A DNA stretch of 64,000 nucleotides from an uncultured Aquimarina sp. (GTDB taxonomy: Bacteria; Bacteroidota; Bacteroidia; Flavobacteriales; Flavobacteriaceae). This document shows, piece by piece, positions 1-64,000 of the stretch. The stretch is taken from assembly GCA_947497175.1 (NCBI GenBank), contig CANMFM010000004.1:496001-560000 (forward strand). Direction: 5' to 3'. Both the position numbers and the translations under genes were made by a program. The notes below the pieces were generated by a model. That model saw only the letters and a list, made by a program, of their open reading frames with translations. It was not told the origin of the DNA and did not search any database. How positions within the stretch are numbered: position 1 is the stretch's first letter; every line of letters starts with the position of its first letter.

Positions 1-602
1 TCCTCGATTTTACAGAACACTGAAAATATATCAGCAAAACCAGCATTGGTAATCCACATTTTCTGACCATTTAAAATATAATGTTTACCATCGTCACTTA
101 AAACAGCTTTAGTCTTGCCCGAATTTGCATCAGATCCGGCTCCTGGTTCTGTTAAGCAGTAGGAGCATTTTAATTTGGCGGAAAGAATATAATCTAGGTA
201 CTTTTCTTTTTGTGCTTTGGTACCATAGAATAGGATGGTATTGACTCCTAAGCCTCGTTGTACTCCCAATGTTTGTGAGAAAGAAAAACTATCGGACATA
301 ATCTCTGAAGCTGCCAGGTCAGTTTTGATATCGCATCCCATACCTCCAATACTTTCGGGTACAGAAATTGCCAAAAAACCTAATTCGCCAAGTTTTTCTA
401 ATATACTAGGGGTGATTTCAATCCCGTCTTTACTATCAAAGGTTTGTTTTAGAGGCTCTATTTCTTTATTTATAAAATCACGTATTGCCCCTCTGAGCAT
501 ATGTTGTTCTTCGGTATAATCTTCGGGAGTAAAAACAGTGCTTGGATCACTTGTTTTGATCAAAAACTCACCCCCTTTTATTATGTCTAGTTTAGAGTTC
601 AT
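1..602 (-). CDS. Acyl-CoA dehydrogenase, N-terminal part (gene runs off the left edge of the window)
   Basis: Minus-strand frame open from ATG at 602 to the window edge; translation MNSKLDIIKGGEFLIKTSDPSTVFTPEDYTEEQHMLRGAIRDF...CSYCLTEPGAGSDANSGKTKAVLSDDGKHYILNGQKMWITNAG contains the acyl-CoA dehydrogenase signature (CLTEPGAGSDA, NGQKMWITNAG). Not in the supplied ORF list. Confidence 0.93.
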   Translation of the reverse strand, partial: MNSKLDIIKGGEFLIKTSDPSTVFTPEDYTEEQHMLRGAIRDFINKEIEPLKQTFDSKDGIEITPSILEKLGELGFLAISVPESIGGMGCDIKTDLAASEIMSDSFSFSQTLGVQRGLGVNTILFYGTKAQKEKYLDYILSAKLKCSYCLTEPGAGSDANSGKTKAVLSDDGKHYILNGQKMWITNAGFADIFSVFCKIE

Positions 603-604
603 AA

Positions 605-1408
605 CTACATAAATGATTTTAATACATTAGCTAGTCCCATCTTATCAAAACCTAAATGCTGAGCCCCATCAACAAATAACGAAATACCTGTAATATAGGC
701 TGCCATGGGACTGGCCAAAAAGGTTACAGCATTCGAAACATCTTCTACTTTACCAAATCGTTTTAGCGGGATAGCTTTTTCTGCTTCTTCAAACATATCC
801 TGTATTTGCTGTGGATATTGCTGTAAACCGCTGGATTCTATAATTCCCGGTGATACGCAATTAATTCTGATATTAAAATCGCTCCATTCTTGAGCCAATG
901 TTTTAGTTAGGTTTTCTACTCCTGCTCTCGCTGCACCCGTATGAGCCATACCCGGAAACCCTCGATATACTTCAGCAGTAATATTCACGATAACTCCATG
1001 TTTTTGAGGAATAAAAAAAGTATTTGCCATTTCACGAGTCATTGAAAATGTACCATTGAGATTATTATTAATCACCGCACTCCATCCTTTATCGTTTATG
1101 TATTCTGCCAAAGCAGGAAATTGTCCTCCTGCATTATTGACCAAGATATCCAATCGATTATATTTTTCCTTGATCATGACTGCTAATGATTGAATATTTT
1201 CAGTTTTTCTGATATCACAGGCCTGATATGATAATTCTCCATAACGGGCTAACGCTTCTGCTGCGATTTTCAGCTTATCTTCTTTTCGCGAACAAATGAC
1301 AACCTTAGCACCAAGCGTCAAGAAATCTTTGGCAATCTGAAATCCAATTCCTGACCGGCCTCCTGTGACCAGTACTACTTTATTTTTAAATGTGTCTGAT
1401 TTAAACAT
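605..1408 (-). CDS. SDR family oxidoreductase (enoyl-CoA reductase/dehydrogenase-like)
   Basis: Rossmann motif VLVTGGRSGIG, NNAGG, and C-terminal ITGISLFVDGAQ typical of classical SDRs. Confidence 0.9.
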   Translation of the reverse strand: MFKSDTFKNKVVLVTGGRSGIGFQIAKDFLTLGAKVVICSRKEDKLKIAAEALARYGELSYQACDIRKTENIQSLAVMIKEKYNRLDILVNNAGGQFPALAEYINDKGWSAVINNNLNGTFSMTREMANTFFIPQKHGVIVNITAEVYRGFPGMAHTGAARAGVENLTKTLAQEWSDFNIRINCVSPGIIESSGLQQYPQQIQDMFEEAEKAIPLKRFGKVEDVSNAVTFLASPMAAYITGISLFVDGAQHLGFDKMGLANVLKSFM

Positions 1409-1410
1409 AG

Positions 1411-2280
1411 TTACACTTTTGTTTTTGTTGGAATATTGAGCATTTCTCTGGCCTCTTCAATAGTTGCTATTTCTCGACCAATCATTCTGGCCAGGGTAAC
1501 CCCTGCATCTACAAGTTCTCCATTAGATGTAGCCATTTCTCCATTAGGGAGATAAAAGTTATCTTCTAATCCTACTCTAAAATTACCTCCCATGGCTGCA
1601 GCTATGGCAGAAAGTTGCCATTGTTTACGGCTAATCACAATCGACTGCCAAAAGGCTCCTTCTGGCACTTGTTTTATCTGATGAATCAGATTTTCCGGTG
1701 TTGCAGGAATCCCTCCCATAACTCCCATCACCAAGCTATAACAAGCGTTATCTGGTAACAATCCCATTTCTCTTAACGGTTCTGCATTTCTAATATGTCC
1801 TGTATCAAAACATTCCATTTCGGGACAAATAGTATGATCATTCATTGTATTGACTACTTTGATCATATCATCAAATGAGTTTTCAAAAACGCCGTTCCAT
1901 ACAAACTGTTTCGCTCTTTTTGAGAAAATAGCATAGTTCATACTTCCCATATTAAACGCAGCCATATCTGGTTTTGTAGCGGGTAAATGCTTCAATCGGT
2001 CTTCGATCGAAAGACCAATTGCTCCAGTAGAATAATTGATGATGACATCTGGACAATGGTTTCTTACCTCGGTTGTGATCTCTTCAAATACTTCCGTCCT
2101 CCAGCTTGGCATTCCATTATCCTCGCGAGCATGAATATGTACAATAGAGGCACCAGCATCTACTGCTCGTTTTGCTTCTAAACCTAATTCTTCTGGAGTA
2201 TAAGGTATATGCGGGCAATGCGTTCTATTGGTAGCTGCACCTGTAAGGGCCGCTGAAAGAATCATTTTTTTAAAAGCCAT
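1411..2280 (-). CDS. 3-keto-5-aminohexanoate cleavage protein family (BKACE/DUF849)
   Basis: Motifs CPHIPYTPEELGLEAKRAVDAGASIVHIHARED, EMECFDTGHI, GNFRVGLEDN typical of the BKACE family. Confidence 0.88.
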   Translation of the reverse strand: MAFKKMILSAALTGAATNRTHCPHIPYTPEELGLEAKRAVDAGASIVHIHAREDNGMPSWRTEVFEEITTEVRNHCPDVIINYSTGAIGLSIEDRLKHLPATKPDMAAFNMGSMNYAIFSKRAKQFVWNGVFENSFDDMIKVVNTMNDHTICPEMECFDTGHIRNAEPLREMGLLPDNACYSLVMGVMGGIPATPENLIHQIKQVPEGAFWQSIVISRKQWQLSAIAAAMGGNFRVGLEDNFYLPNGEMATSNGELVDAGVTLARMIGREIATIEEAREMLNIPTKTKV

Positions 2281-2306
2281 AATGTATTTGTTTACTTCTT
2301 ATTTTT

Positions 2307-3125
2307 TTATTCTCCTGTCCAAACAGGTTTCCTCTTTTGTCTAAAAGCAAGTAATCCTTCTTGTCCATCTTTTGACCCTACGGTTTTTTGAAGCATCTCC
2401 ATAAGATACTTATGTTTAGAAGCTTGTTCGCTAATGGTATCCAAAGCTTCTAGCCCAAGTCTTATTGCGGTGGGAGAATTTGCTTTTATTTCATCTAGTA
2501 TCGCTTCAATGGTTTTATCTATAGTTTGAGGAGTTACTATATGGGTAACAAGCCCAAAATTTTTGGCTTTCTCAACATCAAGATCATACCCTCTAATGCA
2601 CCAGTCTACTACAATTCGCTTTGGCATGATCTCCAATAAAACTGCCATGACCTGAAATGGGAACAATCCGCGTTTTACTTCTGGTAACCCTAGTTTATTT
2701 CCTTCAGTACAAACCACATAATTGGCACCCGCCAGAAAGAAAAAACCCCCTGCCAATACGGTACCTTCTACTTTTGCGATAACCGGTTTATGAACTTTAT
2801 TGAAAAGCTCTCCGATCAGTACCTCTTTGTTTGCCCTAGGAATTGACGAATCGAATTCTCCTACCATACCCATAAAAGCCTTTAGATCTGCCCCGGCACA
2901 AAACACCTCTCCTGATGCATCGATTACAATTGCTCTAATATCGGGAGTTTGCTTTGCGAATTGCATTGCGAATGCAATTTCCTGTACCATATGAGGATGT
3001 AATGCATTCTTCTTTTCGGGTCTATCCAAAGTTAAGGTCATTACATGATCGTCTACTCTTAATTTTATAAAGGCAAACTTTTGGTTAATAGCATTTTCAA
3101 TTAATATATCTTCAAAAAAATTCAT
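2307..3125 (-). CDS. Enoyl-CoA hydratase/isomerase family protein
   Basis: Crotonase motifs LTLDRPEKKNALHPHMV, GEVFCAGADLKAF, EGTVLAGGFFFLAGANYVV, LPEVKRGLFP. Confidence 0.92.
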   Translation of the reverse strand: MNFFEDILIENAINQKFAFIKLRVDDHVMTLTLDRPEKKNALHPHMVQEIAFAMQFAKQTPDIRAIVIDASGEVFCAGADLKAFMGMVGEFDSSIPRANKEVLIGELFNKVHKPVIAKVEGTVLAGGFFFLAGANYVVCTEGNKLGLPEVKRGLFPFQVMAVLLEIMPKRIVVDWCIRGYDLDVEKAKNFGLVTHIVTPQTIDKTIEAILDEIKANSPTAIRLGLEALDTISEQASKHKYLMEMLQKTVGSKDGQEGLLAFRQKRKPVWTGE

Positions 3126-3127
3126 AA

Positions 3128-5107
3128 TTAGTTCTCTTTAATTGTAAGCAATACAAATCCAGCTTCAACATTAGCTCCTTCTTCTACAAAAACCTCATCA
3201 ATGATACCCTCTTTATCTGCTGTGATATGGGTTTCCATTTTCATGGAAGAAAGAACGATCATCGAGTCGCCTTCTTTAATTGTATCGCCTGCAGCAATAT
3301 TAATTTTAACAATTTGTGAAGGTATGGGAGCTTCGTATCCTCCATGTACTTTTTCTTTTTTCTTTAGTGGGAACCGGTCTTGTTTTGAAATCTGAAGGTT
3401 TCCTATAGTAGCCGAATGAACAAAATAATCATTATCTACGTTTGTTATCGTAAAGTCTTTCTGCAAACCATTAATACTGAGTCGAATTGTTTCTTCATTA
3501 ATAGCTATAATTTGAACTTCAAATTCTTTTTCTCCAATTAATACGGTAAAGATTTTATCCTCATACTTATACTTTACCGTCAGTTTATTTTGATGGATCA
3601 AAAATGTTTCTTTCTGATGTTCATAAAAGCTATTTCTCCATCCGGAAGGAAGACTGCTTAACATATTTCTAGATGCATTACGTTGGTTCCAACTAAATAA
3701 TGTTGCTGCAATAGCTGCTTCTTCGGTATCCTGTTCTGAAAGGTCATTAATTTTGGATAGATCGATATGTTTCTCAATAAAATGGGTATCATACTTCCCT
3801 TCTTTGAAATCTTGATGCTGAAGAAGAGTTTGTAAAAAAGGTGCATTGGTAACAGTTCCTTGACAAATCAAATTTTGTAGCACGTATCTAAGTTTTCCAT
3901 GGGCGGTTTGCCTGTCTTTATCCTTTACTACAATTTTGGCGATCATTGGATCATAAAACATTGAAATTTCTGAACCTGATTTTATTGCTGATTCAACCCG
4001 AAGACCTTCAACCTCAGGAAAATCAAATTTGTGTACTTTTCCCGTTACTGGAGCAAAGTTATTTGAGGCATCTTCTGCATACAGTCTGGCCTCGATTGCG
4101 TATCCATTTCCTTGCACATCTTCTTGTTGTATTGGCAGTCGAAGCCCTTGAACTGATTCTATTTGCATTTGCACAAGATCCAGCCCGGTAATTACCTCAG
4201 TTACGGGGTGTTCAACTTGTAATCTGGTATTCACTTCAAGGAAATAAAAATCTCCGGTTTTATCGTCAAAAATGAATTCTACTGTACCTGCATTATCATA
4301 CTTCAAAGCTTTTGCTGCCACAACGGCTGTCTCACCCATAGTTGTTCTAAGCGGATTAGTCATAATGGATGAAGGGCTTTCTTCAATGACTTTTTGATAT
4401 CGTCTTTGGATGGTACATTCTCTTTCTAATACATGAATGACATTACCGTGTTGATCTCCAAAAATCTGAAACTCGATATGTCGACCACACTCAATGTATT
4501 TTTCAATCAAAAGTTCGTCATTTCCAAAAGCACTTTGGGCTTCGCGTTTAGCTGAGCTTATAGCTTCATCTATTTCTTCTTCTTTATACACGATTCTCAT
4601 CCCTTTTCCACCTCCGCCTGCAGTAGCTTTGAGCAGCAAAGGAAATCCTATTTTTAGAGCTTCGGCTTTTAAGACCGACTCAGATTGATCTTTTCCTTTA
4701 TACCCGGGAATTACCGGAACACCAGATTTTTCCATAAGAGCCTTGGCTTTGGATTTGGATCCCATAGCTTCTATTGCTTCTGGCTTCGGACCAATAAAAA
4801 TGATCTCTTCATCTGCACATCGTTTAGCAAACGAAGCATTTTCTGACAAAAACCCATAGCCGGGATGTATTGCATCTGCAGAGGACTGAAGCGCTGCTGC
4901 TATAATTTTGTCCTGATCCAAATACGATTTTACAGGTTCTGGATCACCGATATGAATCGCTACATCTGCCTCTTGAACAAATGGTAAATATTTATCCGCC
5001 TCAGAATATACTGCTACAGAAGTGATGCCCATTTTTTTACAGGTACGAATAATCCTTGAGGCAATTTCTCCTCTGTTTGCAATTAATATAGTATTTACAT
5101 TTTTCAT
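3128..5107 (-). CDS. Acyl-CoA carboxylase alpha subunit (biotin carboxylase + BCCP; methylcrotonyl/geranyl-CoA carboxylase type)
   Basis: Biotin carboxylase N-terminus (ILIANRGEIASRIIRTCKKMGI), ATP-grasp GGGGKGMR, and C-terminal biotinylation motif SSMKMETHI. Confidence 0.94.
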   Translation of the reverse strand: MKNVNTILIANRGEIASRIIRTCKKMGITSVAVYSEADKYLPFVQEADVAIHIGDPEPVKSYLDQDKIIAAALQSSADAIHPGYGFLSENASFAKRCADEEIIFIGPKPEAIEAMGSKSKAKALMEKSGVPVIPGYKGKDQSESVLKAEALKIGFPLLLKATAGGGGKGMRIVYKEEEIDEAISSAKREAQSAFGNDELLIEKYIECGRHIEFQIFGDQHGNVIHVLERECTIQRRYQKVIEESPSSIMTNPLRTTMGETAVVAAKALKYDNAGTVEFIFDDKTGDFYFLEVNTRLQVEHPVTEVITGLDLVQMQIESVQGLRLPIQQEDVQGNGYAIEARLYAEDASNNFAPVTGKVHKFDFPEVEGLRVESAIKSGSEISMFYDPMIAKIVVKDKDRQTAHGKLRYVLQNLICQGTVTNAPFLQTLLQHQDFKEGKYDTHFIEKHIDLSKINDLSEQDTEEAAIAATLFSWNQRNASRNMLSSLPSGWRNSFYEHQKETFLIHQNKLTVKYKYEDKIFTVLIGEKEFEVQIIAINEETIRLSINGLQKDFTITNVDNDYFVHSATIGNLQISKQDRFPLKKKEKVHGGYEAPIPSQIVKINIAAGDTIKEGDSMIVLSSMKMETHITADKEGIIDEVFVEEGANVEAGFVLLTIKEN

Positions 5108-5185
5108 ATTTATAACAACTTAAACTCACAAAGAAAATTTTGAGATCCTTCTCCACAGCAGAGATAGGAAATCCAATTTTCATAT

Positions 5186-6787
5186 TTAGTGTCGCCAAAC
5201 ACCATAACTACTCGTCCCTTTAATTTCTTGGTTGTATACAACAGCCAGAGAAAATCCTAAATAATTTCTTGTTTCTTTTGGATTAATAACCCCATCATCC
5301 CACAATTCTGAGGTAGAATACCAGGCAGATGATTTTGATTCTGCCTCGGCAATAAGCATCCCTTCAATCATCTTGGCTTGTTCCTCATCATAAGGCATCC
5401 CTTTTGCCTGTGCCGAAGCTTTTTGGATGATTCGCATCACGCCGGCTAATTGTTGTGATCCCATGACACCAATCTTTGAATTGGGGTACGAAAAAAGAAA
5501 ATTGGGTTCGTATGATCTACCATTCATCCCGTAGTTACCTGCACCAAATGAGGATCCGACCATTACAGTAATAGAAGGTACTTTACTATTCGACACCGCA
5601 TTAATGAGTTTAGCACCGTTTTTAATGATCCCCCCTTCTTCATATTTTTTACCTACCATATAGCCTGTAGTATTCTGCAAGAATAGCAACGGAATGTTTT
5701 TTTGATTAGATAACTGTATAAATTGTGCCCCTTTATTGGCCGATTCTGAGAAAATAACACCATTATTTCCAAGAATACCTACTGGGTATCCATGTATTTT
5801 GGCCCATCCACAAACCATAGTGTTTCCATATTCGGGTTTAAACTCAGAAAACTCCGAACCATCTGTTATACGCATGATTAATTCTTTGATATCAAATGGT
5901 GTTTTAATATCTGCCGGAACGACACCTAGTATTTCATCGGCCGAAAAAAGAGGTTTTTTGATTGGTAATTCAGGTACAAAATGTGGCTTAGAATCTGGAA
6001 TAAACTCCATAATCTCTCTTGCAATCCGTATGGCATCTAATTCGTCTTCTGCCAGGTAATCAGAAACTCCAGAAACCCGACTGTGCATTTCGGCACCTCC
6101 TAATTCTTCATCTGTAGCTTCTTCATTGGTTGCCATTTTTACCAAAGGAGGCCCTGCCAGGAATACCTTTGCGGCTTGTTTTTGAAATATGGCATAATCA
6201 GACATACCAGGAACATAAGCCCCACCTGCAGTAGCGTTTCCAAAAACTACAGATATTGTTGGAATTCCCATTTCAGACCTTCGGGTTATTTCTCTAAACG
6301 CTTCGCCACCATAGTTAAAAATTTTAGCCTGATCAGTAAGGTTGGCTCCTCCGCTTTCGACAAGATTTATAGATGGCAGTCTACATTCTCTAATGATTTG
6401 TCCGATTCGAAAGCCTTTAAACACGGTTGCATAATCTACTGATCCGCCTTTTCGAGTACCTACGTTAGAAGTGATCATACACAACTTTCCTTCTACTAAT
6501 CCAATTCCTGCAACGTTGGTTCCTCCTGCTCCAAACCCGCCCTTATTTTGCATACCTGCCAGCGGTAGAAGCTCTAGAAAAGGACTATCCTGATCCAGAA
6601 GTAATTCTATTCGCTCTCTGGCTAATAATTTGTTTCGGGATCGAGCTCGGTCTATTGATTTCTCTTTTCCTTGAAAACGGCTTTCTACTAAATGCTTATC
6701 TAGTTTTTGTACAAGCTCAAGCATTGCTTGTTTATTCTTTTTAAAAGAAGCACTGGATGTATTGATATTGGATGATAATGCTCTCAT
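5186..6787 (-). CDS. Acyl-CoA carboxylase beta subunit (carboxyltransferase; MCC/GCC-like)
   Basis: Carboxyltransferase motifs GKEKSIDRARSRNKLLARERIELLLD, ESGGANL, GNATAGGAYVPGMSD, GSSFGAGNYGMNGR. Confidence 0.94.
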   Translation of the reverse strand: MRALSSNINTSSASFKKNKQAMLELVQKLDKHLVESRFQGKEKSIDRARSRNKLLARERIELLLDQDSPFLELLPLAGMQNKGGFGAGGTNVAGIGLVEGKLCMITSNVGTRKGGSVDYATVFKGFRIGQIIRECRLPSINLVESGGANLTDQAKIFNYGGEAFREITRRSEMGIPTISVVFGNATAGGAYVPGMSDYAIFQKQAAKVFLAGPPLVKMATNEEATDEELGGAEMHSRVSGVSDYLAEDELDAIRIAREIMEFIPDSKPHFVPELPIKKPLFSADEILGVVPADIKTPFDIKELIMRITDGSEFSEFKPEYGNTMVCGWAKIHGYPVGILGNNGVIFSESANKGAQFIQLSNQKNIPLLFLQNTTGYMVGKKYEEGGIIKNGAKLINAVSNSKVPSITVMVGSSFGAGNYGMNGRSYEPNFLFSYPNSKIGVMGSQQLAGVMRIIQKASAQAKGMPYDEEQAKMIEGMLIAEAESKSSAWYSTSELWDDGVINPKETRNYLGFSLAVVYNQEIKGTSSYGVWRH

Positions 6788-6790
6788 TTA

Positions 6791-7585
6791 CTATATTTCT
6801 TTAATTTCTTTTCTCACTAAAAACTGTTGAATTCGATAAGGTACGATCGTTGAAATTCGATACAGTATTCTCATTTTCCAACCACTTATTATAAAGTCTT
6901 TTCCTGTTACAAAACCATTCCAAACATCTTTAGCTACTTCTTCTGAAGTAGTTGCAGCCAATCCTCTAAATGTTTTTAAATTGTCCATTTTACTGGTCTT
7001 CCTAAAGTTAGTGTTTTGTATAGCCGAAGGACAGACACACATAACTTTGACTTTTGAATTGAGTATCTTTAATTCTTCATTAATACTTCTGCTAAAGTGG
7101 TTTACAAAAGATTTAGTAGCTCCATAAGTACTTAGTTTTGGAGTAGGTTGAAAAGAAGTATTAGAGCTAATATTGATAATAGTTCCTTTATTATAATCTA
7201 TCATATCGCTTAAGAAAAATCGTGTCATTTTATATAGATTGATCACATTAAGCTGAATCATATTTAACTCTCTATCCATATCTATATGATGACTAAAACC
7301 ATACGTACCAAAACCCGCATTATTTATTAAGACATCGATATGCCATTGATTTTTAACCCATTCATAGACTTTTTTGGCGGCATTGGGTAAAGACAAATCA
7401 AGCGCTATTGCATTTATCTCGCAATCCTGAACTTCTGATTGTAATCTCAATTTTGCATGATCTATTTCTTGTTGAGAAAGGGATACCCATACCAAGCGAT
7501 ATCCTGCTTTTGCAAAATGTTTGGATATGGTAAAACCAATCCCACTAGAACCTCCAGTGACCAGAACTGTTTTACTTATATCCAT
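6791..7585 (-). CDS. SDR family NAD(P)-dependent oxidoreductase
   Basis: VLVTGGSSGIG, NNAGFGTYG, YGATKSF motifs; overlaps the start of the upstream gene. Confidence 0.9.
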   Translation of the reverse strand: MDISKTVLVTGGSSGIGFTISKHFAKAGYRLVWVSLSQQEIDHAKLRLQSEVQDCEINAIALDLSLPNAAKKVYEWVKNQWHIDVLINNAGFGTYGFSHHIDMDRELNMIQLNVINLYKMTRFFLSDMIDYNKGTIINISSNTSFQPTPKLSTYGATKSFVNHFSRSINEELKILNSKVKVMCVCPSAIQNTNFRKTSKMDNLKTFRGLAATTSEEVAKDVWNGFVTGKDFIISGWKMRILYRISTIVPYRIQQFLVRKEIKEI

Positions 7586-9267
7586 ATTACCTTTTTTTTA
7601 TCATTATGCCAGTGCAGAAAATATTTCCCAAATTGATTATCGATTTCTCCTCTTCTTATTTTGAGCGTGGGAGTCAATAATGCATTTTCTGTATTCCAGG
7701 TTTTAGAATCTACAACGATAGTTGATACTTTTGTATAATTCGCTAATTCATTGTTAAGTGTAAGAAGGGTATGGTCTAAAGATAACTCTATTTCTTGTTT
7801 TGTAATTGATTGTGCAACCTCTGAAAGATTAACAATGGCAATTGGCTGGGGTATCCCCAGCCCGGCTACACAAACTTGCTCAATTAATTCATTTTTTTCT
7901 ATTTTTTCTTCTAATGGATTGGGGGTGATATATTTGCCTTTACTAGTTTTAAAAGCATCTGAGACGCGCCCAATAATTTTTAAGAAACCATTTTCATCAA
8001 AACTTCCTTTATCCCCACTATGCAGCCAACCATTTATTAAAACTTTTGCAGTTAGTTGAGGATCGTTATAATATCCCTTCATCATATAGGGAGATTTCAT
8101 AAGGATTTCTTTGGTCTCAGGATCAATTTTTACTTCACAACCCGGAACTGGTTTACCTACAGAATCTTTTGGGGCATCTTTCATAGGAGAATTAGTAATC
8201 GATCCACAAACTTCTGTCATTCCATAAGCCTCTATAAGGTGAATCCCTAAGCTGGCATACCATTGCTTTAAATATGCCGGTGTAATTGCAGATCCCGTAG
8301 CCACAACTTTTGCATGAGCCATACCTAAACCATGACATATTTTATTTTTTATTATCCTCGAAAGTAGGGGGATTTTAAATAACCATCGTTGTTTTTGAAG
8401 GGGTAGTTTATGGGCTACCGCAAGATAAAACTTGGTCCAGATTCTTGGTACTGCAAAGAAGATTGTAGGTTGTGTATCTTGCAGGTTTTTTGCAAACGTT
8501 TCGATGCTCTCTCCAAAAGAAATAGTACCACCCAACATTAATGAAACCGCATAAACCCCAATTTTTTCTGCAACATGGTTTAAAGGCAGATATGATAATA
8601 ATTGAGGAGCAGGATGATTAGCAATCCCAATCCAATCATTCTCGTTATCATCTTTTATAATTTGCACTGGAGTTTTATGTATGTGCATCACTCCTTTTGG
8701 TGTTCCGGTAGTACCAGAAGTAAACATGATTGTCCATAGTTCTTGAGGATCCGGAATGTATCCCTTAACCAAAGGTTCTCTATTTGTAATCAAATCGTCC
8801 CAAAGCAATCCGTCGCTAACTTTTGCATTTCCTTGGTAGTATGAAAAGCGTATGATATGTATGTCTTTATTGATTTCTTCTGCGTGTCCGGACCAACTAT
8901 CTAATTTTCCGATAAAAACCGCTTTTGCATCAGATAACTGAAGAACTTCTCCTAATTGTTTAGCCGAAAGATTGTAGTATAAAGGCACAGAAACAAATCC
9001 TCCCATCATGATCGCTAGGTCTGACAGTATCCAGTGATAGCAATTTTTCGAATAGATTGCTATATGATCTCCTTTTTTTAACCCTAAAGCTTGTAATGCA
9101 TTTGTCATCCTTGAAGCTTCATGGTATGCCTCCTTGTATGTCAAAATATTCCATTGATTTCCTTTCGGCTGTTTTAAAAAAGGATACTCTGGCTTTTCTT
9201 TAACACAATGATAAAAATATTCTGGAAGCGTATCATAATCAGGAAAACTCGAATTGCTCATGATCAA
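7576..9267 (-). CDS. AMP-binding long-chain acyl-CoA synthetase
   Basis: AMP-binding signature TIMFTSGTTGTPKGVMHIH, EAYGMTEVCG, GWLHSGDKG. Confidence 0.93.
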   Translation of the reverse strand: MIMSNSSFPDYDTLPEYFYHCVKEKPEYPFLKQPKGNQWNILTYKEAYHEASRMTNALQALGLKKGDHIAIYSKNCYHWILSDLAIMMGGFVSVPLYYNLSAKQLGEVLQLSDAKAVFIGKLDSWSGHAEEINKDIHIIRFSYYQGNAKVSDGLLWDDLITNREPLVKGYIPDPQELWTIMFTSGTTGTPKGVMHIHKTPVQIIKDDNENDWIGIANHPAPQLLSYLPLNHVAEKIGVYAVSLMLGGTISFGESIETFAKNLQDTQPTIFFAVPRIWTKFYLAVAHKLPLQKQRWLFKIPLLSRIIKNKICHGLGMAHAKVVATGSAITPAYLKQWYASLGIHLIEAYGMTEVCGSITNSPMKDAPKDSVGKPVPGCEVKIDPETKEILMKSPYMMKGYYNDPQLTAKVLINGWLHSGDKGSFDENGFLKIIGRVSDAFKTSKGKYITPNPLEEKIEKNELIEQVCVAGLGIPQPIAIVNLSEVAQSITKQEIELSLDHTLLTLNNELANYTKVSTIVVDSKTWNTENALLTPTLKIRRGEIDNQFGKYFLHWHNDKKKVIWI

Positions 9268-9269
9268 GG

Positions 9270-9923
9270 TTAAAAAGTTAAATAAGAATCCATATTTTGA
9301 TCAAACTCTTCGCCAAAGCTTGCCAAATAATCTTCACCAAAGAATTTTTTGAAAGATGCCAAGCCTTTTTCTGTAAGGTGAGGTAATAAAAGGCTCCAAA
9401 TTACTTTTTCTCCATCTTCTTTGGTTTTATCTCCTCTGATCATTTGTTGAGAAGCCCAAAAAAACATCATCATCCATGACGTCACTGCCAAGTTTTTATA
9501 TACTCCTGGCACTGGTTCGGGTTTCATGTTTCCTAATTGAATGGAAAATGCAATAGCCATTTCTATGTCCCGGATTGTTTTATTACAAAGCGATTTCATT
9601 TTGGGCGCAATCAACGCATGTTTAAGCACTTGATTATCCTGAAAAATAAATGAATACTCTTTTTGCAATCTATAATACAGCTGTACATCGTGATGTAGAT
9701 TCTGAAATGAAGGTATACTATTTGCAACCCTTGCATTGGTCAGCTTTTCCCATAACTGATCCGTTATTGATTTTAATAAAGCTTCTTTATCCTTGAAATG
9801 GTAAGTCATATTACCTCTACTCATCTCAAGTGATTTTGCTAATTCAAACAGGTTTACTGCACCATATCCTGATTTATTGAAGACCTTAATAGCCTTATCA
9901 AGTATTCTCTTTTTTGTAGCCAA
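9270..9923 (-). CDS. TetR/AcrR family transcriptional regulator
   Basis: N-terminal HTH: KKRILDKAIKVFNKSGYGAVNLFELAKSLEMSRGNMTYHFKDKEALL. The track's start codon is TTG. Confidence 0.9.
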   Translation of the reverse strand: MATKKRILDKAIKVFNKSGYGAVNLFELAKSLEMSRGNMTYHFKDKEALLKSITDQLWEKLTNARVANSIPSFQNLHHDVQLYYRLQKEYSFIFQDNQVLKHALIAPKMKSLCNKTIRDIEMAIAFSIQLGNMKPEPVPGVYKNLAVTSWMMMFFWASQQMIRGDKTKEDGEKVIWSLLLPHLTEKGLASFKKFFGEDYLASFGEEFDQNMDSYLTF

Positions 9924-9939
9924 AATTTTTCCTTTTCTT

Positions 9940-9993
9940 CAAATATACGAATAATTTTATATTTATGACCACCTTTTTAGTCATATTTGACTA
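9940..9993 (-). promoter_or_regulatory. Putative operon promoter (TATATTTG, minus strand 9947-9940) with upstream operator-like palindrome TAGTCA-TATT-TGACTA (9978-9993)
   Basis: TAnnTTTG Bacteroidota -7 element ahead of the TetR gene; perfect 6-bp inverted repeat with 4-nt spacer just upstream. Confidence 0.45.
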
Positions 9994-10097
9994 TTTGTTA
10001 TTTGTCAATTACACTTCAGCATATTTACGTATTTAAATTGCAAATTCTAAAATGATTTTATTGTATTGATTGAATTTTGACGCATGAAAAAGGAGTA

Positions 10098-12461
10098 TTA
10101 CTCTTTAATCTCGATCTTCTGTTTTAGTTCATTTCCTTTTTCGTCTAGAACCGTTATAATGTGATGACCTGGTTTAGGCAATATTGGTATTTCATGAAAC
10201 TGTTTAGTAGTGCCTATAAACGTATCATCGATATACCAAAATACCTGATTTTCGGGGTTGGTGTGTGCTATCTTGAGGACTAGCTCGTTGGTTTTACCAT
10301 CAAATCCCTTTGGCAAATACACACTACTATTGGCTTTTGGAAATATAAAATCCATTCTTTCTTGAGTTTCTTTGTAACAATTTAGTCTGTAGGGAGGCAA
10401 AGGTCTGTACCTGGCATTATTAGTTTTAAAAAAATATTCCTGTACTGGAGGTAAGACAAACCATGATTTATGAATCATATTTGCTATTGATTCGCAAGAA
10501 GAATTTACTCGATATTGTTGTTTGGTATCCAAATGTATTAATTGATGAAATGGACATGATTTTGTTTTTGCCCCCAATGGGGAGGCATATGTTTTCTTAT
10601 TAGGGCAATACCTGCCTGCCAAAAAGCCACTAGTACTGCATACATCTACTTCTATCAAATCATCATAAGGAGTCGCAAACCATTGTGTATTGGGCAATAG
10701 ATTAAATACATCAAATAATACGGGAGCAGCTGTATTTAAACCTGTTAGTTCTGGACGTCCTTCACCGTCGGCATTGCCAATCCAAATGCCAACAACGTAC
10801 TTTTGACTAACTCCTATTGCCCAGGCATCTCGATTACCAAAACTGGTTCCTGTCTTCCAGGCAATCTCTCGAGACGAGTCATAAAACTGCCAAGCCTCGT
10901 CGCCTTCTGGTCGATTTACTTTTTTCATTGCCTCAAAAGTTAACCAAATGCTTCCTGCACCGTAGTTTAGCTTTTCTGAAACTTTGTTGCCATGATTCAC
11001 CTTGCTCCCTGCCAATACGATAGGTTCTACATATTCTTTGGTAAAATACTCACTAGACGTGTTTTGGAAATGATTAAGTGTACCGGCTAACCCGGCATAG
11101 GTTTTACAAAGATCCCACAAGCTTCCTTCTGCTCCGCCAACAATTAAAGACAATCCATAATGATCGGCACTGTACTTCAATCCTTTAATTTGAAGTGCGT
11201 TGAGTTCATCTCTAAAGCGTTGCAAACCGTATTGTTGTAATAATCGTACTGCAGGCACATTTAAAGATCTAGCCAAGGCTCTATTTGCTGGTACGGCTCC
11301 ACTATACCCTTCATCAAAATTTTTTGGGTGATAGCCAGCAATAATTGTGGGAATATCAGAAACCAATTGTTCGGGCAACAATTCACCTTTATCCATCAGT
11401 GCAGCATAAAGGAGTGGTTTAAGTGTACTTCCGGTACTTCGAGATGCTTGAATGATATCTACGTCTTTCTGATGATTTTTATCAGTAGGCGCGTTTCCGA
11501 CGTAACTCAGCACTTTTCTCGAATCAACATCGAGAACCAACACAGCCATGTTGTGCACTTCGTTTTGCTTTACTATTTCATGGTGCTGTCTTACTACTTC
11601 ATTTACCTGCTTTTGAAGATGTATATTGATCGTCGTTCTTAAACGTTGACCAGGATACCGTTTAGCCAACAAGTCTAAAAAATGTGGAGAGGTTTGAGGT
11701 AAAAAATATGGCTTTTTAGGTAATGCTTCACTAATTGATAATTCATACGTTAGTGAATCAATTGTTTTTTGTTTGAGAAGTGTTAATAATAACCTGTTCC
11801 TTTTCTCCAGAAGCCTTGCCTGATTCTTTCCAGGATAAATCAATGAAGGGGCATTAGGCAATACTGCAAGTGTAGCGCTTTCTGCCCATGAGAGTTGATT
11901 CGCCCTCAATCCAAAATATCTCCAGGCTGCCATATCGATTCCCACAACATTTCCTCCAAACGGGGCATGAGACGCATAAAGTTTCAGAATTTTTTCTTTA
12001 GAAGTTCCTATCTCAAGACGGGTTGCCAAAACAAATTCTTTAATTTTTTCGAAATACGTTCTTTTTTTCCCTTTTCGTGATAATCGGATTACCTGTTGCG
12101 TTATTGTACTACCGCCCCTAACCACTTTACCGGCTTTTATGTTCTCTATCATGGCTTCAGCCATCGCTACAGGATTAAATCCGGGATGCTTGTAAAATTG
12201 TTGATCTTCGAACGCGATGATACATTTCTTAAATTTATCAGGAACACTATCGGTTTCAGGAAATCTCCATTGTCCATCTTTTGCTATTTTTGCCCCAAGC
12301 AGCTCTCCTTCTTTGGTTTCAATAACGGTGGCCGTTGGGTCGTCGAAAAGTGGTTTTGGTAATGAAAAATAAAACCATATTATAAGTATCCCGAAAATAA
12401 CAAACCTTTTTGGATGCAACTGTATGTAAACTTTAATTTGTTTAAGCAAAATTAGTTTCAA
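10098..12461 (-). CDS. pbpC: Penicillin-binding protein 1C (transglycosylase/transpeptidase)
   Basis: GT51 motifs (EDQQFYKHPGFNPVAMAEA, GGSTITQQVIRL), transpeptidase SRSTGSTLKPLLY and WKTGTSFGNRDAWAIG, plus the C-terminal region typical of PBP1C. Confidence 0.93.
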   Translation of the reverse strand: MKLILLKQIKVYIQLHPKRFVIFGILIIWFYFSLPKPLFDDPTATVIETKEGELLGAKIAKDGQWRFPETDSVPDKFKKCIIAFEDQQFYKHPGFNPVAMAEAMIENIKAGKVVRGGSTITQQVIRLSRKGKKRTYFEKIKEFVLATRLEIGTSKEKILKLYASHAPFGGNVVGIDMAAWRYFGLRANQLSWAESATLAVLPNAPSLIYPGKNQARLLEKRNRLLLTLLKQKTIDSLTYELSISEALPKKPYFLPQTSPHFLDLLAKRYPGQRLRTTINIHLQKQVNEVVRQHHEIVKQNEVHNMAVLVLDVDSRKVLSYVGNAPTDKNHQKDVDIIQASRSTGSTLKPLLYAALMDKGELLPEQLVSDIPTIIAGYHPKNFDEGYSGAVPANRALARSLNVPAVRLLQQYGLQRFRDELNALQIKGLKYSADHYGLSLIVGGAEGSLWDLCKTYAGLAGTLNHFQNTSSEYFTKEYVEPIVLAGSKVNHGNKVSEKLNYGAGSIWLTFEAMKKVNRPEGDEAWQFYDSSREIAWKTGTSFGNRDAWAIGVSQKYVVGIWIGNADGEGRPELTGLNTAAPVLFDVFNLLPNTQWFATPYDDLIEVDVCSTSGFLAGRYCPNKKTYASPLGAKTKSCPFHQLIHLDTKQQYRVNSSCESIANMIHKSWFVLPPVQEYFFKTNNARYRPLPPYRLNCYKETQERMDFIFPKANSSVYLPKGFDGKTNELVLKIAHTNPENQVFWYIDDTFIGTTKQFHEIPILPKPGHHIITVLDEKGNELKQKIEIKE

Positions 12462-12766
12462 TAGGTATTTTAAATGTTAAATAATGTGGTTGAAAATAAC
12501 TTCTAAAAAAGAAGGTAGCGCTAAAAAAGTAAGAAAAAACTTCCATTTCTAACTTCTTTTCAAACCTTTTTCATTCGTATTATAACCAATAAATCCAATA
12601 ATTTTATTACATTATATGACTCTTAAAAACAATGTATTACGATTTTTCTCTCAAATCTATCCAAATATTGGGGCTTTCAAAGTATAAAAATGTAAAAGAA
12701 GTATGACTATTTTTTGATTAAATAATGTGACATCTTTCATTCATTTTTACCTTAAATTGTTTTGTA

Positions 12767-14986
12767 TTGGGAAAAAACATTGTTTTCATATCGATTTTTA
12801 TTTTATCCCCATTCATTTATTCTCAAAATGATCTTGGTTATAAAAAAGTAGACAGCCTTGATGTGTTATTAAAAAATTCTCAAGAACTAAGATTGGAAAA
12901 TAACATGTATGAAGCTTTAGAACTTGCGTTTAAGGCTGCTACGTATGCAAATGAGCTTAATCATAATCATTATTTATCGCATGCTTATTTTACGATGGGC
13001 ACCATTCAATATGAAATTATTGATTACGAAAATGCCAAAACACAAATGTTAAAGGCATTAAAATACTCTGAAAAAACTAAATCTAAAAAACTTTTACCCT
13101 ATATTTTGCAGGGTTTGGCCAATATTTATTATGATGATAATGGAGACTATCAAAACGCATTAGTCTATTATAAAAAAGGAGTAGAATTAGCCAAAAATAA
13201 GGTTCATATCAACAATTATCAAATCCCCCTATATAATTTGATATGGACCTATATGGATCTAGATAGATTTGATGAGGCGACTTATTATCTAAAAGAAGCC
13301 GATAGTATTGACAGACTTATTGCTGATAGCATACAATTAGGTAAAAGTTCTCTTTATCTTTTGAGAGCTCGAAATTTTGCGTATCAGGGCGACATTGCCA
13401 ACGCCAAAGAAAATTTTGAAAAAACATTTAAACTCCTTCAGGAAGAGGATAAGTATTGGTTGAAAGGAAAAAGTTACTTTTATCGGTATCGGTCAGAAAT
13501 GTATCAGAAAATCAAAGATTATCCTAATGCCATAAATGATCTAAAAGAATTGCAAAAGAACGAATATAAGCTATTTGAAAATGCCAGAGTAAAAGATCAG
13601 GAAATCACAAAAACCAAATTTAAAGTAGATGAATATGAGCGAGAAATAGATGCTGCCAAAAGAGAAAAAATATTACTATTAAATATAGATAAGAATAATA
13701 AAGTGATCATTTATATTTCTTTTATCTGTCTTCTGTTATTAATAGGCATGGTGTTTTTTTATTATCGTGGATATCAGTCTAAAAAAAAATCAAGCGACAT
13801 GCTGAGCATAAAAAACATTGAATTAAATAAAGCTAAATCCGCAGCAGAAAAATTGAGTAAAATCAAATCACAATTTATTTCAATGATAAGCCATGAACTT
13901 AGGACTCCTCTATATGGTGTTATTGGAATTTCTTCACTTTTATTAGAAAATAATAAAAACTCAAAACATGATAAAGAGCTCTTGAATTCTTTAAAATTTT
14001 CTGCAGATTATTTACTCAACTTAGTAAATAAGGTGTTGAAAATCAGTAAAATTGATTCTGAAAAAACAGAACTAGTTCAAACGCCAACCAATCTACTTTC
14101 TTTAGTGAAAAATATTCTACACTCTTTTGAATATCAATCAAAAGAAAAACAAAACGAACTGCTTTTAGAATATAATCATAGTATTCCTAATTTGATAGAT
14201 CTAGATTCGTTATGGGTGTCTGAAATTTTGATTAATTTGATTGGAAATGCCATAAAGTTTACCGAAAAAGGGAAAATATGGCTAAGAGTTATCCTAAAAT
14301 ATATTGATTCTAAAAGGGTGAAAATACAATTTGAGGTTGAAGATACCGGAATTGGAATTCCGGAAGACCAAAAAGAATATATATTTGAAGAGTTCTCACA
14401 GATAGGAAGCGTTTATGACAACAAGCAAGGAACAGGTCTAGGGTTGTCGATTGTAAAAAATCTTTTGCAACGAATGGACAGCACAATTCATTTTGAAAGT
14501 AGTACAAATACGGGATCGAAATTTTATTTCGTTTTACACTTAAAGATCTCTGATGCATTGAATAACAACAGCATCGAAGGGACGAAAGTAGAAACTACAG
14601 AATCTTTAAATTTTAATATTCTGGTAGCTGAAGACAATAAAATCAATCAATTGGTCACCAAAAACTTATTAAAATCTATTGGTTGTAGTTGTTGTGTTGC
14701 AGAAAATGGATCAGATGCACTCGAACTCGCAAAACAACAACCCTTTGATTTAATTCTAATGGATATCAACATGCCAGTATTAGATGGTCTTACTGCCACA
14801 AAAAAAATCAGAAAATTTGATAAGTCAACCCCAATTATTGCTTTAACCGCATCAGAATTAACCGAGGTAGAAGTCGAATGTCTTAATGCCGGTATGAATG
14901 ATCTTATCAATAAACCCTTAAATAAAATTGACTTGAGAAAGGCTATTCTTAGACACTTAAAAATAAATAATCAGCATATTAAATAA
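12767..14986 (+). CDS. TPR-containing hybrid sensor histidine kinase/response regulator
   Basis: N-terminal signal/TPR region, TM segment, H-box ISMISHELRTPLYGVIG, HATPase motifs (NLIGNAIKFTEKG, DTGIGIPED, GTGLGLSIVK), receiver domain with LILMDINMPVLDG. TTG start in the track. Confidence 0.93.
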   Translation: MGKNIVFISIFILSPFIYSQNDLGYKKVDSLDVLLKNSQELRLENNMYEALELAFKAATYANELNHNHYLSHAYFTMGTIQYEIIDYENAKTQMLKALKYSEKTKSKKLLPYILQGLANIYYDDNGDYQNALVYYKKGVELAKNKVHINNYQIPLYNLIWTYMDLDRFDEATYYLKEADSIDRLIADSIQLGKSSLYLLRARNFAYQGDIANAKENFEKTFKLLQEEDKYWLKGKSYFYRYRSEMYQKIKDYPNAINDLKELQKNEYKLFENARVKDQEITKTKFKVDEYEREIDAAKREKILLLNIDKNNKVIIYISFICLLLLIGMVFFYYRGYQSKKKSSDMLSIKNIELNKAKSAAEKLSKIKSQFISMISHELRTPLYGVIGISSLLLENNKNSKHDKELLNSLKFSADYLLNLVNKVLKISKIDSEKTELVQTPTNLLSLVKNILHSFEYQSKEKQNELLLEYNHSIPNLIDLDSLWVSEILINLIGNAIKFTEKGKIWLRVILKYIDSKRVKIQFEVEDTGIGIPEDQKEYIFEEFSQIGSVYDNKQGTGLGLSIVKNLLQRMDSTIHFESSTNTGSKFYFVLHLKISDALNNNSIEGTKVETTESLNFNILVAEDNKINQLVTKNLLKSIGCSCCVAENGSDALELAKQQPFDLILMDINMPVLDGLTATKKIRKFDKSTPIIALTASELTEVEVECLNAGMNDLINKPLNKIDLRKAILRHLKINNQHIK

Positions 14987-15070
14987 CATAATATCCCCTG
15001 TGTCAACTTCTCGGTATTTAGAAGGTATACCTTTTCGTTTTATTGAACTTTCAAAGGGATCTTACATGAA

Positions 15071-15466
15071 CTACAACTTCATTGTCAATCCTTTAGATTT
15101 TAAAAAACCAAATGACCCATAAAACACCTCCAAATCTGGTTTGGTATTCAAAAATACGTGTTCAACTCCGGCTAATTGGTTTAGGAGTTCTTCAACAATT
15201 CTTGTACCGATCCCTTGGTTTCTATATCTCGAATCTACCACTATATCATCGAGCATAGCGCGATATACGTTATCTGTTATAGCTCGTCCAAATCCGATAA
15301 GCAGATCATGATCTTTAATCGCAACAAACGGTCCTATATTTTTTAATAAAAGTTCGATGTTCTGTTCGGATCTGTTTTTTGCCCAGCTGGTTTGTAAAAA
15401 TAAGCGCATTAATTCTGATGCTTCCGGACGTTGTTCGGTTACAATACGATACTCCATATTATCCAA
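15071..15466 (-). CDS. GNAT family N-acetyltransferase
   Basis: DDIVVDSRYRNQGIGTRIVEELL acetyl-CoA binding motif. Confidence 0.85.
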   Translation of the reverse strand: MDNMEYRIVTEQRPEASELMRLFLQTSWAKNRSEQNIELLLKNIGPFVAIKDHDLLIGFGRAITDNVYRAMLDDIVVDSRYRNQGIGTRIVEELLNQLAGVEHVFLNTKPDLEVFYGSFGFLKSKGLTMKL

Positions 15467-15489
15467 TCATTTTTCACACCAATTACAGA

Positions 15490-18400
15490 CTACTTTACTA
15501 CCTCTACCCACTTGCCTTGAGTTCTTACCACATACTCATTATCATACATAGCTTCACATTGTATCCCGGGTAAGTAATATTTACCTAGATAGGAAGCGTT
15601 AAGTAAAATGGTCATCGTTTTGCTTTCTTTTGGCTTTACATCAAAATAGAAATTAACACGATCATCTCTAATATCGGTATGCGTTACGTTATTAGTTCTA
15701 AATGATCCAAAATCTGTAAATCGGGTATTTACAACTTCCCATCCCGATGGGAAAATCTCGGTTAATGCGATATCTTTTACAGTACTGTTCGTGGTATTTG
15801 TAATGGTAACTTCTGCCACAAAATCTGTTCCTTGGGGTAATTGAGTGGGGTCGATTATCTTACCTTGTCTGTTTTTATAGTCAATAATCGCTTTAAAGTT
15901 GCTTTGAAGAACCTTTTCTTGACCAACAGGAAGAATCCCGCTAGTTGCCAATTGTACAAAAATGGTATTGTCTTTATTATTTTTTAGAACGAGCGTATTA
16001 TCTTTTTGAATTGCTACCTCACCAGAAGTTGTTAAAGTTTTATCAGTATTGGCAGTGGAAGACTTTCCATTCAGGGTGTAATTTACATTTACTCCTTTTC
16101 CTCCTACATATTCTGCATACTTTGCCATGGCCATAAGCGCATATGATGTAGTTTGAGTACTCATCCAGTCTTTAGAGGACAATTCTTTGGCCAAATCTAC
16201 TGCTATTTGCCGGGCTTTAGTTTTTTGCTTTAATGCAACTAGAGTTTCTAAGGCCATTGCTCTATTACGATTGGCAGACCCATAAGTATAATAATAGTTT
16301 TGTTTTTGTTTAAAATGTAGTGTAGCAGAATTTAATAAGGTCTCAGCGGCATTTTTCTGACCGATAAGACTGTAGGCAACGGCTAATCTAAATTTGGCAT
16401 TGTTAGATACATTAGACATTTCGCGCAATCGATTCATCGATGCCAAATCAGGACTGCCGGCTAATGCTAATGTATATAAACGATATGCTTGCGCCAGGTC
16501 ATTCCCTCCACTACGCCATCGCTTGGCCTGTTGCCGCTGATACGAAATCCAGTTACTCTTGAATCCAATAGGTAATACATATCCTTTCTTATTTGCTTCA
16601 AGTAAGAAGTGTCCTGCATAGGTAGTTCCCCAATCATTAGGATTACTATATCCGGGCCAATATGATAATCCTCCGTTAGGCTGAATGTAACGCTTAAGTC
16701 TATAGATCGCTGCTTCAATATTTTTCTGAATTTTTGCTTTCTTTTCTGAAGATAAACTAAATATATCTTCTAGATACAATTGTGGAAAAGCAGCTGATGT
16801 GGTCTGTTCTACACATCCATGTGGATATCGAATCAGGTAGCTTAACCTACTTTCAAAATTCATTGGGGGTAATGATGACATCTCTATAGTCGCACTATTA
16901 CTTCCAGATATACCAAAAGCTTCAAAATTAATTTCTTCTTGGCCATTAGGTTCAAGAACTACAGAAGTTACCTCGGTAGTCATCGGATTTGGATTAATAA
17001 TATCAATCGGAACTTTATACGATGCTTTTTCTCCTGCACCTTTAGCCACTACCTCAATATCAGTAATTGAAGCACCTTCTAAAACTTCGATATCAAAATA
17101 CGTCATCTTTTCATCCGGTTGAGAAAACGAAAGATTTTTCTGTGTCTCCCCTAACACTCTAAATCCTTTATTAGGTTTTAGAGTTACAACTACGTTTTTT
17201 ACCTTATTTTCCATCGCAAAAACGGTAACGGGTATAGTCACTTTTTCGCCGGGAGTCATCTTTCTGGGAATTGAAGTTAATACCATGAGTGGTTTGCGTA
17301 CCGGGATTGTTTTTTCAACACTACCATAAGCCGCATTATGGACATCAGAAGCTACAATCATCGTACGCACAGAACCCACATATTTTGGAATTTTGATTTG
17401 ATGCAATTGTGTTTCTCCTTGCTTTACTTCAAAAGGTCCTTCAAATACCACCATGGGTTTAAATCGATTGGCTTTTTTAGCCTTGCTACCTCCAGCTTCA
17501 GCGTCTCCACCAATGCTAAATACCTGATTAATTCTTCCGCCATAGGCACCAACTACCTCATCATAGACATCCCATGTTTTTACTCCCAGAGCTTCGCGAG
17601 CATAAAAGCTAGTCCAAGGGTTCGGCGTTTTGAACCGTGTTAGATCCAATAACCCTTCGTCTACAATCGCAATCGAATAGGTCATTGGCTTCCCATTAGT
17701 CTCACTAACCTTTAGAGTAACCGTTTCTTCTGGTCGCAAAACATCGGGCATAGTAAGCTTAGGCTGTACTTTCGTATTAGGATCTTCTACAGAAATGGGT
17801 ACAATACCGTACAGGCGTATGGGTAGATCATTGGCTGTAGATGCATGTGGTTGTAATAACGTAATATGTATATATATGTTAGGGGTGTAGAGCTCCTCGA
17901 TGGGTAATTCGAATTTGGTTTCTCCTTTTTGTGGCATCACCCACATAGAAGATAATACTTCGGTACCGTTTTCTACAGTTACTAATGCTCGTCCTTCTGT
18001 ACTGGATGGAAACGTTACAATTGCTTTCTCTCCAACAGTATATGTTTTTTTGTCGGTTGAAAATAACAACATTGTTGCGGCAGAAGGATCATTTTTTCTA
18101 GATTTTCCTGCCCAGCCCGGCCAATCGATATACATTGTTTTTCCGGTAGCATGACCACCGCTAGGATCTACTACTCTAACAAGGTATCGACCCCATTCGG
18201 GATATTTGAGTTCAAATGTGAAATTTGCCTTACCCCTACTATTTGTGGTTATCTTGGTTTTAAAAACCTCGTTATGATATGAGCCTCGATTGTAGGATGA
18301 CAAATTATCTTCTGAAGTATCCCACCACCACCTCCAATCGACTTTATAGACATAAACTTCTAAATCTTTAACCGATTTAGGATTTCCTTTTTCGTCTACA

Positions 18401-21015
18401 GAAATCACATCGAAATTGTGTTTTGTATCAGTAAGCAACATTCCTCTAGCCTTGTCTCCTTTGGGTACGTTGAGCCCGATATAGGTAGTATATGGCGAAT
18501 ATTTTTTTGACAGTATATCAGTACTAAAATCACCTCCATTTTCGTATACTTTGGTGATAAACGAAGCTTTGAGCATCCCGGCGGCTTTATTTTGAAGCTT
18601 TGGTTTTATACTAAGACTTGCTTTGCCTTCGCTAGAAATTTTTCCTTTAAAAACTTCTTGTTCTTCAGTGCCAAAAGGACGAGTAGGATCGTCAAAGATA
18701 TATCCAGGAAAGCTCTTAAAGGTTGTTTTACCTGGAATAAATCGAACATTGATATCAGTTTGAAGGTTTTTAGCTACTGCTCCATGCAACCAAAGTACTT
18801 CTAAATTTCCTTTAATTTTCTCATTGCCGCCCAGTATTTCATCTTCAAAAGTGGTTTTGATTTTTAATCGATTTGGTTTTATCGTTTCTATTTTTAGTGC
18901 TTTTGTAAAGCTTGCCCCACCCACAATTACTTTGGCTTGCCAATTTCCGGTAGGGGCTTCGTTTGGTGTAGTAACTACGAATTTGTAAAAATTGTTGATT
19001 TCTTTGGTTTGAGTTTCCTGATAGGTAACCTTACCATAGGGGTCTCTTAACTCAAACTTTACAGGATGTCCCTTTGGAAGTTTATTGGCATTATCATTTA
19101 ACATAAAAGACAAGAACAAGGTATCTCCGGGTCGCCATACACCACGTTCTCCATACATAAAACCTTTGATTCCTTTTTGAAGACGAACACCAGAAACATC
19201 AAATTTACTCACAGATAATGAATTACCATCATTTAATCTCACATAGGTACGTTGTCTTCCTGAAGCAACAATAGCAAAATATACCGGTCGATCGGCATCA
19301 AAAGTGGTCATTCCTTCAGCATCTGTAGTAGAAATACCTACTTCTTGTTGTTGAAAATTATAAAAGGTAATCTTGGCATTTGAAACGGGACTTGTAGTGA
19401 GGATATCGTTTACTGTTACCATATAGGAATGATTCAACCCTTTTTTGACCACAACTCCCAAGTTAGAAGCCAGTACATTTGCAGCTACTTTTCGTTCTCT
19501 GAAATAAGAAGTACTACAAGGTTCGTCTCTTTCTTGCCAATTGTATCCATAATAATCATCATAGTAGTATTGAGAAGAATCCCAAAAACTGGATTCTTCT
19601 TCCTCTTCATAGTTTTCGGCAAGCTCGTCGATTTTAATGTCGTTACCTTTTTCTCCTTCACATTTATAGAGGGAATATTCTTTGCTATAATTAAGCTCTA
19701 CACGATAAATAGCTCCTGCATCCGGCTTTATTAATTCTTCCAGATCAATGGCAAAAGCATTCCATTTACTAAGGTTTAAAGATGTGTTTTCTTGTAAATT
19801 GATTAACTTTTTGGCTACAGGTCTAGCTACGGTTCTTAGATTGCTTGATCCACCCAGGTTATTGTTTTGTAAAAACTGAAGAATATTGTCTTGAAACACC
19901 TTAACCACCTGAACTTCAACTGCACGCAGGTTGATCGCTTCAAAATTAAATTTTAAATTATCTGACGTCGGTAAAAGGACTCCATTTTGTAATAATCTTA
20001 CTTCTGGTTTTGGCTGTTGAAAAGATATCTTTTCAGAATATGTATTCTTAAGTCTATACGCATCGGTACTCTGAATTCCTTCAAAAACAATAACTTCTAA
20101 GGTTCCTTTGAGTTCGGCCTTAGGATATACCTTTAATACATTTCCTTGTACGGTATATTTTAAATCATTTGCTCCGGAAACAGTAACCAAACCATTAAAA
20201 TTCTGGTTTTTCTTTAATGGATCCGAAAAATTAATTTCTATGTATTGCTTATCAACATTTGCCACAGAAAGACTAATGACAGAAAAGTTGTTTTTACCCG
20301 GGATAGACAGAACATCTTCACCTTCGGTATCAATATCAAAATTTTTCCCTGACCATTTGATTTCTACTTCAGAATCATCCTCGAAACGCTGAATACTATC
20401 TATTCTAAAACTAAACTGCTTGCTTTTGTCTATTGATTCGTTGAAAGTTACAGATATATTATTCCCTTTTTGGGAAGCGGTTATTAATTGTTTAGCGATA
20501 TCAAATTGCAATTGATCGCTAGAGGTCAAAGTTCCATCAATATATTGCCAATCTTTGCTATAAGATTGAAGACTCTGTGTAATTACTGAAAATTGCTGTT
20601 TCAGTGTTTGTACACTAAACACAAACTCATCGTCTAAATCTTCTTTCAAATTTTTTACTAAATCCTTTAGATCAAGCGTAAATGTATATTGCGTATCTTC
20701 TTCAAATCCCTCTTCGGGTTGAAAAGAAATTGTTCGGTTATTTACTGCAATTATTTTTCCTTTTACCTTAGGGGAGACGGTAAGTATTTTTTTAGATAAC
20801 TCCTGGTTATCGTCCCAACCCTCAACCGGGGTTTGTAAAACTACATACACATTATCATGCACTGAAATTACTCCTGTGGAGACATCTGAGATATAATCTT
20901 GGTATTTGTTAAGTTCTGAGGCATTGGCTTCGGCAAGAGCACGAGCATCTTTTTTCTTACATGAGGATACAAGGGTTACAATCAGTAACACATAGAGCAT
21001 TCTTGATAATCGCAT
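15490..21015 (-). CDS. Alpha-2-macroglobulin family lipoprotein (MG domains, intact thioester motif)
   Basis: Lipobox-like LVTLVSSC at the N-terminus, GVWRPGDTLFLSF, thioester motif YPHGCVEQTTS, and alpha/alpha-toroid GGLSYWPG. Confidence 0.93.
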   Translation of the reverse strand: MRLSRMLYVLLIVTLVSSCKKKDARALAEANASELNKYQDYISDVSTGVISVHDNVYVVLQTPVEGWDDNQELSKKILTVSPKVKGKIIAVNNRTISFQPEEGFEEDTQYTFTLDLKDLVKNLKEDLDDEFVFSVQTLKQQFSVITQSLQSYSKDWQYIDGTLTSSDQLQFDIAKQLITASQKGNNISVTFNESIDKSKQFSFRIDSIQRFEDDSEVEIKWSGKNFDIDTEGEDVLSIPGKNNFSVISLSVANVDKQYIEINFSDPLKKNQNFNGLVTVSGANDLKYTVQGNVLKVYPKAELKGTLEVIVFEGIQSTDAYRLKNTYSEKISFQQPKPEVRLLQNGVLLPTSDNLKFNFEAINLRAVEVQVVKVFQDNILQFLQNNNLGGSSNLRTVARPVAKKLINLQENTSLNLSKWNAFAIDLEELIKPDAGAIYRVELNYSKEYSLYKCEGEKGNDIKIDELAENYEEEEESSFWDSSQYYYDDYYGYNWQERDEPCSTSYFRERKVAANVLASNLGVVVKKGLNHSYMVTVNDILTTSPVSNAKITFYNFQQQEVGISTTDAEGMTTFDADRPVYFAIVASGRQRTYVRLNDGNSLSVSKFDVSGVRLQKGIKGFMYGERGVWRPGDTLFLSFMLNDNANKLPKGHPVKFELRDPYGKVTYQETQTKEINNFYKFVVTTPNEAPTGNWQAKVIVGGASFTKALKIETIKPNRLKIKTTFEDEILGGNEKIKGNLEVLWLHGAVAKNLQTDINVRFIPGKTTFKSFPGYIFDDPTRPFGTEEQEVFKGKISSEGKASLSIKPKLQNKAAGMLKASFITKVYENGGDFSTDILSKKYSPYTTYIGLNVPKGDKARGMLLTDTKHNFDVISVDEKGNPKSVKDLEVYVYKVDWRWWWDTSEDNLSSYNRGSYHNEVFKTKITTNSRGKANFTFELKYPEWGRYLVRVVDPSGGHATGKTMYIDWPGWAGKSRKNDPSAATMLLFSTDKKTYTVGEKAIVTFPSSTEGRALVTVENGTEVLSSMWVMPQKGETKFELPIEELYTPNIYIHITLLQPHASTANDLPIRLYGIVPISVEDPNTKVQPKLTMPDVLRPEETVTLKVSETNGKPMTYSIAIVDEGLLDLTRFKTPNPWTSFYAREALGVKTWDVYDEVVGAYGGRINQVFSIGGDAEAGGSKAKKANRFKPMVVFEGPFEVKQGETQLHQIKIPKYVGSVRTMIVASDVHNAAYGSVEKTIPVRKPLMVLTSIPRKMTPGEKVTIPVTVFAMENKVKNVVVTLKPNKGFRVLGETQKNLSFSQPDEKMTYFDIEVLEGASITDIEVVAKGAGEKASYKVPIDIINPNPMTTEVTSVVLEPNGQEEINFEAFGISGSNSATIEMSSLPPMNFESRLSYLIRYPHGCVEQTTSAAFPQLYLEDIFSLSSEKKAKIQKNIEAAIYRLKRYIQPNGGLSYWPGYSNPNDWGTTYAGHFLLEANKKGYVLPIGFKSNWISYQRQQAKRWRSGGNDLAQAYRLYTLALAGSPDLASMNRLREMSNVSNNAKFRLAVAYSLIGQKNAAETLLNSATLHFKQKQNYYYTYGSANRNRAMALETLVALKQKTKARQIAVDLAKELSSKDWMSTQTTSYALMAMAKYAEYVGGKGVNVNYTLNGKSSTANTDKTLTTSGEVAIQKDNTLVLKNNKDNTIFVQLATSGILPVGQEKVLQSNFKAIIDYKNRQGKIIDPTQLPQGTDFVAEVTITNTTNSTVKDIALTEIFPSGWEVVNTRFTDFGSFRTNNVTHTDIRDDRVNFYFDVKPKESKTMTILLNASYLGKYYLPGIQCEAMYDNEYVVRTQGKWVEVVK

Positions 21016-21068
21016 AAAAGGATTGGATTTAGTTGACCTTATAAATGTAAGATATTTTATAATAAAAA

Positions 21069-21088
21069 AGCCCTCTAATTAGAGGGCT
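21069..21088 (-). terminator. Rho-independent terminator of the isoaspartyl peptidase gene
   Basis: Perfect palindrome AGCCCTCTAATTAGAGGGCT with an adjacent A-tract (T-tract on the minus strand). Confidence 0.8.
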
Positions 21089-21110
21089 CCTGTATAAAAC
21101 TCAAATTTTA

Positions 21111-22181
21111 CTATTCTTTATAAATTCCGATAGTCAATTCTCCGTTGGCATTCATAGTAGCTCGATACATTCCTTCGGTATTAAATTCCATCGCAATATT
21201 ACCTTGATGATCAATGGCCACTATACCACCTGTACCTCCAAGTTTAGTAAGCTTTTTTTGAATTACTTCTTTAGATGCTTCTTCAAGCGAGATTTTTTTA
21301 TACTCCATCATCGCCGAAATATCATAGGCAACCATTCCGCGGATAAAATATTCTCCCCAACCCGTGCTAGAAACGGCACACGTTGCATTATTGGCGTAGG
21401 TACCTGCGCCAATAATAGGTGAATCTCCTATACGATTCCATTTTTTGGCAGTCATACCTCCTGTAGAGGTTCCTGCAGCAAGGTTTCCGTGTTTGTCGAG
21501 TGCTACACAGCCTACTGTTCCAAATTTAGAATCTTTTATCTCGGGATCATAAAAAGAAGTTGCACTTTTGGCGTCAGGATGCTCTGGGGCCTTTTTTACC
21601 TTTTTAAGAGCTTTCATTCGGTTTTCGGTATAAAAATACTTTGGGTCAACAATCTCTAGTTTTCTTTCTTTAGCAAATTGCTCTGCCCCTCTACCCGAAA
21701 GCATTACATGTGGCGAGTTAAGCATGACTTCTTTTGCCAGATTGATTGGGTTTTTTACTACTGAGACCCCGGCAACTGCACCCGCATTTAAGGTACTACC
21801 ATCCATAATTGAAGCATCCAACTCATTGATTTCATCATATGTAAAGACAGCTCCTTTTCCGGCATTAAACAATGGCGAGTCTTCAAGAACGTTGATTGTT
21901 TTTTCGACAGCCTCAAGACTAGTGCCTCCATTTTTAAGAATTGTATGCCCAGTTTTTATGGCTTCCTCTAACTTAGTTTTGTAAGCCGCTTCTTTTTCGG
22001 GTGTCATATTTTCTTTTAGAATAGTTCCTGCTCCTCCATGAATCACAATACCGAAGGTGTTAACAGTTGGTTTAGTATCTTGTTTTGTGGTATTTGATAA
22101 CACCGTTTCAGCAGTTCCTTTTGGTTGTTCTTTACATGCCAAGAACAAAGCAAAACTCAAAAAGATAAGTACCTTTTTCAT
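21111..22181 (-). CDS. Isoaspartyl peptidase/L-asparaginase (Ntn-hydrolase), putative lipoprotein
   Basis: GIVIHGGAGT, autoprocessing site region DSKFGTVGCVALDKHGNLAAGTSTGGMTAKKWNRIGDSPIIGAG; SFALFLAC lipobox. Confidence 0.93.
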   Translation of the reverse strand: MKKVLIFLSFALFLACKEQPKGTAETVLSNTTKQDTKPTVNTFGIVIHGGAGTILKENMTPEKEAAYKTKLEEAIKTGHTILKNGGTSLEAVEKTINVLEDSPLFNAGKGAVFTYDEINELDASIMDGSTLNAGAVAGVSVVKNPINLAKEVMLNSPHVMLSGRGAEQFAKERKLEIVDPKYFYTENRMKALKKVKKAPEHPDAKSATSFYDPEIKDSKFGTVGCVALDKHGNLAAGTSTGGMTAKKWNRIGDSPIIGAGTYANNATCAVSSTGWGEYFIRGMVAYDISAMMEYKKISLEEASKEVIQKKLTKLGGTGGIVAIDHQGNIAMEFNTEGMYRATMNANGELTIGIYKE

Positions 22182-22185
22182 ATGT

Positions 22186-23172
22186 TTAAGATAATTTGTG
22201 TTTACAATAATCTACCAGTGCAATTCTTCCCTGGAAAAATCTAAATGTTAAATGTATACTATTTCCGCCATTATCCTCTAAGCTTATAGATTTATTTAAC
22301 TCAAAATCACAGGGTTGATTAATACCGCCTTCGATTGCTATATTATCTGCATATAAAGCGAACCCTTTATCCAGCTTTTGCAAAGGTTCTATTTTACCAA
22401 GTATTCCCGGGATAGTTCCAGATTTATTAATGATTAATGAACCATAACCTTGAGTTTTTTCAATAACTACCTCAATATCTTCTCTTGGATTTATATTTTT
22501 GAGCATCACAGCCGGATACTCCGGGTGGGCAATTAATAACGTATACAACTTACGCGTTCTAATAATAAAATGTGCTAATCCTTTTTCATCAGAACTTCCC
22601 TCAAGATAAGTCGAATTGTTTGCTACGAGTACTGCCTTGGCATTTTTTACAGGATCTGCATCCTGACCTACTATCTTTATAGAAAAAATAAAAGGTTTGG
22701 CACTTATCATTGTAGAGAGTTTCGACCATCTTCTTCCAAAAAACGTTTGATCTTTTGTTAATTTCTTTTCGATCAAAATGGCTAATTCTTCTGGAGTTTT
22801 TTTTTGAAGATTGATGTACCCAATCGTTTTAAGAATTCCTGGGATTTCTGTATCATCAAACCTTGCGGGTAAGATGTACTCCCGACTTTCTTGAAACGCC
22901 CGAGCTTGCATCGAAACTCTCTCATGATTTGTCCATAATTTCTGATTGTAAAAACCCGATATAAAAAGCACCGTGTATTGAGCTTTATTTTGATAAATCT
23001 CTGATAAATATTCATATAGATTTTTACCCCATAGATTTGCTTCTTCAAACAAATCATAGAAAACTTTGATTCCTTTTTTCTTCAGGCTATTTGCAACTTC
23101 CTCTACATATGCCCGGTTCTCTCCCGCAAAAGAGAGCGCAACATCATACTCATAGCTGTTATTTCTCATCAC
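22186..23172 (-). CDS. TIR domain protein with C-terminal beta-sandwich-like extension
   Basis: N-terminus YDVALSFAGENRAYVEEVANSLKKKGIKVFYD...YTVLFISGFYNQKLWTNHERVSMQARAF...ILPARFDDTEIPGI matches the bacterial TIR pattern including the conserved Glu after W; the C-terminal half is not recognised beyond a carboxypeptidase-regulatory-like stretch. Confidence 0.88.
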   Translation of the reverse strand: MMRNNSYEYDVALSFAGENRAYVEEVANSLKKKGIKVFYDLFEEANLWGKNLYEYLSEIYQNKAQYTVLFISGFYNQKLWTNHERVSMQARAFQESREYILPARFDDTEIPGILKTIGYINLQKKTPEELAILIEKKLTKDQTFFGRRWSKLSTMISAKPFIFSIKIVGQDADPVKNAKAVLVANNSTYLEGSSDEKGLAHFIIRTRKLYTLLIAHPEYPAVMLKNINPREDIEVVIEKTQGYGSLIINKSGTIPGILGKIEPLQKLDKGFALYADNIAIEGGINQPCDFELNKSISLEDNGGNSIHLTFRFFQGRIALVDYCKHKLS

Positions 23173-23326
23173 TGACTTATTTTCTTTTTTAACCTAAAAC
23201 TGACATGTTCTTTTTTTCAAAAAAACCTCTACTACAAAATTACTTTCTTTATTTGGAAATATTCCATTTTTAATAGGAAATATTCCAACAAAAGTTTTAC
23301 TTTTAAACCGTAAAAAAACCGTACTC

Positions 23327-24400
23327 ATGAAACCGAAAAACCACATAAAAGGCAGGGGCGCACAAGAAAAAGTACATAATCGCTTCTCTAAAAATCAGTA
23401 TGAAACAAGAGACGATTTCTTAAATTATTGCCAAAAAGAAGGAGAGCAAATCGACAGGTATCAAACTACCTTTATCGAAACATTTCCTAAAACGATTGTA
23501 AATAAAGTTACCAGCCCCGACGTTGGAATGATGTATTCGCTTAATCCATATCAGGGATGCGAACATGGGTGTGTATATTGCTATGCCCGCAACTCTCATG
23601 AGTACTGGGGGTATGGTGCAGGAATAGATTTTGAAAGCAAAATTTTAGTCAAAAAAAATGCGCCTGAGCTATTAGAGAAAAAATTAAGAAGTAAAAACTG
23701 GACGGCCTACCCTATTGCTCTTTCGGGAAATACAGATTGCTATCAACCTATCGAAAAAAAACTTAAGATCACACGACAGTTACTGGAAATATTCCTAAAA
23801 TATAAACACCCCGTTGGGATTATTACCAAAAACGCACTTATACAAAGGGATATTGACATCTTATCTGATTTATCCAAAGATAATCTGGTCTCAGTCTTTT
23901 TGTCAATTACCTCATTAAAGGAAGAAACCAGACGAATTTTAGAACCCAGGACAGCCAGTATAAAAAAGCGCTTGGAAACTCTGGAGAAATTAAATTCTGC
24001 CGGTATTCCGACACATGTAATGATGGCTCCAATAATTCCTTCGATTAATAGTCACGAAATTTTACCTCTTGCCGATGAAATATCTAAACGAGGGGCCAAA
24101 AGTATGGGATATACCATTGTACGACTTAATGGCGCTATTGGTAATATATTTACCAAATGGCTCGAAAACACTTTACCTGATAGAAAAGACAAAATCCTTC
24201 ATCAAATCATGGAATGTCATAATGGAACTCTTCATGATAGTGAATTTGGCAGAAGAATGAAGGGTTCTGGTATTATTGCCGATCAAATCCACCAACTCTT
24301 CACATTGGCCCGTAAAAAACATTTTCCGAGAACAGAGCAATTTCAATTAAACTGTGAGTTGCATAAATACTATAAAGATGGGCAGCTGAAGCTATTTTGA
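23327..24400 (+). CDS. PA0069-family radical SAM protein
   Basis: SLNPYQGCEHGCVYCYARNSHEYWG radical SAM Cx3Cx2C motif and family-typical N-terminus (KGRGAQ..NRF). Confidence 0.92.
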   Translation: MKPKNHIKGRGAQEKVHNRFSKNQYETRDDFLNYCQKEGEQIDRYQTTFIETFPKTIVNKVTSPDVGMMYSLNPYQGCEHGCVYCYARNSHEYWGYGAGIDFESKILVKKNAPELLEKKLRSKNWTAYPIALSGNTDCYQPIEKKLKITRQLLEIFLKYKHPVGIITKNALIQRDIDILSDLSKDNLVSVFLSITSLKEETRRILEPRTASIKKRLETLEKLNSAGIPTHVMMAPIIPSINSHEILPLADEISKRGAKSMGYTIVRLNGAIGNIFTKWLENTLPDRKDKILHQIMECHNGTLHDSEFGRRMKGSGIIADQIHQLFTLARKKHFPRTEQFQLNCELHKYYKDGQLKLF

Positions 24401-24905
24401 TTCTAGTATTCTCTTTTATGTCTGTTGTAATACCTAAATAATCGACAAAATAAAAAATTCTAACCTTCAGTTTAATAAACATTTAACGTAACCGCAAAGT
24501 TTTATGTCTGCAAAAAATGTAATTTTGGGCAACCAATTTAATGTAATATTACGGCTCTATTTCCAACAAAATAGCTAATCCAAAAAATTCTTAAAATGAA
24601 AACACCCCAACACTTTTCAGGAATACGTAGCAGTGTTTCAATTCTCCTGCTATGTAGCAATATGCAATGCCAAAATTAATTAAAGTTAACGCTTCGGTAA
24701 AACGTTAAATACGTATCGCGCACCTATTTCACATGGTATTAAACCCCTTCAGGGGCTATTGTACATTCTTTGTGATTACATGACATTTTTAGATCACATA
24801 ATTCAATATTAATTATAAAATTGAGACAAATTCCTCTCAACATCCTTTAGCACAAAAACCAATTTACTTAAATATGTATACAATTAACTCTTAAAACCTA
24901 AACAT

Positions 24906-26897
24906 ATGAAACGTATTTTTACATTCGTCGTCATTTTATTAATGATCTCCCCTTTTTTTGCCCAATCCCAAAACATTAAACCTAAACATCAAATTACCTT
25001 AGCAAAGACATCTGGACAAGCTTTTGAAGAAGTATCTTTTTTTAGCCTAAAAACCCAAAAAAACCAAGTTCAAATCCCAAAAGAATTTAAAAATTACACC
25101 ATTCTTTCGATGAACAAGGCTGCTATGAAAAGTTTTACTTCTTCAGCTCCAGAAACTATGAGTTTTTCTTTACCAGGAAAAAAAAACTCTATGTTACTAG
25201 AACTGGTAAAAGTCAACATCTTTACAGATGATTTTTCGATCGTAGAAATGCCCTCAGAAAACGTCATAAAACCCAAAAATAAGGTATTACATTATAGAGG
25301 CATTGTAAAAAATAGTCCAAACTCAATTGCTGCGATTACTATTGTCGATCAAGAAATCTCAGGAATCATAAGTCTTGAGGATGAAGTCGGAAATCTGGTC
25401 CTTGGCAAATTAGACGCCAGTCGGGATCATATCCTATATGCAGATAAAGACATTAGTCATCTCAACAACTTTGTTTGCAAAACTAATGATTCTTACAAAA
25501 GAGCATTAAAGGAAACTAATGTTTCTAAACAAGCACCTGCAGCCAATGCAACCAAATGTCCAGGGATCTTTTTTGATATTGCCAATGACATCGTGAGAGA
25601 TAAAGGCGGCTCTCAAGGGGCTTCAAACTATATTCAATCGATTTTTAATCAGGTTGCCATTCTGTATAATAATGAAGACGTGAATATCAAAATTTCAGGA
25701 ATTAGAACCTGGACCTCAACCGCACCCTTCAATAACCTTAATAATTATCGAAGTTACAGGAATCAAAATGGTTTTAATGGAGACCTTGGGCACTTTGTTA
25801 CCTACAATTATTCTGGTGGCGTGGCGTGGCTCAACGGGTTGTGTGGTTCATATCTATATGGACTATCCGGGATTAATCGTAGTTACAATAATGTCCCAAG
25901 GTATTCATGGACGGTAAATGTTATTGCTCATGAATTAGGTCACAATTTCGGATCAAATCATACTCATTCTTGTGCTTGGAATGGCAATAACACTGCTATT
26001 GACGGCTGTTACACTACTGAAGGCGGGTGTAGCAGACCTGGAATCCCATCTAATGGAGGAACGATCATGAGTTACTGTCATTTGACAAGTACTGGAATTA
26101 ATTTAACAAAAGGGTTTGGACCTCAACCCGGAAATGTAATTCGCAGCACTATTAATAGAGCAAATTGTGTAGACACTTGCGATGGCGGTGGAGGAGGTGA
26201 TGAAGTAAGTTGCACCGGTATTGAAGAATGGTCGGATAGCGTAAACTATACAGCGGGAGACAAAGTAACCTATCAAGGAAAATTATTTGAAAGAACTGAA
26301 AATAATGGATGGAACGAGTTGGGTACTTGTAGTCAAGACCTATGTTATGGAGTTGATCAATGGTCATCCAACACAAGTTATTCTCCCGGAGATCTTGTTG
26401 TGTATCAAGGAACATTATTTAAAAGAAATGAAAATAATGGATGGGATACTTTAGGAGACTGCGGAAACAATAGCAATCCTTGTTCAGGAATAGACAACTG
26501 GTCAGAAAATGTAAATTATAGTGCAGGCGACAGAGTTGTTTATCAAGGAACACTTTTTGAATGGAATGGAAATGAATGGATAGAAATTGCAACTTGCGCC
26601 ACTACACAAGCATCACTTCCAGGTGCTTCTAGCGTTCCAAAGACCGCTACTGTAATGGTATATCCTAATCCTGCTACAGATTATTTACACATAACAATAA
26701 ATAATTTGCGAGATAACGCATCGATTGTTATAAAAAACATCCAAGGTAAGAATGTTATTACCAAACTTATCAAAGAAGAATCTCCTAATGGAAGTATCAA
26801 AGAAACACTTAATATTCAATCATTACACAGTGGTGTGTATTTTATACAAATCATCACTAACGGGTCCATAATTAACAAGAAGATTACTATTAAGTAA
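24906..26897 (+). CDS. Secreted reprolysin-like zinc metalloprotease with three CBM5/12-like modules and T9SS C-terminal sorting domain
   Basis: Signal peptide; HELGHNFGSNH zinc motif with Met-turn IMSYCH; three W..xxxYxxGDxVxYQGxLFxxxxN repeats; C-terminal VYPNPATDYLHI...GVYFIQIITNGSIINKKITIK. Confidence 0.92.
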   Translation: MKRIFTFVVILLMISPFFAQSQNIKPKHQITLAKTSGQAFEEVSFFSLKTQKNQVQIPKEFKNYTILSMNKAAMKSFTSSAPETMSFSLPGKKNSMLLELVKVNIFTDDFSIVEMPSENVIKPKNKVLHYRGIVKNSPNSIAAITIVDQEISGIISLEDEVGNLVLGKLDASRDHILYADKDISHLNNFVCKTNDSYKRALKETNVSKQAPAANATKCPGIFFDIANDIVRDKGGSQGASNYIQSIFNQVAILYNNEDVNIKISGIRTWTSTAPFNNLNNYRSYRNQNGFNGDLGHFVTYNYSGGVAWLNGLCGSYLYGLSGINRSYNNVPRYSWTVNVIAHELGHNFGSNHTHSCAWNGNNTAIDGCYTTEGGCSRPGIPSNGGTIMSYCHLTSTGINLTKGFGPQPGNVIRSTINRANCVDTCDGGGGGDEVSCTGIEEWSDSVNYTAGDKVTYQGKLFERTENNGWNELGTCSQDLCYGVDQWSSNTSYSPGDLVVYQGTLFKRNENNGWDTLGDCGNNSNPCSGIDNWSENVNYSAGDRVVYQGTLFEWNGNEWIEIATCATTQASLPGASSVPKTATVMVYPNPATDYLHITINNLRDNASIVIKNIQGKNVITKLIKEESPNGSIKETLNIQSLHSGVYFIQIITNGSIINKKITIK

Positions 26898-26965
26898 CAT
26901 ACGTCAAAATGACAATAAGGGTATGTATTCTCATGCATACCCTTTAATTCTCAACAAGCAATATC

Positions 26966-29900
26966 ATGATACTATTTAAAAAAACACCCTCTACTAAAAA
27001 AAGAATTTTTCTATTTACAGTATTCTTTTTAATACTTTCTATAAGTCATCAGGTTTTCTCACAGGAACTTTTTGAACTTATGCAGGAAAAGAATATAAAA
27101 GTCAATAAGCTTGAGCGCATCGGAAACAAATATTACAAAAATCACTCGACTGGAAAAGGGAGTGGTTACAAGCTATACATGCGAAACTTATATTGGGCTA
27201 AAAGAAATGCAGACGGCAATGGCCGGGTGATTAGTGCTAGCGAAGTGGTAGACGAATGTAAAAAGTTTCATGCTGCCTATCAAAACACAACATCAACAAC
27301 AACAAAAAATGCTCAAAGAAATACAGGTTGGACTGAGTTGGGCCCCTTTAATTGGTCTAGAACTTCGAGTTGGACACCAGGTCTGGGAAGAATTACCGCT
27401 ATCGCGGTTGAGCCACTACAACAAAAAATTATTTATGCCGGATCTCCAGGAGGAGGTATTTGGAAATCTGTTGATGCTGGTCAAAATTGGACTCCTCTTG
27501 GTGATCGTATGTTCAGCATGTCTATTTGGTCTATTGCAATCGATCCAAATAATGCTAATGTCGTCTATCTGGGAAATGCTGCTGGTCAGATTATGAAATC
27601 AACCAATGCTGGAAATTCATGGACAGAAATCTATAGTGTAAGAGGTACCCCTAGAAGAATTCTTATCCATCCAAATAGCAATTTACTTTTTATTGGCACT
27701 ACTGAAGCCCTATATCGATCTACGAATGCAGGGAGTAGTTTTAGTGTAGTACTCAATTCAAGAGCCGAGGATGTAGAGTTTAAACCCAACAACACTAATG
27801 TTGTATACGCATGTGGAAATAGCTTTTACCGCTCTAATAACGGGGGTAGTTCCTTTAGCAGGATATCTAACGGAATCGCAAGAACAGAACGTATGAAAAT
27901 GGCAGTGACTCCGGCCAATCCAAATGCCATCTATATAGTTCAAAAAAGAGGTAGTAGTTTTGGGTATTTATACAGATCCTTAAATGGAGGGTCAAGTTTT
28001 ACAGTACGGGCTAGTTATACATCTATATCAACCAATCAAGTATATTTTACTCAGGCATCTCGAGATATGGCGATTGCAGTTTCTAATACAAATGCTGATG
28101 AAGTACATCTGGGAGGAATGGATTATTCGCGATCATTAAATGGCGGTTCAAGCTTTACAAAACTAGCTACATGGAGTAACCCGGGAGACCGGTCTTATGT
28201 CCATGCCGATATAGAAGTTATGCACTACATCAATGGCACTATATATGTCGGAAGCGATGGAGGTATTTTCAGAAGTCAAAACCGAGGAGATAATATGACG
28301 GATTTAACACAAGGAGGTTTAGCCGTTAAACAGTATTATCGTATCGGAGGTGCAGCAACAGATGCCAATATGATCGTAGGAGGGTCTCAGGATAATGGTA
28401 CAAATATAATGAACGGGACGAATCGAAAATTTAAGGAATGGCTAGGAGCAGATGGCATGGAGTGTTTTATAGATCATAAAAATAAAAATGTTGTATATGG
28501 TACTGTTCAATTTGGTTCTCTTTATAAAAGTACAAATGGTGGAAATAGTATTGGAAATATAAGCAAACCTGGAAACTTCAGCGGTGAATGGGTTACTCCT
28601 TTTACGATGGACCCTATCGATAATAATAAAATTTATGTTGGATATAGAGATTTATACAGAAGTAATAATGGTGGCAGCCAAAACAGCTGGAGAAATATTA
28701 CCTCAAGCATTAATCTAGGTGGTAATCTTGATGAAATGGCGATAGCAGCTTCTAACAATAATTATATCTATATAGCACAAGAAGGTAGGGTTTGGAGAAC
28801 CAAAAATGGACAAAGCAATACGCCAACCTGGACCGAGGTAAGCAACTTTAGAGGAGACGTAAATTTCATAACGGTAGATCCAAACAATCCAGAACGTGTA
28901 GCAATAGCTGCAACAGGATCAAGAGTATATATCTCAACAAATGCAGGAAACTCATGGACAAATATTCGTGGTAACTTACCCCGCATATCCGCACAATGCT
29001 TGGTTTTTGATGATACCTCTGCAAACGGTTTATATGTAGGCATGCAATCTGGTGTCTACTATATCAATGATGATCTTAGCTCTTGGGTACCTTTTTCGAC
29101 CAACTTACCGGGAGTACAGACTTCTGACCTTGAAATTCATTACGGTAGTCGAAAAATTCGGGTTGCTACTTATGGGCGCGGCATCTGGGAATCTGACCTC
29201 TACAATGAAGATGCTAACCCCGATACGATCAATCCCCCATCTGATCTTACCGCACAGATCAATGAAAAAAATGTTTCGCTGACCTGGAAAGATAATTCGA
29301 GTAATGAGAATGGTTTTACGATTCAAAGAAATGACGGAAGCGGTTTTGAACGCATCACCTATGTAACAACAGGTGTTCAAACCTTTACTGATACCAATTT
29401 AGAAAATGGAACGTACTCGTACCGGGTGAGAGCTTATGACAACGATAGCTATTCGGATTTTTCGAATACTATTCAAGTAGAAATTGGAAATAATCCTCCA
29501 GATGTACTAGATGATTGTACGGGCTGCGTTGTGTATGATACCAATAGTGAAGAAACTACCAACGCAAATCATGAAAAAGAAAAGGCCGCCGATGGAGATC
29601 CAAATACATATTGGCATTCAAACTGGTATGATGATAACACTTCACATCCGCACTTTATCGCTATTGATCTTGGAGAAGAAAAAGATTTGGTAGGATTTTC
29701 TTATCAAGGAAGACAAAGCGGTACCACTGGGATGGTTAAAGATTACATTTTGTTTGGATGGGATGGTACCAGCTGGCAACAATTATCGTCAGGAACATTT
29801 CAAAAATCAACATTAAAACAAACCGTTGAATTTGAAAAATTTCGATCTAGGTACATCTACTTTAGGGCCTTATCTGAAGTCGATGATAAAAGATGGGCTT

Positions 29901-30247
29901 CTGTGGCAGAATTAACAGTGAGATATACTTCATCTCAAAACACTACAAGACTGGCAAATCAAGACATTATAAATACTGAGCGACCTCTGGTAGATGTAAC
30001 CGATTTTGATGGTATAAAGGTGTTTCCGGTTCCCTTCAAAAATAAACTTACCATTAAAGGGGTCTCGTCTAAAAAAGCAATGCGTTCAATAAAGCTTATT
30101 AGTGCAAATGGCGTTGCTCAAAAGACAAAAGCTACAGTAGAAGAAAACACTATAACTTTAGATACAGATCAGTTACCAAATGGATTTTATGTCTTGCATA
30201 TTTTCCAGAACGGAATCAAAAAAAGCATCAAGGTTTTTAAGAAGTAA
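26966..30247 (+). CDS. Secreted BNR/VPS10 (sortilin-like) beta-propeller protein with FN3 and F5/8-type C domains and T9SS sorting domain
   Basis: Repeated STNAGNSW/SxNGGSSF BNR motifs, FN3 region (PPSDLTAQINEKNVSLTWKDNSSNENGF), discoidin-like region (KAADGDPNTYWHSNW...HFIAIDLG), and C-terminal KVFPVPFKNKLTI...GFYVLHIFQNG..KSIKVFKK. Confidence 0.88.
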   Translation: MILFKKTPSTKKRIFLFTVFFLILSISHQVFSQELFELMQEKNIKVNKLERIGNKYYKNHSTGKGSGYKLYMRNLYWAKRNADGNGRVISASEVVDECKKFHAAYQNTTSTTTKNAQRNTGWTELGPFNWSRTSSWTPGLGRITAIAVEPLQQKIIYAGSPGGGIWKSVDAGQNWTPLGDRMFSMSIWSIAIDPNNANVVYLGNAAGQIMKSTNAGNSWTEIYSVRGTPRRILIHPNSNLLFIGTTEALYRSTNAGSSFSVVLNSRAEDVEFKPNNTNVVYACGNSFYRSNNGGSSFSRISNGIARTERMKMAVTPANPNAIYIVQKRGSSFGYLYRSLNGGSSFTVRASYTSISTNQVYFTQASRDMAIAVSNTNADEVHLGGMDYSRSLNGGSSFTKLATWSNPGDRSYVHADIEVMHYINGTIYVGSDGGIFRSQNRGDNMTDLTQGGLAVKQYYRIGGAATDANMIVGGSQDNGTNIMNGTNRKFKEWLGADGMECFIDHKNKNVVYGTVQFGSLYKSTNGGNSIGNISKPGNFSGEWVTPFTMDPIDNNKIYVGYRDLYRSNNGGSQNSWRNITSSINLGGNLDEMAIAASNNNYIYIAQEGRVWRTKNGQSNTPTWTEVSNFRGDVNFITVDPNNPERVAIAATGSRVYISTNAGNSWTNIRGNLPRISAQCLVFDDTSANGLYVGMQSGVYYINDDLSSWVPFSTNLPGVQTSDLEIHYGSRKIRVATYGRGIWESDLYNEDANPDTINPPSDLTAQINEKNVSLTWKDNSSNENGFTIQRNDGSGFERITYVTTGVQTFTDTNLENGTYSYRVRAYDNDSYSDFSNTIQVEIGNNPPDVLDDCTGCVVYDTNSEETTNANHEKEKAADGDPNTYWHSNWYDDNTSHPHFIAIDLGEEKDLVGFSYQGRQSGTTGMVKDYILFGWDGTSWQQLSSGTFQKSTLKQTVEFEKFRSRYIYFRALSEVDDKRWASVAELTVRYTSSQNTTRLANQDIINTERPLVDVTDFDGIKVFPVPFKNKLTIKGVSSKKAMRSIKLISANGVAQKTKATVEENTITLDTDQLPNGFYVLHIFQNGIKKSIKVFKK

Positions 30248-30265
30248 ACTGGTGCTTGAACTTGA

Positions 30266-30334
30266 TATTTCCAGCATTAAAAACCAGAGTCGATACTTTA
30301 AAAGTATCGACTCTGGTTTTTAATGCTGGAAATA
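30266..30334. terminator. Very long perfect inverted repeat (34-bp arms, 1-nt loop) between convergent genes; putative bidirectional terminator
   Basis: TATTTCCAGCATTAAAAACCAGAGTCGATACTTT-A-AAAGTATCGACTCTGGTTTTTAATGCTGGAAATA. Confidence 0.8.
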
Positions 30335-30347
30335 ACGATTACGTGAT

Positions 30348-30998
30348 CTATTCTATTTCCCATTCTTTATAAAACTGATCAAGAAACTGCGTCATAAAAG
30401 TATGTCGCTGTTGTGCCATTTGTTTACCGCTTTTAGTATTCATAAGGTCTTTTAGTAGTAACAATTTTTCATAAAAATGATTAATTGTTGGTGCGGTAGA
30501 GTTTTTATACTCTTCTTTAGTCATAGTAAGATTGGGCAGCACATCAGGGTCATATAAGGGCCTATTCTTAAAACCTCCATAATTAAAACATCTTGCAATA
30601 CCAATTGCACCTAGCGCATCTAACCTATCGGCATCTTGAATAACGTCGAGTTCTCTGGATTTGAATATTTGATCTGTATTGCCTCCTTTAAAAGAAATGT
30701 TTTCAATAATCAACACCACATGATCTATGATTTCTTTTTTTACACCCAGGTCTTCAAGAAAATTTTTGGCAACTTTTGGACCTACAGTCTCATCTCCATG
30801 ATGAAACTTAGAGTCTGCAATATCATGCAACAACGCTCCTAATCCGGTAACCAGCGGATCGACATTCTCATCTTTTGCAATCAAAACAGCATTTTTAAAA
30901 ACTCTCTCTGTATGAAACCAATCATGGCCTCCTTCGGCATTTTTGAGAGTCTTTTTAACAAAAACTATTGTGCTCTCTATAATTTCTGAAGACTTCAC
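30348..30998 (-). CDS. HD domain phosphohydrolase
   Basis: GHDWFHTERVFKNA, LGALLHDIADSKFHHGD, DADRLDALGAIGIAR. Confidence 0.9.
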   Translation of the reverse strand: MKSSEIIESTIVFVKKTLKNAEGGHDWFHTERVFKNAVLIAKDENVDPLVTGLGALLHDIADSKFHHGDETVGPKVAKNFLEDLGVKKEIIDHVVLIIENISFKGGNTDQIFKSRELDVIQDADRLDALGAIGIARCFNYGGFKNRPLYDPDVLPNLTMTKEEYKNSTAPTINHFYEKLLLLKDLMNTKSGKQMAQQRHTFMTQFLDQFYKEWEIE

Positions 30999-31007
30999 GA
31001 CCCAATA

Positions 31008-32009
31008 CTATTTTGCAAATGCAGGCTCAACCCATTTAAATTGAAAAATCTCATCCGGAATTACAAGTCTTTCGCTAATTCGTTGCATTCGTGCAGGCAA
31101 TTTCATTACAAAATCACGAGCTTTCTCTGCCTCGTCTGTAAGATCTACCAATTTATCAATTTCCCATTTATCAATTAGACGTTGCATAATATCAATATAG
31201 TCTTGAGACGTATATACTCCTAATCTCTGTGCTGCATTCGAAAACTCTTCAAAAGCAGTACCTATAGCATCGCCTGACTCTCTTAAGAAATGTGCAGGCA
31301 TTATTATTTTTTTCTTCATCATATCGCTGAAAGCAATCATCATTTGGCTGGGATCCACTTCAAAGATTTGACTTACAAATTCGCTATATGCATTAAAATG
31401 ACGCATCTCATCTCCAGCGATAATCTTACACATTTTTGCCAAAGATTTATTAGAATACTCTTTAGCCAATTTTGCTACGCGATTATGTGATACATATGTT
31501 GCTAATTCCTGAAAACTTGTATACACAAAGTTTTTATATGGGTCTCGATCTGTCCCAATATCAAATCCATCATTAATTAAGTGTTGTGTGGTGCGCTCTA
31601 CTTCGATCATATTTACGCGTCCCGAGAGATATAGATATTTGTTCAAAGTATCGCCGTGACGATTTTCTTCACTCGTCCAATAGCGGGTCCATCTCGACCA
31701 CCCGTTACCGCGTTCTCCTTCGTGTTGATTGATACCTTCTACATCCATCAACCATGATTCGTATGTTGGTAACGCTTCTTCGGTGATTGTATCCCCTACT
31801 AAAACTACCCAAAAGTCGTATGGAAGTTCTTTGGCTAATTCTCTTAATTCTTTTACCTCATCAAAAAAAGTATCTTCATTTTGCGAATTTGGCAAAAAAT
31901 CTGTGGGTTGCCACACTTTATCAATTGGAATCAAAAATTTATCGATAAAAGAATCTACTTTCTTTTCTAATAATTGCATTACCTCTAATCTAATGTTGTC
32001 TAAAGCCAT
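31008..32009 (-). CDS. Acyl-ACP desaturase (ferritin-like di-iron)
   Basis: Di-iron motifs TSEENRHGD and AGDEMRHFNAY. Confidence 0.93.
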   Translation of the reverse strand: MALDNIRLEVMQLLEKKVDSFIDKFLIPIDKVWQPTDFLPNSQNEDTFFDEVKELRELAKELPYDFWVVLVGDTITEEALPTYESWLMDVEGINQHEGERGNGWSRWTRYWTSEENRHGDTLNKYLYLSGRVNMIEVERTTQHLINDGFDIGTDRDPYKNFVYTSFQELATYVSHNRVAKLAKEYSNKSLAKMCKIIAGDEMRHFNAYSEFVSQIFEVDPSQMMIAFSDMMKKKIIMPAHFLRESGDAIGTAFEEFSNAAQRLGVYTSQDYIDIMQRLIDKWEIDKLVDLTDEAEKARDFVMKLPARMQRISERLVIPDEIFQFKWVEPAFAK

Positions 32010-32020
32010 GGCATAATTGT

Positions 32021-32764
32021 TTACGTTTTTATTGTTGAGACTACGCTCTTTTCTACTGTTGCTAGCAACTCTTGAGTTTCTAACGCTTCTATTTCAATGG
32101 GTTTTTTCACTTCAAGGGTCATATGCATCCCTATTCCTAATGGAAATTTTCCGTATTTTAATAATTTCCAACTATCATTTATAGTAACGGGTACCACTAG
32201 TGCCTCAGGAGCATTTTTTACTAAAATTTTCAATCCTGTGGCAGCAAACTCTTTTGGTTCTCCATTTCTACTTCGCGTTCCTTCAGGAAAAATTACAGCC
32301 GAAAATTTGTTGTCAGCAATAAATCTTCCAAATTGTGATAAGGCGGGAATTGATTGCTTAGGATTCTTTCGATCAATTAAAACATGCCCTCCATGTCTTA
32401 AATTAAAAGAAACACTTGGTATACCTTTACCCAATTCTATTTTAGAAATAAATTTTGGCTTATGTTTTCGTAAAAACCAAGAAATCAATGCTATATCAAA
32501 CATACTCTGATGGTTAGAAACGATAATTAGTGATCGATCTTTTGGTAATTCATAAGCATTCTCATAACTAAATGTTGCTCCCAGTGCATGTAAACATCGT
32601 AATAAACCTAAATTCATAAGATTTATGGACAATCGATGCCCTTTTGCTCCTCCTAGAGTAATTCCAATCCATTGGAGTGGGTGAAAAATAACTAATGTAA
32701 GCCCGAAAAAAATATAAAACAATATGCTCAACGGATACGAAAGTATCTTCTTAATCAATTCCAT
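32021..32764 (-). CDS. 1-acyl-sn-glycerol-3-phosphate acyltransferase (PlsC family)
   Basis: VSNHQSMFD (HX4D motif) and FPEGTRSRNG. Confidence 0.93.
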   Translation of the reverse strand: MELIKKILSYPLSILFYIFFGLTLVIFHPLQWIGITLGGAKGHRLSINLMNLGLLRCLHALGATFSYENAYELPKDRSLIIVSNHQSMFDIALISWFLRKHKPKFISKIELGKGIPSVSFNLRHGGHVLIDRKNPKQSIPALSQFGRFIADNKFSAVIFPEGTRSRNGEPKEFAATGLKILVKNAPEALVVPVTINDSWKLLKYGKFPLGIGMHMTLEVKKPIEIEALETQELLATVEKSVVSTIKT

Positions 32765-32889
32765 TTCAATTTAGTGTGAGTGCCTTAAAAATAGTTTTTA
32801 TAATAGTTCTAAAGACATTGCAAGTTCTGATATTATTTTTAGTTGACCAACAGTTTAACAGACTAAATTATGATACTCAAAAAACAAAA

Positions 32890-32917
32890 AAACCGCTCCT
32901 TAATACGGAACGGTTTA
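32890..32917. terminator. Hairpin terminator downstream of the bacilliredoxin gene
   Basis: AAACCGcTCC..GGAaCGGTTT stem with flanking A/T tract. Confidence 0.6.
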
Positions 32918-32947
32918 TAATCATTTTTCTTATAAAATCGATAGATT

Positions 32948-33358
32948 TTAGCAGTGCTCATTATAAGCATCCATAAGATTTTCTGCGATCATTTCTGCCG
33001 GTCTTCCTTCGATATGATGACGCTCTAACATATGTACTAATTCTCCATTTTTAAATAATGCCATAGATGGTGATGAAGGTGGGAATGGAACCATATACCC
33101 GCGAGCCTTATCGGTAGCCTCTCTATCTACTCCTGCAAAAACAGTGACTAAATTATCAGGTTTTTTATTATTATTTAAGGAAGCCTTTGCTCCCGGACGC
33201 GCATTTGCTGCAGCGCAACCACACACAGAGTTTACAACGACTAATGTTGTACCTTCTTTTGACATTGCTGATTCTACAGCATCTGCCGTATGTAATTCTT
33301 CAAAACCAATATTGGTAAGATCTTCACGCATTGGTTTTACTAAATCTGCTGGATACAT
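32948..33358 (-). CDS. BrxA/BrxB family bacilliredoxin
   Basis: YPADLVKPMREDLTNIGFEEL and CGC motif NSVCGCAAANARPGA. Confidence 0.93.
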   Translation of the reverse strand: MYPADLVKPMREDLTNIGFEELHTADAVESAMSKEGTTLVVVNSVCGCAAANARPGAKASLNNNKKPDNLVTVFAGVDREATDKARGYMVPFPPSSPSMALFKNGELVHMLERHHIEGRPAEMIAENLMDAYNEHC

Positions 33359-33573
33359 ATTTCTTTATTTTTCGTAATTACAATTTTGTGCAAAGGTACA
33401 AATTATGTACCATATCATAGCAACAGACAAGTAGTCGTAACATCATTATTTAACTAACTTTATGATTATTTTATAGTAACAAACTCCTTGTTTTATTGTC
33501 TAATTAAAATATGACCCGATATAACTCACAATATTTTCGGTTATCTTTACAACCCAAAAAAAAATTGTTTTGA

Positions 33574-34311
33574 ATGATTAAATGGTTAATTGCCATATTA
33601 GGATATATATTTTTTAGATTTCCTGGCGCTATACTTGGTTTTTTATTAGGAAGCCTGTTAGACTCATCTTCAATAAAAACAAGCGGTGGTTTTAAAAAAG
33701 TGTTCTCACAAGAAGAAAGTAAGGTCACTCCTGCAGATTTTGAGCTTAATTTACTTTCTCTGTCTTCTATCGTAATTAAAGCGGATGGAAAAATTAACCA
33801 AACAGAGTTAGATTATGTAAGGCGTTATTTTGTAAGCGCCTATGGCAAAGAACGCGCAAATGCGACCTTTAGAACGTTTAACGAGATTATTAAAAACAGG
33901 CATGTCTCTGCACCTCATATTTGCATGTTTATAAATCAACACACTCGTTATCCATCTCGTTTGCAGATTCTTCATTTTCTGTTTGGAATAGCCAATGCAG
34001 ATGGAAGTGTAAGCAATGCCGAAGCAGAAGAAATAGCTAAGATTGCAGGGTTTTTGCGTATCAACTTTAAAGATTTCGAAAGCATCAAAGCCATGTTTTT
34101 TAAAACTGGGGATCACGCCTACAAAATTCTTGAGATTGAAAAAACGGTAAGTGATGCTGAGGTAAAAAAAGCATTTAGAACCATGGCCAAAAAGTATCAT
34201 CCTGATAAACTCCAGCATATGGATGAGGTTTACAAAAAAGGTGCTGAAGCCAAATTTAGGGAAGTGCAAATGGCATATGATCAGATCAAAAAGGAACGAG
34301 GGATTAGCTAG
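33574..34311 (+). CDS. TerB/DnaJ-domain protein (DjlA-like co-chaperone)
   Basis: TerB-like acidic helical region and C-terminal J-domain (ILEIEKTVSDAEVKKAFRTMAKKYHPDKL). Confidence 0.88.
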   Translation: MIKWLIAILGYIFFRFPGAILGFLLGSLLDSSSIKTSGGFKKVFSQEESKVTPADFELNLLSLSSIVIKADGKINQTELDYVRRYFVSAYGKERANATFRTFNEIIKNRHVSAPHICMFINQHTRYPSRLQILHFLFGIANADGSVSNAEAEEIAKIAGFLRINFKDFESIKAMFFKTGDHAYKILEIEKTVSDAEVKKAFRTMAKKYHPDKLQHMDEVYKKGAEAKFREVQMAYDQIKKERGIS

Positions 34312-34331
34312 TTTATGGAAAAGATGGTGTA

Positions 34332-35471
34332 TTAAAAAACTCTATGCCAAAGTGCTTTAAGAAAATTTCCGGCAGGCAAGCTAGTTGTAATTCCAATATC
34401 ATCCAAAAAGGTGCTTTCTTCATCCAGGAATTTTAAAATTTTGGTGACCTTATTTTTCTCAAATAATTTTGAAAACAAAGAGGCTCCAATAGCGTTCTTC
34501 TTATAAAGCAGGTCTATAAACAGTAAATCATAATACCAGAATTTTGTCCTTTTACCAAATTTTGACAGATCCGTATTTTTTTTCAGATATTCGGTGAGTT
34601 TTCTGGTATTTTTTAAAGTAAGGCTAAATGTAAAACCAGTGCTAGGTTTGGTCCACCCACCAGCAGTACCGATATGTATAATATTCTTAGAATTATGATT
34701 TCTAAAATCATAACAGGTCATTGGGATACACCCTGTTTCTTTCTCAGTAATTTCATAGCTAGCAATTCCTTTTTTGTGTAGATATTGCTTTATTTCGTCT
34801 TCATATTCTTTTTCTTCCAAAAGCGTTTCCGAAAACAAGGTATATTCAAACAAAGCTTCTGTTTTGGACATAGGTAATACATACATAAACCTTGTGTTTC
34901 CTTTCTGTGCTACCGTAAAATCCATAAAAGTAGCAGTAGTATCATCAAAAGAGTCTTCTGAAGTTTTTATAAACCAGCCCACAAAGTGCTGATTTAAAAC
35001 GGGATACTGTTTTTGTTGTTTATATGCATTAGAAAGTATAACACTATTAAAAACTTTACTTCCAAGATAATATCCTTTGTCGGTTTCAATTTGAACACTA
35101 ACATCCTGTTGGGTAATGCTCAATAAAGTTTCGTAAACAATAGTAATATTTGATTTCTTTTTTATTCCGCTTAATACAAAATTGTAAAAATCCTTACTCC
35201 TTATCATCTTATATGTATACGGTGAAATTTCTGTTTTCTTTGAAAAATTCTGACTTCCAAAATAGATGTTGTTCCATTCCTTGGTAATAATTCCGTTCCA
35301 AAGACCCTTATCTTTCTCCCAAAAACACCACGTACGATCATTTTGATCTTTCACATCCCTATCAATCATCAAAATTTTTTTTTGATCAAAATAAGGATCT
35401 GAAATTAAGTGATGTGCAAGCATGAGACCAGAAGCTCCCATTCCTGTAATTATATAATCATATTTTTTCAT
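34332..35471 (-). CDS. crtY: Lycopene cyclase (CrtY-type)
   Basis: FAD-binding N-terminus YIITGMGASGLMLAHHL, DRTWCFWE, GTAGGWTKPSTGFTF typical of lycopene beta-cyclases. Confidence 0.87.
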   Translation of the reverse strand: MKKYDYIITGMGASGLMLAHHLISDPYFDQKKILMIDRDVKDQNDRTWCFWEKDKGLWNGIITKEWNNIYFGSQNFSKKTEISPYTYKMIRSKDFYNFVLSGIKKKSNITIVYETLLSITQQDVSVQIETDKGYYLGSKVFNSVILSNAYKQQKQYPVLNQHFVGWFIKTSEDSFDDTTATFMDFTVAQKGNTRFMYVLPMSKTEALFEYTLFSETLLEEKEYEDEIKQYLHKKGIASYEITEKETGCIPMTCYDFRNHNSKNIIHIGTAGGWTKPSTGFTFSLTLKNTRKLTEYLKKNTDLSKFGKRTKFWYYDLLFIDLLYKKNAIGASLFSKLFEKNKVTKILKFLDEESTFLDDIGITTSLPAGNFLKALWHRVF

Positions 35472-36098
35472 TCAGAAAATTAAAAAAACAGTAAAAAAGA
35501 CTAATATAGCAATAAAAATGTGTAGCGAAATCTTTACTCTAAATACTTTTACTATTTTCTGAAGTAATATATGCGCTATGAATGCCGTAAAAAACCAGCC
35601 CAGATAATTTTGTATCGGCACAACATCATTTTTAAATCTCCAATAATCAAATTTTGGTGCAGAGACTTCAATAATCATATCAAGTAACACCATAAAAGTA
35701 GCTCCCACAACTGAAGATAGTATAATATTGCGACATATCCTTCTAGACAACGCTGCCGTACAATAGGTTAAAATTGCCCAGTTCACCCCGATAATATATG
35801 GCACTCCATAAACTTTGGGCCCTAAGTTTTCTCCATATGCATACTCTCCAAAAATTAGCCCGTAATGAACTCCCAAATATTCGGCGATCATACCTATCGC
35901 AAAGGGAATAAGTAGCGACAGAAGTACAGTTTTCTTAAAATCATTATTCCATAGGATTAAGAAAAGATATATCAATAGGTGTAACCATGTGAGTGATAAA
36001 AACCAATCCTTATACCCCACAAAAATGCCTATTATTCCAGAAATATTGAAAAGCCAAATAATGAATATAGAAATATTTAATTTTCTTTTTGCAGTCAT
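35472..36098 (-). CDS. cruF: Carotenoid biosynthesis membrane protein (CruF-like carotenoid 1,2-hydratase)
   Basis: Multi-TM protein with Y..G..LGPKVYGVPYIIGVNWAILTY and DPxxxxxxx-like MVLLDMIIEVSAPKFDYWRF; located between crtY and crtD-like genes. Confidence 0.75.
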   Translation of the reverse strand: MTAKRKLNISIFIIWLFNISGIIGIFVGYKDWFLSLTWLHLLIYLFLILWNNDFKKTVLLSLLIPFAIGMIAEYLGVHYGLIFGEYAYGENLGPKVYGVPYIIGVNWAILTYCTAALSRRICRNIILSSVVGATFMVLLDMIIEVSAPKFDYWRFKNDVVPIQNYLGWFFTAFIAHILLQKIVKVFRVKISLHIFIAILVFFTVFLIF

Positions 36099-37585
36099 AC
36101 CATATTTGATTTGTAATCCTTTTGGATAAGCTCTGAAACAATTTTACCTGACAATAAACATAATGGAATTCCCCCTCCGGGATGAACACTACCCCCGCAG
36201 AAATATAGATTTTCTATTTTTCTGGAGAAATTAGGATGCCTTAAAAATGCAGCATATTTCGTATTACTTGACGCACCATATAAAGATCCCTGGTACGACT
36301 GCGTATTACTTTCTATCGTTCTTGGATCCAAAATTTCTTCGCTCTCTATTAGATTTTCAATATCATCGTCTAACAAACGAGATAATTTTTTGAGAATATT
36401 GTCCCTTGATTTTTTAATGATACTATCCCAATCTTGTCCTTCATTACCAGGAACATTAATCATTACAAACCAGTTTTCACACTTTGCAGGAGCATCTCTG
36501 GGTTCATTCTTAGAAGTTATGTTAATGTACACCGTAGGGTCTTCACTAACTCCCTTTTTATTGAATATAGCGTCAAACTCTCGCTGATAGTTCTTTGAAA
36601 AAAATATGTTGTGCAAGTCAAGCTCCGGAAATTCTCTCTTTATACCCCAATAAAATAATAAAGCAGAGCTGGATCGTGGTTGTTTTATAACTTTTTCTGG
36701 TGCTTTTTGATGTGTCAAAAGCGTTTTGTACGTGGGTACAATATCCATATTTGACACAACGATATCCGCTTCAAAAATAGTATTGTTCACCAAAATACCT
36801 TTAGCCTTTTTTTGATCAACTAGAATCTCATCAACTTTAGTTTTAAAATGAAAATCAACTCCTATCTCTATCGCCAATTGAAATAAACTTTTGGTAATAC
36901 TATACATCCCGCCGCGAGGAAAAAAAGTACCATAATGTTGCTCTAAATGTGGAATCATGGACATAATTCCAGGGGTTTTGAAAGGAGAAGAACCATTATA
37001 TGTTGCAAATCTATCAAATAGCTGAACTACTCTGGGATCTTCGAATTCGTCTTCATTAAGTTGATGAAGCGTTTTGTTGATATCTAATGCGCGAACACTA
37101 CCTATTGCCTTTAGTGTGTCTTTGCTTAAATATGTTGATAACCTATGTAAGGATTTTTCTAAAAAAAGAGAAGAAGTAAGATCATATTTTTTCTTGCTTT
37201 TTTTGAAATACTTCAAAATTTTCTCCTCTGAAACTTCAAAAATGTTTGCTGCAGTTTTTGCGAACCTCTCTCTATCGGCAAAAGCTGTAAACCTTGTTCC
37301 GTCTTCATAAAAGTAGGTACAAATTTTCTCTTTTTTTATGTATTTGAAATATTCCGAAATCTCTTTTCCGGAAATTTGAAAAAGTTCTTCAACAAACTGT
37401 GGCATAGTAAATAATGAAGGACCGCAATCAAATCTGTATCCACTTTTATAGAATTCTGTAAGCTTACCTCCTGGTGTATCATTTATCTCATAAACATGAA
37501 CATCAAAGCCATGATTTTGTAATCGTATAGCCGTTGCAAGTCCGGCGATACCAGATCCAATAATTATTGCTTTTTTTCTTTCCAT
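36095..37585 (-). CDS. CrtI/CrtD-family carotenoid desaturase (probably 1-hydroxycarotenoid 3,4-desaturase)
   Basis: AIIIGSGIAGLATAIRLQNHGFDVHVYE, GGKL, GPSLFTMP; FDRFATYNGSSPFKTPG and C-terminal CGGSVHPGGGIPLCLLSGKIV. Confidence 0.85.
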   Translation of the reverse strand: MERKKAIIIGSGIAGLATAIRLQNHGFDVHVYEINDTPGGKLTEFYKSGYRFDCGPSLFTMPQFVEELFQISGKEISEYFKYIKKEKICTYFYEDGTRFTAFADRERFAKTAANIFEVSEEKILKYFKKSKKKYDLTSSLFLEKSLHRLSTYLSKDTLKAIGSVRALDINKTLHQLNEDEFEDPRVVQLFDRFATYNGSSPFKTPGIMSMIPHLEQHYGTFFPRGGMYSITKSLFQLAIEIGVDFHFKTKVDEILVDQKKAKGILVNNTIFEADIVVSNMDIVPTYKTLLTHQKAPEKVIKQPRSSSALLFYWGIKREFPELDLHNIFFSKNYQREFDAIFNKKGVSEDPTVYINITSKNEPRDAPAKCENWFVMINVPGNEGQDWDSIIKKSRDNILKKLSRLLDDDIENLIESEEILDPRTIESNTQSYQGSLYGASSNTKYAAFLRHPNFSRKIENLYFCGGSVHPGGGIPLCLLSGKIVSELIQKDYKSNMV

Positions 37586-37685
37586 AAGGTTCTTTAAATC
37601 GTCAAATCCTAAATTCAGGAATATGTTGATACTTTAGATTATTTTGACCTCTTTTTTGTATATCTTTAACTTCTGTTAAACGATT

Positions 37686-38102
37686 ATGAAACCAATTTCA
37701 ATTTTACTTTTATTATTTGCACCTTTCGTTTTGATCACCGCTCAAGACTCAATTCATGTCGATTCTTCAAGAATAATTACCAAACTTAAAGTTGGCGATT
37801 CTGCTGTTTTTGGTTCTAAGCGTATAACATTTATAGATGTAATCGAAGACTCCAGGTGCCCTTCTGATATTAGTTGCATCTGGGCTGGACAAGCAAAAGT
37901 AATTATGGGGGTTTATGTAGACGGGGTCCTAAAAGAAGAAAAAGAATTTATTTTTGGAGCAAAGGGCATTAACCCTAATAACACAAGAGCAGTATTGATC
38001 ACTGACGAAAAAACAACTTACGGGTACGATTTGAGTCCTTACCCCTCTTCAAAAAGTGCTATTACGCGGGAAGAATATTGTTTAGAATTGCTCATTAAAT
38101 AA
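37686..38102 (+). CDS. Hypothetical secreted protein
   Basis: Signal peptide-like N-terminus (MKPISILLLLFAPFVLITAQ); no recognised family beyond DSRCPSDISCIWAGQAKV. Confidence 0.7.
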   Translation: MKPISILLLLFAPFVLITAQDSIHVDSSRIITKLKVGDSAVFGSKRITFIDVIEDSRCPSDISCIWAGQAKVIMGVYVDGVLKEEKEFIFGAKGINPNNTRAVLITDEKTTYGYDLSPYPSSKSAITREEYCLELLIK

Positions 38103-38149
38103 ACCAAGCCTTAACGTATGACTTTGATTCGCAATTTTTTCTTCACTTT

Positions 38150-39079
38150 ATGATCACTAATACGACCAAGGCGCATCTTGCTCTATTGAGCGTAAATATG
38201 ATTTATGGCGCAAATTATTTGATTGCCAAAGGCTTAATGCCTCATAAAATTGAAGCCTCTGCACTAGTATTTCTTCGTATAAGTGGAGCTGGTCTTTTAT
38301 TTTTTATTCTTAATGTTTTTAGCAAAGAAAAAGTAGAACGCAAAGATATTGCTCGCTTAGCCTTATGTGGATTGCTTGGTGTTGCCACTAATCAATTTTT
38401 TTCAATGAACGGGTTAAGTCTTACTTCTCCTGTTGATGCTGCAATTATAATCACGGCAATGCCTATTTTTACGGTAATTATAAGTCGGTTTTTATTAAAA
38501 GAACCATTTACATTACAACGTATTTTAGGAATTTCTATTGGAGGCACAGGTGCTGCTCTATTAATTTACTTAGGTAACTCTGGACTCGGTACAGGATCAT
38601 TAAAAGGAAATATTTTTGTCTTTATTAATGCTTTGGCTTTTGCTTTCTATTTAGTAATCATAAAACCTCTAATGTTAAAATATAAACCAATTACTGTTAT
38701 TGTTTGGACATTTTTGTTTGGGTTTATTTTTATGTTTCCTTTTTGTATAGAAAAACTAGTACATACAGACTTTTCGGCTTTTGCCACTATAAACTGGATA
38801 TCTCTCTTTTATGTTGTGGTCGGTCCTACTTTTTTTGCCTATTTGTTGAATATGTTTGCACTACAATTTGTAAAACCAACAGTATCGAGCAGCTATATTT
38901 ATGTACAACCTGCCGTTGCGATGTTATTGGTTGCATTAGTATCCTATCTTGTTGTAGATAGCCAATATAAAGGAGATATTACACTGACAAAGTTATTGTG
39001 CTGTATCTTGATTGTTTTGGGAGTATACTTGATTAGCAGCAAACCAATACAGTGGCTTAGAGGATTAAACGCAAAATGA
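38150..39079 (+). CDS. EamA family (DMT superfamily) transporter
   Basis: Ten hydrophobic segments and EamA-like repeats. Confidence 0.9.
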   Translation: MITNTTKAHLALLSVNMIYGANYLIAKGLMPHKIEASALVFLRISGAGLLFFILNVFSKEKVERKDIARLALCGLLGVATNQFFSMNGLSLTSPVDAAIIITAMPIFTVIISRFLLKEPFTLQRILGISIGGTGAALLIYLGNSGLGTGSLKGNIFVFINALAFAFYLVIIKPLMLKYKPITVIVWTFLFGFIFMFPFCIEKLVHTDFSAFATINWISLFYVVVGPTFFAYLLNMFALQFVKPTVSSSYIYVQPAVAMLLVALVSYLVVDSQYKGDITLTKLLCCILIVLGVYLISSKPIQWLRGLNAK

Positions 39080-39081
39080 AT

Positions 39082-39234
39082 CTAATGACACCCACAATTG
39101 GATTTACCACAAGAATCTAACGTCTTTTTTTTGGGCATTACGACTGAAGGTTTATAAAAAAACTTTTTTATTAAAAACCCTACGGCTACCGAAAATACCA
39201 AAAGAACTAATATATTTTGTATAAGAATATTCAT
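39082..39234 (-). CDS. FeoB-associated Cys-rich membrane protein (50 aa)
   Basis: Manual translation: MNILIQNILVLLVFSVAVGFLIKKFFYKPSVVMPKKKTLDSCGKSNCGCH; single TM plus C-terminal CGKSNCGCH, directly downstream of feoB. Not in the supplied ORF list. Confidence 0.8.
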   Translation of the reverse strand: MNILIQNILVLLVFSVAVGFLIKKFFYKPSVVMPKKKTLDSCGKSNCGCH

Positions 39235-39264
39235 AACTAACGCGTGGTTTAAAGGTACAAAAAC

Positions 39265-41361
39265 TTATTTTAAAATTTGATAAACAACCAGGGCTACACT
39301 ATATGCTAATGCACTCATAAAGATAAGCTGAACCATAGGCCATTTCCAACCATTAGTCTCTCGCTTTACAATTGCTAAAGTACTCATACATTGCATAGCA
39401 AATGCGTAAAACAACAACAATGAAATACCACTAGCCAGATTAAACAAAGGTGCCCCTGTACTTGGATTAACTTCGGCTGCCATTCTATTTTTTATGGTCT
39501 CTTCTTCATCACTGCCGACACTATAAATTGTTGCCAGAGTGCCAACAAAAACTTCTCTTGCTGCAAAAGAGCTAATAATCCCGATTCCTATTTTCCAATC
39601 ATATCCTAAAGGTGCTACTATAGGTTCTATCGCTTTTCCTGCATATCCGATAAAAGAAAATTCTAGTTTATGAGATGCTACTTTACGATCTAATTCTTCC
39701 TGTGAGAGATCAGTATAGGTATCGGCAACGATCTGCTTAGCATTATTAAAATTTTCGTTGGGCCCAAAACTTGCCAAAACCCATAAAATAATAGAAATAG
39801 CTAGAATAATTTTACCGGCGCCAAAAACAAAAGCTTTTGTTTTTTCTACTACATTTATAGCAACATTTTTAAATAAGGGAACCTTATATCCCGGCATTTC
39901 GATTACGAAATACGACTTGCTCTTAATCTTCAGCATCTTGTTAAGCAACCACGCAGATACAACGGCGGTTCCGAAACCCAGAAAATACAAAAACATTAGA
40001 GTAAGGCTTTGGTAACTAAATATCCAACCTACTTTTTCATCAGGAATCACCAATGCAATAATAATAAGGTATACCGGTAATCTTGCAGAACAAGTTGTAA
40101 AAGGCACAACAAGAATAGTAATGAGTCGCTCTTTCCAGTTTTCTATATTTCTGGTAGCCATAACAGCAGGAATGGCACATGCTGTTCCAGATACCAATGG
40201 CACCACACTTTTTCCGCTTAATCCAAAACGTCGCATCACCCTATCCATAAGAAAGACCACGCGGCTCATATACCCACTTTCTTCGAGAATAGAGATAAAC
40301 AGAAACAAAAATGCTATTTGCGGAATAAAAATTACAATCCCTCCTAATCCAGGAATGATACCTTCGGTTATAAGATCGACAAATGGACCCGCCGGAAGCA
40401 CCGTTTTTGTGACCTCGCTAAGCCATGCAAAGGCTTCATCTATTAGATCCATGGGATACGACGACCAATCATAAATTGCCTGAAATATTAATAACAGGAT
40501 TCCAAAGAAAATAAAGTACCCCCAGAATTTATGAGTTAGCACTCTATCTAATTTCGCTCGCATTCCTGTTGCAACTTTTTCATCAACAATAAGGCCTTTT
40601 TTAAGCACATTATTAATGAACTGATATCTTTTTATAGTTTCTTTTTGTTGAAGTCGTTTAAGCTCGCTTTCAGATTTAATTTTAAAATCCGGAGTAATAG
40701 AAATATCCTCTTTATCAAATTTCCTAAAATTCACATCCTGTGTAATGACCAACCAAAGTTTATATAGTGATTGATTTGGAAATGCTCTCTGTAATCTGTC
40801 AAAATAATCCGGTGCAAAAGACAAGGCATTTACACAAGGTGTTTTCGGCAATAACGCGTAAGATTCTATTAATTTTTTAAGGGCTTCTATTCCTTCTTTT
40901 TTGCGGGCGCTTACCAATGCTATTTTGGTATTAAGCTCTTTTTCCAATACCGGAATATCTAAAGAAATCCCTTTTCGATTCATTCGATCTGCCATATTGA
41001 TTACAAGAATCGTTGGAATTTCTAAATCTTTAATTTGTGTAAAAAGTAATAAGTTTCTCTTTAGGTTTTCTACATCACTCACCACAACTGCCACATCGGG
41101 AAAATCTTTATCTTTTTTATTGAGCAATAACTCGATAACCACATTTTCGTCTAATGAAGAAGCGTTAAGACTATAGGTACCGGGTAAATCAAGAATATGG
41201 GCTTTAACTCCTCTTGAGAGTTTGCATATCCCCTCTTTTTTTTCTACGGTTATCCCAGGGTAATTTCCTACTTGTTGATTCAGTCCCGTGAGCAAATTAA
41301 AAACAGAGGTTTTTCCGGTATTTGGGTTTCCTATAAGTGAAACTTTAATTTGCTTGGCCAT
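39265..41361 (-). CDS. feoB: Ferrous iron transporter B
   Basis: GNPNTGKTSVFNLLTG, DLPGTYSL, multiple TM gate segments (GYMSRVVFLMDRVMRRFGLSGKSVVPL). Confidence 0.96.
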   Translation of the reverse strand: MAKQIKVSLIGNPNTGKTSVFNLLTGLNQQVGNYPGITVEKKEGICKLSRGVKAHILDLPGTYSLNASSLDENVVIELLLNKKDKDFPDVAVVVSDVENLKRNLLLFTQIKDLEIPTILVINMADRMNRKGISLDIPVLEKELNTKIALVSARKKEGIEALKKLIESYALLPKTPCVNALSFAPDYFDRLQRAFPNQSLYKLWLVITQDVNFRKFDKEDISITPDFKIKSESELKRLQQKETIKRYQFINNVLKKGLIVDEKVATGMRAKLDRVLTHKFWGYFIFFGILLLIFQAIYDWSSYPMDLIDEAFAWLSEVTKTVLPAGPFVDLITEGIIPGLGGIVIFIPQIAFLFLFISILEESGYMSRVVFLMDRVMRRFGLSGKSVVPLVSGTACAIPAVMATRNIENWKERLITILVVPFTTCSARLPVYLIIIALVIPDEKVGWIFSYQSLTLMFLYFLGFGTAVVSAWLLNKMLKIKSKSYFVIEMPGYKVPLFKNVAINVVEKTKAFVFGAGKIILAISIILWVLASFGPNENFNNAKQIVADTYTDLSQEELDRKVASHKLEFSFIGYAGKAIEPIVAPLGYDWKIGIGIISSFAAREVFVGTLATIYSVGSDEEETIKNRMAAEVNPSTGAPLFNLASGISLLLFYAFAMQCMSTLAIVKRETNGWKWPMVQLIFMSALAYSVALVVYQILK

Positions 41362-41375
41362 AAAAAAAACTGCTA

Positions 41376-41603
41376 TTAAATAATTTTAACTTCTATCTGA
41401 GCTGCAATTTCTTTACGGATCGCTAGATGACTACCATTAATATTAAGATACATTGGGCACTGAAAAGGAGCCGTTTGAAGCAATTGCACCTCATTTCCAG
41501 GTAAACATCCCATTTCTAGCAATTTAAGCGGGATAATTTCTGATGTTATTTCTTTTATCAAGGCGCGTTGTCCTCGTTTTAGAGAGGCAATTGTAGTCTT
41601 CAA
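41376..41603 (-). CDS. feoA: FeoA family protein
   Basis: Small SH3-like FeoA, KLLEMGCLPGNEVQLLQTAPFQCPMYLNINGSHLAIRKEIAAQI; upstream of feoB. Confidence 0.93.
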   Translation of the reverse strand: MKTTIASLKRGQRALIKEITSEIIPLKLLEMGCLPGNEVQLLQTAPFQCPMYLNINGSHLAIRKEIAAQIEVKII

Positions 41604-41704
41604 ACTTTATTTAGATTAATTTTAAACAAGGCAAAAATAGCATAAAAAAATGTATTCAAAAAGCTAAACCTTAAAATAAGAACATAATCAACCCACAAAA
41701 ACTC

Positions 41705-42382
41705 TTAGTTATCGTTGGTTTTCTTTTTTAAGACTTCAATATCTTCGAGTAAACGGTCGATATCTTCTGGGTTTGTTCCATCATAAAACCCACGAATACG
41801 CTTCTTTTTATCGACCAAAACAAAATTCTCGGTATGCACCATATCGTATGGCCCACCATCTCCGTCAGATTTTGCAGCTAAGTATGATTTACGTGCCAGG
41901 TCATAGATTTGCTTTTTATCGCCAGTCACCAAATTCCATTTAGTATCGTCAACCCCTTTTTCTATAGCATATTTCTTTAATCTGGCTACACTATCTATTG
42001 TAGGTGTAACGCTATGTGAGAGGAGTAAAACATCATTGTCATCTAACAATCTATCCTGAATTTCTTTCATATGATCCGTCATAATGGGACAAATCGTTTG
42101 GCATGTAGTAAAGAAAAAATCAGCTACATAAATTTTATTTTTATAATTTTCCTGAGTTACTATTTCTCCATTTTGATTGATCAGTTTAAAATCTGCAATT
42201 TTGTGATACTTACGTATATACTGTACTGTAGTATCTACCAACTCCTTATTTACCATTTCCGGTTCGTAAACCGGTAGTACTTTATTTGGTTTCAAAATAG
42301 AATAGATTATAGAAATAATGATTGCCGAAAGCACGAGAAGGACTACCGCAAAAAATTTATATTTAGAAAAAAACTGAAGCAT
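41705..42382 (-). CDS. SCO family protein (copper/thioredoxin-like)
   Basis: VADFFFTTCQTICPIMTDHM and MVHTENFVLVDKKKRIRGFYDGT. Confidence 0.93.
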   Translation of the reverse strand: MLQFFSKYKFFAVVLLVLSAIIISIIYSILKPNKVLPVYEPEMVNKELVDTTVQYIRKYHKIADFKLINQNGEIVTQENYKNKIYVADFFFTTCQTICPIMTDHMKEIQDRLLDDNDVLLLSHSVTPTIDSVARLKKYAIEKGVDDTKWNLVTGDKKQIYDLARKSYLAAKSDGDGGPYDMVHTENFVLVDKKKRIRGFYDGTNPEDIDRLLEDIEVLKKKTNDN

Positions 42383-42528
42383 ATTTATTTTTTATGCTTG
42401 CAAAATTACAAGGATTGCGCACTATATTACATTAAAAATATACTAAATCTTGTGATATCGTATATCGATATTTTTATATACTCATGTAAAAGGTTACTTT
42501 TGCGTGATTTAATTTTGAAGAACGACCT

Positions 42529-43851
42529 ATGAGTCCATTTTTTGTAAAAGCAATTCAGTTGCTGCTAAGTTTATCTTTACTTATTGTTTTACATGAGCTT
42601 GGCCATTTTATACCTGCTAAGCTATTTAAAACAAGAGTAGAAAAATTTTACCTGTTTTTTGATATAAAATTTTCACTATTTAAGAAAAAAATAGGAGAAA
42701 CCGTATATGGTATTGGCTGGCTTCCTCTGGGAGGATATGTAAAAATCGCCGGTATGATTGATGAAAGTATGGATAAAGAACAAATGGCAGGACCCCCGCA
42801 ACCATGGGAGTTTAGGTCTAAACCCGCCTGGCAACGTTTAATTATCATGCTAGGGGGTGTTACCGTTAATATCATTCTTGGGTTTTTGATCTATATGGCT
42901 ATTATTTTTACCTGGGGTACAGATCATGTAGGTATCGACGATCTGCCTAATGGATTTGCCATACACGAATCTTTTAAACAATATGGATTTGAAGATGGAG
43001 ATCGAATTATTGCATTAAACGGTAAGGAAGTTGAAGACGTTATAGACGTTAATCATCACTTGTTCATGAGAGATGTAGAAAACATCAGTGTTTTACATCA
43101 AAATGGACAAAAAGAAACTATAGCCATTCCCGAAGATATTGGAACAATTATGTTCGAACAAGGCATTCGAAGACCTTTTATGCCCATATCTGCACCAATA
43201 CTTGGTGGTATAGAAAGTGAATCTGCCGCAGAAAAAGCGGGCCTGCAAGAAGGAGATAAATTTGTTCGAATTAATGGAGAAAAAATTAAATATTGGAATG
43301 ATTTTATGCGCCTTAAAGACGCAGATTCTACCAATACAACAATACAGCTTACCTATGAAAGGAATGGGCAAGAGAATACCGTATCAATAACGCCAAACGA
43401 AGAAGGAATCTTTGGTGTTTACCCCAGAGTAGATTATAATGTTAAACACAAAGATTACTCTTTGGTAGAAAGTATCTCTAAGGGCTTTGAATACGGGTAT
43501 TGGACCTTGCATGATTATGTAGCACAATTTAAGTATGTCTTTACCAAAAAAGGAGCAAGCCAGGTGGGTGGATTTGGAGCCATTGGAAACCTTTTTCCAG
43601 ACGCCTGGAACTGGAAAGCATTTTGGGGGACCACGGCTTTTATATCTATAATACTCGCTTTTATGAATATTCTGCCTATTCCTGCATTAGATGGTGGCCA
43701 TGTTATGTTTTTATTATATGAAATTATTGCCGGAAGAAAACCAAACGATAAATTTATGGAATATGCTCAACTTGTTGGTTTTGTTATTCTTATAGCATTA
43801 TTGTTGTTTGCAAATGGTAATGATATTTACAGAGCGATAACAGGAAAGTAA
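42529..43851 (+). CDS. rseP: RIP metalloprotease RseP (site-2 protease)
   Basis: HELGHF zinc motif, PDZ region, MNILPIPALDGGHVMF. Confidence 0.95.
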   Translation: MSPFFVKAIQLLLSLSLLIVLHELGHFIPAKLFKTRVEKFYLFFDIKFSLFKKKIGETVYGIGWLPLGGYVKIAGMIDESMDKEQMAGPPQPWEFRSKPAWQRLIIMLGGVTVNIILGFLIYMAIIFTWGTDHVGIDDLPNGFAIHESFKQYGFEDGDRIIALNGKEVEDVIDVNHHLFMRDVENISVLHQNGQKETIAIPEDIGTIMFEQGIRRPFMPISAPILGGIESESAAEKAGLQEGDKFVRINGEKIKYWNDFMRLKDADSTNTTIQLTYERNGQENTVSITPNEEGIFGVYPRVDYNVKHKDYSLVESISKGFEYGYWTLHDYVAQFKYVFTKKGASQVGGFGAIGNLFPDAWNWKAFWGTTAFISIILAFMNILPIPALDGGHVMFLLYEIIAGRKPNDKFMEYAQLVGFVILIALLLFANGNDIYRAITGK

Positions 43852-43869
43852 GAAAAAATAAAAAAAACT

Positions 43870-43932
43870 TTTTGAGAACTAAAAAATAGTATATATTTGC
43901 ACTCGCAAAAAGAGAAAAACACTCTATATTTG
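43870..43932 (+). promoter_or_regulatory. Putative promoter(s) of tRNA-Asn: TTTG (43870-43873) / TATATTTG (43891-43898), and a second TATATTTG at 43925-43932
   Basis: Match to the Bacteroidota TTTG/TAnnTTTG consensus upstream of the tRNA. Confidence 0.45.
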
Positions 43933-43944
43933 CAAAGAATAAAT

Positions 43945-44018
43945 TCCTCCTTAGCTCAGTTGGTTAGAGCATCTGACTGTTAATCAGAGGGTCCTTGGTT
44001 CGAGCCCAAGAGGAGGAG
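43945..44018 (+). tRNA. tRNA-Asn (GTT)
   Basis: TCCTCCTTAGCTCAGTTGGTTAGAGCATCTGACTGTTAATCAGAGGGTCCTTGGTTCGAGCCCAAGAGGAGGAG: cloverleaf with 7-bp acceptor stem TCCTCCT/AGGAGGA, anticodon GTT, T-loop GGTTCGAGCCC. Confidence 0.97.
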
Positions 44019-44025
44019 CTTAAAA
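43992..44025 (+). repeat. att-site direct repeat, copy within the tRNA 3' end
   Basis: TCCTTGGTTCGAGCCCAAGAGGAGGAGCTTAAAA, identical to 56596-56629. Confidence 0.95.
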
Positions 44026-44057
44026 GCCTAAATTACAAAAGTAGTTTGGGCTTTTTT
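44022..44057 (+). terminator. Element-encoded terminator following tRNA-Asn
   Basis: AAAAGCCtAAAttAC...GTAgTTTgGGCTTTTTT hairpin and T-tract. Confidence 0.6.
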
Positions 44058-44158
44058 ATGCACTATATCTAGGTTTATGAATATTCATCCCCATTTGAAA
44101 TAAACCCATCTATAATTCAAGTTTATCTTCTTAATTGAATAAAAAAGAGACCAATTAG

Positions 44159-45439
44159 GTGTCCAAATATAATTTGGAGAGACCAACTCTTGACCGAGCT
44201 GTATGCCAATTGTTAAATCTAAATCAATTGGTTATGAATGAAAAATTATCAATTCTGTTTTTAATTAAACGAAACAAACAAAACAAGAAGGGCTTATGCC
44301 CTATCTTCACAAGACTAACCTACCAGAAAAAAAGAAAAGAATTTGCTACTGGATTATTTGTAAAACCTGAAGAATGGGATGCAGGAAATCATATGGTATT
44401 CGCAAGAGGTGTAGACAATCAATTTTTAATAAGTGAACTAATGCTCATCAAACAAAAAGTCAATAAATCATTATTAGCATTACAACTAAAAGACATTGAA
44501 TTTGATGTTAACGATATTTATAACCACGCATTTAAAAAAACTACTAAAGTAGAGATTGAGGTTATTAGCTACTTCCGAGATTATTTGAGTAAAATGGAAA
44601 AGCTTATAGGAAAGGATATTAAAGAATCTACTTGGAAAAAGTTTAACTATGTATGTAATGATTTAGAATCATTTGTTCAATACAAATTTCATAAGATGGA
44701 TATCCCCTTTAGCTTCCTTAAACTGTCGTTTCTAGTGGATTTTGAATACTATTTAAGAACTACAAAGAACCAAAAGCAGATAACTATTAACAAAGCAATT
44801 CAACGCTTTAAAAAGCCTATTAAAGTAGCTGTATCAGAAGGACATTTGGACAAAGACCCTTTCATGTTACATAGATCAAAAACTGTTAAAAAAGAAGTCG
44901 TTTTCCTTACTAATGAGGAGTTGAAAAAACTTGAAGAATATGAGTTTACCCAAACTAGATTACAACAAGTAAAAGATATGTTTGTATTTTGCTGCTATAC
45001 TGGTTTAGCATATACAGAAATGGCTAATCTTAAACCTGATCATATCCAAAAAGGATTTGATAAAAATCTATGGATAAAAATGTCTAGACAAAAAACAGAA
45101 AAGCCGATTTCTATCCCACTATTACATCAAGCAAATGATATCCTAAATAAGCACAGAAATGATAGTCAGTTATTGCCTATAATTTCAAATCAACGATTTA
45201 ATTCTTACTTAAAGGAAATTGCTGAGATTACTGGAATTCAAAAAAGACTTACTCATCATACAGCTAGAAAAACTTTTGCCTCAACAGTATTATTATACAA
45301 TGATGTACCAATGGAAATAGTTTCAGAACTCCTTGGGCACAGTAGTATTACAATTACTGAACAAAGTTATGGTAAGGTTGTACAGAAAAAAGTAAGTGAG
45401 GAAATGCAGAAGCTTATGAAGAAGTGGAGAAAAAACTAA
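44159..45439 (+). CDS. Tyrosine recombinase/integrase (phage integrase SAM-like domain)
   Basis: Catalytic HTARKTFAS (HxxR), LLGHSSI and QSYGKV Tyr; Bacteroidota arm-binding N-terminus. True start is probably ATG at 44234 (MNEKLSILFLIKRNKQNKKG). Confidence 0.95.
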   Translation: MSKYNLERPTLDRAVCQLLNLNQLVMNEKLSILFLIKRNKQNKKGLCPIFTRLTYQKKRKEFATGLFVKPEEWDAGNHMVFARGVDNQFLISELMLIKQKVNKSLLALQLKDIEFDVNDIYNHAFKKTTKVEIEVISYFRDYLSKMEKLIGKDIKESTWKKFNYVCNDLESFVQYKFHKMDIPFSFLKLSFLVDFEYYLRTTKNQKQITINKAIQRFKKPIKVAVSEGHLDKDPFMLHRSKTVKKEVVFLTNEELKKLEEYEFTQTRLQQVKDMFVFCCYTGLAYTEMANLKPDHIQKGFDKNLWIKMSRQKTEKPISIPLLHQANDILNKHRNDSQLLPIISNQRFNSYLKEIAEITGIQKRLTHHTARKTFASTVLLYNDVPMEIVSELLGHSSITITEQSYGKVVQKKVSEEMQKLMKKWRKN

Positions 45440-45657
45440 ATTTCAAAAAACTCTTTTACATCTACATTGATAGCCTTTGCTATTTTCAATAAAGTAAGAG
45501 ATGTTACATTTTGCCTACCATTTTCTATACTAGAAAGATTAGGTTTTTCCATTTTAATCTCCGCACATACATCCAGTTGACTTAACCCTTTTTCCCTTCG
45601 GAGTTTAGCAATGTTTGCCCCTACTAATTTTAAAAATTTCTTTTCTGATGCTGTCAT
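45436..45657 (-). CDS. XRE-family HTH transcriptional regulator
   Basis: GANIAKLRREKGLSQLDVCAEIKMEKPNLSSIENGRQNVT. Confidence 0.9.
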   Translation of the reverse strand: MTASEKKFLKLVGANIAKLRREKGLSQLDVCAEIKMEKPNLSSIENGRQNVTSLTLLKIAKAINVDVKEFFEI

Positions 45658-45764
45658 AACTTAACTATGACAAGGTGGTTAATATCTAAGCTCCAAGGGT
45701 TATGATATATAATAACTATTATCTATATTTATAACTTAATTATTAAACCTATAAATTCTAAACA

Positions 45765-46205
45765 ATGAAAAAACTAATTCTATTATTTACTACCTACTTA
45801 TTACTACTATCTTGTTCTAGCGATGACAATAATGATCAACCAAGTGCTGAAATTGTAGACTACAAACACAGGGTAGTTCTGGTTGCAGAGGGTACTGTTA
45901 ATGATGGTGAGGTCTTTGTAAAAGTGAATCACACTTACGTGCAAGGTAATTCTATAGACGAAACCCACATATTCACATTTAGTGGAGAAAGGTATATCCC
46001 TACTTTAGATAACTCCAATCCATCAAGATTTACTCTTACTAATAATTCTTCATCCATTATGAATATCAACTTTGATGCTGTTAGAGGTGATGGTAACGGA
46101 GGATTCCTATCACCAGATGAAAGAAATGATTTCTTTGTTCTTGAAAGTAATACAACGAAAACAGTCATTTATGATTACAACGAAAAAGAATATTTAGAAC
46201 AATAG
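45765..46205 (+). CDS. Hypothetical lipoprotein
   Basis: Lipobox LLLLSCSSDDN; no recognised domain. Confidence 0.7.
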   Translation: MKKLILLFTTYLLLLSCSSDDNNDQPSAEIVDYKHRVVLVAEGTVNDGEVFVKVNHTYVQGNSIDETHIFTFSGERYIPTLDNSNPSRFTLTNNSSSIMNINFDAVRGDGNGGFLSPDERNDFFVLESNTTKTVIYDYNEKEYLEQ

Positions 46206-46308
46206 AAAAATCTTCATAGGGTCATATTACCCATCTATAAAAGTAAATATGACCTTTTTTACTCTTATATTTATAACTCTCTTTTAATCAAACCTCTACA
46301 CATTCTCT

Positions 46309-46887
46309 ATGAAACCAGCTATACTTTTAATTTTTTCTATTGTCTTAGTTGTTTATAGTTGCAAGGAAGTTGAGCCACCAAAAAAACCGCAACAAGTGGA
46401 GGATAAAATAACTATTTCCGATATAAAAAAAACACTTGAAGATTATAGGCAAAAAAATAAGGGTAATGATTCTATAAGAAAAACTTTAAGTGTAAATGAC
46501 ATTATTACCATCAAATCATTTCACCCTAAATGGAAAGATACAGAAGGGAAATATGACACAAAAATTTCAATTCTACACCAAGTAATAAGAATAGGCAATG
46601 ATGAAAGAAGAACCGTTGATGCAATAAACTATGATATGATAATTACGGATAGATTTGAAAATGAATTATATCGGATTAAGAATCTAACATATGATGAAAA
46701 TTTAGAAGCAGGCGATATCGGTGCTAATTATTCATTATCAGATTTTCCTTCCACCACCATAGAATACAATAAAGATAACAATTCCGTTTTGGAAGAATTA
46801 CGAACATATCATTGGAAACAATTAAAGACCAAGGCAGAAATTAAAGCAATATTATATACCGACGGGGAAGTACTAAAAGCAAATTAA
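46309..46887 (+). CDS. Hypothetical lipoprotein
   Basis: MKPAILLIFSIVLVVYSCKEVEPPKKP lipobox; no recognised domain. Confidence 0.7.
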   Translation: MKPAILLIFSIVLVVYSCKEVEPPKKPQQVEDKITISDIKKTLEDYRQKNKGNDSIRKTLSVNDIITIKSFHPKWKDTEGKYDTKISILHQVIRIGNDERRTVDAINYDMIITDRFENELYRIKNLTYDENLEAGDIGANYSLSDFPSTTIEYNKDNNSVLEELRTYHWKQLKTKAEIKAILYTDGEVLKAN

Positions 46888-47056
46888 AATAATCCTTTAA
46901 CTGATACTATTTCCTTGAGTTCTCGTTTAATTTTTTTTAAAATTTTTTTTACCACTTCAACAAGGTGTGCGCAAAATAACCTAAACATCACCCCTAACCC
47001 TATTTAAATTTTGGGCAATAACCCCCATACCGATTGTTTAATCTAAATTTTGAATT

Positions 47057-47425
47057 ATGACTAATTACAAAGAAATATTTAATGAATTAACAGGAGAATC
47101 TGAATTTGAGTTTAACGCCACTCTAAAGGAAATAGGCACAACAGTTTTACAAAATAGCAATGAAAAAGATTACATAATTGTAACTCTTCAATTTCATCTA
47201 CCCGACGGTGATGAGGTAGAACGCACAGCTATTTGTTATGCTTCAAATTATGAAAAAGGTATTGAAATAGGCAAAGATTATCTATGTAATCTAAGCTTTG
47301 ACGAAAAAGGTAATCCACAAATCAGAATGTCTCATTTAACAAATGCAAAAAGAGCCAACCTAAGTGATTTTGAAGGGTTATTACAAAAGAAAAAACAACT
47401 AATCGACGAAGAATTAGTGATGTAA
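47057..47425 (+). CDS. Hypothetical protein upstream of an AAA ATPase (possible ssDNA-binding-like)
   Basis: Small acidic ORF in a putative replication/recombination module; no confident family call. Confidence 0.6.
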   Translation: MTNYKEIFNELTGESEFEFNATLKEIGTTVLQNSNEKDYIIVTLQFHLPDGDEVERTAICYASNYEKGIEIGKDYLCNLSFDEKGNPQIRMSHLTNAKRANLSDFEGLLQKKKQLIDEELVM

Positions 47426-47449
47426 TGTTCCCAAAATCATCAACAAACG

Positions 47450-47483
47450 AGGGTTTATGCAATTATAGTGTAAACCCTTTTTT
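47450..47483 (+). terminator. Rho-independent terminator
   Basis: AGGGTTTA...TAAACCCTTTTTT hairpin. Confidence 0.7.
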
Positions 47484-47578
47484 GATGTCTATTAGACACT
47501 TAACAAGTTATTAATATGATATAATCAGAACATTAACCTACTATAAACAAAAAAGTTAATCTACTTAAAATCAACATT

Positions 47579-48472
47579 ATGAAATTAAGAAAATCACAAA
47601 GAAAAAATGCCAAAATTAAAATGGCATTACAAGGCAGTTCTGGCTCTGGAAAAACTTATAGCTCATTACTAATTGCAAAAGGTCTAACTGATGGAGATTT
47701 TTCTAAAACAGCCGTTATAGATACAGAAAATGGAAGTGCTGATCTCTATGCGCACTTAGGTCAATACAATGTATTAACATTAAAACCTCCTTTCACACCT
47801 GAAAGTTATATTCAAGCAATAGATATTTGTCTAAAGGAGGGCATAGAAGTAATTATAATAGACAGTATAAGCCATTGTTGGGATGAACTTTTAGACTTTC
47901 ATTCAAGGCTAGTCGGTAATTCATTTACAAACTGGAATAAAGTGACCCCAAGACATAAAGCTTTTATTAATAAAATGCTACAAGCTGATGCACATATTAT
48001 AGCTACTATGAGAACAAAGCAAGGCTATATACTAAACCAAAAAAATGGTAAATATACACCTGAAAAAGTTGGCTTAAAGGCTATTCAAAGAGATGGAACA
48101 GATTATGAGTTTACCTTAGTTTTTGAACTCAATGCTAAACATTTTGCTGTAGCAAGTAAAGACAGAACTAATTTATTCTCAAGTAAATCTGAGTTCATAA
48201 TCAATGCAACTACTGGTAAAAAGATATTGAATTGGTGTAATGAAGGAAATGACACTGAATTAAATAAAGCAGAACAAGAAATAAGTCTCTGTAAAACCAT
48301 TGAAGGCTTAAGGCACATTTTTACTAAACACTCCCAATTGCAAGAACAGTTAAAACCATTAATTCTCAAAAAGAAAAGTGAGATTGAAAATATTGAAACT
48401 CAAATTATCCCAAACTCTCAAGTTATCAGTGAACTTAATAATTCAAAAAACGGGAAAAATGGTAACAAATAA
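47579..48472 (+). CDS. Phage-type AAA/RecA-like ATPase (Sak4/AAA_24-like)
   Basis: Walker A GSSGSGKTYSS, DTENGSADLYA, Walker B EVIIIDSISHCWDE, MRTKQGY. Confidence 0.82.
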   Translation: MKLRKSQRKNAKIKMALQGSSGSGKTYSSLLIAKGLTDGDFSKTAVIDTENGSADLYAHLGQYNVLTLKPPFTPESYIQAIDICLKEGIEVIIIDSISHCWDELLDFHSRLVGNSFTNWNKVTPRHKAFINKMLQADAHIIATMRTKQGYILNQKNGKYTPEKVGLKAIQRDGTDYEFTLVFELNAKHFAVASKDRTNLFSSKSEFIINATTGKKILNWCNEGNDTELNKAEQEISLCKTIEGLRHIFTKHSQLQEQLKPLILKKKSEIENIETQIIPNSQVISELNNSKNGKNGNK

Positions 48473-48589
48473 TATTATCAACGTAAACGATAGCTTATCA
48501 ATAAACAAGGAAAATTTGATAAAAAGAGAAAACCGAATCTACTTAAGAGTTATTATTATATATAGCGGTTTTGTTAATCTTTGTATAAA

Positions 48590-48832
48590 ATGGACATAGG
48601 AGAATTATTGAAATTTAGCACCCCTAAAAGCCTTTTAGTTATCACTTGGAACAATATACTTAAACAGCTTTTTTGTCCTTTTAAAGCTAAGGCAATAAAC
48701 AATATTGGCCACCTAAAGAAAGGGCAAATAGTATGGGTTGAACAAGTAAAAGTTACAAAAGATCTAAAGACTGTATTTATTGTAGATGGGCAAGCATATT
48801 ATTATTTCCATCTAGATATCATAATGGATTAG
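48590..48832 (+). CDS. Small hypothetical protein
   Basis: ORF from internal ATG (MDIGELLKFSTPKSLLVITWNN...); unclassified. Track start is 48581. Confidence 0.45.
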   Translation: MDIGELLKFSTPKSLLVITWNNILKQLFCPFKAKAINNIGHLKKGQIVWVEQVKVTKDLKTVFIVDGQAYYYFHLDIIMD

Positions 48833-48923
48833 ACAGGAGTTATGTTGTATTTTGGATACCCAAGCTTTTGAGACGTTTTCTCCTTATCAAAAAAACACTG
48901 AAAACGCACATATGCATATAATT

Positions 48924-48950
48924 GCATTAACTGCACTAACTGCATTAACT
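48924..48950. repeat. Three tandem 9-bp repeats (TGCATTAAC, TGCACTAAC, TGCATTAAC); iteron-like
   Basis: Direct reading of the sequence. Confidence 0.7.
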
Positions 48951-49286
48951 TTTCTATATTGGATTCTAGATTTATGTTAAACTTCATCTTAATTACAAAA
49001 CCGCTATATATTATTACGAAGGGTCAATATTTAAATTAAAAAGCAATAAACTGAGTTTAAAATGATTCAAATCAAACACTAAATAACATTACAAAACCTC
49101 GATTTATTACTAAATATTTTACTAATAGACAAATTTTTTAACATTTTATTTGGATTTCTCAATTATTTTTTGTACATTTATTTGAAATTTGATGGTTTGA
49201 TACCGTGAAATTGGAAACGATAGAAACAAAAAGAAAAACAAAAAAGGACAAATGAATAAATAAGTTACCAATAATATAAAAGGATT

Positions 49287-49324
49287 GAGCCATACCGATA
49301 TAACTGTGTATGGCTCTTTTTTTT
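49287..49324 (+). terminator. Strong intrinsic terminator with no coding gene immediately upstream
   Basis: GAGCCATAC-N12-GTATGGCTC followed by eight or more T. Confidence 0.8.
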
Positions 49325-49398
49325 GGTATAATCCCCAAAGCATCATTAATAAAAAATAATGTATCGGTGGGATTACGATAGAATTTAAAAAATATATA

Positions 49399-50463
49399 AT
49401 GAAAGAAAGAAACTTTCCAAGTAATGAAAAGAGTAAAAAGTCCTTAAATTTCAATGAATTAAGAAACATCCGAGCCAATCAACCAAAAAGAAAATTTCTA
49501 TGGAATGGTATTAAAGAAAAATCATTTGGATTGGTATTTGGCCCTGCCAAAAGTGGAAAAACTATCTTGTGTGAAAATTTGGCAATTAGTGTAGCAATTG
49601 GATCTAAAGAGTATCTAGGTTATAGTATTTCCGAAGGACCTAAAAAAGTTCTCTTTGTTGGTCTCGAAGAGTATTGGGAAGATAGATTTGACAGAAATCT
49701 AAAACAAATAAATGCTCTCAACGAAGAAGAAACAAAGCTATTTGAGCAAAATTTCTTTTACCCTCCTATAGATTTTAAAGATAAAATAGTGACTAGTGAA
49801 GACTGGAATAATTTAAAAGAGCTAATACTAGAAACTGAAGCTGAGGTGATATTCATAGATAGTATTACCAGAATGAATTATGGAAAATTGGAAGATGGAG
49901 CTGTAGCCGAAAAAATAATGCAAAATTTGAGAAGACTATGCCACGAATGCGGTGTTACGATTATTGCAATTCATCATACTCGTAAACTAAATGATGAGCC
50001 AATAACAATGGATTCTCTAAAAGGTAGTAGTGCTTTTGCACAAGAATGTGACTTTGCTATTGGTGTACGTAATACCAACAAAAATCATAAATACTTAAAA
50101 AATATTGTTTTTAGATACGCTTCTTGTAATGATGAATTTGTAAAGGAAATTGAAATGGATGATGATATTTGGTTAAACGTAATCAATGAATCAGACGAAG
50201 ATGAAATATTGAGAAGAACAGATAGAAGAAGAACTGACAACAAAAGAGATCTTATAAGTAAGTATATTAATGAAAATTCTTCTTTGACCTATAAGACGAC
50301 AGATCTTATAAATAGATTTACACTTTCTTTATCTATTAAACCAAGACAAGTACAAACTTATTTATCTGATCTTGTTAATGAAAATAAAGTCCGAAGCCCA
50401 AAAAGAGGCATCTATACCTCAATAAACTATTCTGATAACCCTAACACAGATACAAATGTCTAA
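49399..50463 (+). CDS. RecA/RepA-like AAA ATPase (AAA_25, putative replicative helicase)
   Basis: Walker A FGPAKSGKTILCENLA, Walker B EVIFIDSITRMNYG, IIAIHHTRK. Confidence 0.83.
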   Translation: MKERNFPSNEKSKKSLNFNELRNIRANQPKRKFLWNGIKEKSFGLVFGPAKSGKTILCENLAISVAIGSKEYLGYSISEGPKKVLFVGLEEYWEDRFDRNLKQINALNEEETKLFEQNFFYPPIDFKDKIVTSEDWNNLKELILETEAEVIFIDSITRMNYGKLEDGAVAEKIMQNLRRLCHECGVTIIAIHHTRKLNDEPITMDSLKGSSAFAQECDFAIGVRNTNKNHKYLKNIVFRYASCNDEFVKEIEMDDDIWLNVINESDEDEILRRTDRRRTDNKRDLISKYINENSSLTYKTTDLINRFTLSLSIKPRQVQTYLSDLVNENKVRSPKRGIYTSINYSDNPNTDTNV

Positions 50464-51115
50464 TAAGGAAGGAATAGTTTATAAAGCTGAAAATAAGCTT
50501 ACAGGCACGGTATATATTGGAGTTACCACAAATAGTCTAGAAACTAGGAAAGCAGATCATATTCAAAGAGCAATTAGAGGCGATATGAATGAATTTCAGG
50601 AAGCTATTGGCACCTATGGCCCAGAAGCTTTTACTTGGCAGCAAATTGACACTGCAGCAACTCCAAATGAACTAGCAGAAAAAGAGAAGCAATTTATCCT
50701 TCTGTATAACAGTCAAAAAGAAGGTTACAATCAGGATTCTGGTGGCGGATTCAAGAAAAAGGTTTATCAATATTCTCTAGATGGTGATTTATTAAATGAA
50801 TATGAAGATTTAGCTAATGCAGCTAATGCAGTTAGTGCAGACAAAAGAAGTATCAGCAGTGCATGTTTAAATGTCAATAAAACTTGTAAAGGCTATTATT
50901 GGACATACAACTTTACTGAAAGATATATTCCAGAAGTTGACTTGAGGAAAAAAGTAGTTATCCAATTATCTCTAGATGGGATTGTCATAGCTAATTACAA
51001 ATCTGTTGCTGAAGCTTCAAAACAAACTGGAATTTCCAAGACCTGTATATCCAGAGTATGTAGAAATGAAAGAGAACAAAGTGGAGGTTTTATATGGAAA
51101 TATTTAACTTCTTAA
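50456..51115 (+). CDS. GIY-YIG nuclease with NUMOD-type DNA-binding modules (homing-endonuclease-like)
   Basis: GIVYKAENKLTGTVYIGVTTNSLETRKADH; two C-terminal repeats VYQYSLDGDLLNEYEDLANAANAV and VIQLSLDGIVIANYKSVAEASKQTGISKTCISRVCRNER...GGFIWKY. Overlaps the upstream gene by 8 nt. Confidence 0.88.
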   Translation: MSNKEGIVYKAENKLTGTVYIGVTTNSLETRKADHIQRAIRGDMNEFQEAIGTYGPEAFTWQQIDTAATPNELAEKEKQFILLYNSQKEGYNQDSGGGFKKKVYQYSLDGDLLNEYEDLANAANAVSADKRSISSACLNVNKTCKGYYWTYNFTERYIPEVDLRKKVVIQLSLDGIVIANYKSVAEASKQTGISKTCISRVCRNEREQSGGFIWKYLTS

Positions 51116-51146
51116 AGACCGGTCACTATTTGATTTAAAGCTTTAT

Positions 51147-51180
51147 AATAGCTCTGCCTTAAAATAGGTAGAGCTATTTT
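51147..51180. terminator. Bidirectional hairpin terminator between convergent genes
   Basis: AATAGCTCTgCCT...AGGtAGAGCTATT flanked by T/A tracts. Confidence 0.7.
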
Positions 51181-54100
51181 TCCTTTTCACCAATAATTTT
51201 AACACGTACGCCCCTGCTAGTAAAAACTAAATTACAGTAGTACTGTCCCCCTTTTACAATATCAATTTCGGATTTAAATCTATAAAAATCCCGTCCTAGT
51301 AAATTGATATAAATCTTAAAGTTATTTACACTTTTAATTAAACCAATAAAAATTTTAGGTTTTAATGTTTCCTGGTCAATCCAATTTTCTTGTAGAGACG
51401 GATTTAGGTATTTAAACTCTTTTTTTAAAGCCCCTAAATGTTTATTAGCATAAGAAAACTGTAAATTATAACACTCCTTGATGTACGAGTAGTAGTGGTA
51501 TTTAAAAAAATTACTTTCTTCAAACAATTCAGCATTAAAACTATTCAAAGCCATTCTAGAATCTACATTATATAACCTTTTGCTATGGTAATCAAACAAC
51601 GCCTTTTCAACAATATCTAAATGATGATACTCATTAAGTTCATCAATTATATCTGTCACTGTTAAATTAGCCAAGAATCTATTGCCAAAATCAAAAATTT
51701 TATTCTCTAAAGAATTTAATTTAAATATTAATGCTAAAACCCTAGTTTCCGGATTACTGTATAAATCTTCTATATGCTTTAAAATTTCGGCTTTGGAGAA
51801 TTGGTTAATCCTAATTTCATTTACATATTTGGCTCTTAGTTTTTCAATAAACTCTGTATTTTCAACTACTGATTCATAGGCTTTCACAAACAAATCCTGA
51901 ATTCTTATATGTTGCTCTAACACTTCTTCATCAGTTAGATCCATTTTTGTAATTTTCCACATTTCTAAAGCCAAATAATCATAATAACTATATGAGGAAA
52001 ACGGATCCATGGCTCTCTTGATCTCAAAAAACTCCTTTGCAGCATCAAGATATTCATCTCTCATGTAAGTTTTCCCTACTTTATGGTAATGTTTAGCTAA
52101 ACTAAATTCTATTACTCCTCTAGTATGAGTAATCGCATTATTCCTTTTATCACTTGAGGAATCAATAATCATAAGTCTCTGCGCAGCTTTCTTTAAAGAA
52201 CTTACATTTTTTCTAGACTGCAAATTCCTGGCATAATGTATATTAAATAAAGGATTAATTGTAAAAATCTTGGAAGCTTCATCATATAACTTCTCCAATT
52301 TCTGTCTCTGACTAAATGCCCTATTTTTTCTGATCGCCTTAAATAAATCTACGACAATTTTTGCGTGTTCATCATTTGGATTTAAAGCTCTGATTATTTT
52401 TAAGTACGCTTTTAAAAGTTTATCCTCACTCTTGAATTTATTTTCTATAAATTTTGAAGATATTATTCTGTGCTTCGTCCTGAAAATTAAATCTTCCTTA
52501 ATATCGATAGGTGAAGTAATTTCATTTAAAAGCAAACCTTTACCATCAACCCTTAGTACATTAACTTTAAACTCATCCCAATCCATATTTATTATCTTTT
52601 TCAATATACTTGCTGGCATAGGGATTTTATATTGATAAAGTAGCGAAGTAAACTCAAAAGCTATTCTAGCTTCTGAATTAATTTGATCTAAATTGTCAGA
52701 AATGGCCCTTAATAATGTACTGTTTTCAATAAGTGATAACATAGTTACATAAGGATCAGAATCATATGCTTGTCTAATTTTATCCCTTATCTTTGTTTCT
52801 TCTTGTTTATCCCTAACTGTAATTAATTTATGCGTTTTCAACTTAGAGATTAAATCATCTATTTCGTCATCTGCTAATTTATGATCTACTTCTAATTTGT
52901 GTATATTTTGATATCTATAATTACGTAAGTTTTTTTCTAACATATTTTCCCTTATTGGAGCTAGAATAGATATATTTTTGTTGAACTGATGTTCACTTAG
53001 AGCTACTCTAAATGCCATTAACTCTTTGAAATAAGTATGTCTTTCCACATTATCCGCAAGGAGTATAATGTTTTCAGACGAACTAGCATCAAATAGTTCT
53101 TCAAGATCCTGTGCCCTAAGCCCATTTATTTCTACTAATTCAAATGCCACATAACCCTCTTGTTGTTGTAACCTATTAATTACTCTTAATGCGGAAGTAG
53201 TTTTCCCAATTCCATTTCCACCAACTATAAAATTGACTGGGATTAAATTACTATTGATTCTAGAACTTAAAACACTTTCCATTACAACTTTGTTAAGTTG
53301 TTTTTTATCCACATCCAGATTATCTAGAATTATTGAATAATTAGGCTCTGCTCCCCTGTAGTAACTATCAGGACGGATATTATTTTCTCTATTATTTTTA
53401 TGTAATTGCTTTAAATTGTTTCTCAACCTAAGATTTAATTTCGCATTAATCTGAACAGGATTATCGTTATTATAATATACTTTAGGTAGTTTTTTTATTT
53501 GTCGATTATACCTTTCTTTTGCCCAATTATCATAGTGCTCAAAGAATTGAGATGCACTCATCCTGATTGTTATTACATTCTTCTCCTCCAAAAAAGGTAC
53601 TAAGGCTTCATTGGGAAACGGATCTATGTTAAATATTTTCCTATCATTTTTTAGATTATTTTTATTTAACTCTTTCAATAGTCTTTTCGAAATCCCATCT
53701 GTAAATGAATACCCTATAGATAAAAAACTAACATCATTAGTCAATGAAGAAAAATTGGATAATACTTTATTATAAAAAGGTTTGTTATCCTGAAAATCTT
53801 GGGTTGAAAAAACAAATTTATATTTTGAAAGATCTGACAAACAACCATTAAGTTTAATATACTTAATCTGATCTTTGGAGATTATTTTTTGATACTCACT
53901 AACACTTCTTACAGGCAATATCTCCTTATATTCATCTGCTTTTCCATGGATTTGAGAATATGCTTCTTCTAATAGCAAATCCATATTTGTTGTAACTATT
54001 TGACGCCAACCCATTGAAACCACTTTTTTATGAGTATCTTCTGGTTCCAATTTTTGCAAGAGTTGTTTTACATACTGATCAAATTGTTGCCTAGAAAAAG

Positions 54101-54326
54101 TTTCAAGTTTAGATGCCCTATCTATAAATTCCACTAAATCTTTTGTCTCTAAGTCAACTCTAAGTTTTTCCTGATATAAATTGACTAATGTTGAGCCTAG
54201 ATAATTCCGTTTCTCAGTATATGAAAAGCCTGCACCTAAAAAAAGAACCGTATTCTCATTAAACATATTTGGAAAAATACTTTCTTCCAAAAATTCAACC
54301 GTTTTATTATTATTTCTTAAATCCAT
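51174..54326 (-). CDS. SIR2-like domain + STAND-type P-loop NTPase protein (putative anti-phage NADase)
   Basis: N-terminal SIR2-like motifs VLFLGAGFS, WRQIVTTNMDLLLEEA, IKYIKLNGCLSDL, FLSIGYSFTD; central Walker A FIVGGNGIGKTTSALRV and Walker B ENIILLADNVERH; long alpha-helical C-terminus. Confidence 0.85.
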   Translation of the reverse strand: MDLRNNNKTVEFLEESIFPNMFNENTVLFLGAGFSYTEKRNYLGSTLVNLYQEKLRVDLETKDLVEFIDRASKLETFSRQQFDQYVKQLLQKLEPEDTHKKVVSMGWRQIVTTNMDLLLEEAYSQIHGKADEYKEILPVRSVSEYQKIISKDQIKYIKLNGCLSDLSKYKFVFSTQDFQDNKPFYNKVLSNFSSLTNDVSFLSIGYSFTDGISKRLLKELNKNNLKNDRKIFNIDPFPNEALVPFLEEKNVITIRMSASQFFEHYDNWAKERYNRQIKKLPKVYYNNDNPVQINAKLNLRLRNNLKQLHKNNRENNIRPDSYYRGAEPNYSIILDNLDVDKKQLNKVVMESVLSSRINSNLIPVNFIVGGNGIGKTTSALRVINRLQQQEGYVAFELVEINGLRAQDLEELFDASSSENIILLADNVERHTYFKELMAFRVALSEHQFNKNISILAPIRENMLEKNLRNYRYQNIHKLEVDHKLADDEIDDLISKLKTHKLITVRDKQEETKIRDKIRQAYDSDPYVTMLSLIENSTLLRAISDNLDQINSEARIAFEFTSLLYQYKIPMPASILKKIINMDWDEFKVNVLRVDGKGLLLNEITSPIDIKEDLIFRTKHRIISSKFIENKFKSEDKLLKAYLKIIRALNPNDEHAKIVVDLFKAIRKNRAFSQRQKLEKLYDEASKIFTINPLFNIHYARNLQSRKNVSSLKKAAQRLMIIDSSSDKRNNAITHTRGVIEFSLAKHYHKVGKTYMRDEYLDAAKEFFEIKRAMDPFSSYSYYDYLALEMWKITKMDLTDEEVLEQHIRIQDLFVKAYESVVENTEFIEKLRAKYVNEIRINQFSKAEILKHIEDLYSNPETRVLALIFKLNSLENKIFDFGNRFLANLTVTDIIDELNEYHHLDIVEKALFDYHSKRLYNVDSRMALNSFNAELFEESNFFKYHYYSYIKECYNLQFSYANKHLGALKKEFKYLNPSLQENWIDQETLKPKIFIGLIKSVNNFKIYINLLGRDFYRFKSEIDIVKGGQYYCNLVFTSRGVRVKIIGEKEK

Positions 54327-54602
54327 TAATTTCTTAATATTCTAGATTCTTTTTTATTGCATTTATTATTTACTATAGCATCTACTAAGATATTACTATA
54401 TTCAGTTTACTTTCTTTTACCACTCCCTTACTATCTTCTCCACAAAAAATTTATCCTCTATTTCCCTCTTCTAATTTAGTATTTAAAATATTAATTGAGG
54501 GAATTTATAGACAATCTTAGCTTTTCAAATTAACAAAAAAGACATTACAAATCATTACGGTTTTCCATCACTTATTAGAAGTACGTATTTATTGTAACAC
54601 TA

Positions 54603-56225
54603 TCAATTATTTTCAAAAATATTTGTGAGATTGAAGCTTTTGGATAAATTGATTGTGATTATAGGGTTTTGACCAAAACCAAAGTACTTTCGAATATCGC
54701 CACTTAGTTTAATTCCAAACTTTTTTTCCATAAGGTGGAATTGAAAAGCACCAAAAAACCACCAGTCGGTATCCGAACCACTTATAGAAAAGCCCGGAGT
54801 ACCTCCACCAAAAGTTGGATAAAAAAATGCCTGCATATATTTATTATTATATAATATTGGAGACCCTACGCCATAATAACCGCTAAAATATTTTCTTGTT
54901 CTATCCCTGTTTTGTGTAATTAATCTTTGTAATGGACGATTATTTGACAATGAATCTATGGAAATTGTGAATCTATCTAATGGAAATAAATCCTCGTCAG
55001 TACTCGAGAACTCTTCCCTTCTTTCTATAGCTTCAAAATGAGCAGAAACATACCACTCAAAATTTTCAGATTTCTTTAAATTAAAGATTACATCAAAGTA
55101 CAAACCTAAATTCTCGTAAGAAACACTAGGGGTTCTCAACACACGCTTTCTTTCAATAGTTATGGAATCATTTGTTATCGAATTTTCTACTACCTGCACA
55201 AGTTCAGTATCTCTTCTATCTTCTTCCAATTCTCCCGAGACACTATTATTTTTATAAATCCCTCCTCTAAAACCAAATTTTCCAATCAGATTCGGTAGAA
55301 AAACATCAATTTCAGAATAGAAACTGTTAGCTTCAAATCTATCTTTTAAATCAAAATTAGTTCCAATATAAAAGTTGTACTTTCTGTTTTTGATTTCGTT
55401 ATAATTATAACCCTCTTTATCTACGCTTTTAGTTACTATGACTAGTTTTTTGTTCTGATCACTAATTTTTATTTGGCTATTGGAAACATGTTTAATTTTA
55501 GTGATCTCAATTTCTAATTTATCTTTATTCACTATAGAGTCTAAGGCTACCAAGAAACTATCGATAGTTTTTTCACTTGATTTAATCTCTATTTTATAGG
55601 AGGTTTCCGATCCAATCAAATTAAATTCTTTAGTATATTCCTTTAAAACATCTATTTTGTCAAATTCTGGGATTTTTACTTCAAAAAATACAGAATCAAT
55701 TTCCTTAGGAGAGTAACCCTGTGAATTAACCTTAAATGGAATAGTCAATTCCTTGTCTTTACCAGAATCTATTGAAACTATTTCTAAAGATTCCTTAAAC
55801 CCTATTTTAGCGCTCGGCACTTCAACCTTCTCTAATAAGACCGTATGACTATTATTTACAATTATCACATTAGAATTCTTATCTTTTTTTCTAATTGTAA
55901 GAGTTATGTGTTTCTTATTTCCTACAGCAGTTTTATTTATTGGAATCTTTACAGTCTTATCATTATCATTAATATCAAGGACAATATCCATCCCTTTCAA
56001 ATTCGTAATTCCAAAAAGTATTTCTTCATCCTTCGTATCACTAAGTATTTCTAGTATGACCTTAGAATTAGATTTCTTCGATTGTTGTTTATTAATATCC
56101 AATTTGACTTCTATAGAAGATTTTGTAAAGTCAAATGATTGATTTGGAACGGTGAAGCCAACTTGTGTTTGAGCATTCATCAGGTTTACTAAAAGTAATG
56201 CAATTAGTGCGAATTTGATTTTCAT
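54603..56225 (-). CDS. Hypothetical exported protein, possibly outer-membrane beta-barrel
   Basis: Signal peptide MKIKFALIALLLVNLMNAQ; C-terminal half with alternating aromatic/polar strands (NFYIGTNFDLKDRFEANSFYSEIDVFLPNLIGKFGFRGGIY). Confidence 0.65.
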   Translation of the reverse strand: MKIKFALIALLLVNLMNAQTQVGFTVPNQSFDFTKSSIEVKLDINKQQSKKSNSKVILEILSDTKDEEILFGITNLKGMDIVLDINDNDKTVKIPINKTAVGNKKHITLTIRKKDKNSNVIIVNNSHTVLLEKVEVPSAKIGFKESLEIVSIDSGKDKELTIPFKVNSQGYSPKEIDSVFFEVKIPEFDKIDVLKEYTKEFNLIGSETSYKIEIKSSEKTIDSFLVALDSIVNKDKLEIEITKIKHVSNSQIKISDQNKKLVIVTKSVDKEGYNYNEIKNRKYNFYIGTNFDLKDRFEANSFYSEIDVFLPNLIGKFGFRGGIYKNNSVSGELEEDRRDTELVQVVENSITNDSITIERKRVLRTPSVSYENLGLYFDVIFNLKKSENFEWYVSAHFEAIERREEFSSTDEDLFPLDRFTISIDSLSNNRPLQRLITQNRDRTRKYFSGYYGVGSPILYNNKYMQAFFYPTFGGGTPGFSISGSDTDWWFFGAFQFHLMEKKFGIKLSGDIRKYFGFGQNPIITINLSKSFNLTNIFENN

Positions 56226-56595
56226 AATTGGTGGTTTTTAGATTATTTAAAGAGTTTAATAGTCCTTGGTTAAATGCAAAAACGACCTTATGAAAATCTA
56301 TATCATACAGATTCCTTATTATTTCCTGTGTTCATTTTTAAGCTAAAAGGGGTAAAGTAATGTCTTTTAAAGACTAGCGGGGTGCTGGGGAATTTTTCTA
56401 AATATACAAAATTTTAACAATGTTAGAACTTAAAAATTAATGTACTAAATTTACAACCTACTTTCACTAAGTGAAGTACCTATTAATGGGTATTTTTCTC
56501 ATATTTAATGAGAGATAAATATTGAAAAAGGCATACAATTCGGTTACCAACAAAATCAATTAATAATTAAACTATTGAATTTAAATATATTACTC

Positions 56596-56629
56596 TCCTT
56601 GGTTCGAGCCCAAGAGGAGGAGCTTAAAA
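56596..56629 (+). repeat. att-site direct repeat, distal copy
   Basis: TCCTTGGTTCGAGCCCAAGAGGAGGAGCTTAAAA, identical to 43992-44025. Confidence 0.95.
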
Positions 56630-56634
56630 TTAGG

Positions 56635-56673
56635 AATGCCGGCTTATTGATCATAAGTCGGCATTTTATTTTT
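56635..56673 (+). terminator. Hairpin terminator beyond the distal repeat (probably the original tRNA-Asn terminator)
   Basis: AATGCCGGCTTA-ttgatca-TAAGTCGGCATT followed by a T-rich run. Confidence 0.6.
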
Positions 56674-56699
56674 AATCTAACCACCTAATACTCCTTTAT

Positions 56700-59600
56700 A
56701 TGAAAAGATTATTACTTCTTGTTTTTGTATTCTTTTTTAGTATTGCCAGTGCACAGTATACTATTGATGCCCCTTGGATGAAGACTATTCAAACTAAAAA
56801 AAAGAACAGCAGAAATTATCAACCTACTTTCAAAGAAATTCAAAACGCATTTAATCAATATTGGGAAACCAGAGATCCGAGTAAAAAAGGAAGTGGATAC
56901 AAACCTTTCAAACGATGGGAATACATTTGGGAAAGTGTAGCAGATGCCGAAGGATATTTACCTACTTCAAGAGATAAATGGATTGCATGGCAAAACAAAA
57001 CAAATACACAAAAATCTCTTAGTACCAACGACCTAAGCGATTGGGAACCTCTTGGGCCTTACACCCATACCAATACAGGGTCCTGGTCGTCTGGACAAGC
57101 AAGAATTAACGTAATTTATATAGATCCAAATACCTCGACAACCTGGTATATCGGAACTCCGGCAGGGGGGTTGTGGAAATCAACAGATTCTGGGACAAAT
57201 TGGGTGGCACTAACAGATAATCTACCGCAAATAGGAGTTTCGGGTATCGCTGTAGATCATTCAAATTCAAATATAATATATATTACTACGGGTGATGATG
57301 ATGGAGCAGACACCCAAAGTGCAGGAGTATTTAAATCAACAGATGGCGGAGCCACCTGGAATCCTACAGGATTAAACCCAGACAACTCTCCTTTTTCTAT
57401 GAATGAAATCTATATGCACCCATCAAACTCGAACATATTATGGGTCGCTACGAGTTCTGGAGTTTTTAAAACTACAAATGCAGGAGCCCTTTGGGAACGT
57501 ACTCTTGAAGGCAACATTAAAGATCTTAAGCTCAAACCTGGAAATCCAAATACTATTTATGCGGTCTCTCCTAACCTGTTTTTTAAATCAGAAAATGGAG
57601 GAGATTCATTTACTTTAATTACAGATGGTGTACCAGATAATGGAAGCAGGATGGTAATCGATGTTACTCCTGCCAATCCAAATTATGTATATATCCTAAG
57701 TGCAAATGCAGATCAATCGTTTCAAGGTGTGTATCAATCAACCAATAGTGGGACTTCTTTTTCCATCAGAGACGCTATTGTTGATCCTGCGCTTAATCCC
57801 GATATTCTAGAAAGTACACAGGCATACTACGACCTTGCTTTAGGAGTGTCTGATACAGACGCTGATGAAATCTATGTAGGCTGTTTAAACGTATGGAAAT
57901 CAAGTGACGGAGGAACAAATTTTACAAAACTTAATGAGTGGTCAGAACCCTTTGCAGCGGCTTATACTCATGCCGATATCCACATGATACGAGCATTTAA
58001 CAGTACTATTTTTGTATGTTCTGACGGAGGAATCTACTCTTCGACAGATGGTGGAGTCAACTTTACTGACCATACCGCAGGCATCCAGGCCAGTCAATTC
58101 TATAAAATTGCAGTTTCACCAAAAAATGCGAACAAAATGGTTGGTGGGCTTCAGGATAACGGTGGACATGCATACAATGATGGAGATGGAAACTGGCTAA
58201 ATTATTATGGCGCAGATGGTATGGATACTGCTATTGATCCTGTAAATGACGATCAATATTACGGATTTATTCAAAATGGGGGGTATCTGTTTATATCAGA
58301 TGATGCCGGAAGCAGTGCAACAAACTGGATAGAACAACCTGCAAGCTCTGTAGGGAATTGGGTAACCCCATTGGTCTCAAACTCAACCGGACAAATATTT
58401 GCAGCATACGATAGACTATATCGTGTTAACGATGTAGAAAATGGATGGGTAGCGCTAGCAAATATTGGAGGGCCTGCCGATCAAATAGAAATTGCTCCAT
58501 CAGATGACAACAGATTCTATATTGCTGCAGGTGGAGTGCTTAAACGAAGTGATGATGCGGGAAGAACCTTAGCAGATATCTATAATTTTGGGGTGATTAA
58601 AGGAATAGCGGTACATAGCACCAATCCCGATATAGTATGGGTCACAACCAATAATAAAGTATTTAGATCTGATGATGGAGGAAGCAACTTTAACAACATT
58701 ACGTCTAATTTGCCAGTTAATGACCGTTACGTTTTTCTAAATGATATTGTACACCAAGCTGGAAATGAACAAAACCCAATTTATGTTGCTACCAGTACAG
58801 GTGTATATAGAAATGTAGATGACGGAAGCTGGACACCATTTTTTAATAATTTACCCACCACTATCGTAAATGATCTAGAAATTAATATCCCTGACAATTC
58901 TATTACTGCTGCCACCTACGGTAGAGGAATCTGGAGGTCATCATTACCAACGTGTACAACATTAACTGCTAAACAGGAAGCTTCAATAGACGGTAGCACA
59001 TCGCAAGATGTAACTTCTTCTTTAATTGAACTTTGTACAGGACAGTCGGCTCAACTAAATCTAAACCTAACCGGAGGTAGTATTCCAACGTATAATTGGA
59101 CAGGCCCCAATGGTTTTTCAAGCACCAATGCTTCGATTTCTTTTGATAATTTAACCGTAGACCACGCAGGTACCTACAATGTTATAATCGAAGCTCCAAG
59201 TACATGTGGATCTGCCGAATATGTTTTCTCTATAAATGTTGAACAAGTAGGAATACAGCCAAAAAGTAACAGTCTAACAGATATTTGTGTTGAAGAATCA
59301 GTAGTCCTTACGGCTACAGGAAGTAATTTAGGTTATAAATGGTATGATACTGATGCTGGTGGCGAAGTTATTGGCACAGGTGCTTCATTTACAACTCCTG
59401 CTCTTACTGAAGACGTAACTTATTATGTAGCTGGTGCTTCTTCTCCTATTGTAACAGAAGACATTTCTTCTCCAGGCATTGATACCGCAGAAGATTTTGA
59501 TTTCCCACAAGGTTTGGTTTTTAACACAAATGACGATATTGTTTTAGAATCTTTTAAGGTCTCGGCAATGTCTACAGGAGATAGAACAATTGTGGTACAA

Positions 59601-60473
59601 GATGAATTAGGAAATATCATCGCATCAACAACTATCAATATTCCTGAAGGAGAATCAAAGGTTACCGTTAATTTTGATATTCCAAAAGGTAGAAATTATA
59701 CTATTGCCCTTACAGGAAATTTGATTGAAATGCGAAGAACCCGTTCTGGAAATGGTGTAAGCTATCCCTATACTTCGCCTTCTGATATCGTTTCTATAAC
59801 TGGTAGTACTGTAACAAGCCCCGGATTCTATTACTTCTTCTATGATTGGACATTTACCTCAAAAGGTGGGCGATGCGAATCTGTAAGAACACCAATTAGC
59901 GTAGATGTTAATAAAAATGACATCAGCGATACGACCATGTATACTATAGATGATACTGAAGAAACACTGCTAAACAACGAAGATACCATAGTCATTACCG
60001 AAGGATCCAACCTGGCCATTAACCTAATTGGATCTACTTTTGATGGAACCCTAACATGGACTTCTCCTTCAAACGAAGTATTTACCAGTAATAGGATCAA
60101 CTTTGAGAATATTCAAAACAATGATTCTCAGGAAGGAAATTGGTCTGTTACTGCCGATTTTGCATCTAATTGCGGTCCTAAAACGCAAACCCTTAATTTT
60201 AATGTAAAAGTAAAGGCAAATCATCCTGAAGGTATCGCCGTGTATCCTAACCCAGCGAGTGATGTGGTTCGTATTAACAGCAATGATGACTTTGAAAATA
60301 CAACCATAACCATATTTGATATGCAAGGGAGAGAAATTAGCAACAGCGTACATATTAACCAGGTATATTCAGATGAAATACAATTAGACATCAGAAACAT
60401 AGCTGCGGGATCTTATTTTATCAAAATAGAAACGAATCAAACACGATTGACAAAGCGAATCTTAAAACAATAA
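56700..60473 (+). CDS. Secreted BNR/VPS10 (sortilin-like) protein with Ig-like regions and T9SS sorting domain
   Basis: Repeated STDSGTNW/STDGGATW/SDDGGSNF motifs, Ig-like NWTGPNGFSSTNASISFDNLTVDHAGTYNV, C-terminal AVYPNPASDVVRI...GSYFIKIETNQTRLTKRILKQ. Confidence 0.9.
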   Translation: MKRLLLLVFVFFFSIASAQYTIDAPWMKTIQTKKKNSRNYQPTFKEIQNAFNQYWETRDPSKKGSGYKPFKRWEYIWESVADAEGYLPTSRDKWIAWQNKTNTQKSLSTNDLSDWEPLGPYTHTNTGSWSSGQARINVIYIDPNTSTTWYIGTPAGGLWKSTDSGTNWVALTDNLPQIGVSGIAVDHSNSNIIYITTGDDDGADTQSAGVFKSTDGGATWNPTGLNPDNSPFSMNEIYMHPSNSNILWVATSSGVFKTTNAGALWERTLEGNIKDLKLKPGNPNTIYAVSPNLFFKSENGGDSFTLITDGVPDNGSRMVIDVTPANPNYVYILSANADQSFQGVYQSTNSGTSFSIRDAIVDPALNPDILESTQAYYDLALGVSDTDADEIYVGCLNVWKSSDGGTNFTKLNEWSEPFAAAYTHADIHMIRAFNSTIFVCSDGGIYSSTDGGVNFTDHTAGIQASQFYKIAVSPKNANKMVGGLQDNGGHAYNDGDGNWLNYYGADGMDTAIDPVNDDQYYGFIQNGGYLFISDDAGSSATNWIEQPASSVGNWVTPLVSNSTGQIFAAYDRLYRVNDVENGWVALANIGGPADQIEIAPSDDNRFYIAAGGVLKRSDDAGRTLADIYNFGVIKGIAVHSTNPDIVWVTTNNKVFRSDDGGSNFNNITSNLPVNDRYVFLNDIVHQAGNEQNPIYVATSTGVYRNVDDGSWTPFFNNLPTTIVNDLEINIPDNSITAATYGRGIWRSSLPTCTTLTAKQEASIDGSTSQDVTSSLIELCTGQSAQLNLNLTGGSIPTYNWTGPNGFSSTNASISFDNLTVDHAGTYNVIIEAPSTCGSAEYVFSINVEQVGIQPKSNSLTDICVEESVVLTATGSNLGYKWYDTDAGGEVIGTGASFTTPALTEDVTYYVAGASSPIVTEDISSPGIDTAEDFDFPQGLVFNTNDDIVLESFKVSAMSTGDRTIVVQDELGNIIASTTINIPEGESKVTVNFDIPKGRNYTIALTGNLIEMRRTRSGNGVSYPYTSPSDIVSITGSTVTSPGFYYFFYDWTFTSKGGRCESVRTPISVDVNKNDISDTTMYTIDDTEETLLNNEDTIVITEGSNLAINLIGSTFDGTLTWTSPSNEVFTSNRINFENIQNNDSQEGNWSVTADFASNCGPKTQTLNFNVKVKANHPEGIAVYPNPASDVVRINSNDDFENTTITIFDMQGREISNSVHINQVYSDEIQLDIRNIAAGSYFIKIETNQTRLTKRILKQ

Positions 60474-60558
60474 GTACTTAGTGGGAGTTTATATCAATAA
60501 GAAATATTGCAGAGAACGCCTCTTAACGCGTATGTAAATGTCCTGTAATGTACACAAG

Positions 60559-60600
60559 ACGAGTTAAAGGTTGCACAAGTACAACCTTTAACTCGTTTTT
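60559..60600 (+). terminator. Rho-independent terminator
   Basis: ACGAGTTAAAGGTTG-N8-CAACCTTTAACTCGT followed by T-tract. Confidence 0.75.
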
Positions 60601-60654
60601 TATATCCAACAGCTAAGAACCCACCCGTATATAAGGCGCTTGTAACGCCAATAA

Positions 60655-60915
60655 ACCGTAATTCTACTAGCTTTTAGTTGTTTTGTTCAGGCAAATTGCC
60701 GTTCTACTACTAGTTTTTGGACGTTTTGGTATACAAACAGTGTGTTTAGAACGGCTAATACCCCGTATCAAACGACCTATATACCCTATACCGACACCCT
60801 ATTACGTCTTAGTTTAGGTCAACAATGTAGTATAGAGGTACTTGTAGAGTCTTTTGAGGTAGCACCGCACTATGTGGTATATAGTCATATACTTTCAAGC
60901 CCTGATGGTACCTGA
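60655..60915 (+). pseudogene. Open frame without a convincing start; possible gene remnant
   Basis: Manual translation ...AFSCFVQANCRSTTSFWTFWYTNSVFRTANTPYQTTYIPYTDTLLRLSLGQQCSIEVLVESFEVAPHYVVYSHILSSPDGT*; higher GC than its surroundings, no ATG start. Confidence 0.35.
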
Positions 60916-60960
60916 AAGGATTTGAGCGCTGACTATAGCGTTTCTTAATATTTCTGAATG

Positions 60961-61125
60961 CCTGATAGCGCGGATTTGCAATCCGTGCCCTGTTTCAAGT
61001 TAAAACAAAGATATTGCCTCGTTGTAAAAAATGAAACTGTCTTCTTCTAAATAGAAAAAGACCACAATTGAGTAGTCTTTTTTCTATATCTGTTGTTGCA
61101 CGGATTGCAAATCCGCGCTATCAGG
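60961..61125. mobile_element. MITE/REP-like element with 28-bp perfect terminal inverted repeats
   Basis: CCTGATAGCGCGGATTTGCAATCCGTGC at 60961-60988 and its exact reverse complement at 61098-61125; each arm contains its own small hairpin (CGGATT-TGC-AATCCG). Confidence 0.65.
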
Positions 61126-61185
61126 GTTTATATTGTTAACTACATATTACTAATCCTCTCTATGGTTCAAAACCTTTATTGTTCC

Positions 61186-64000
61186 TTATTCGTCATCTAC
61201 AAGTATCGGAATTATAGTACCTAGATGAAGTCCAGTATTCTCTCCAAGAATTGTTTTTACACCTTCATCAAATCCAGGAATGTTTTCAATAACTTTGCCT
61301 ACACCGAAACTGGATATTTCTACAACGGCTCCAGTCGCAGCACTATTGTAATCTCCTTCAATAAAATCAAGAGTAATATTTAATCCAGCTCCAATTCCTG
61401 AGATAGTTCCTCCAATTCCTGCAATCTCTGGCGCAAAAGGACCTGCTAACGGAGCTACAACAACCATTGTATCTCCAGTGTTTTCAAGAGTCTTAGCACT
61501 ATCTCTCCCAACTTTTATTGCTGTTTTAGCAACTTCTTTGTTAATAGTCTTCAAACCACTACCAATTTCAGAAATATCCTGAACTTTACTTACAGACATT
61601 CCTGATATACCAGAGCTCTGTTGATTAGTTTCTTGATTAGTAAGTTCTGTTTCAATTATCTTACCAGTCCCCTTTAAAACCTGATTTCTTGCAACTGCTG
61701 TATTATTTTTAAGAGAAACTACTATGTCTGTAACATACATGGCTAAGCCCCAACCTGCTAACTCTAAACCTTCTAGCTCTACACCCATTCCCATTTTATT
61801 CTCCTGAAAAGCATAGGTAGCATTATAAGTATAATCTTCTGCCAAAGGATCTATTTGCCAGAATCTACCTATAGCTGGATCACTTACGCGAAATCTCCAC
61901 TCATGGGTATTTAATCCAAGGTCTTCTGTAAATTCTTGATCCTGATAAGTCTTGAAATTATTTTTAGCCCCTATCAAAAGAGTATTATACCCTTTATGTT
62001 CAAGTCCAAATGGATAATAATTCTGTTCTCTGCGAATCTCGGAAGATGCTATAGATCCATCATTATTATCATCTGCATAAGTAATTCGAGTATTTCTCCA
62101 GATGTCTTTATACCTGTATACATATTGATATCCTCCAGAAGTTTTTGGTTCCAGATATCCTTCCGGATGCGATATTTGCTTAATTGAGCCATTTTCATAG
62201 ACATATCCACTTACATACTCCATATTGGTTATATCACTTCCATTGGTAACGATTTTTTTCAATTTCCCACCGGAAGCATCATAAGTATATCCAATTGAAC
62301 CAGCATTTGCACTATTGCTTATAGCAACTGTTTCAGGTAGGTTTAGGTGGTTATAGGTAATGCCGGTGATGCCTTTGTTACGATCTATAATCATATTGCC
62401 ATTGGCATCGTATTCAAAATCATCGTTGGTATTGGTGCCGTCTTTAAATCCATGGTCTTTGCTTCCTGTATCTGTTACTTTTAAGAGTTTGTTACCGGTA
62501 TCATACATATAGGATAAGATATCCATATCTCCAAAAGTGGTTGCCCCAGCATTGGTATGCCCTTTACGGTTTAAGGATAGTATGTTACCCATCTTGTCAT
62601 AAGACACATTCGATAAGTCATACCTGCCATCATTACTTACTCCACTAGTAATTCTATTGAGTGCATCATAAGTATAGGCATAACTTCGGGTTACATTATC
62701 ATTAGCGGTTTGCCATGAGGTAGCCGAGATATTACCATTATACAATGGGTTTATACCTGTATTGTAATCTATGGCAAAACCAAATAATTTTCCTCCTGTT
62801 GTAGTACCTTCATTAATGGCTTTTAACCAACCCCTTATGTTGTAGTCGTAGTCTACATCTTGCAAGCCACCTCCAACAGTTTTTGATTGTAGTTGTCCTA
62901 ATTCGTCGTAGGTATTGGATACAATCACTTCTTCTGCCTGATTATTGATCTTTTGGGTTTGTGTAAGCAATCGACCCATATGATCATACGTAAAGGTATC
63001 AAGGGTTACAATCGGTGCATTGCTATCTTTGGTGTGGGTGGTCTTGGTTTGTAAGACTCTACCTGTAAAATCGAGTTTGGTTTCTACAATATCAATTGTA
63101 TTAAGATATTTATTCTTGCTAACTACATAAATAGGTCGACTCTTTTTATCGTAATACGTTACTGTAGTAATCCAATCGTTTGTACCCAATACTCTTACTT
63201 TGGTACCTGTAGGCAAAGATTTTGTAGCATTGCTTATGGACTCCCCCAGACTGGTGCCTGGATTAGCAAATATAGCATCTTCGCTATCCAAAAATTGATA
63301 ATCGTCGTAATAATTGATTGTATATATTCCAAAACCTCTTGTTGGACGCGCATTCTTGGTATAATAGACTTTTGTGCTCGAGTTATCAAATGGAGTATCT
63401 ACTCTTTTTTCATCATGAATAGTTTGACTATCGTACCTGCCCTGTGATACCTTACGGGTACTCCCATTAATATTATATCCAGTATAGGCTATCCTGCCAA
63501 GAGCATCATATTTGGTAAATAGCCACGTATCCCATTGCTCTCCAGAATTTATCTTTCTCATATTTGCATCCTGGGTCATTGTAGGTCGATCCAACACATC
63601 GTAGATAATGTATTCCCATCCTTTTCCTGGGATTTTCTTTTCGATAAGTCTATTTCGCTTATCATATCTATACTGATAACACAGTTCTGAAAGTTCGTTG
63701 GCAGATACACTATCAGATACGGTTACCTTGGGCGGGATTACATAAGAAAGATTCCCAAAACTATCATAAACATAATAGGTATCGTGGGCCTCGGCAACAG
63801 CAACACTGGTTGAAGCATAGCTTCTTTTTAGAATCACTCGTCCTAATTTGTCTTTATACTCTCGGGTGGTATGATTATTCCCATCGGCTTCTGTCCAGTT
63901 TTCATCTTTGGTAATGTTTACCTGCAACTGGTTAGGTGGATAAAATCCGTTCTTTTGCAATGTAGGCACCTCTGTATTTGACGGATTAGCAAAAACAACT
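61186..64000 (-). CDS. RHS/YD-repeat protein, C-terminal portion with RHS core and variable C-terminus (5' end outside the window)
   Basis: Multiple YD repeats (YDSFGNLSYVI, YDKRNRLIEKKIPG, YDALGRIAYTG), RHS core WRFRVSDPAIGRFWQIDPLAEDYTYNATYAFQENK; frame stays open from the track's GTG start at 63969 to the window edge. Confidence 0.92.
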   Translation of the reverse strand, partial: VVFANPSNTEVPTLQKNGFYPPNQLQVNITKDENWTEADGNNHTTREYKDKLGRVILKRSYASTSVAVAEAHDTYYVYDSFGNLSYVIPPKVTVSDSVSANELSELCYQYRYDKRNRLIEKKIPGKGWEYIIYDVLDRPTMTQDANMRKINSGEQWDTWLFTKYDALGRIAYTGYNINGSTRKVSQGRYDSQTIHDEKRVDTPFDNSSTKVYYTKNARPTRGFGIYTINYYDDYQFLDSEDAIFANPGTSLGESISNATKSLPTGTKVRVLGTNDWITTVTYYDKKSRPIYVVSKNKYLNTIDIVETKLDFTGRVLQTKTTHTKDSNAPIVTLDTFTYDHMGRLLTQTQKINNQAEEVIVSNTYDELGQLQSKTVGGGLQDVDYDYNIRGWLKAINEGTTTGGKLFGFAIDYNTGINPLYNGNISATSWQTANDNVTRSYAYTYDALNRITSGVSNDGRYDLSNVSYDKMGNILSLNRKGHTNAGATTFGDMDILSYMYDTGNKLLKVTDTGSKDHGFKDGTNTNDDFEYDANGNMIIDRNKGITGITYNHLNLPETVAISNSANAGSIGYTYDASGGKLKKIVTNGSDITNMEYVSGYVYENGSIKQISHPEGYLEPKTSGGYQYVYRYKDIWRNTRITYADDNNDGSIASSEIRREQNYYPFGLEHKGYNTLLIGAKNNFKTYQDQEFTEDLGLNTHEWRFRVSDPAIGRFWQIDPLAEDYTYNATYAFQENKMGMGVELEGLELAGWGLAMYVTDIVVSLKNNTAVARNQVLKGTGKIIETELTNQETNQQSSGISGMSVSKVQDISEIGSGLKTINKEVAKTAIKVGRDSAKTLENTGDTMVVVAPLAGPFAPEIAGIGGTISGIGAGLNITLDFIEGDYNSAATGAVVEISSFGVGKVIENIPGFDEGVKTILGENTGLHLGTIIPILVDDE

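What the first reader, a model, noticed from the sequence alone, without database searches (positions are those of the whole stretch)
51174..54326. SIR2 + STAND-like NTPase protein carried by the island: candidate anti-phage NADase
The 1050-aa protein combines an N-terminal SIR2-like fold (FLGAGFS, VTTNMD, SIGYSFTD), a central P-loop module (GGNGIGKTT; ILLADN) and a long helical C-terminus that could be a sensor. This layout resembles Avs-type/SIR2-STAND anti-phage proteins, in which SIR2 depletes NAD+ on phage recognition. Its place as the largest cargo gene of a mobile island, transcribed opposite to the replication-like genes and behind its own terminator, fits a defence cargo. The C-terminal sensor region is not recognised here and may be new.
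Basis: partly seen in the sequence, partly recalled or inferred. Interest (0 to 1): 0.8.

Follow-up and report, generated by a model that had tools for sequence, protein, structure and literature searches.

The report
Bacterial SAMD9-like SIR2-STAND defence protein
A small mobile DNA island in a flavobacterium carries one large gene that looks like an intracellular virus alarm: a sensor tail ending in a cold-shock/OB (nucleic-acid-binding type) fold, an NTP-driven switch, and an enzyme head predicted to destroy NAD+ and shut the cell down; the same order of parts is found in the human antiviral protein SAMD9.

Summary
In detail: window 51174-54326 (minus strand) is an intact 1050-aa protein with a SIR2_2 head (Pfam 9.5e-16), a STAND NTPase (nSTAND_NTPase5, just over cut-off; full Walker A) and a TPR-like helical tail. 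The unrecognised end is now identified: residues ~979-1047 form a five-stranded cold-shock/OB-type barrel (model pLDDT 94; family profile hits CspA at 1.7e-8), degenerate in this clade but obvious in relatives. Foldseek ranks EfAvs5 first and human SAMD9 second; SIR2-STAND-TPR-OB is the SAMD9 core order. So it joins an Avs5-like head and switch to a SAMD9-like tail, in a family spread over several phyla. Its SIR2 "catalytic" His is Asn (KLNG), kept across its clade; published Avs5 work shows this NG variant is functional, and the tree suggests a separate origin here. The island is confirmed: tRNA-Asn, Tyr integrase, perfect 34-nt att repeats 12.6 kb apart. A congener carries the same island backbone (88% DNA identity) with an unrelated predicted defence operon in the same slot. 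Abortive NADase defence is the best reading; NADase activity, phage trigger and OB ligand are inferred, not shown. New variant of a known kind.

The parts
51174..54326 (-). 1050-aa SIR2-STAND-TPR-OB protein, whole gene
53571..54251 (-). SIR2 domain (residues 26-252): GAG motif, TTN114xD116, GYSF
   Evidence: Pfam SIR2_2 9.5e-16; family columns G31, G33, N114, D116, G161 invariant or nearly so
53847..53849 (-). Asn160 codon: NG in place of the canonical catalytic HG
   Evidence: alignment and tally
52944..53366 (-). STAND NTPase core (residues 321-461), Walker A GGNGIGKT 369-376, Walker B-like ILLADN, Arg459
   Evidence: Pfam nSTAND_NTPase5 2.5e-8; K375 invariant in all compared rows
51417..52427 (-). 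helical TPR-like tail (residues ~634-970)
   Evidence: model: helices from 634 to 970, pLDDT mostly above 80; family profile matches TPR proteins
51186..51392 (-). C-terminal five-stranded cold-shock/OB-type barrel (residues ~979-1047)
   Evidence: models pLDDT 85 and 94; profile vs CspA 1.7e-8; Pfam CSD in 20 of 38 relatives' C-termini; Foldseek top cold-shock domains TM ~0.6, E weak
51147..51178 (.). terminator-like hairpin between the GIY-YIG gene and the 3' end of the SIR2-STAND gene
43945..44019 (+). tRNA-Asn(GTT), integration site
43992..44025 (+). left att repeat (34 nt, tRNA 3' end and 6 nt beyond)
56596..56629 (+). right att repeat (34 nt, 100% identical)
44159..45439 (+). tyrosine integrase
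   Evidence: Pfam Phage_integrase 3.4e-14 plus SAM-like and Arm domains
47579..48472 (+). AAA_24 ATPase, island backbone
   Evidence: Pfam 2.8e-17; conserved in island twin L128
49399..50463 (+). AAA_25/RepA-type ATPase, absent from island twin
   Evidence: Pfam 4.2e-24; no counterpart in L128
50456..51115 (+). GIY-YIG/NUMOD1 homing-endonuclease-like gene, edge of the cargo slot
   Evidence: 74% DNA identity in L128
54603..56225 (-). 540-aa protein with signal-peptide-like start, second gene of the variable slot, unknown
   Evidence: no Pfam match over cut-off; no match in 49 other genomes of the genus

Best explanation
It is a stand-alone abortive-infection immune receptor of the STAND class carried as swappable cargo of a tRNA-Asn integrative island. 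In the resting cell the TPR-like tail and C-terminal OB barrel would hold the NTPase closed. A phage product (protein or nucleic acid) recognised by that tail would let the NTPase bind NTP and oligomerise. The SIR2 heads would then be packed into an active form that breaks down NAD+, stopping phage growth at the cost of the cell. Shown here: the domains and their order, the intact Walker A and SIR2 pocket residues, the NG variant, the OB barrel, the family and its tree, the island and its cargo swap. Inferred from Avs5 and related systems: autoinhibition, oligomerisation, NAD+ breakdown, phage trigger. Open: whether the degenerate OB barrel still binds nucleic acid or is only a protein surface.
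For: Pfam SIR2_2 and nSTAND_NTPase5. AlphaFold model with pLDDT 85. Foldseek: EfAvs5 4.5e-21, SAMD9 7e-20, DSR2 1.5e-9, ThsA 1.4e-8. The family profile matches EfAvs5 in both the SIR2 part and the NTPase-tail part. Walker A Lys and SIR2 N114/D116/G161 are invariant in all rows compared. Avs5 with the same NG motif hydrolyses NAD+ and defends; Asn153 there is needed, His only partly replaces it, Ala or Gln abolish (PMC12931631). The same island carries another predicted defence operon (PRTase-CE, ORC-CDC6-like, CARF-like, N6-MTase, DUF4365) in the same slot of a congener. Neighbours of ten clade relatives include type I RM, DNA MTases, Hhe, PDC-S37, RT, PD-Lambda-4_A.
Against: No experiment. 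The canonical catalytic His is absent; H171A variants of DSR2 and an H146N variant of KomC appear in the PDB, apparently as mutants (inferred from the entry names), so Asn may be inactive in some SIR2 contexts. The NTPase Pfam score only just passes its cut-off. Whole-model pTM is 0.53, so the domain arrangement is uncertain. The neighbourhood tally has no matched control.
Confidence: 0.74

Rival explanations
1. A SIR2-STAND receptor whose SIR2 domain no longer hydrolyses NAD+ but binds NAD+ or ADP-ribose, as a regulatory or structural head; the effect would come from oligomerisation or from a partner.
For: His160 is replaced by Asn in the clade; another family clade carries Met at this site (L036, L053, L055, L059, L060); SAMD9 itself keeps a variant SIR2-like domain while its effector is the AlbA/tRNase domain (PMC5445408, PMC13245274).
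Against: All other pocket residues checked are strictly kept, and Asn is kept in 10 of the 11 clade sequences outside the HG sister pair, at about 33% identity; PaAvs5 with NG is an active NADase (PMC12931631). No other effector domain is visible in the protein.
Confidence: 0.15
2. A receptor for non-phage invaders (plasmids, rival islands) or for stress, that guards the island itself rather than the host against phage; also possible as an exclusion module.
For: It sits on an integrative element beside replication-type genes; SIR2-type defence can also act on mobile elements other than phages (e.g. SIR2-APAZ short Argonautes act against mobile genetic elements, abstract of PMC10474274); no native trigger is known.
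Against: Relatives lie on chromosomes and plasmids and next to RM systems, so function is not tied to this element.
Confidence: 0.1
3. Ordinary NAD-dependent protein deacetylase with an unrelated helical tail.
For: SIR2 fold; 'deacetylase' in some database names.
Against: It falls with the SIR2_2/ThsA/Avs5/DSR2 NADases rather than with classical sirtuins, and is fused to a STAND NTPase.
Confidence: 0.01

Closest known systems
Avs5 (AVAST type 5; EfAvs5 9jap, PaAvs5)
   Same: SIR2 head, STAND NTPase, helical repeat tail; best Foldseek and profile match over head and switch; NG motif also common in Avs5 (PMC12931631)
   Different: Avs5 relatives are 790-849 aa and lack the OB barrel; Pfam nSTAND3 is reported for PaAvs5 (PMC12931631) and nSTAND_NTPase5 is found here; His619, kept in this family, is Ser in the Avs5 set; holding the NG part of this clade together with Avs5 is rejected, p 0.0003, whereas the whole clade with Avs5 is not, p 0.16
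SAMD9/SAMD9L family (animals, with bacterial members)
   Same: Core order SIR2-like, STAND NTPase, TPR, C-terminal OB most similar to cold-shock domain (PMC5445408); Foldseek rank 2, TM 0.36-0.38 over ~1280 columns
   Different: No AlbA/tRNase, SAM or kinase domain here; canonical Walker A GKT where SAMD9 has GG(T/S) (PMC5445408); SIR2 pocket intact apart from the NG change; low global TM, so the domain arrangement is not shown to match
DSR2 (defence-associated sirtuin 2)
   Same: SIR2 head with large helical tail; significant Foldseek match
   Different: No Walker A in the DSR2-type sequences aligned here; the PADLOC Dsr2 model, which recognises controls, does not match P0001
ThsA (Thoeris)
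   Same: SIR2 NADase domain family
   Different: ThsA has no STAND NTPase and no TPR/OB tail (general knowledge; its match here covers the SIR2 part only)
Plasmid 'SIR2 family protein' of ~1045 aa (Hymenobacter, Klebsiella, Psychrobacter, Acinetobacter)
   Same: Same architecture including the OB barrel
   Different: Annotated only as SIR2 family protein; all but the Hymenobacter one have HG in the SIR2 site

Membership tests
Avs5 | N-terminal SIR2_2 domain with GAGxS and TTNxD | tested here: met
Avs5 | STAND NTPase homologous to that of Avs5, with Walker A | tested here: met
   family profile matches EfAvs5 372-765 with E 1.3e-12; GKT intact
Avs5 | Groups with Avs5 in a tree to the exclusion of OB-bearing proteins | tested here: inconclusive
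   quick tree puts it with OB-bearing rows (support 87-92, not starred); grouping the whole clade with Avs5 is not rejected, p 0.16
Avs5 | Match to a reference Avs5 model | not testable with these tools
   the PADLOC-DB 2023 copy does not recognise even EfAvs5 relatives as Avs5, so its silence on P0001 says nothing
Avs5 | NAD+ loss on phage infection; jumbo-phage activator (JADA-type) | not testable with these tools
   needs experiment
SAMD9 family | Order SIR2-like, P-loop STAND, TPR, OB (cold-shock type) | tested here: met
SAMD9 family | Walker A with Gly in place of Lys (GG(T/S)) | tested here: not met
   GKT; K375 invariant in all rows; criterion from PMC5445408
SAMD9 family | N-terminal AlbA_2 (or bacterial Ser/Thr kinase) domain | tested here: not met
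   SIR2 starts at residue ~26; no such Pfam domain
DSR2 | Match to DSR2 model | tested here: not met
   no match, while controls L072 and L074 match at 3e-142 and 0
ThsA/Thoeris | Full-length ThsA match and neighbouring TIR (ThsB) gene | tested here: not met
   P0001 gives no ThsA model match; no TIR match among the island proteins scanned; neighbours outside the island not scanned
tRNA-targeting integrative island | tyrosine integrase next to tRNA, direct repeats of tRNA 3' end, variable cargo | tested here: met

The most novel reading that the evidence does not exclude
A widespread, uncharacterised bacterial family of SIR2-STAND-TPR-OB receptors that joins an Avs5-type NADase head and active STAND switch to the SAMD9-type tail, in which the cold-shock/OB barrel takes part in sensing nucleic acid or translation-related ligands; it would be the prokaryotic counterpart nearest in architecture to the human SAMD9/9L core, with the His-to-Asn change of the SIR2 site reached independently in this clade.
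Probability: 0.3. Interest if true: 0.75.

Novelty: new variant of a known kind. Interest (0 to 1): 0.55.

Why it matters
SAMD9/9L are human antiviral proteins with disease mutations, and what their tail and OB domain sense is unsettled; a compact bacterial relative in architecture with an active-looking NTPase would let phage genetics ask what such a tail detects. The Asn kept in place of the sirtuin His, apparently reached separately from Avs5, adds a second natural test of the NG chemistry recently reported for Avs5. The island twin gives a defined slot in which defence cargo is exchanged.

Tried and rejected
(1) 'Catalytic His lost, hence dead enzyme': my first reading of N160; dropped as main reading because PaAvs5 with NG is active (PMC12931631) and the rest of the site is kept. 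(2) PADLOC silence as proof of a new system: rejected after a control showed EfAvs5 relatives are not called Avs5 either. (3) Clean empty site: not found. The closest genome G017 has one att copy and the same downstream gene but about 4.7 kb of other DNA in between. (4) Phage collection: no relative of P0001 in 50,697 phage records; only two in viral contigs. (5) Foldseek with the isolated OB model gave cold-shock domains first but no E below 0.04, so the sequence-profile result carries that claim. (7) PF25199 across the phylum gave mostly generic ATPases below cut-off; among 16 hits at or near the cut-off looked at, six have a clear SIR2 head and the rest other N-termini. (8) The first OB profile was not built because of a script fault; repeated.

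Full report
Observation. The ORF at 51174-54326 lies on the minus strand, encodes 1050 aa and is intact. Pfam finds SIR2_2 at 9.5e-16 and nSTAND_NTPase5 at 2.5e-8, 34.3 bits against a cut-off of 34.0. It is the only SIR2_2 protein found in its genome.

Island. tRNA-Asn is at 43945-44019, followed by a tyrosine integrase. A 34-nt stretch covering the tRNA 3' end recurs without mismatch at 56596-56629. The 28-nt core occurs at these two places only in the genome. The element is thus about 12.6 kb and contains the SIR2-STAND gene and a 540-aa protein as its right-hand cargo. In congener G021 the same element sits in the same tRNA with its own att pair: 88% DNA identity over window 43390-48911, 74% in the GIY-YIG gene, then no similarity until the right end. 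The slot there holds PRTase-CE, ORC-CDC6-like, CARF-like and N6-methylase genes, then DUF4365, i.e. a different predicted conflict system. In the closest genome, G017, there is a single att copy and the same downstream gene, but about 4.7 kb of unrelated DNA between them, so a clean empty site was not seen.

Family. Full-length relatives at about 30-36% identity occur in Bacteroidota, Acidobacteriota and Ignavibacteriota, and more distant ones (15-20%) of the same length in Pseudomonadota, Planctomycetota and others. The protein is rare: 7 of 392 genomes of the order match at E 0.001 or better. No phage record has one; two viral contigs hold more distant relatives.

C-terminal domain. In most relatives the last ~65 residues read as a cold-shock domain with the usual aromatic patches. 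Pfam CSD is the family found most often when 38 C-termini are scanned singly, in 20 of 38, best 1.4e-6; the window's own C-terminus gives no Pfam match. A profile of the 38 finds CspA at 1.7e-8 and then a long list of cold-shock proteins. The window protein's C-terminus modelled with its relatives gives a five-stranded barrel, pLDDT 94. Foldseek lists YBX1 and Csp domains near the top with TM about 0.6, though with weak E values from 0.04. Relatives outside the profile-building set match the profile too: L141 2e-17, L142 2e-13, L002 1e-8, L004 4e-10, L009 1e-9. In the window's clade the aromatic positions are largely lost, so nucleic-acid binding there is uncertain. EfAvs5 relatives and DSR2-type proteins lack the domain.

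Fold. AlphaFold2 with 39 sequences gives mean pLDDT 85.1 and pTM 0.53: domains are reliable, their arrangement is not. The best PDB matches are EfAvs5 (4.5e-21), human SAMD9 (7.2e-20, TM 0.36-0.38), then DSR2 and ThsA. By sequence profile EfAvs5 matches in two stretches, SIR2 and NTPase-to-tail. Mekhedov et al. 2017 define the SAMD9 core as AlbA, SIR2-like, STAND NTPase, TPR, and an OB most similar to cold-shock proteins, and report bacterial members (PMC5445408). The Avs5 paper also notes the likeness of Avs5 to SAMD9 (PMC12931631). What this window adds is a family that has the OB tail of SAMD9 together with an intact Walker A and an intact SIR2 pocket. I found no paper in the held library describing SIR2-STAND-TPR-cold-shock proteins as a defence family; the library lacks most subscription papers.

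SIR2 site. Position 160, the canonical catalytic His (HG), is Asn in P0001 and in 10 of 13 distinct clade members counted (P0001 included); one has Cys, and the sister pair L002/L017 has His. Most of the rest of the family has His; a mainly planctomycete clade has Met. N114, D116 and G161 are invariant throughout. Holding the NG members with Avs5, to the exclusion of the HG sister pair, is rejected at p 0.0003; holding the whole clade with Avs5 is not rejected at p 0.16 (the groups were chosen after seeing the tree). So the Asn was probably gained separately from Avs5; a gain in a common ancestor followed by reversal in the sister pair is less simple but not excluded. In PaAvs5 the NG motif is functional and Asn153 is required (PMC12931631), so NG is not evidence of a dead enzyme.

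Switch. Walker A Lys375 is invariant in all rows, and Arg459 is kept in all clade rows. Walker B Asp425 is Asp in P0001 but Asn in 4 of 13 clade members. His619 in the winged-helix-like region is kept in nearly all OB-bearing rows and is Ser in Avs5; by analogy with STAND proteins it may be the nucleotide-sensing His (inference).

Context of relatives. Among 121 neighbouring ORFs from ten loci (nine clade loci and the Hymenobacter plasmid), PADLOC at 1e-20 finds type I RM subunits, DNA methylases, Hhe, PDC-S37, a reverse transcriptase and PD-Lambda-4_A. Pfam finds resolvases and an MvaI/BcnI enzyme. There is no matched control, so this is supportive only. A Psychrobacter plasmid copy lies directly beside a type I RM operon.

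Mechanism. The best-supported chain is: sensing by the TPR/OB tail (inferred), NTP-dependent opening and oligomerisation (inferred from STAND proteins; Walker A shown), and NAD+ breakdown by clustered SIR2 heads (inferred from Avs5, ThsA and DSR2; pocket shown), ending in abortive infection. Confidence 0.74 for NADase-type defence. The main rival is a non-hydrolytic SIR2 head (0.15).

Novelty. The parts and their order are known from Avs5 and SAMD9. The combination of NADase-type SIR2 head, intact STAND NTPase and cold-shock/OB tail, the apparently separate NG gain and the swappable island slot make it a new variant of a known kind. It is not a member of SAMD9 proper (Walker A and AlbA tests not met), and membership in Avs5 is unresolved.

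Noticed in passing
L128 (G021:C6:130500-147784), 644-13482: Twin of the window's island in the same tRNA-Asn with a different cargo: PRTase-CE, ORC-CDC6-like, CARF-like, N6-MTase, DUF4365.
   Followed up: partly
window 50456-51115: GIY-YIG/NUMOD1 homing-endonuclease-like gene kept in both islands at the edge of the variable slot; may help cargo exchange.
   Followed up: no
window 49399-50463: AAA_25 (RepA-type) gene present here but missing from the island twin, so the variable part may start before the GIY-YIG gene.
   Followed up: no
window 54603-56225: 540-aa protein with signal-peptide-like start, no family, no match in 49 other genomes of the genus; second cargo gene on the same strand upstream of the SIR2-STAND gene.
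   Followed up: partly
L036, L053, L055, L059, L060: A mainly planctomycete clade (one member from a Bathyarchaeota MAG) of the same protein family carries MG in place of HG in the SIR2 site.
   Followed up: no
clade rows (e.g. L010, L011, L016): Walker B Asp is Asn in 4 of 13 clade members while Walker A stays intact.
   Followed up: no
L129 (G017:C23:830400-850000), 649-5414: About 4.7 kb of other DNA between tRNA-Asn and the flanking gene in the closest relative; may be a different insertion at the same site.
   Followed up: no
L149, L151, L154, L159: nSTAND_NTPase5-like domains with N-termini other than SIR2 in Bacteroidota (not classified further), i.e. the switch looks modular.
   Followed up: partly
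window 61186-63969 and L128 15802-16959: RHS-like repeat protein genes downstream of the island in both genomes (judged from sequence, no family search run).
   Followed up: no
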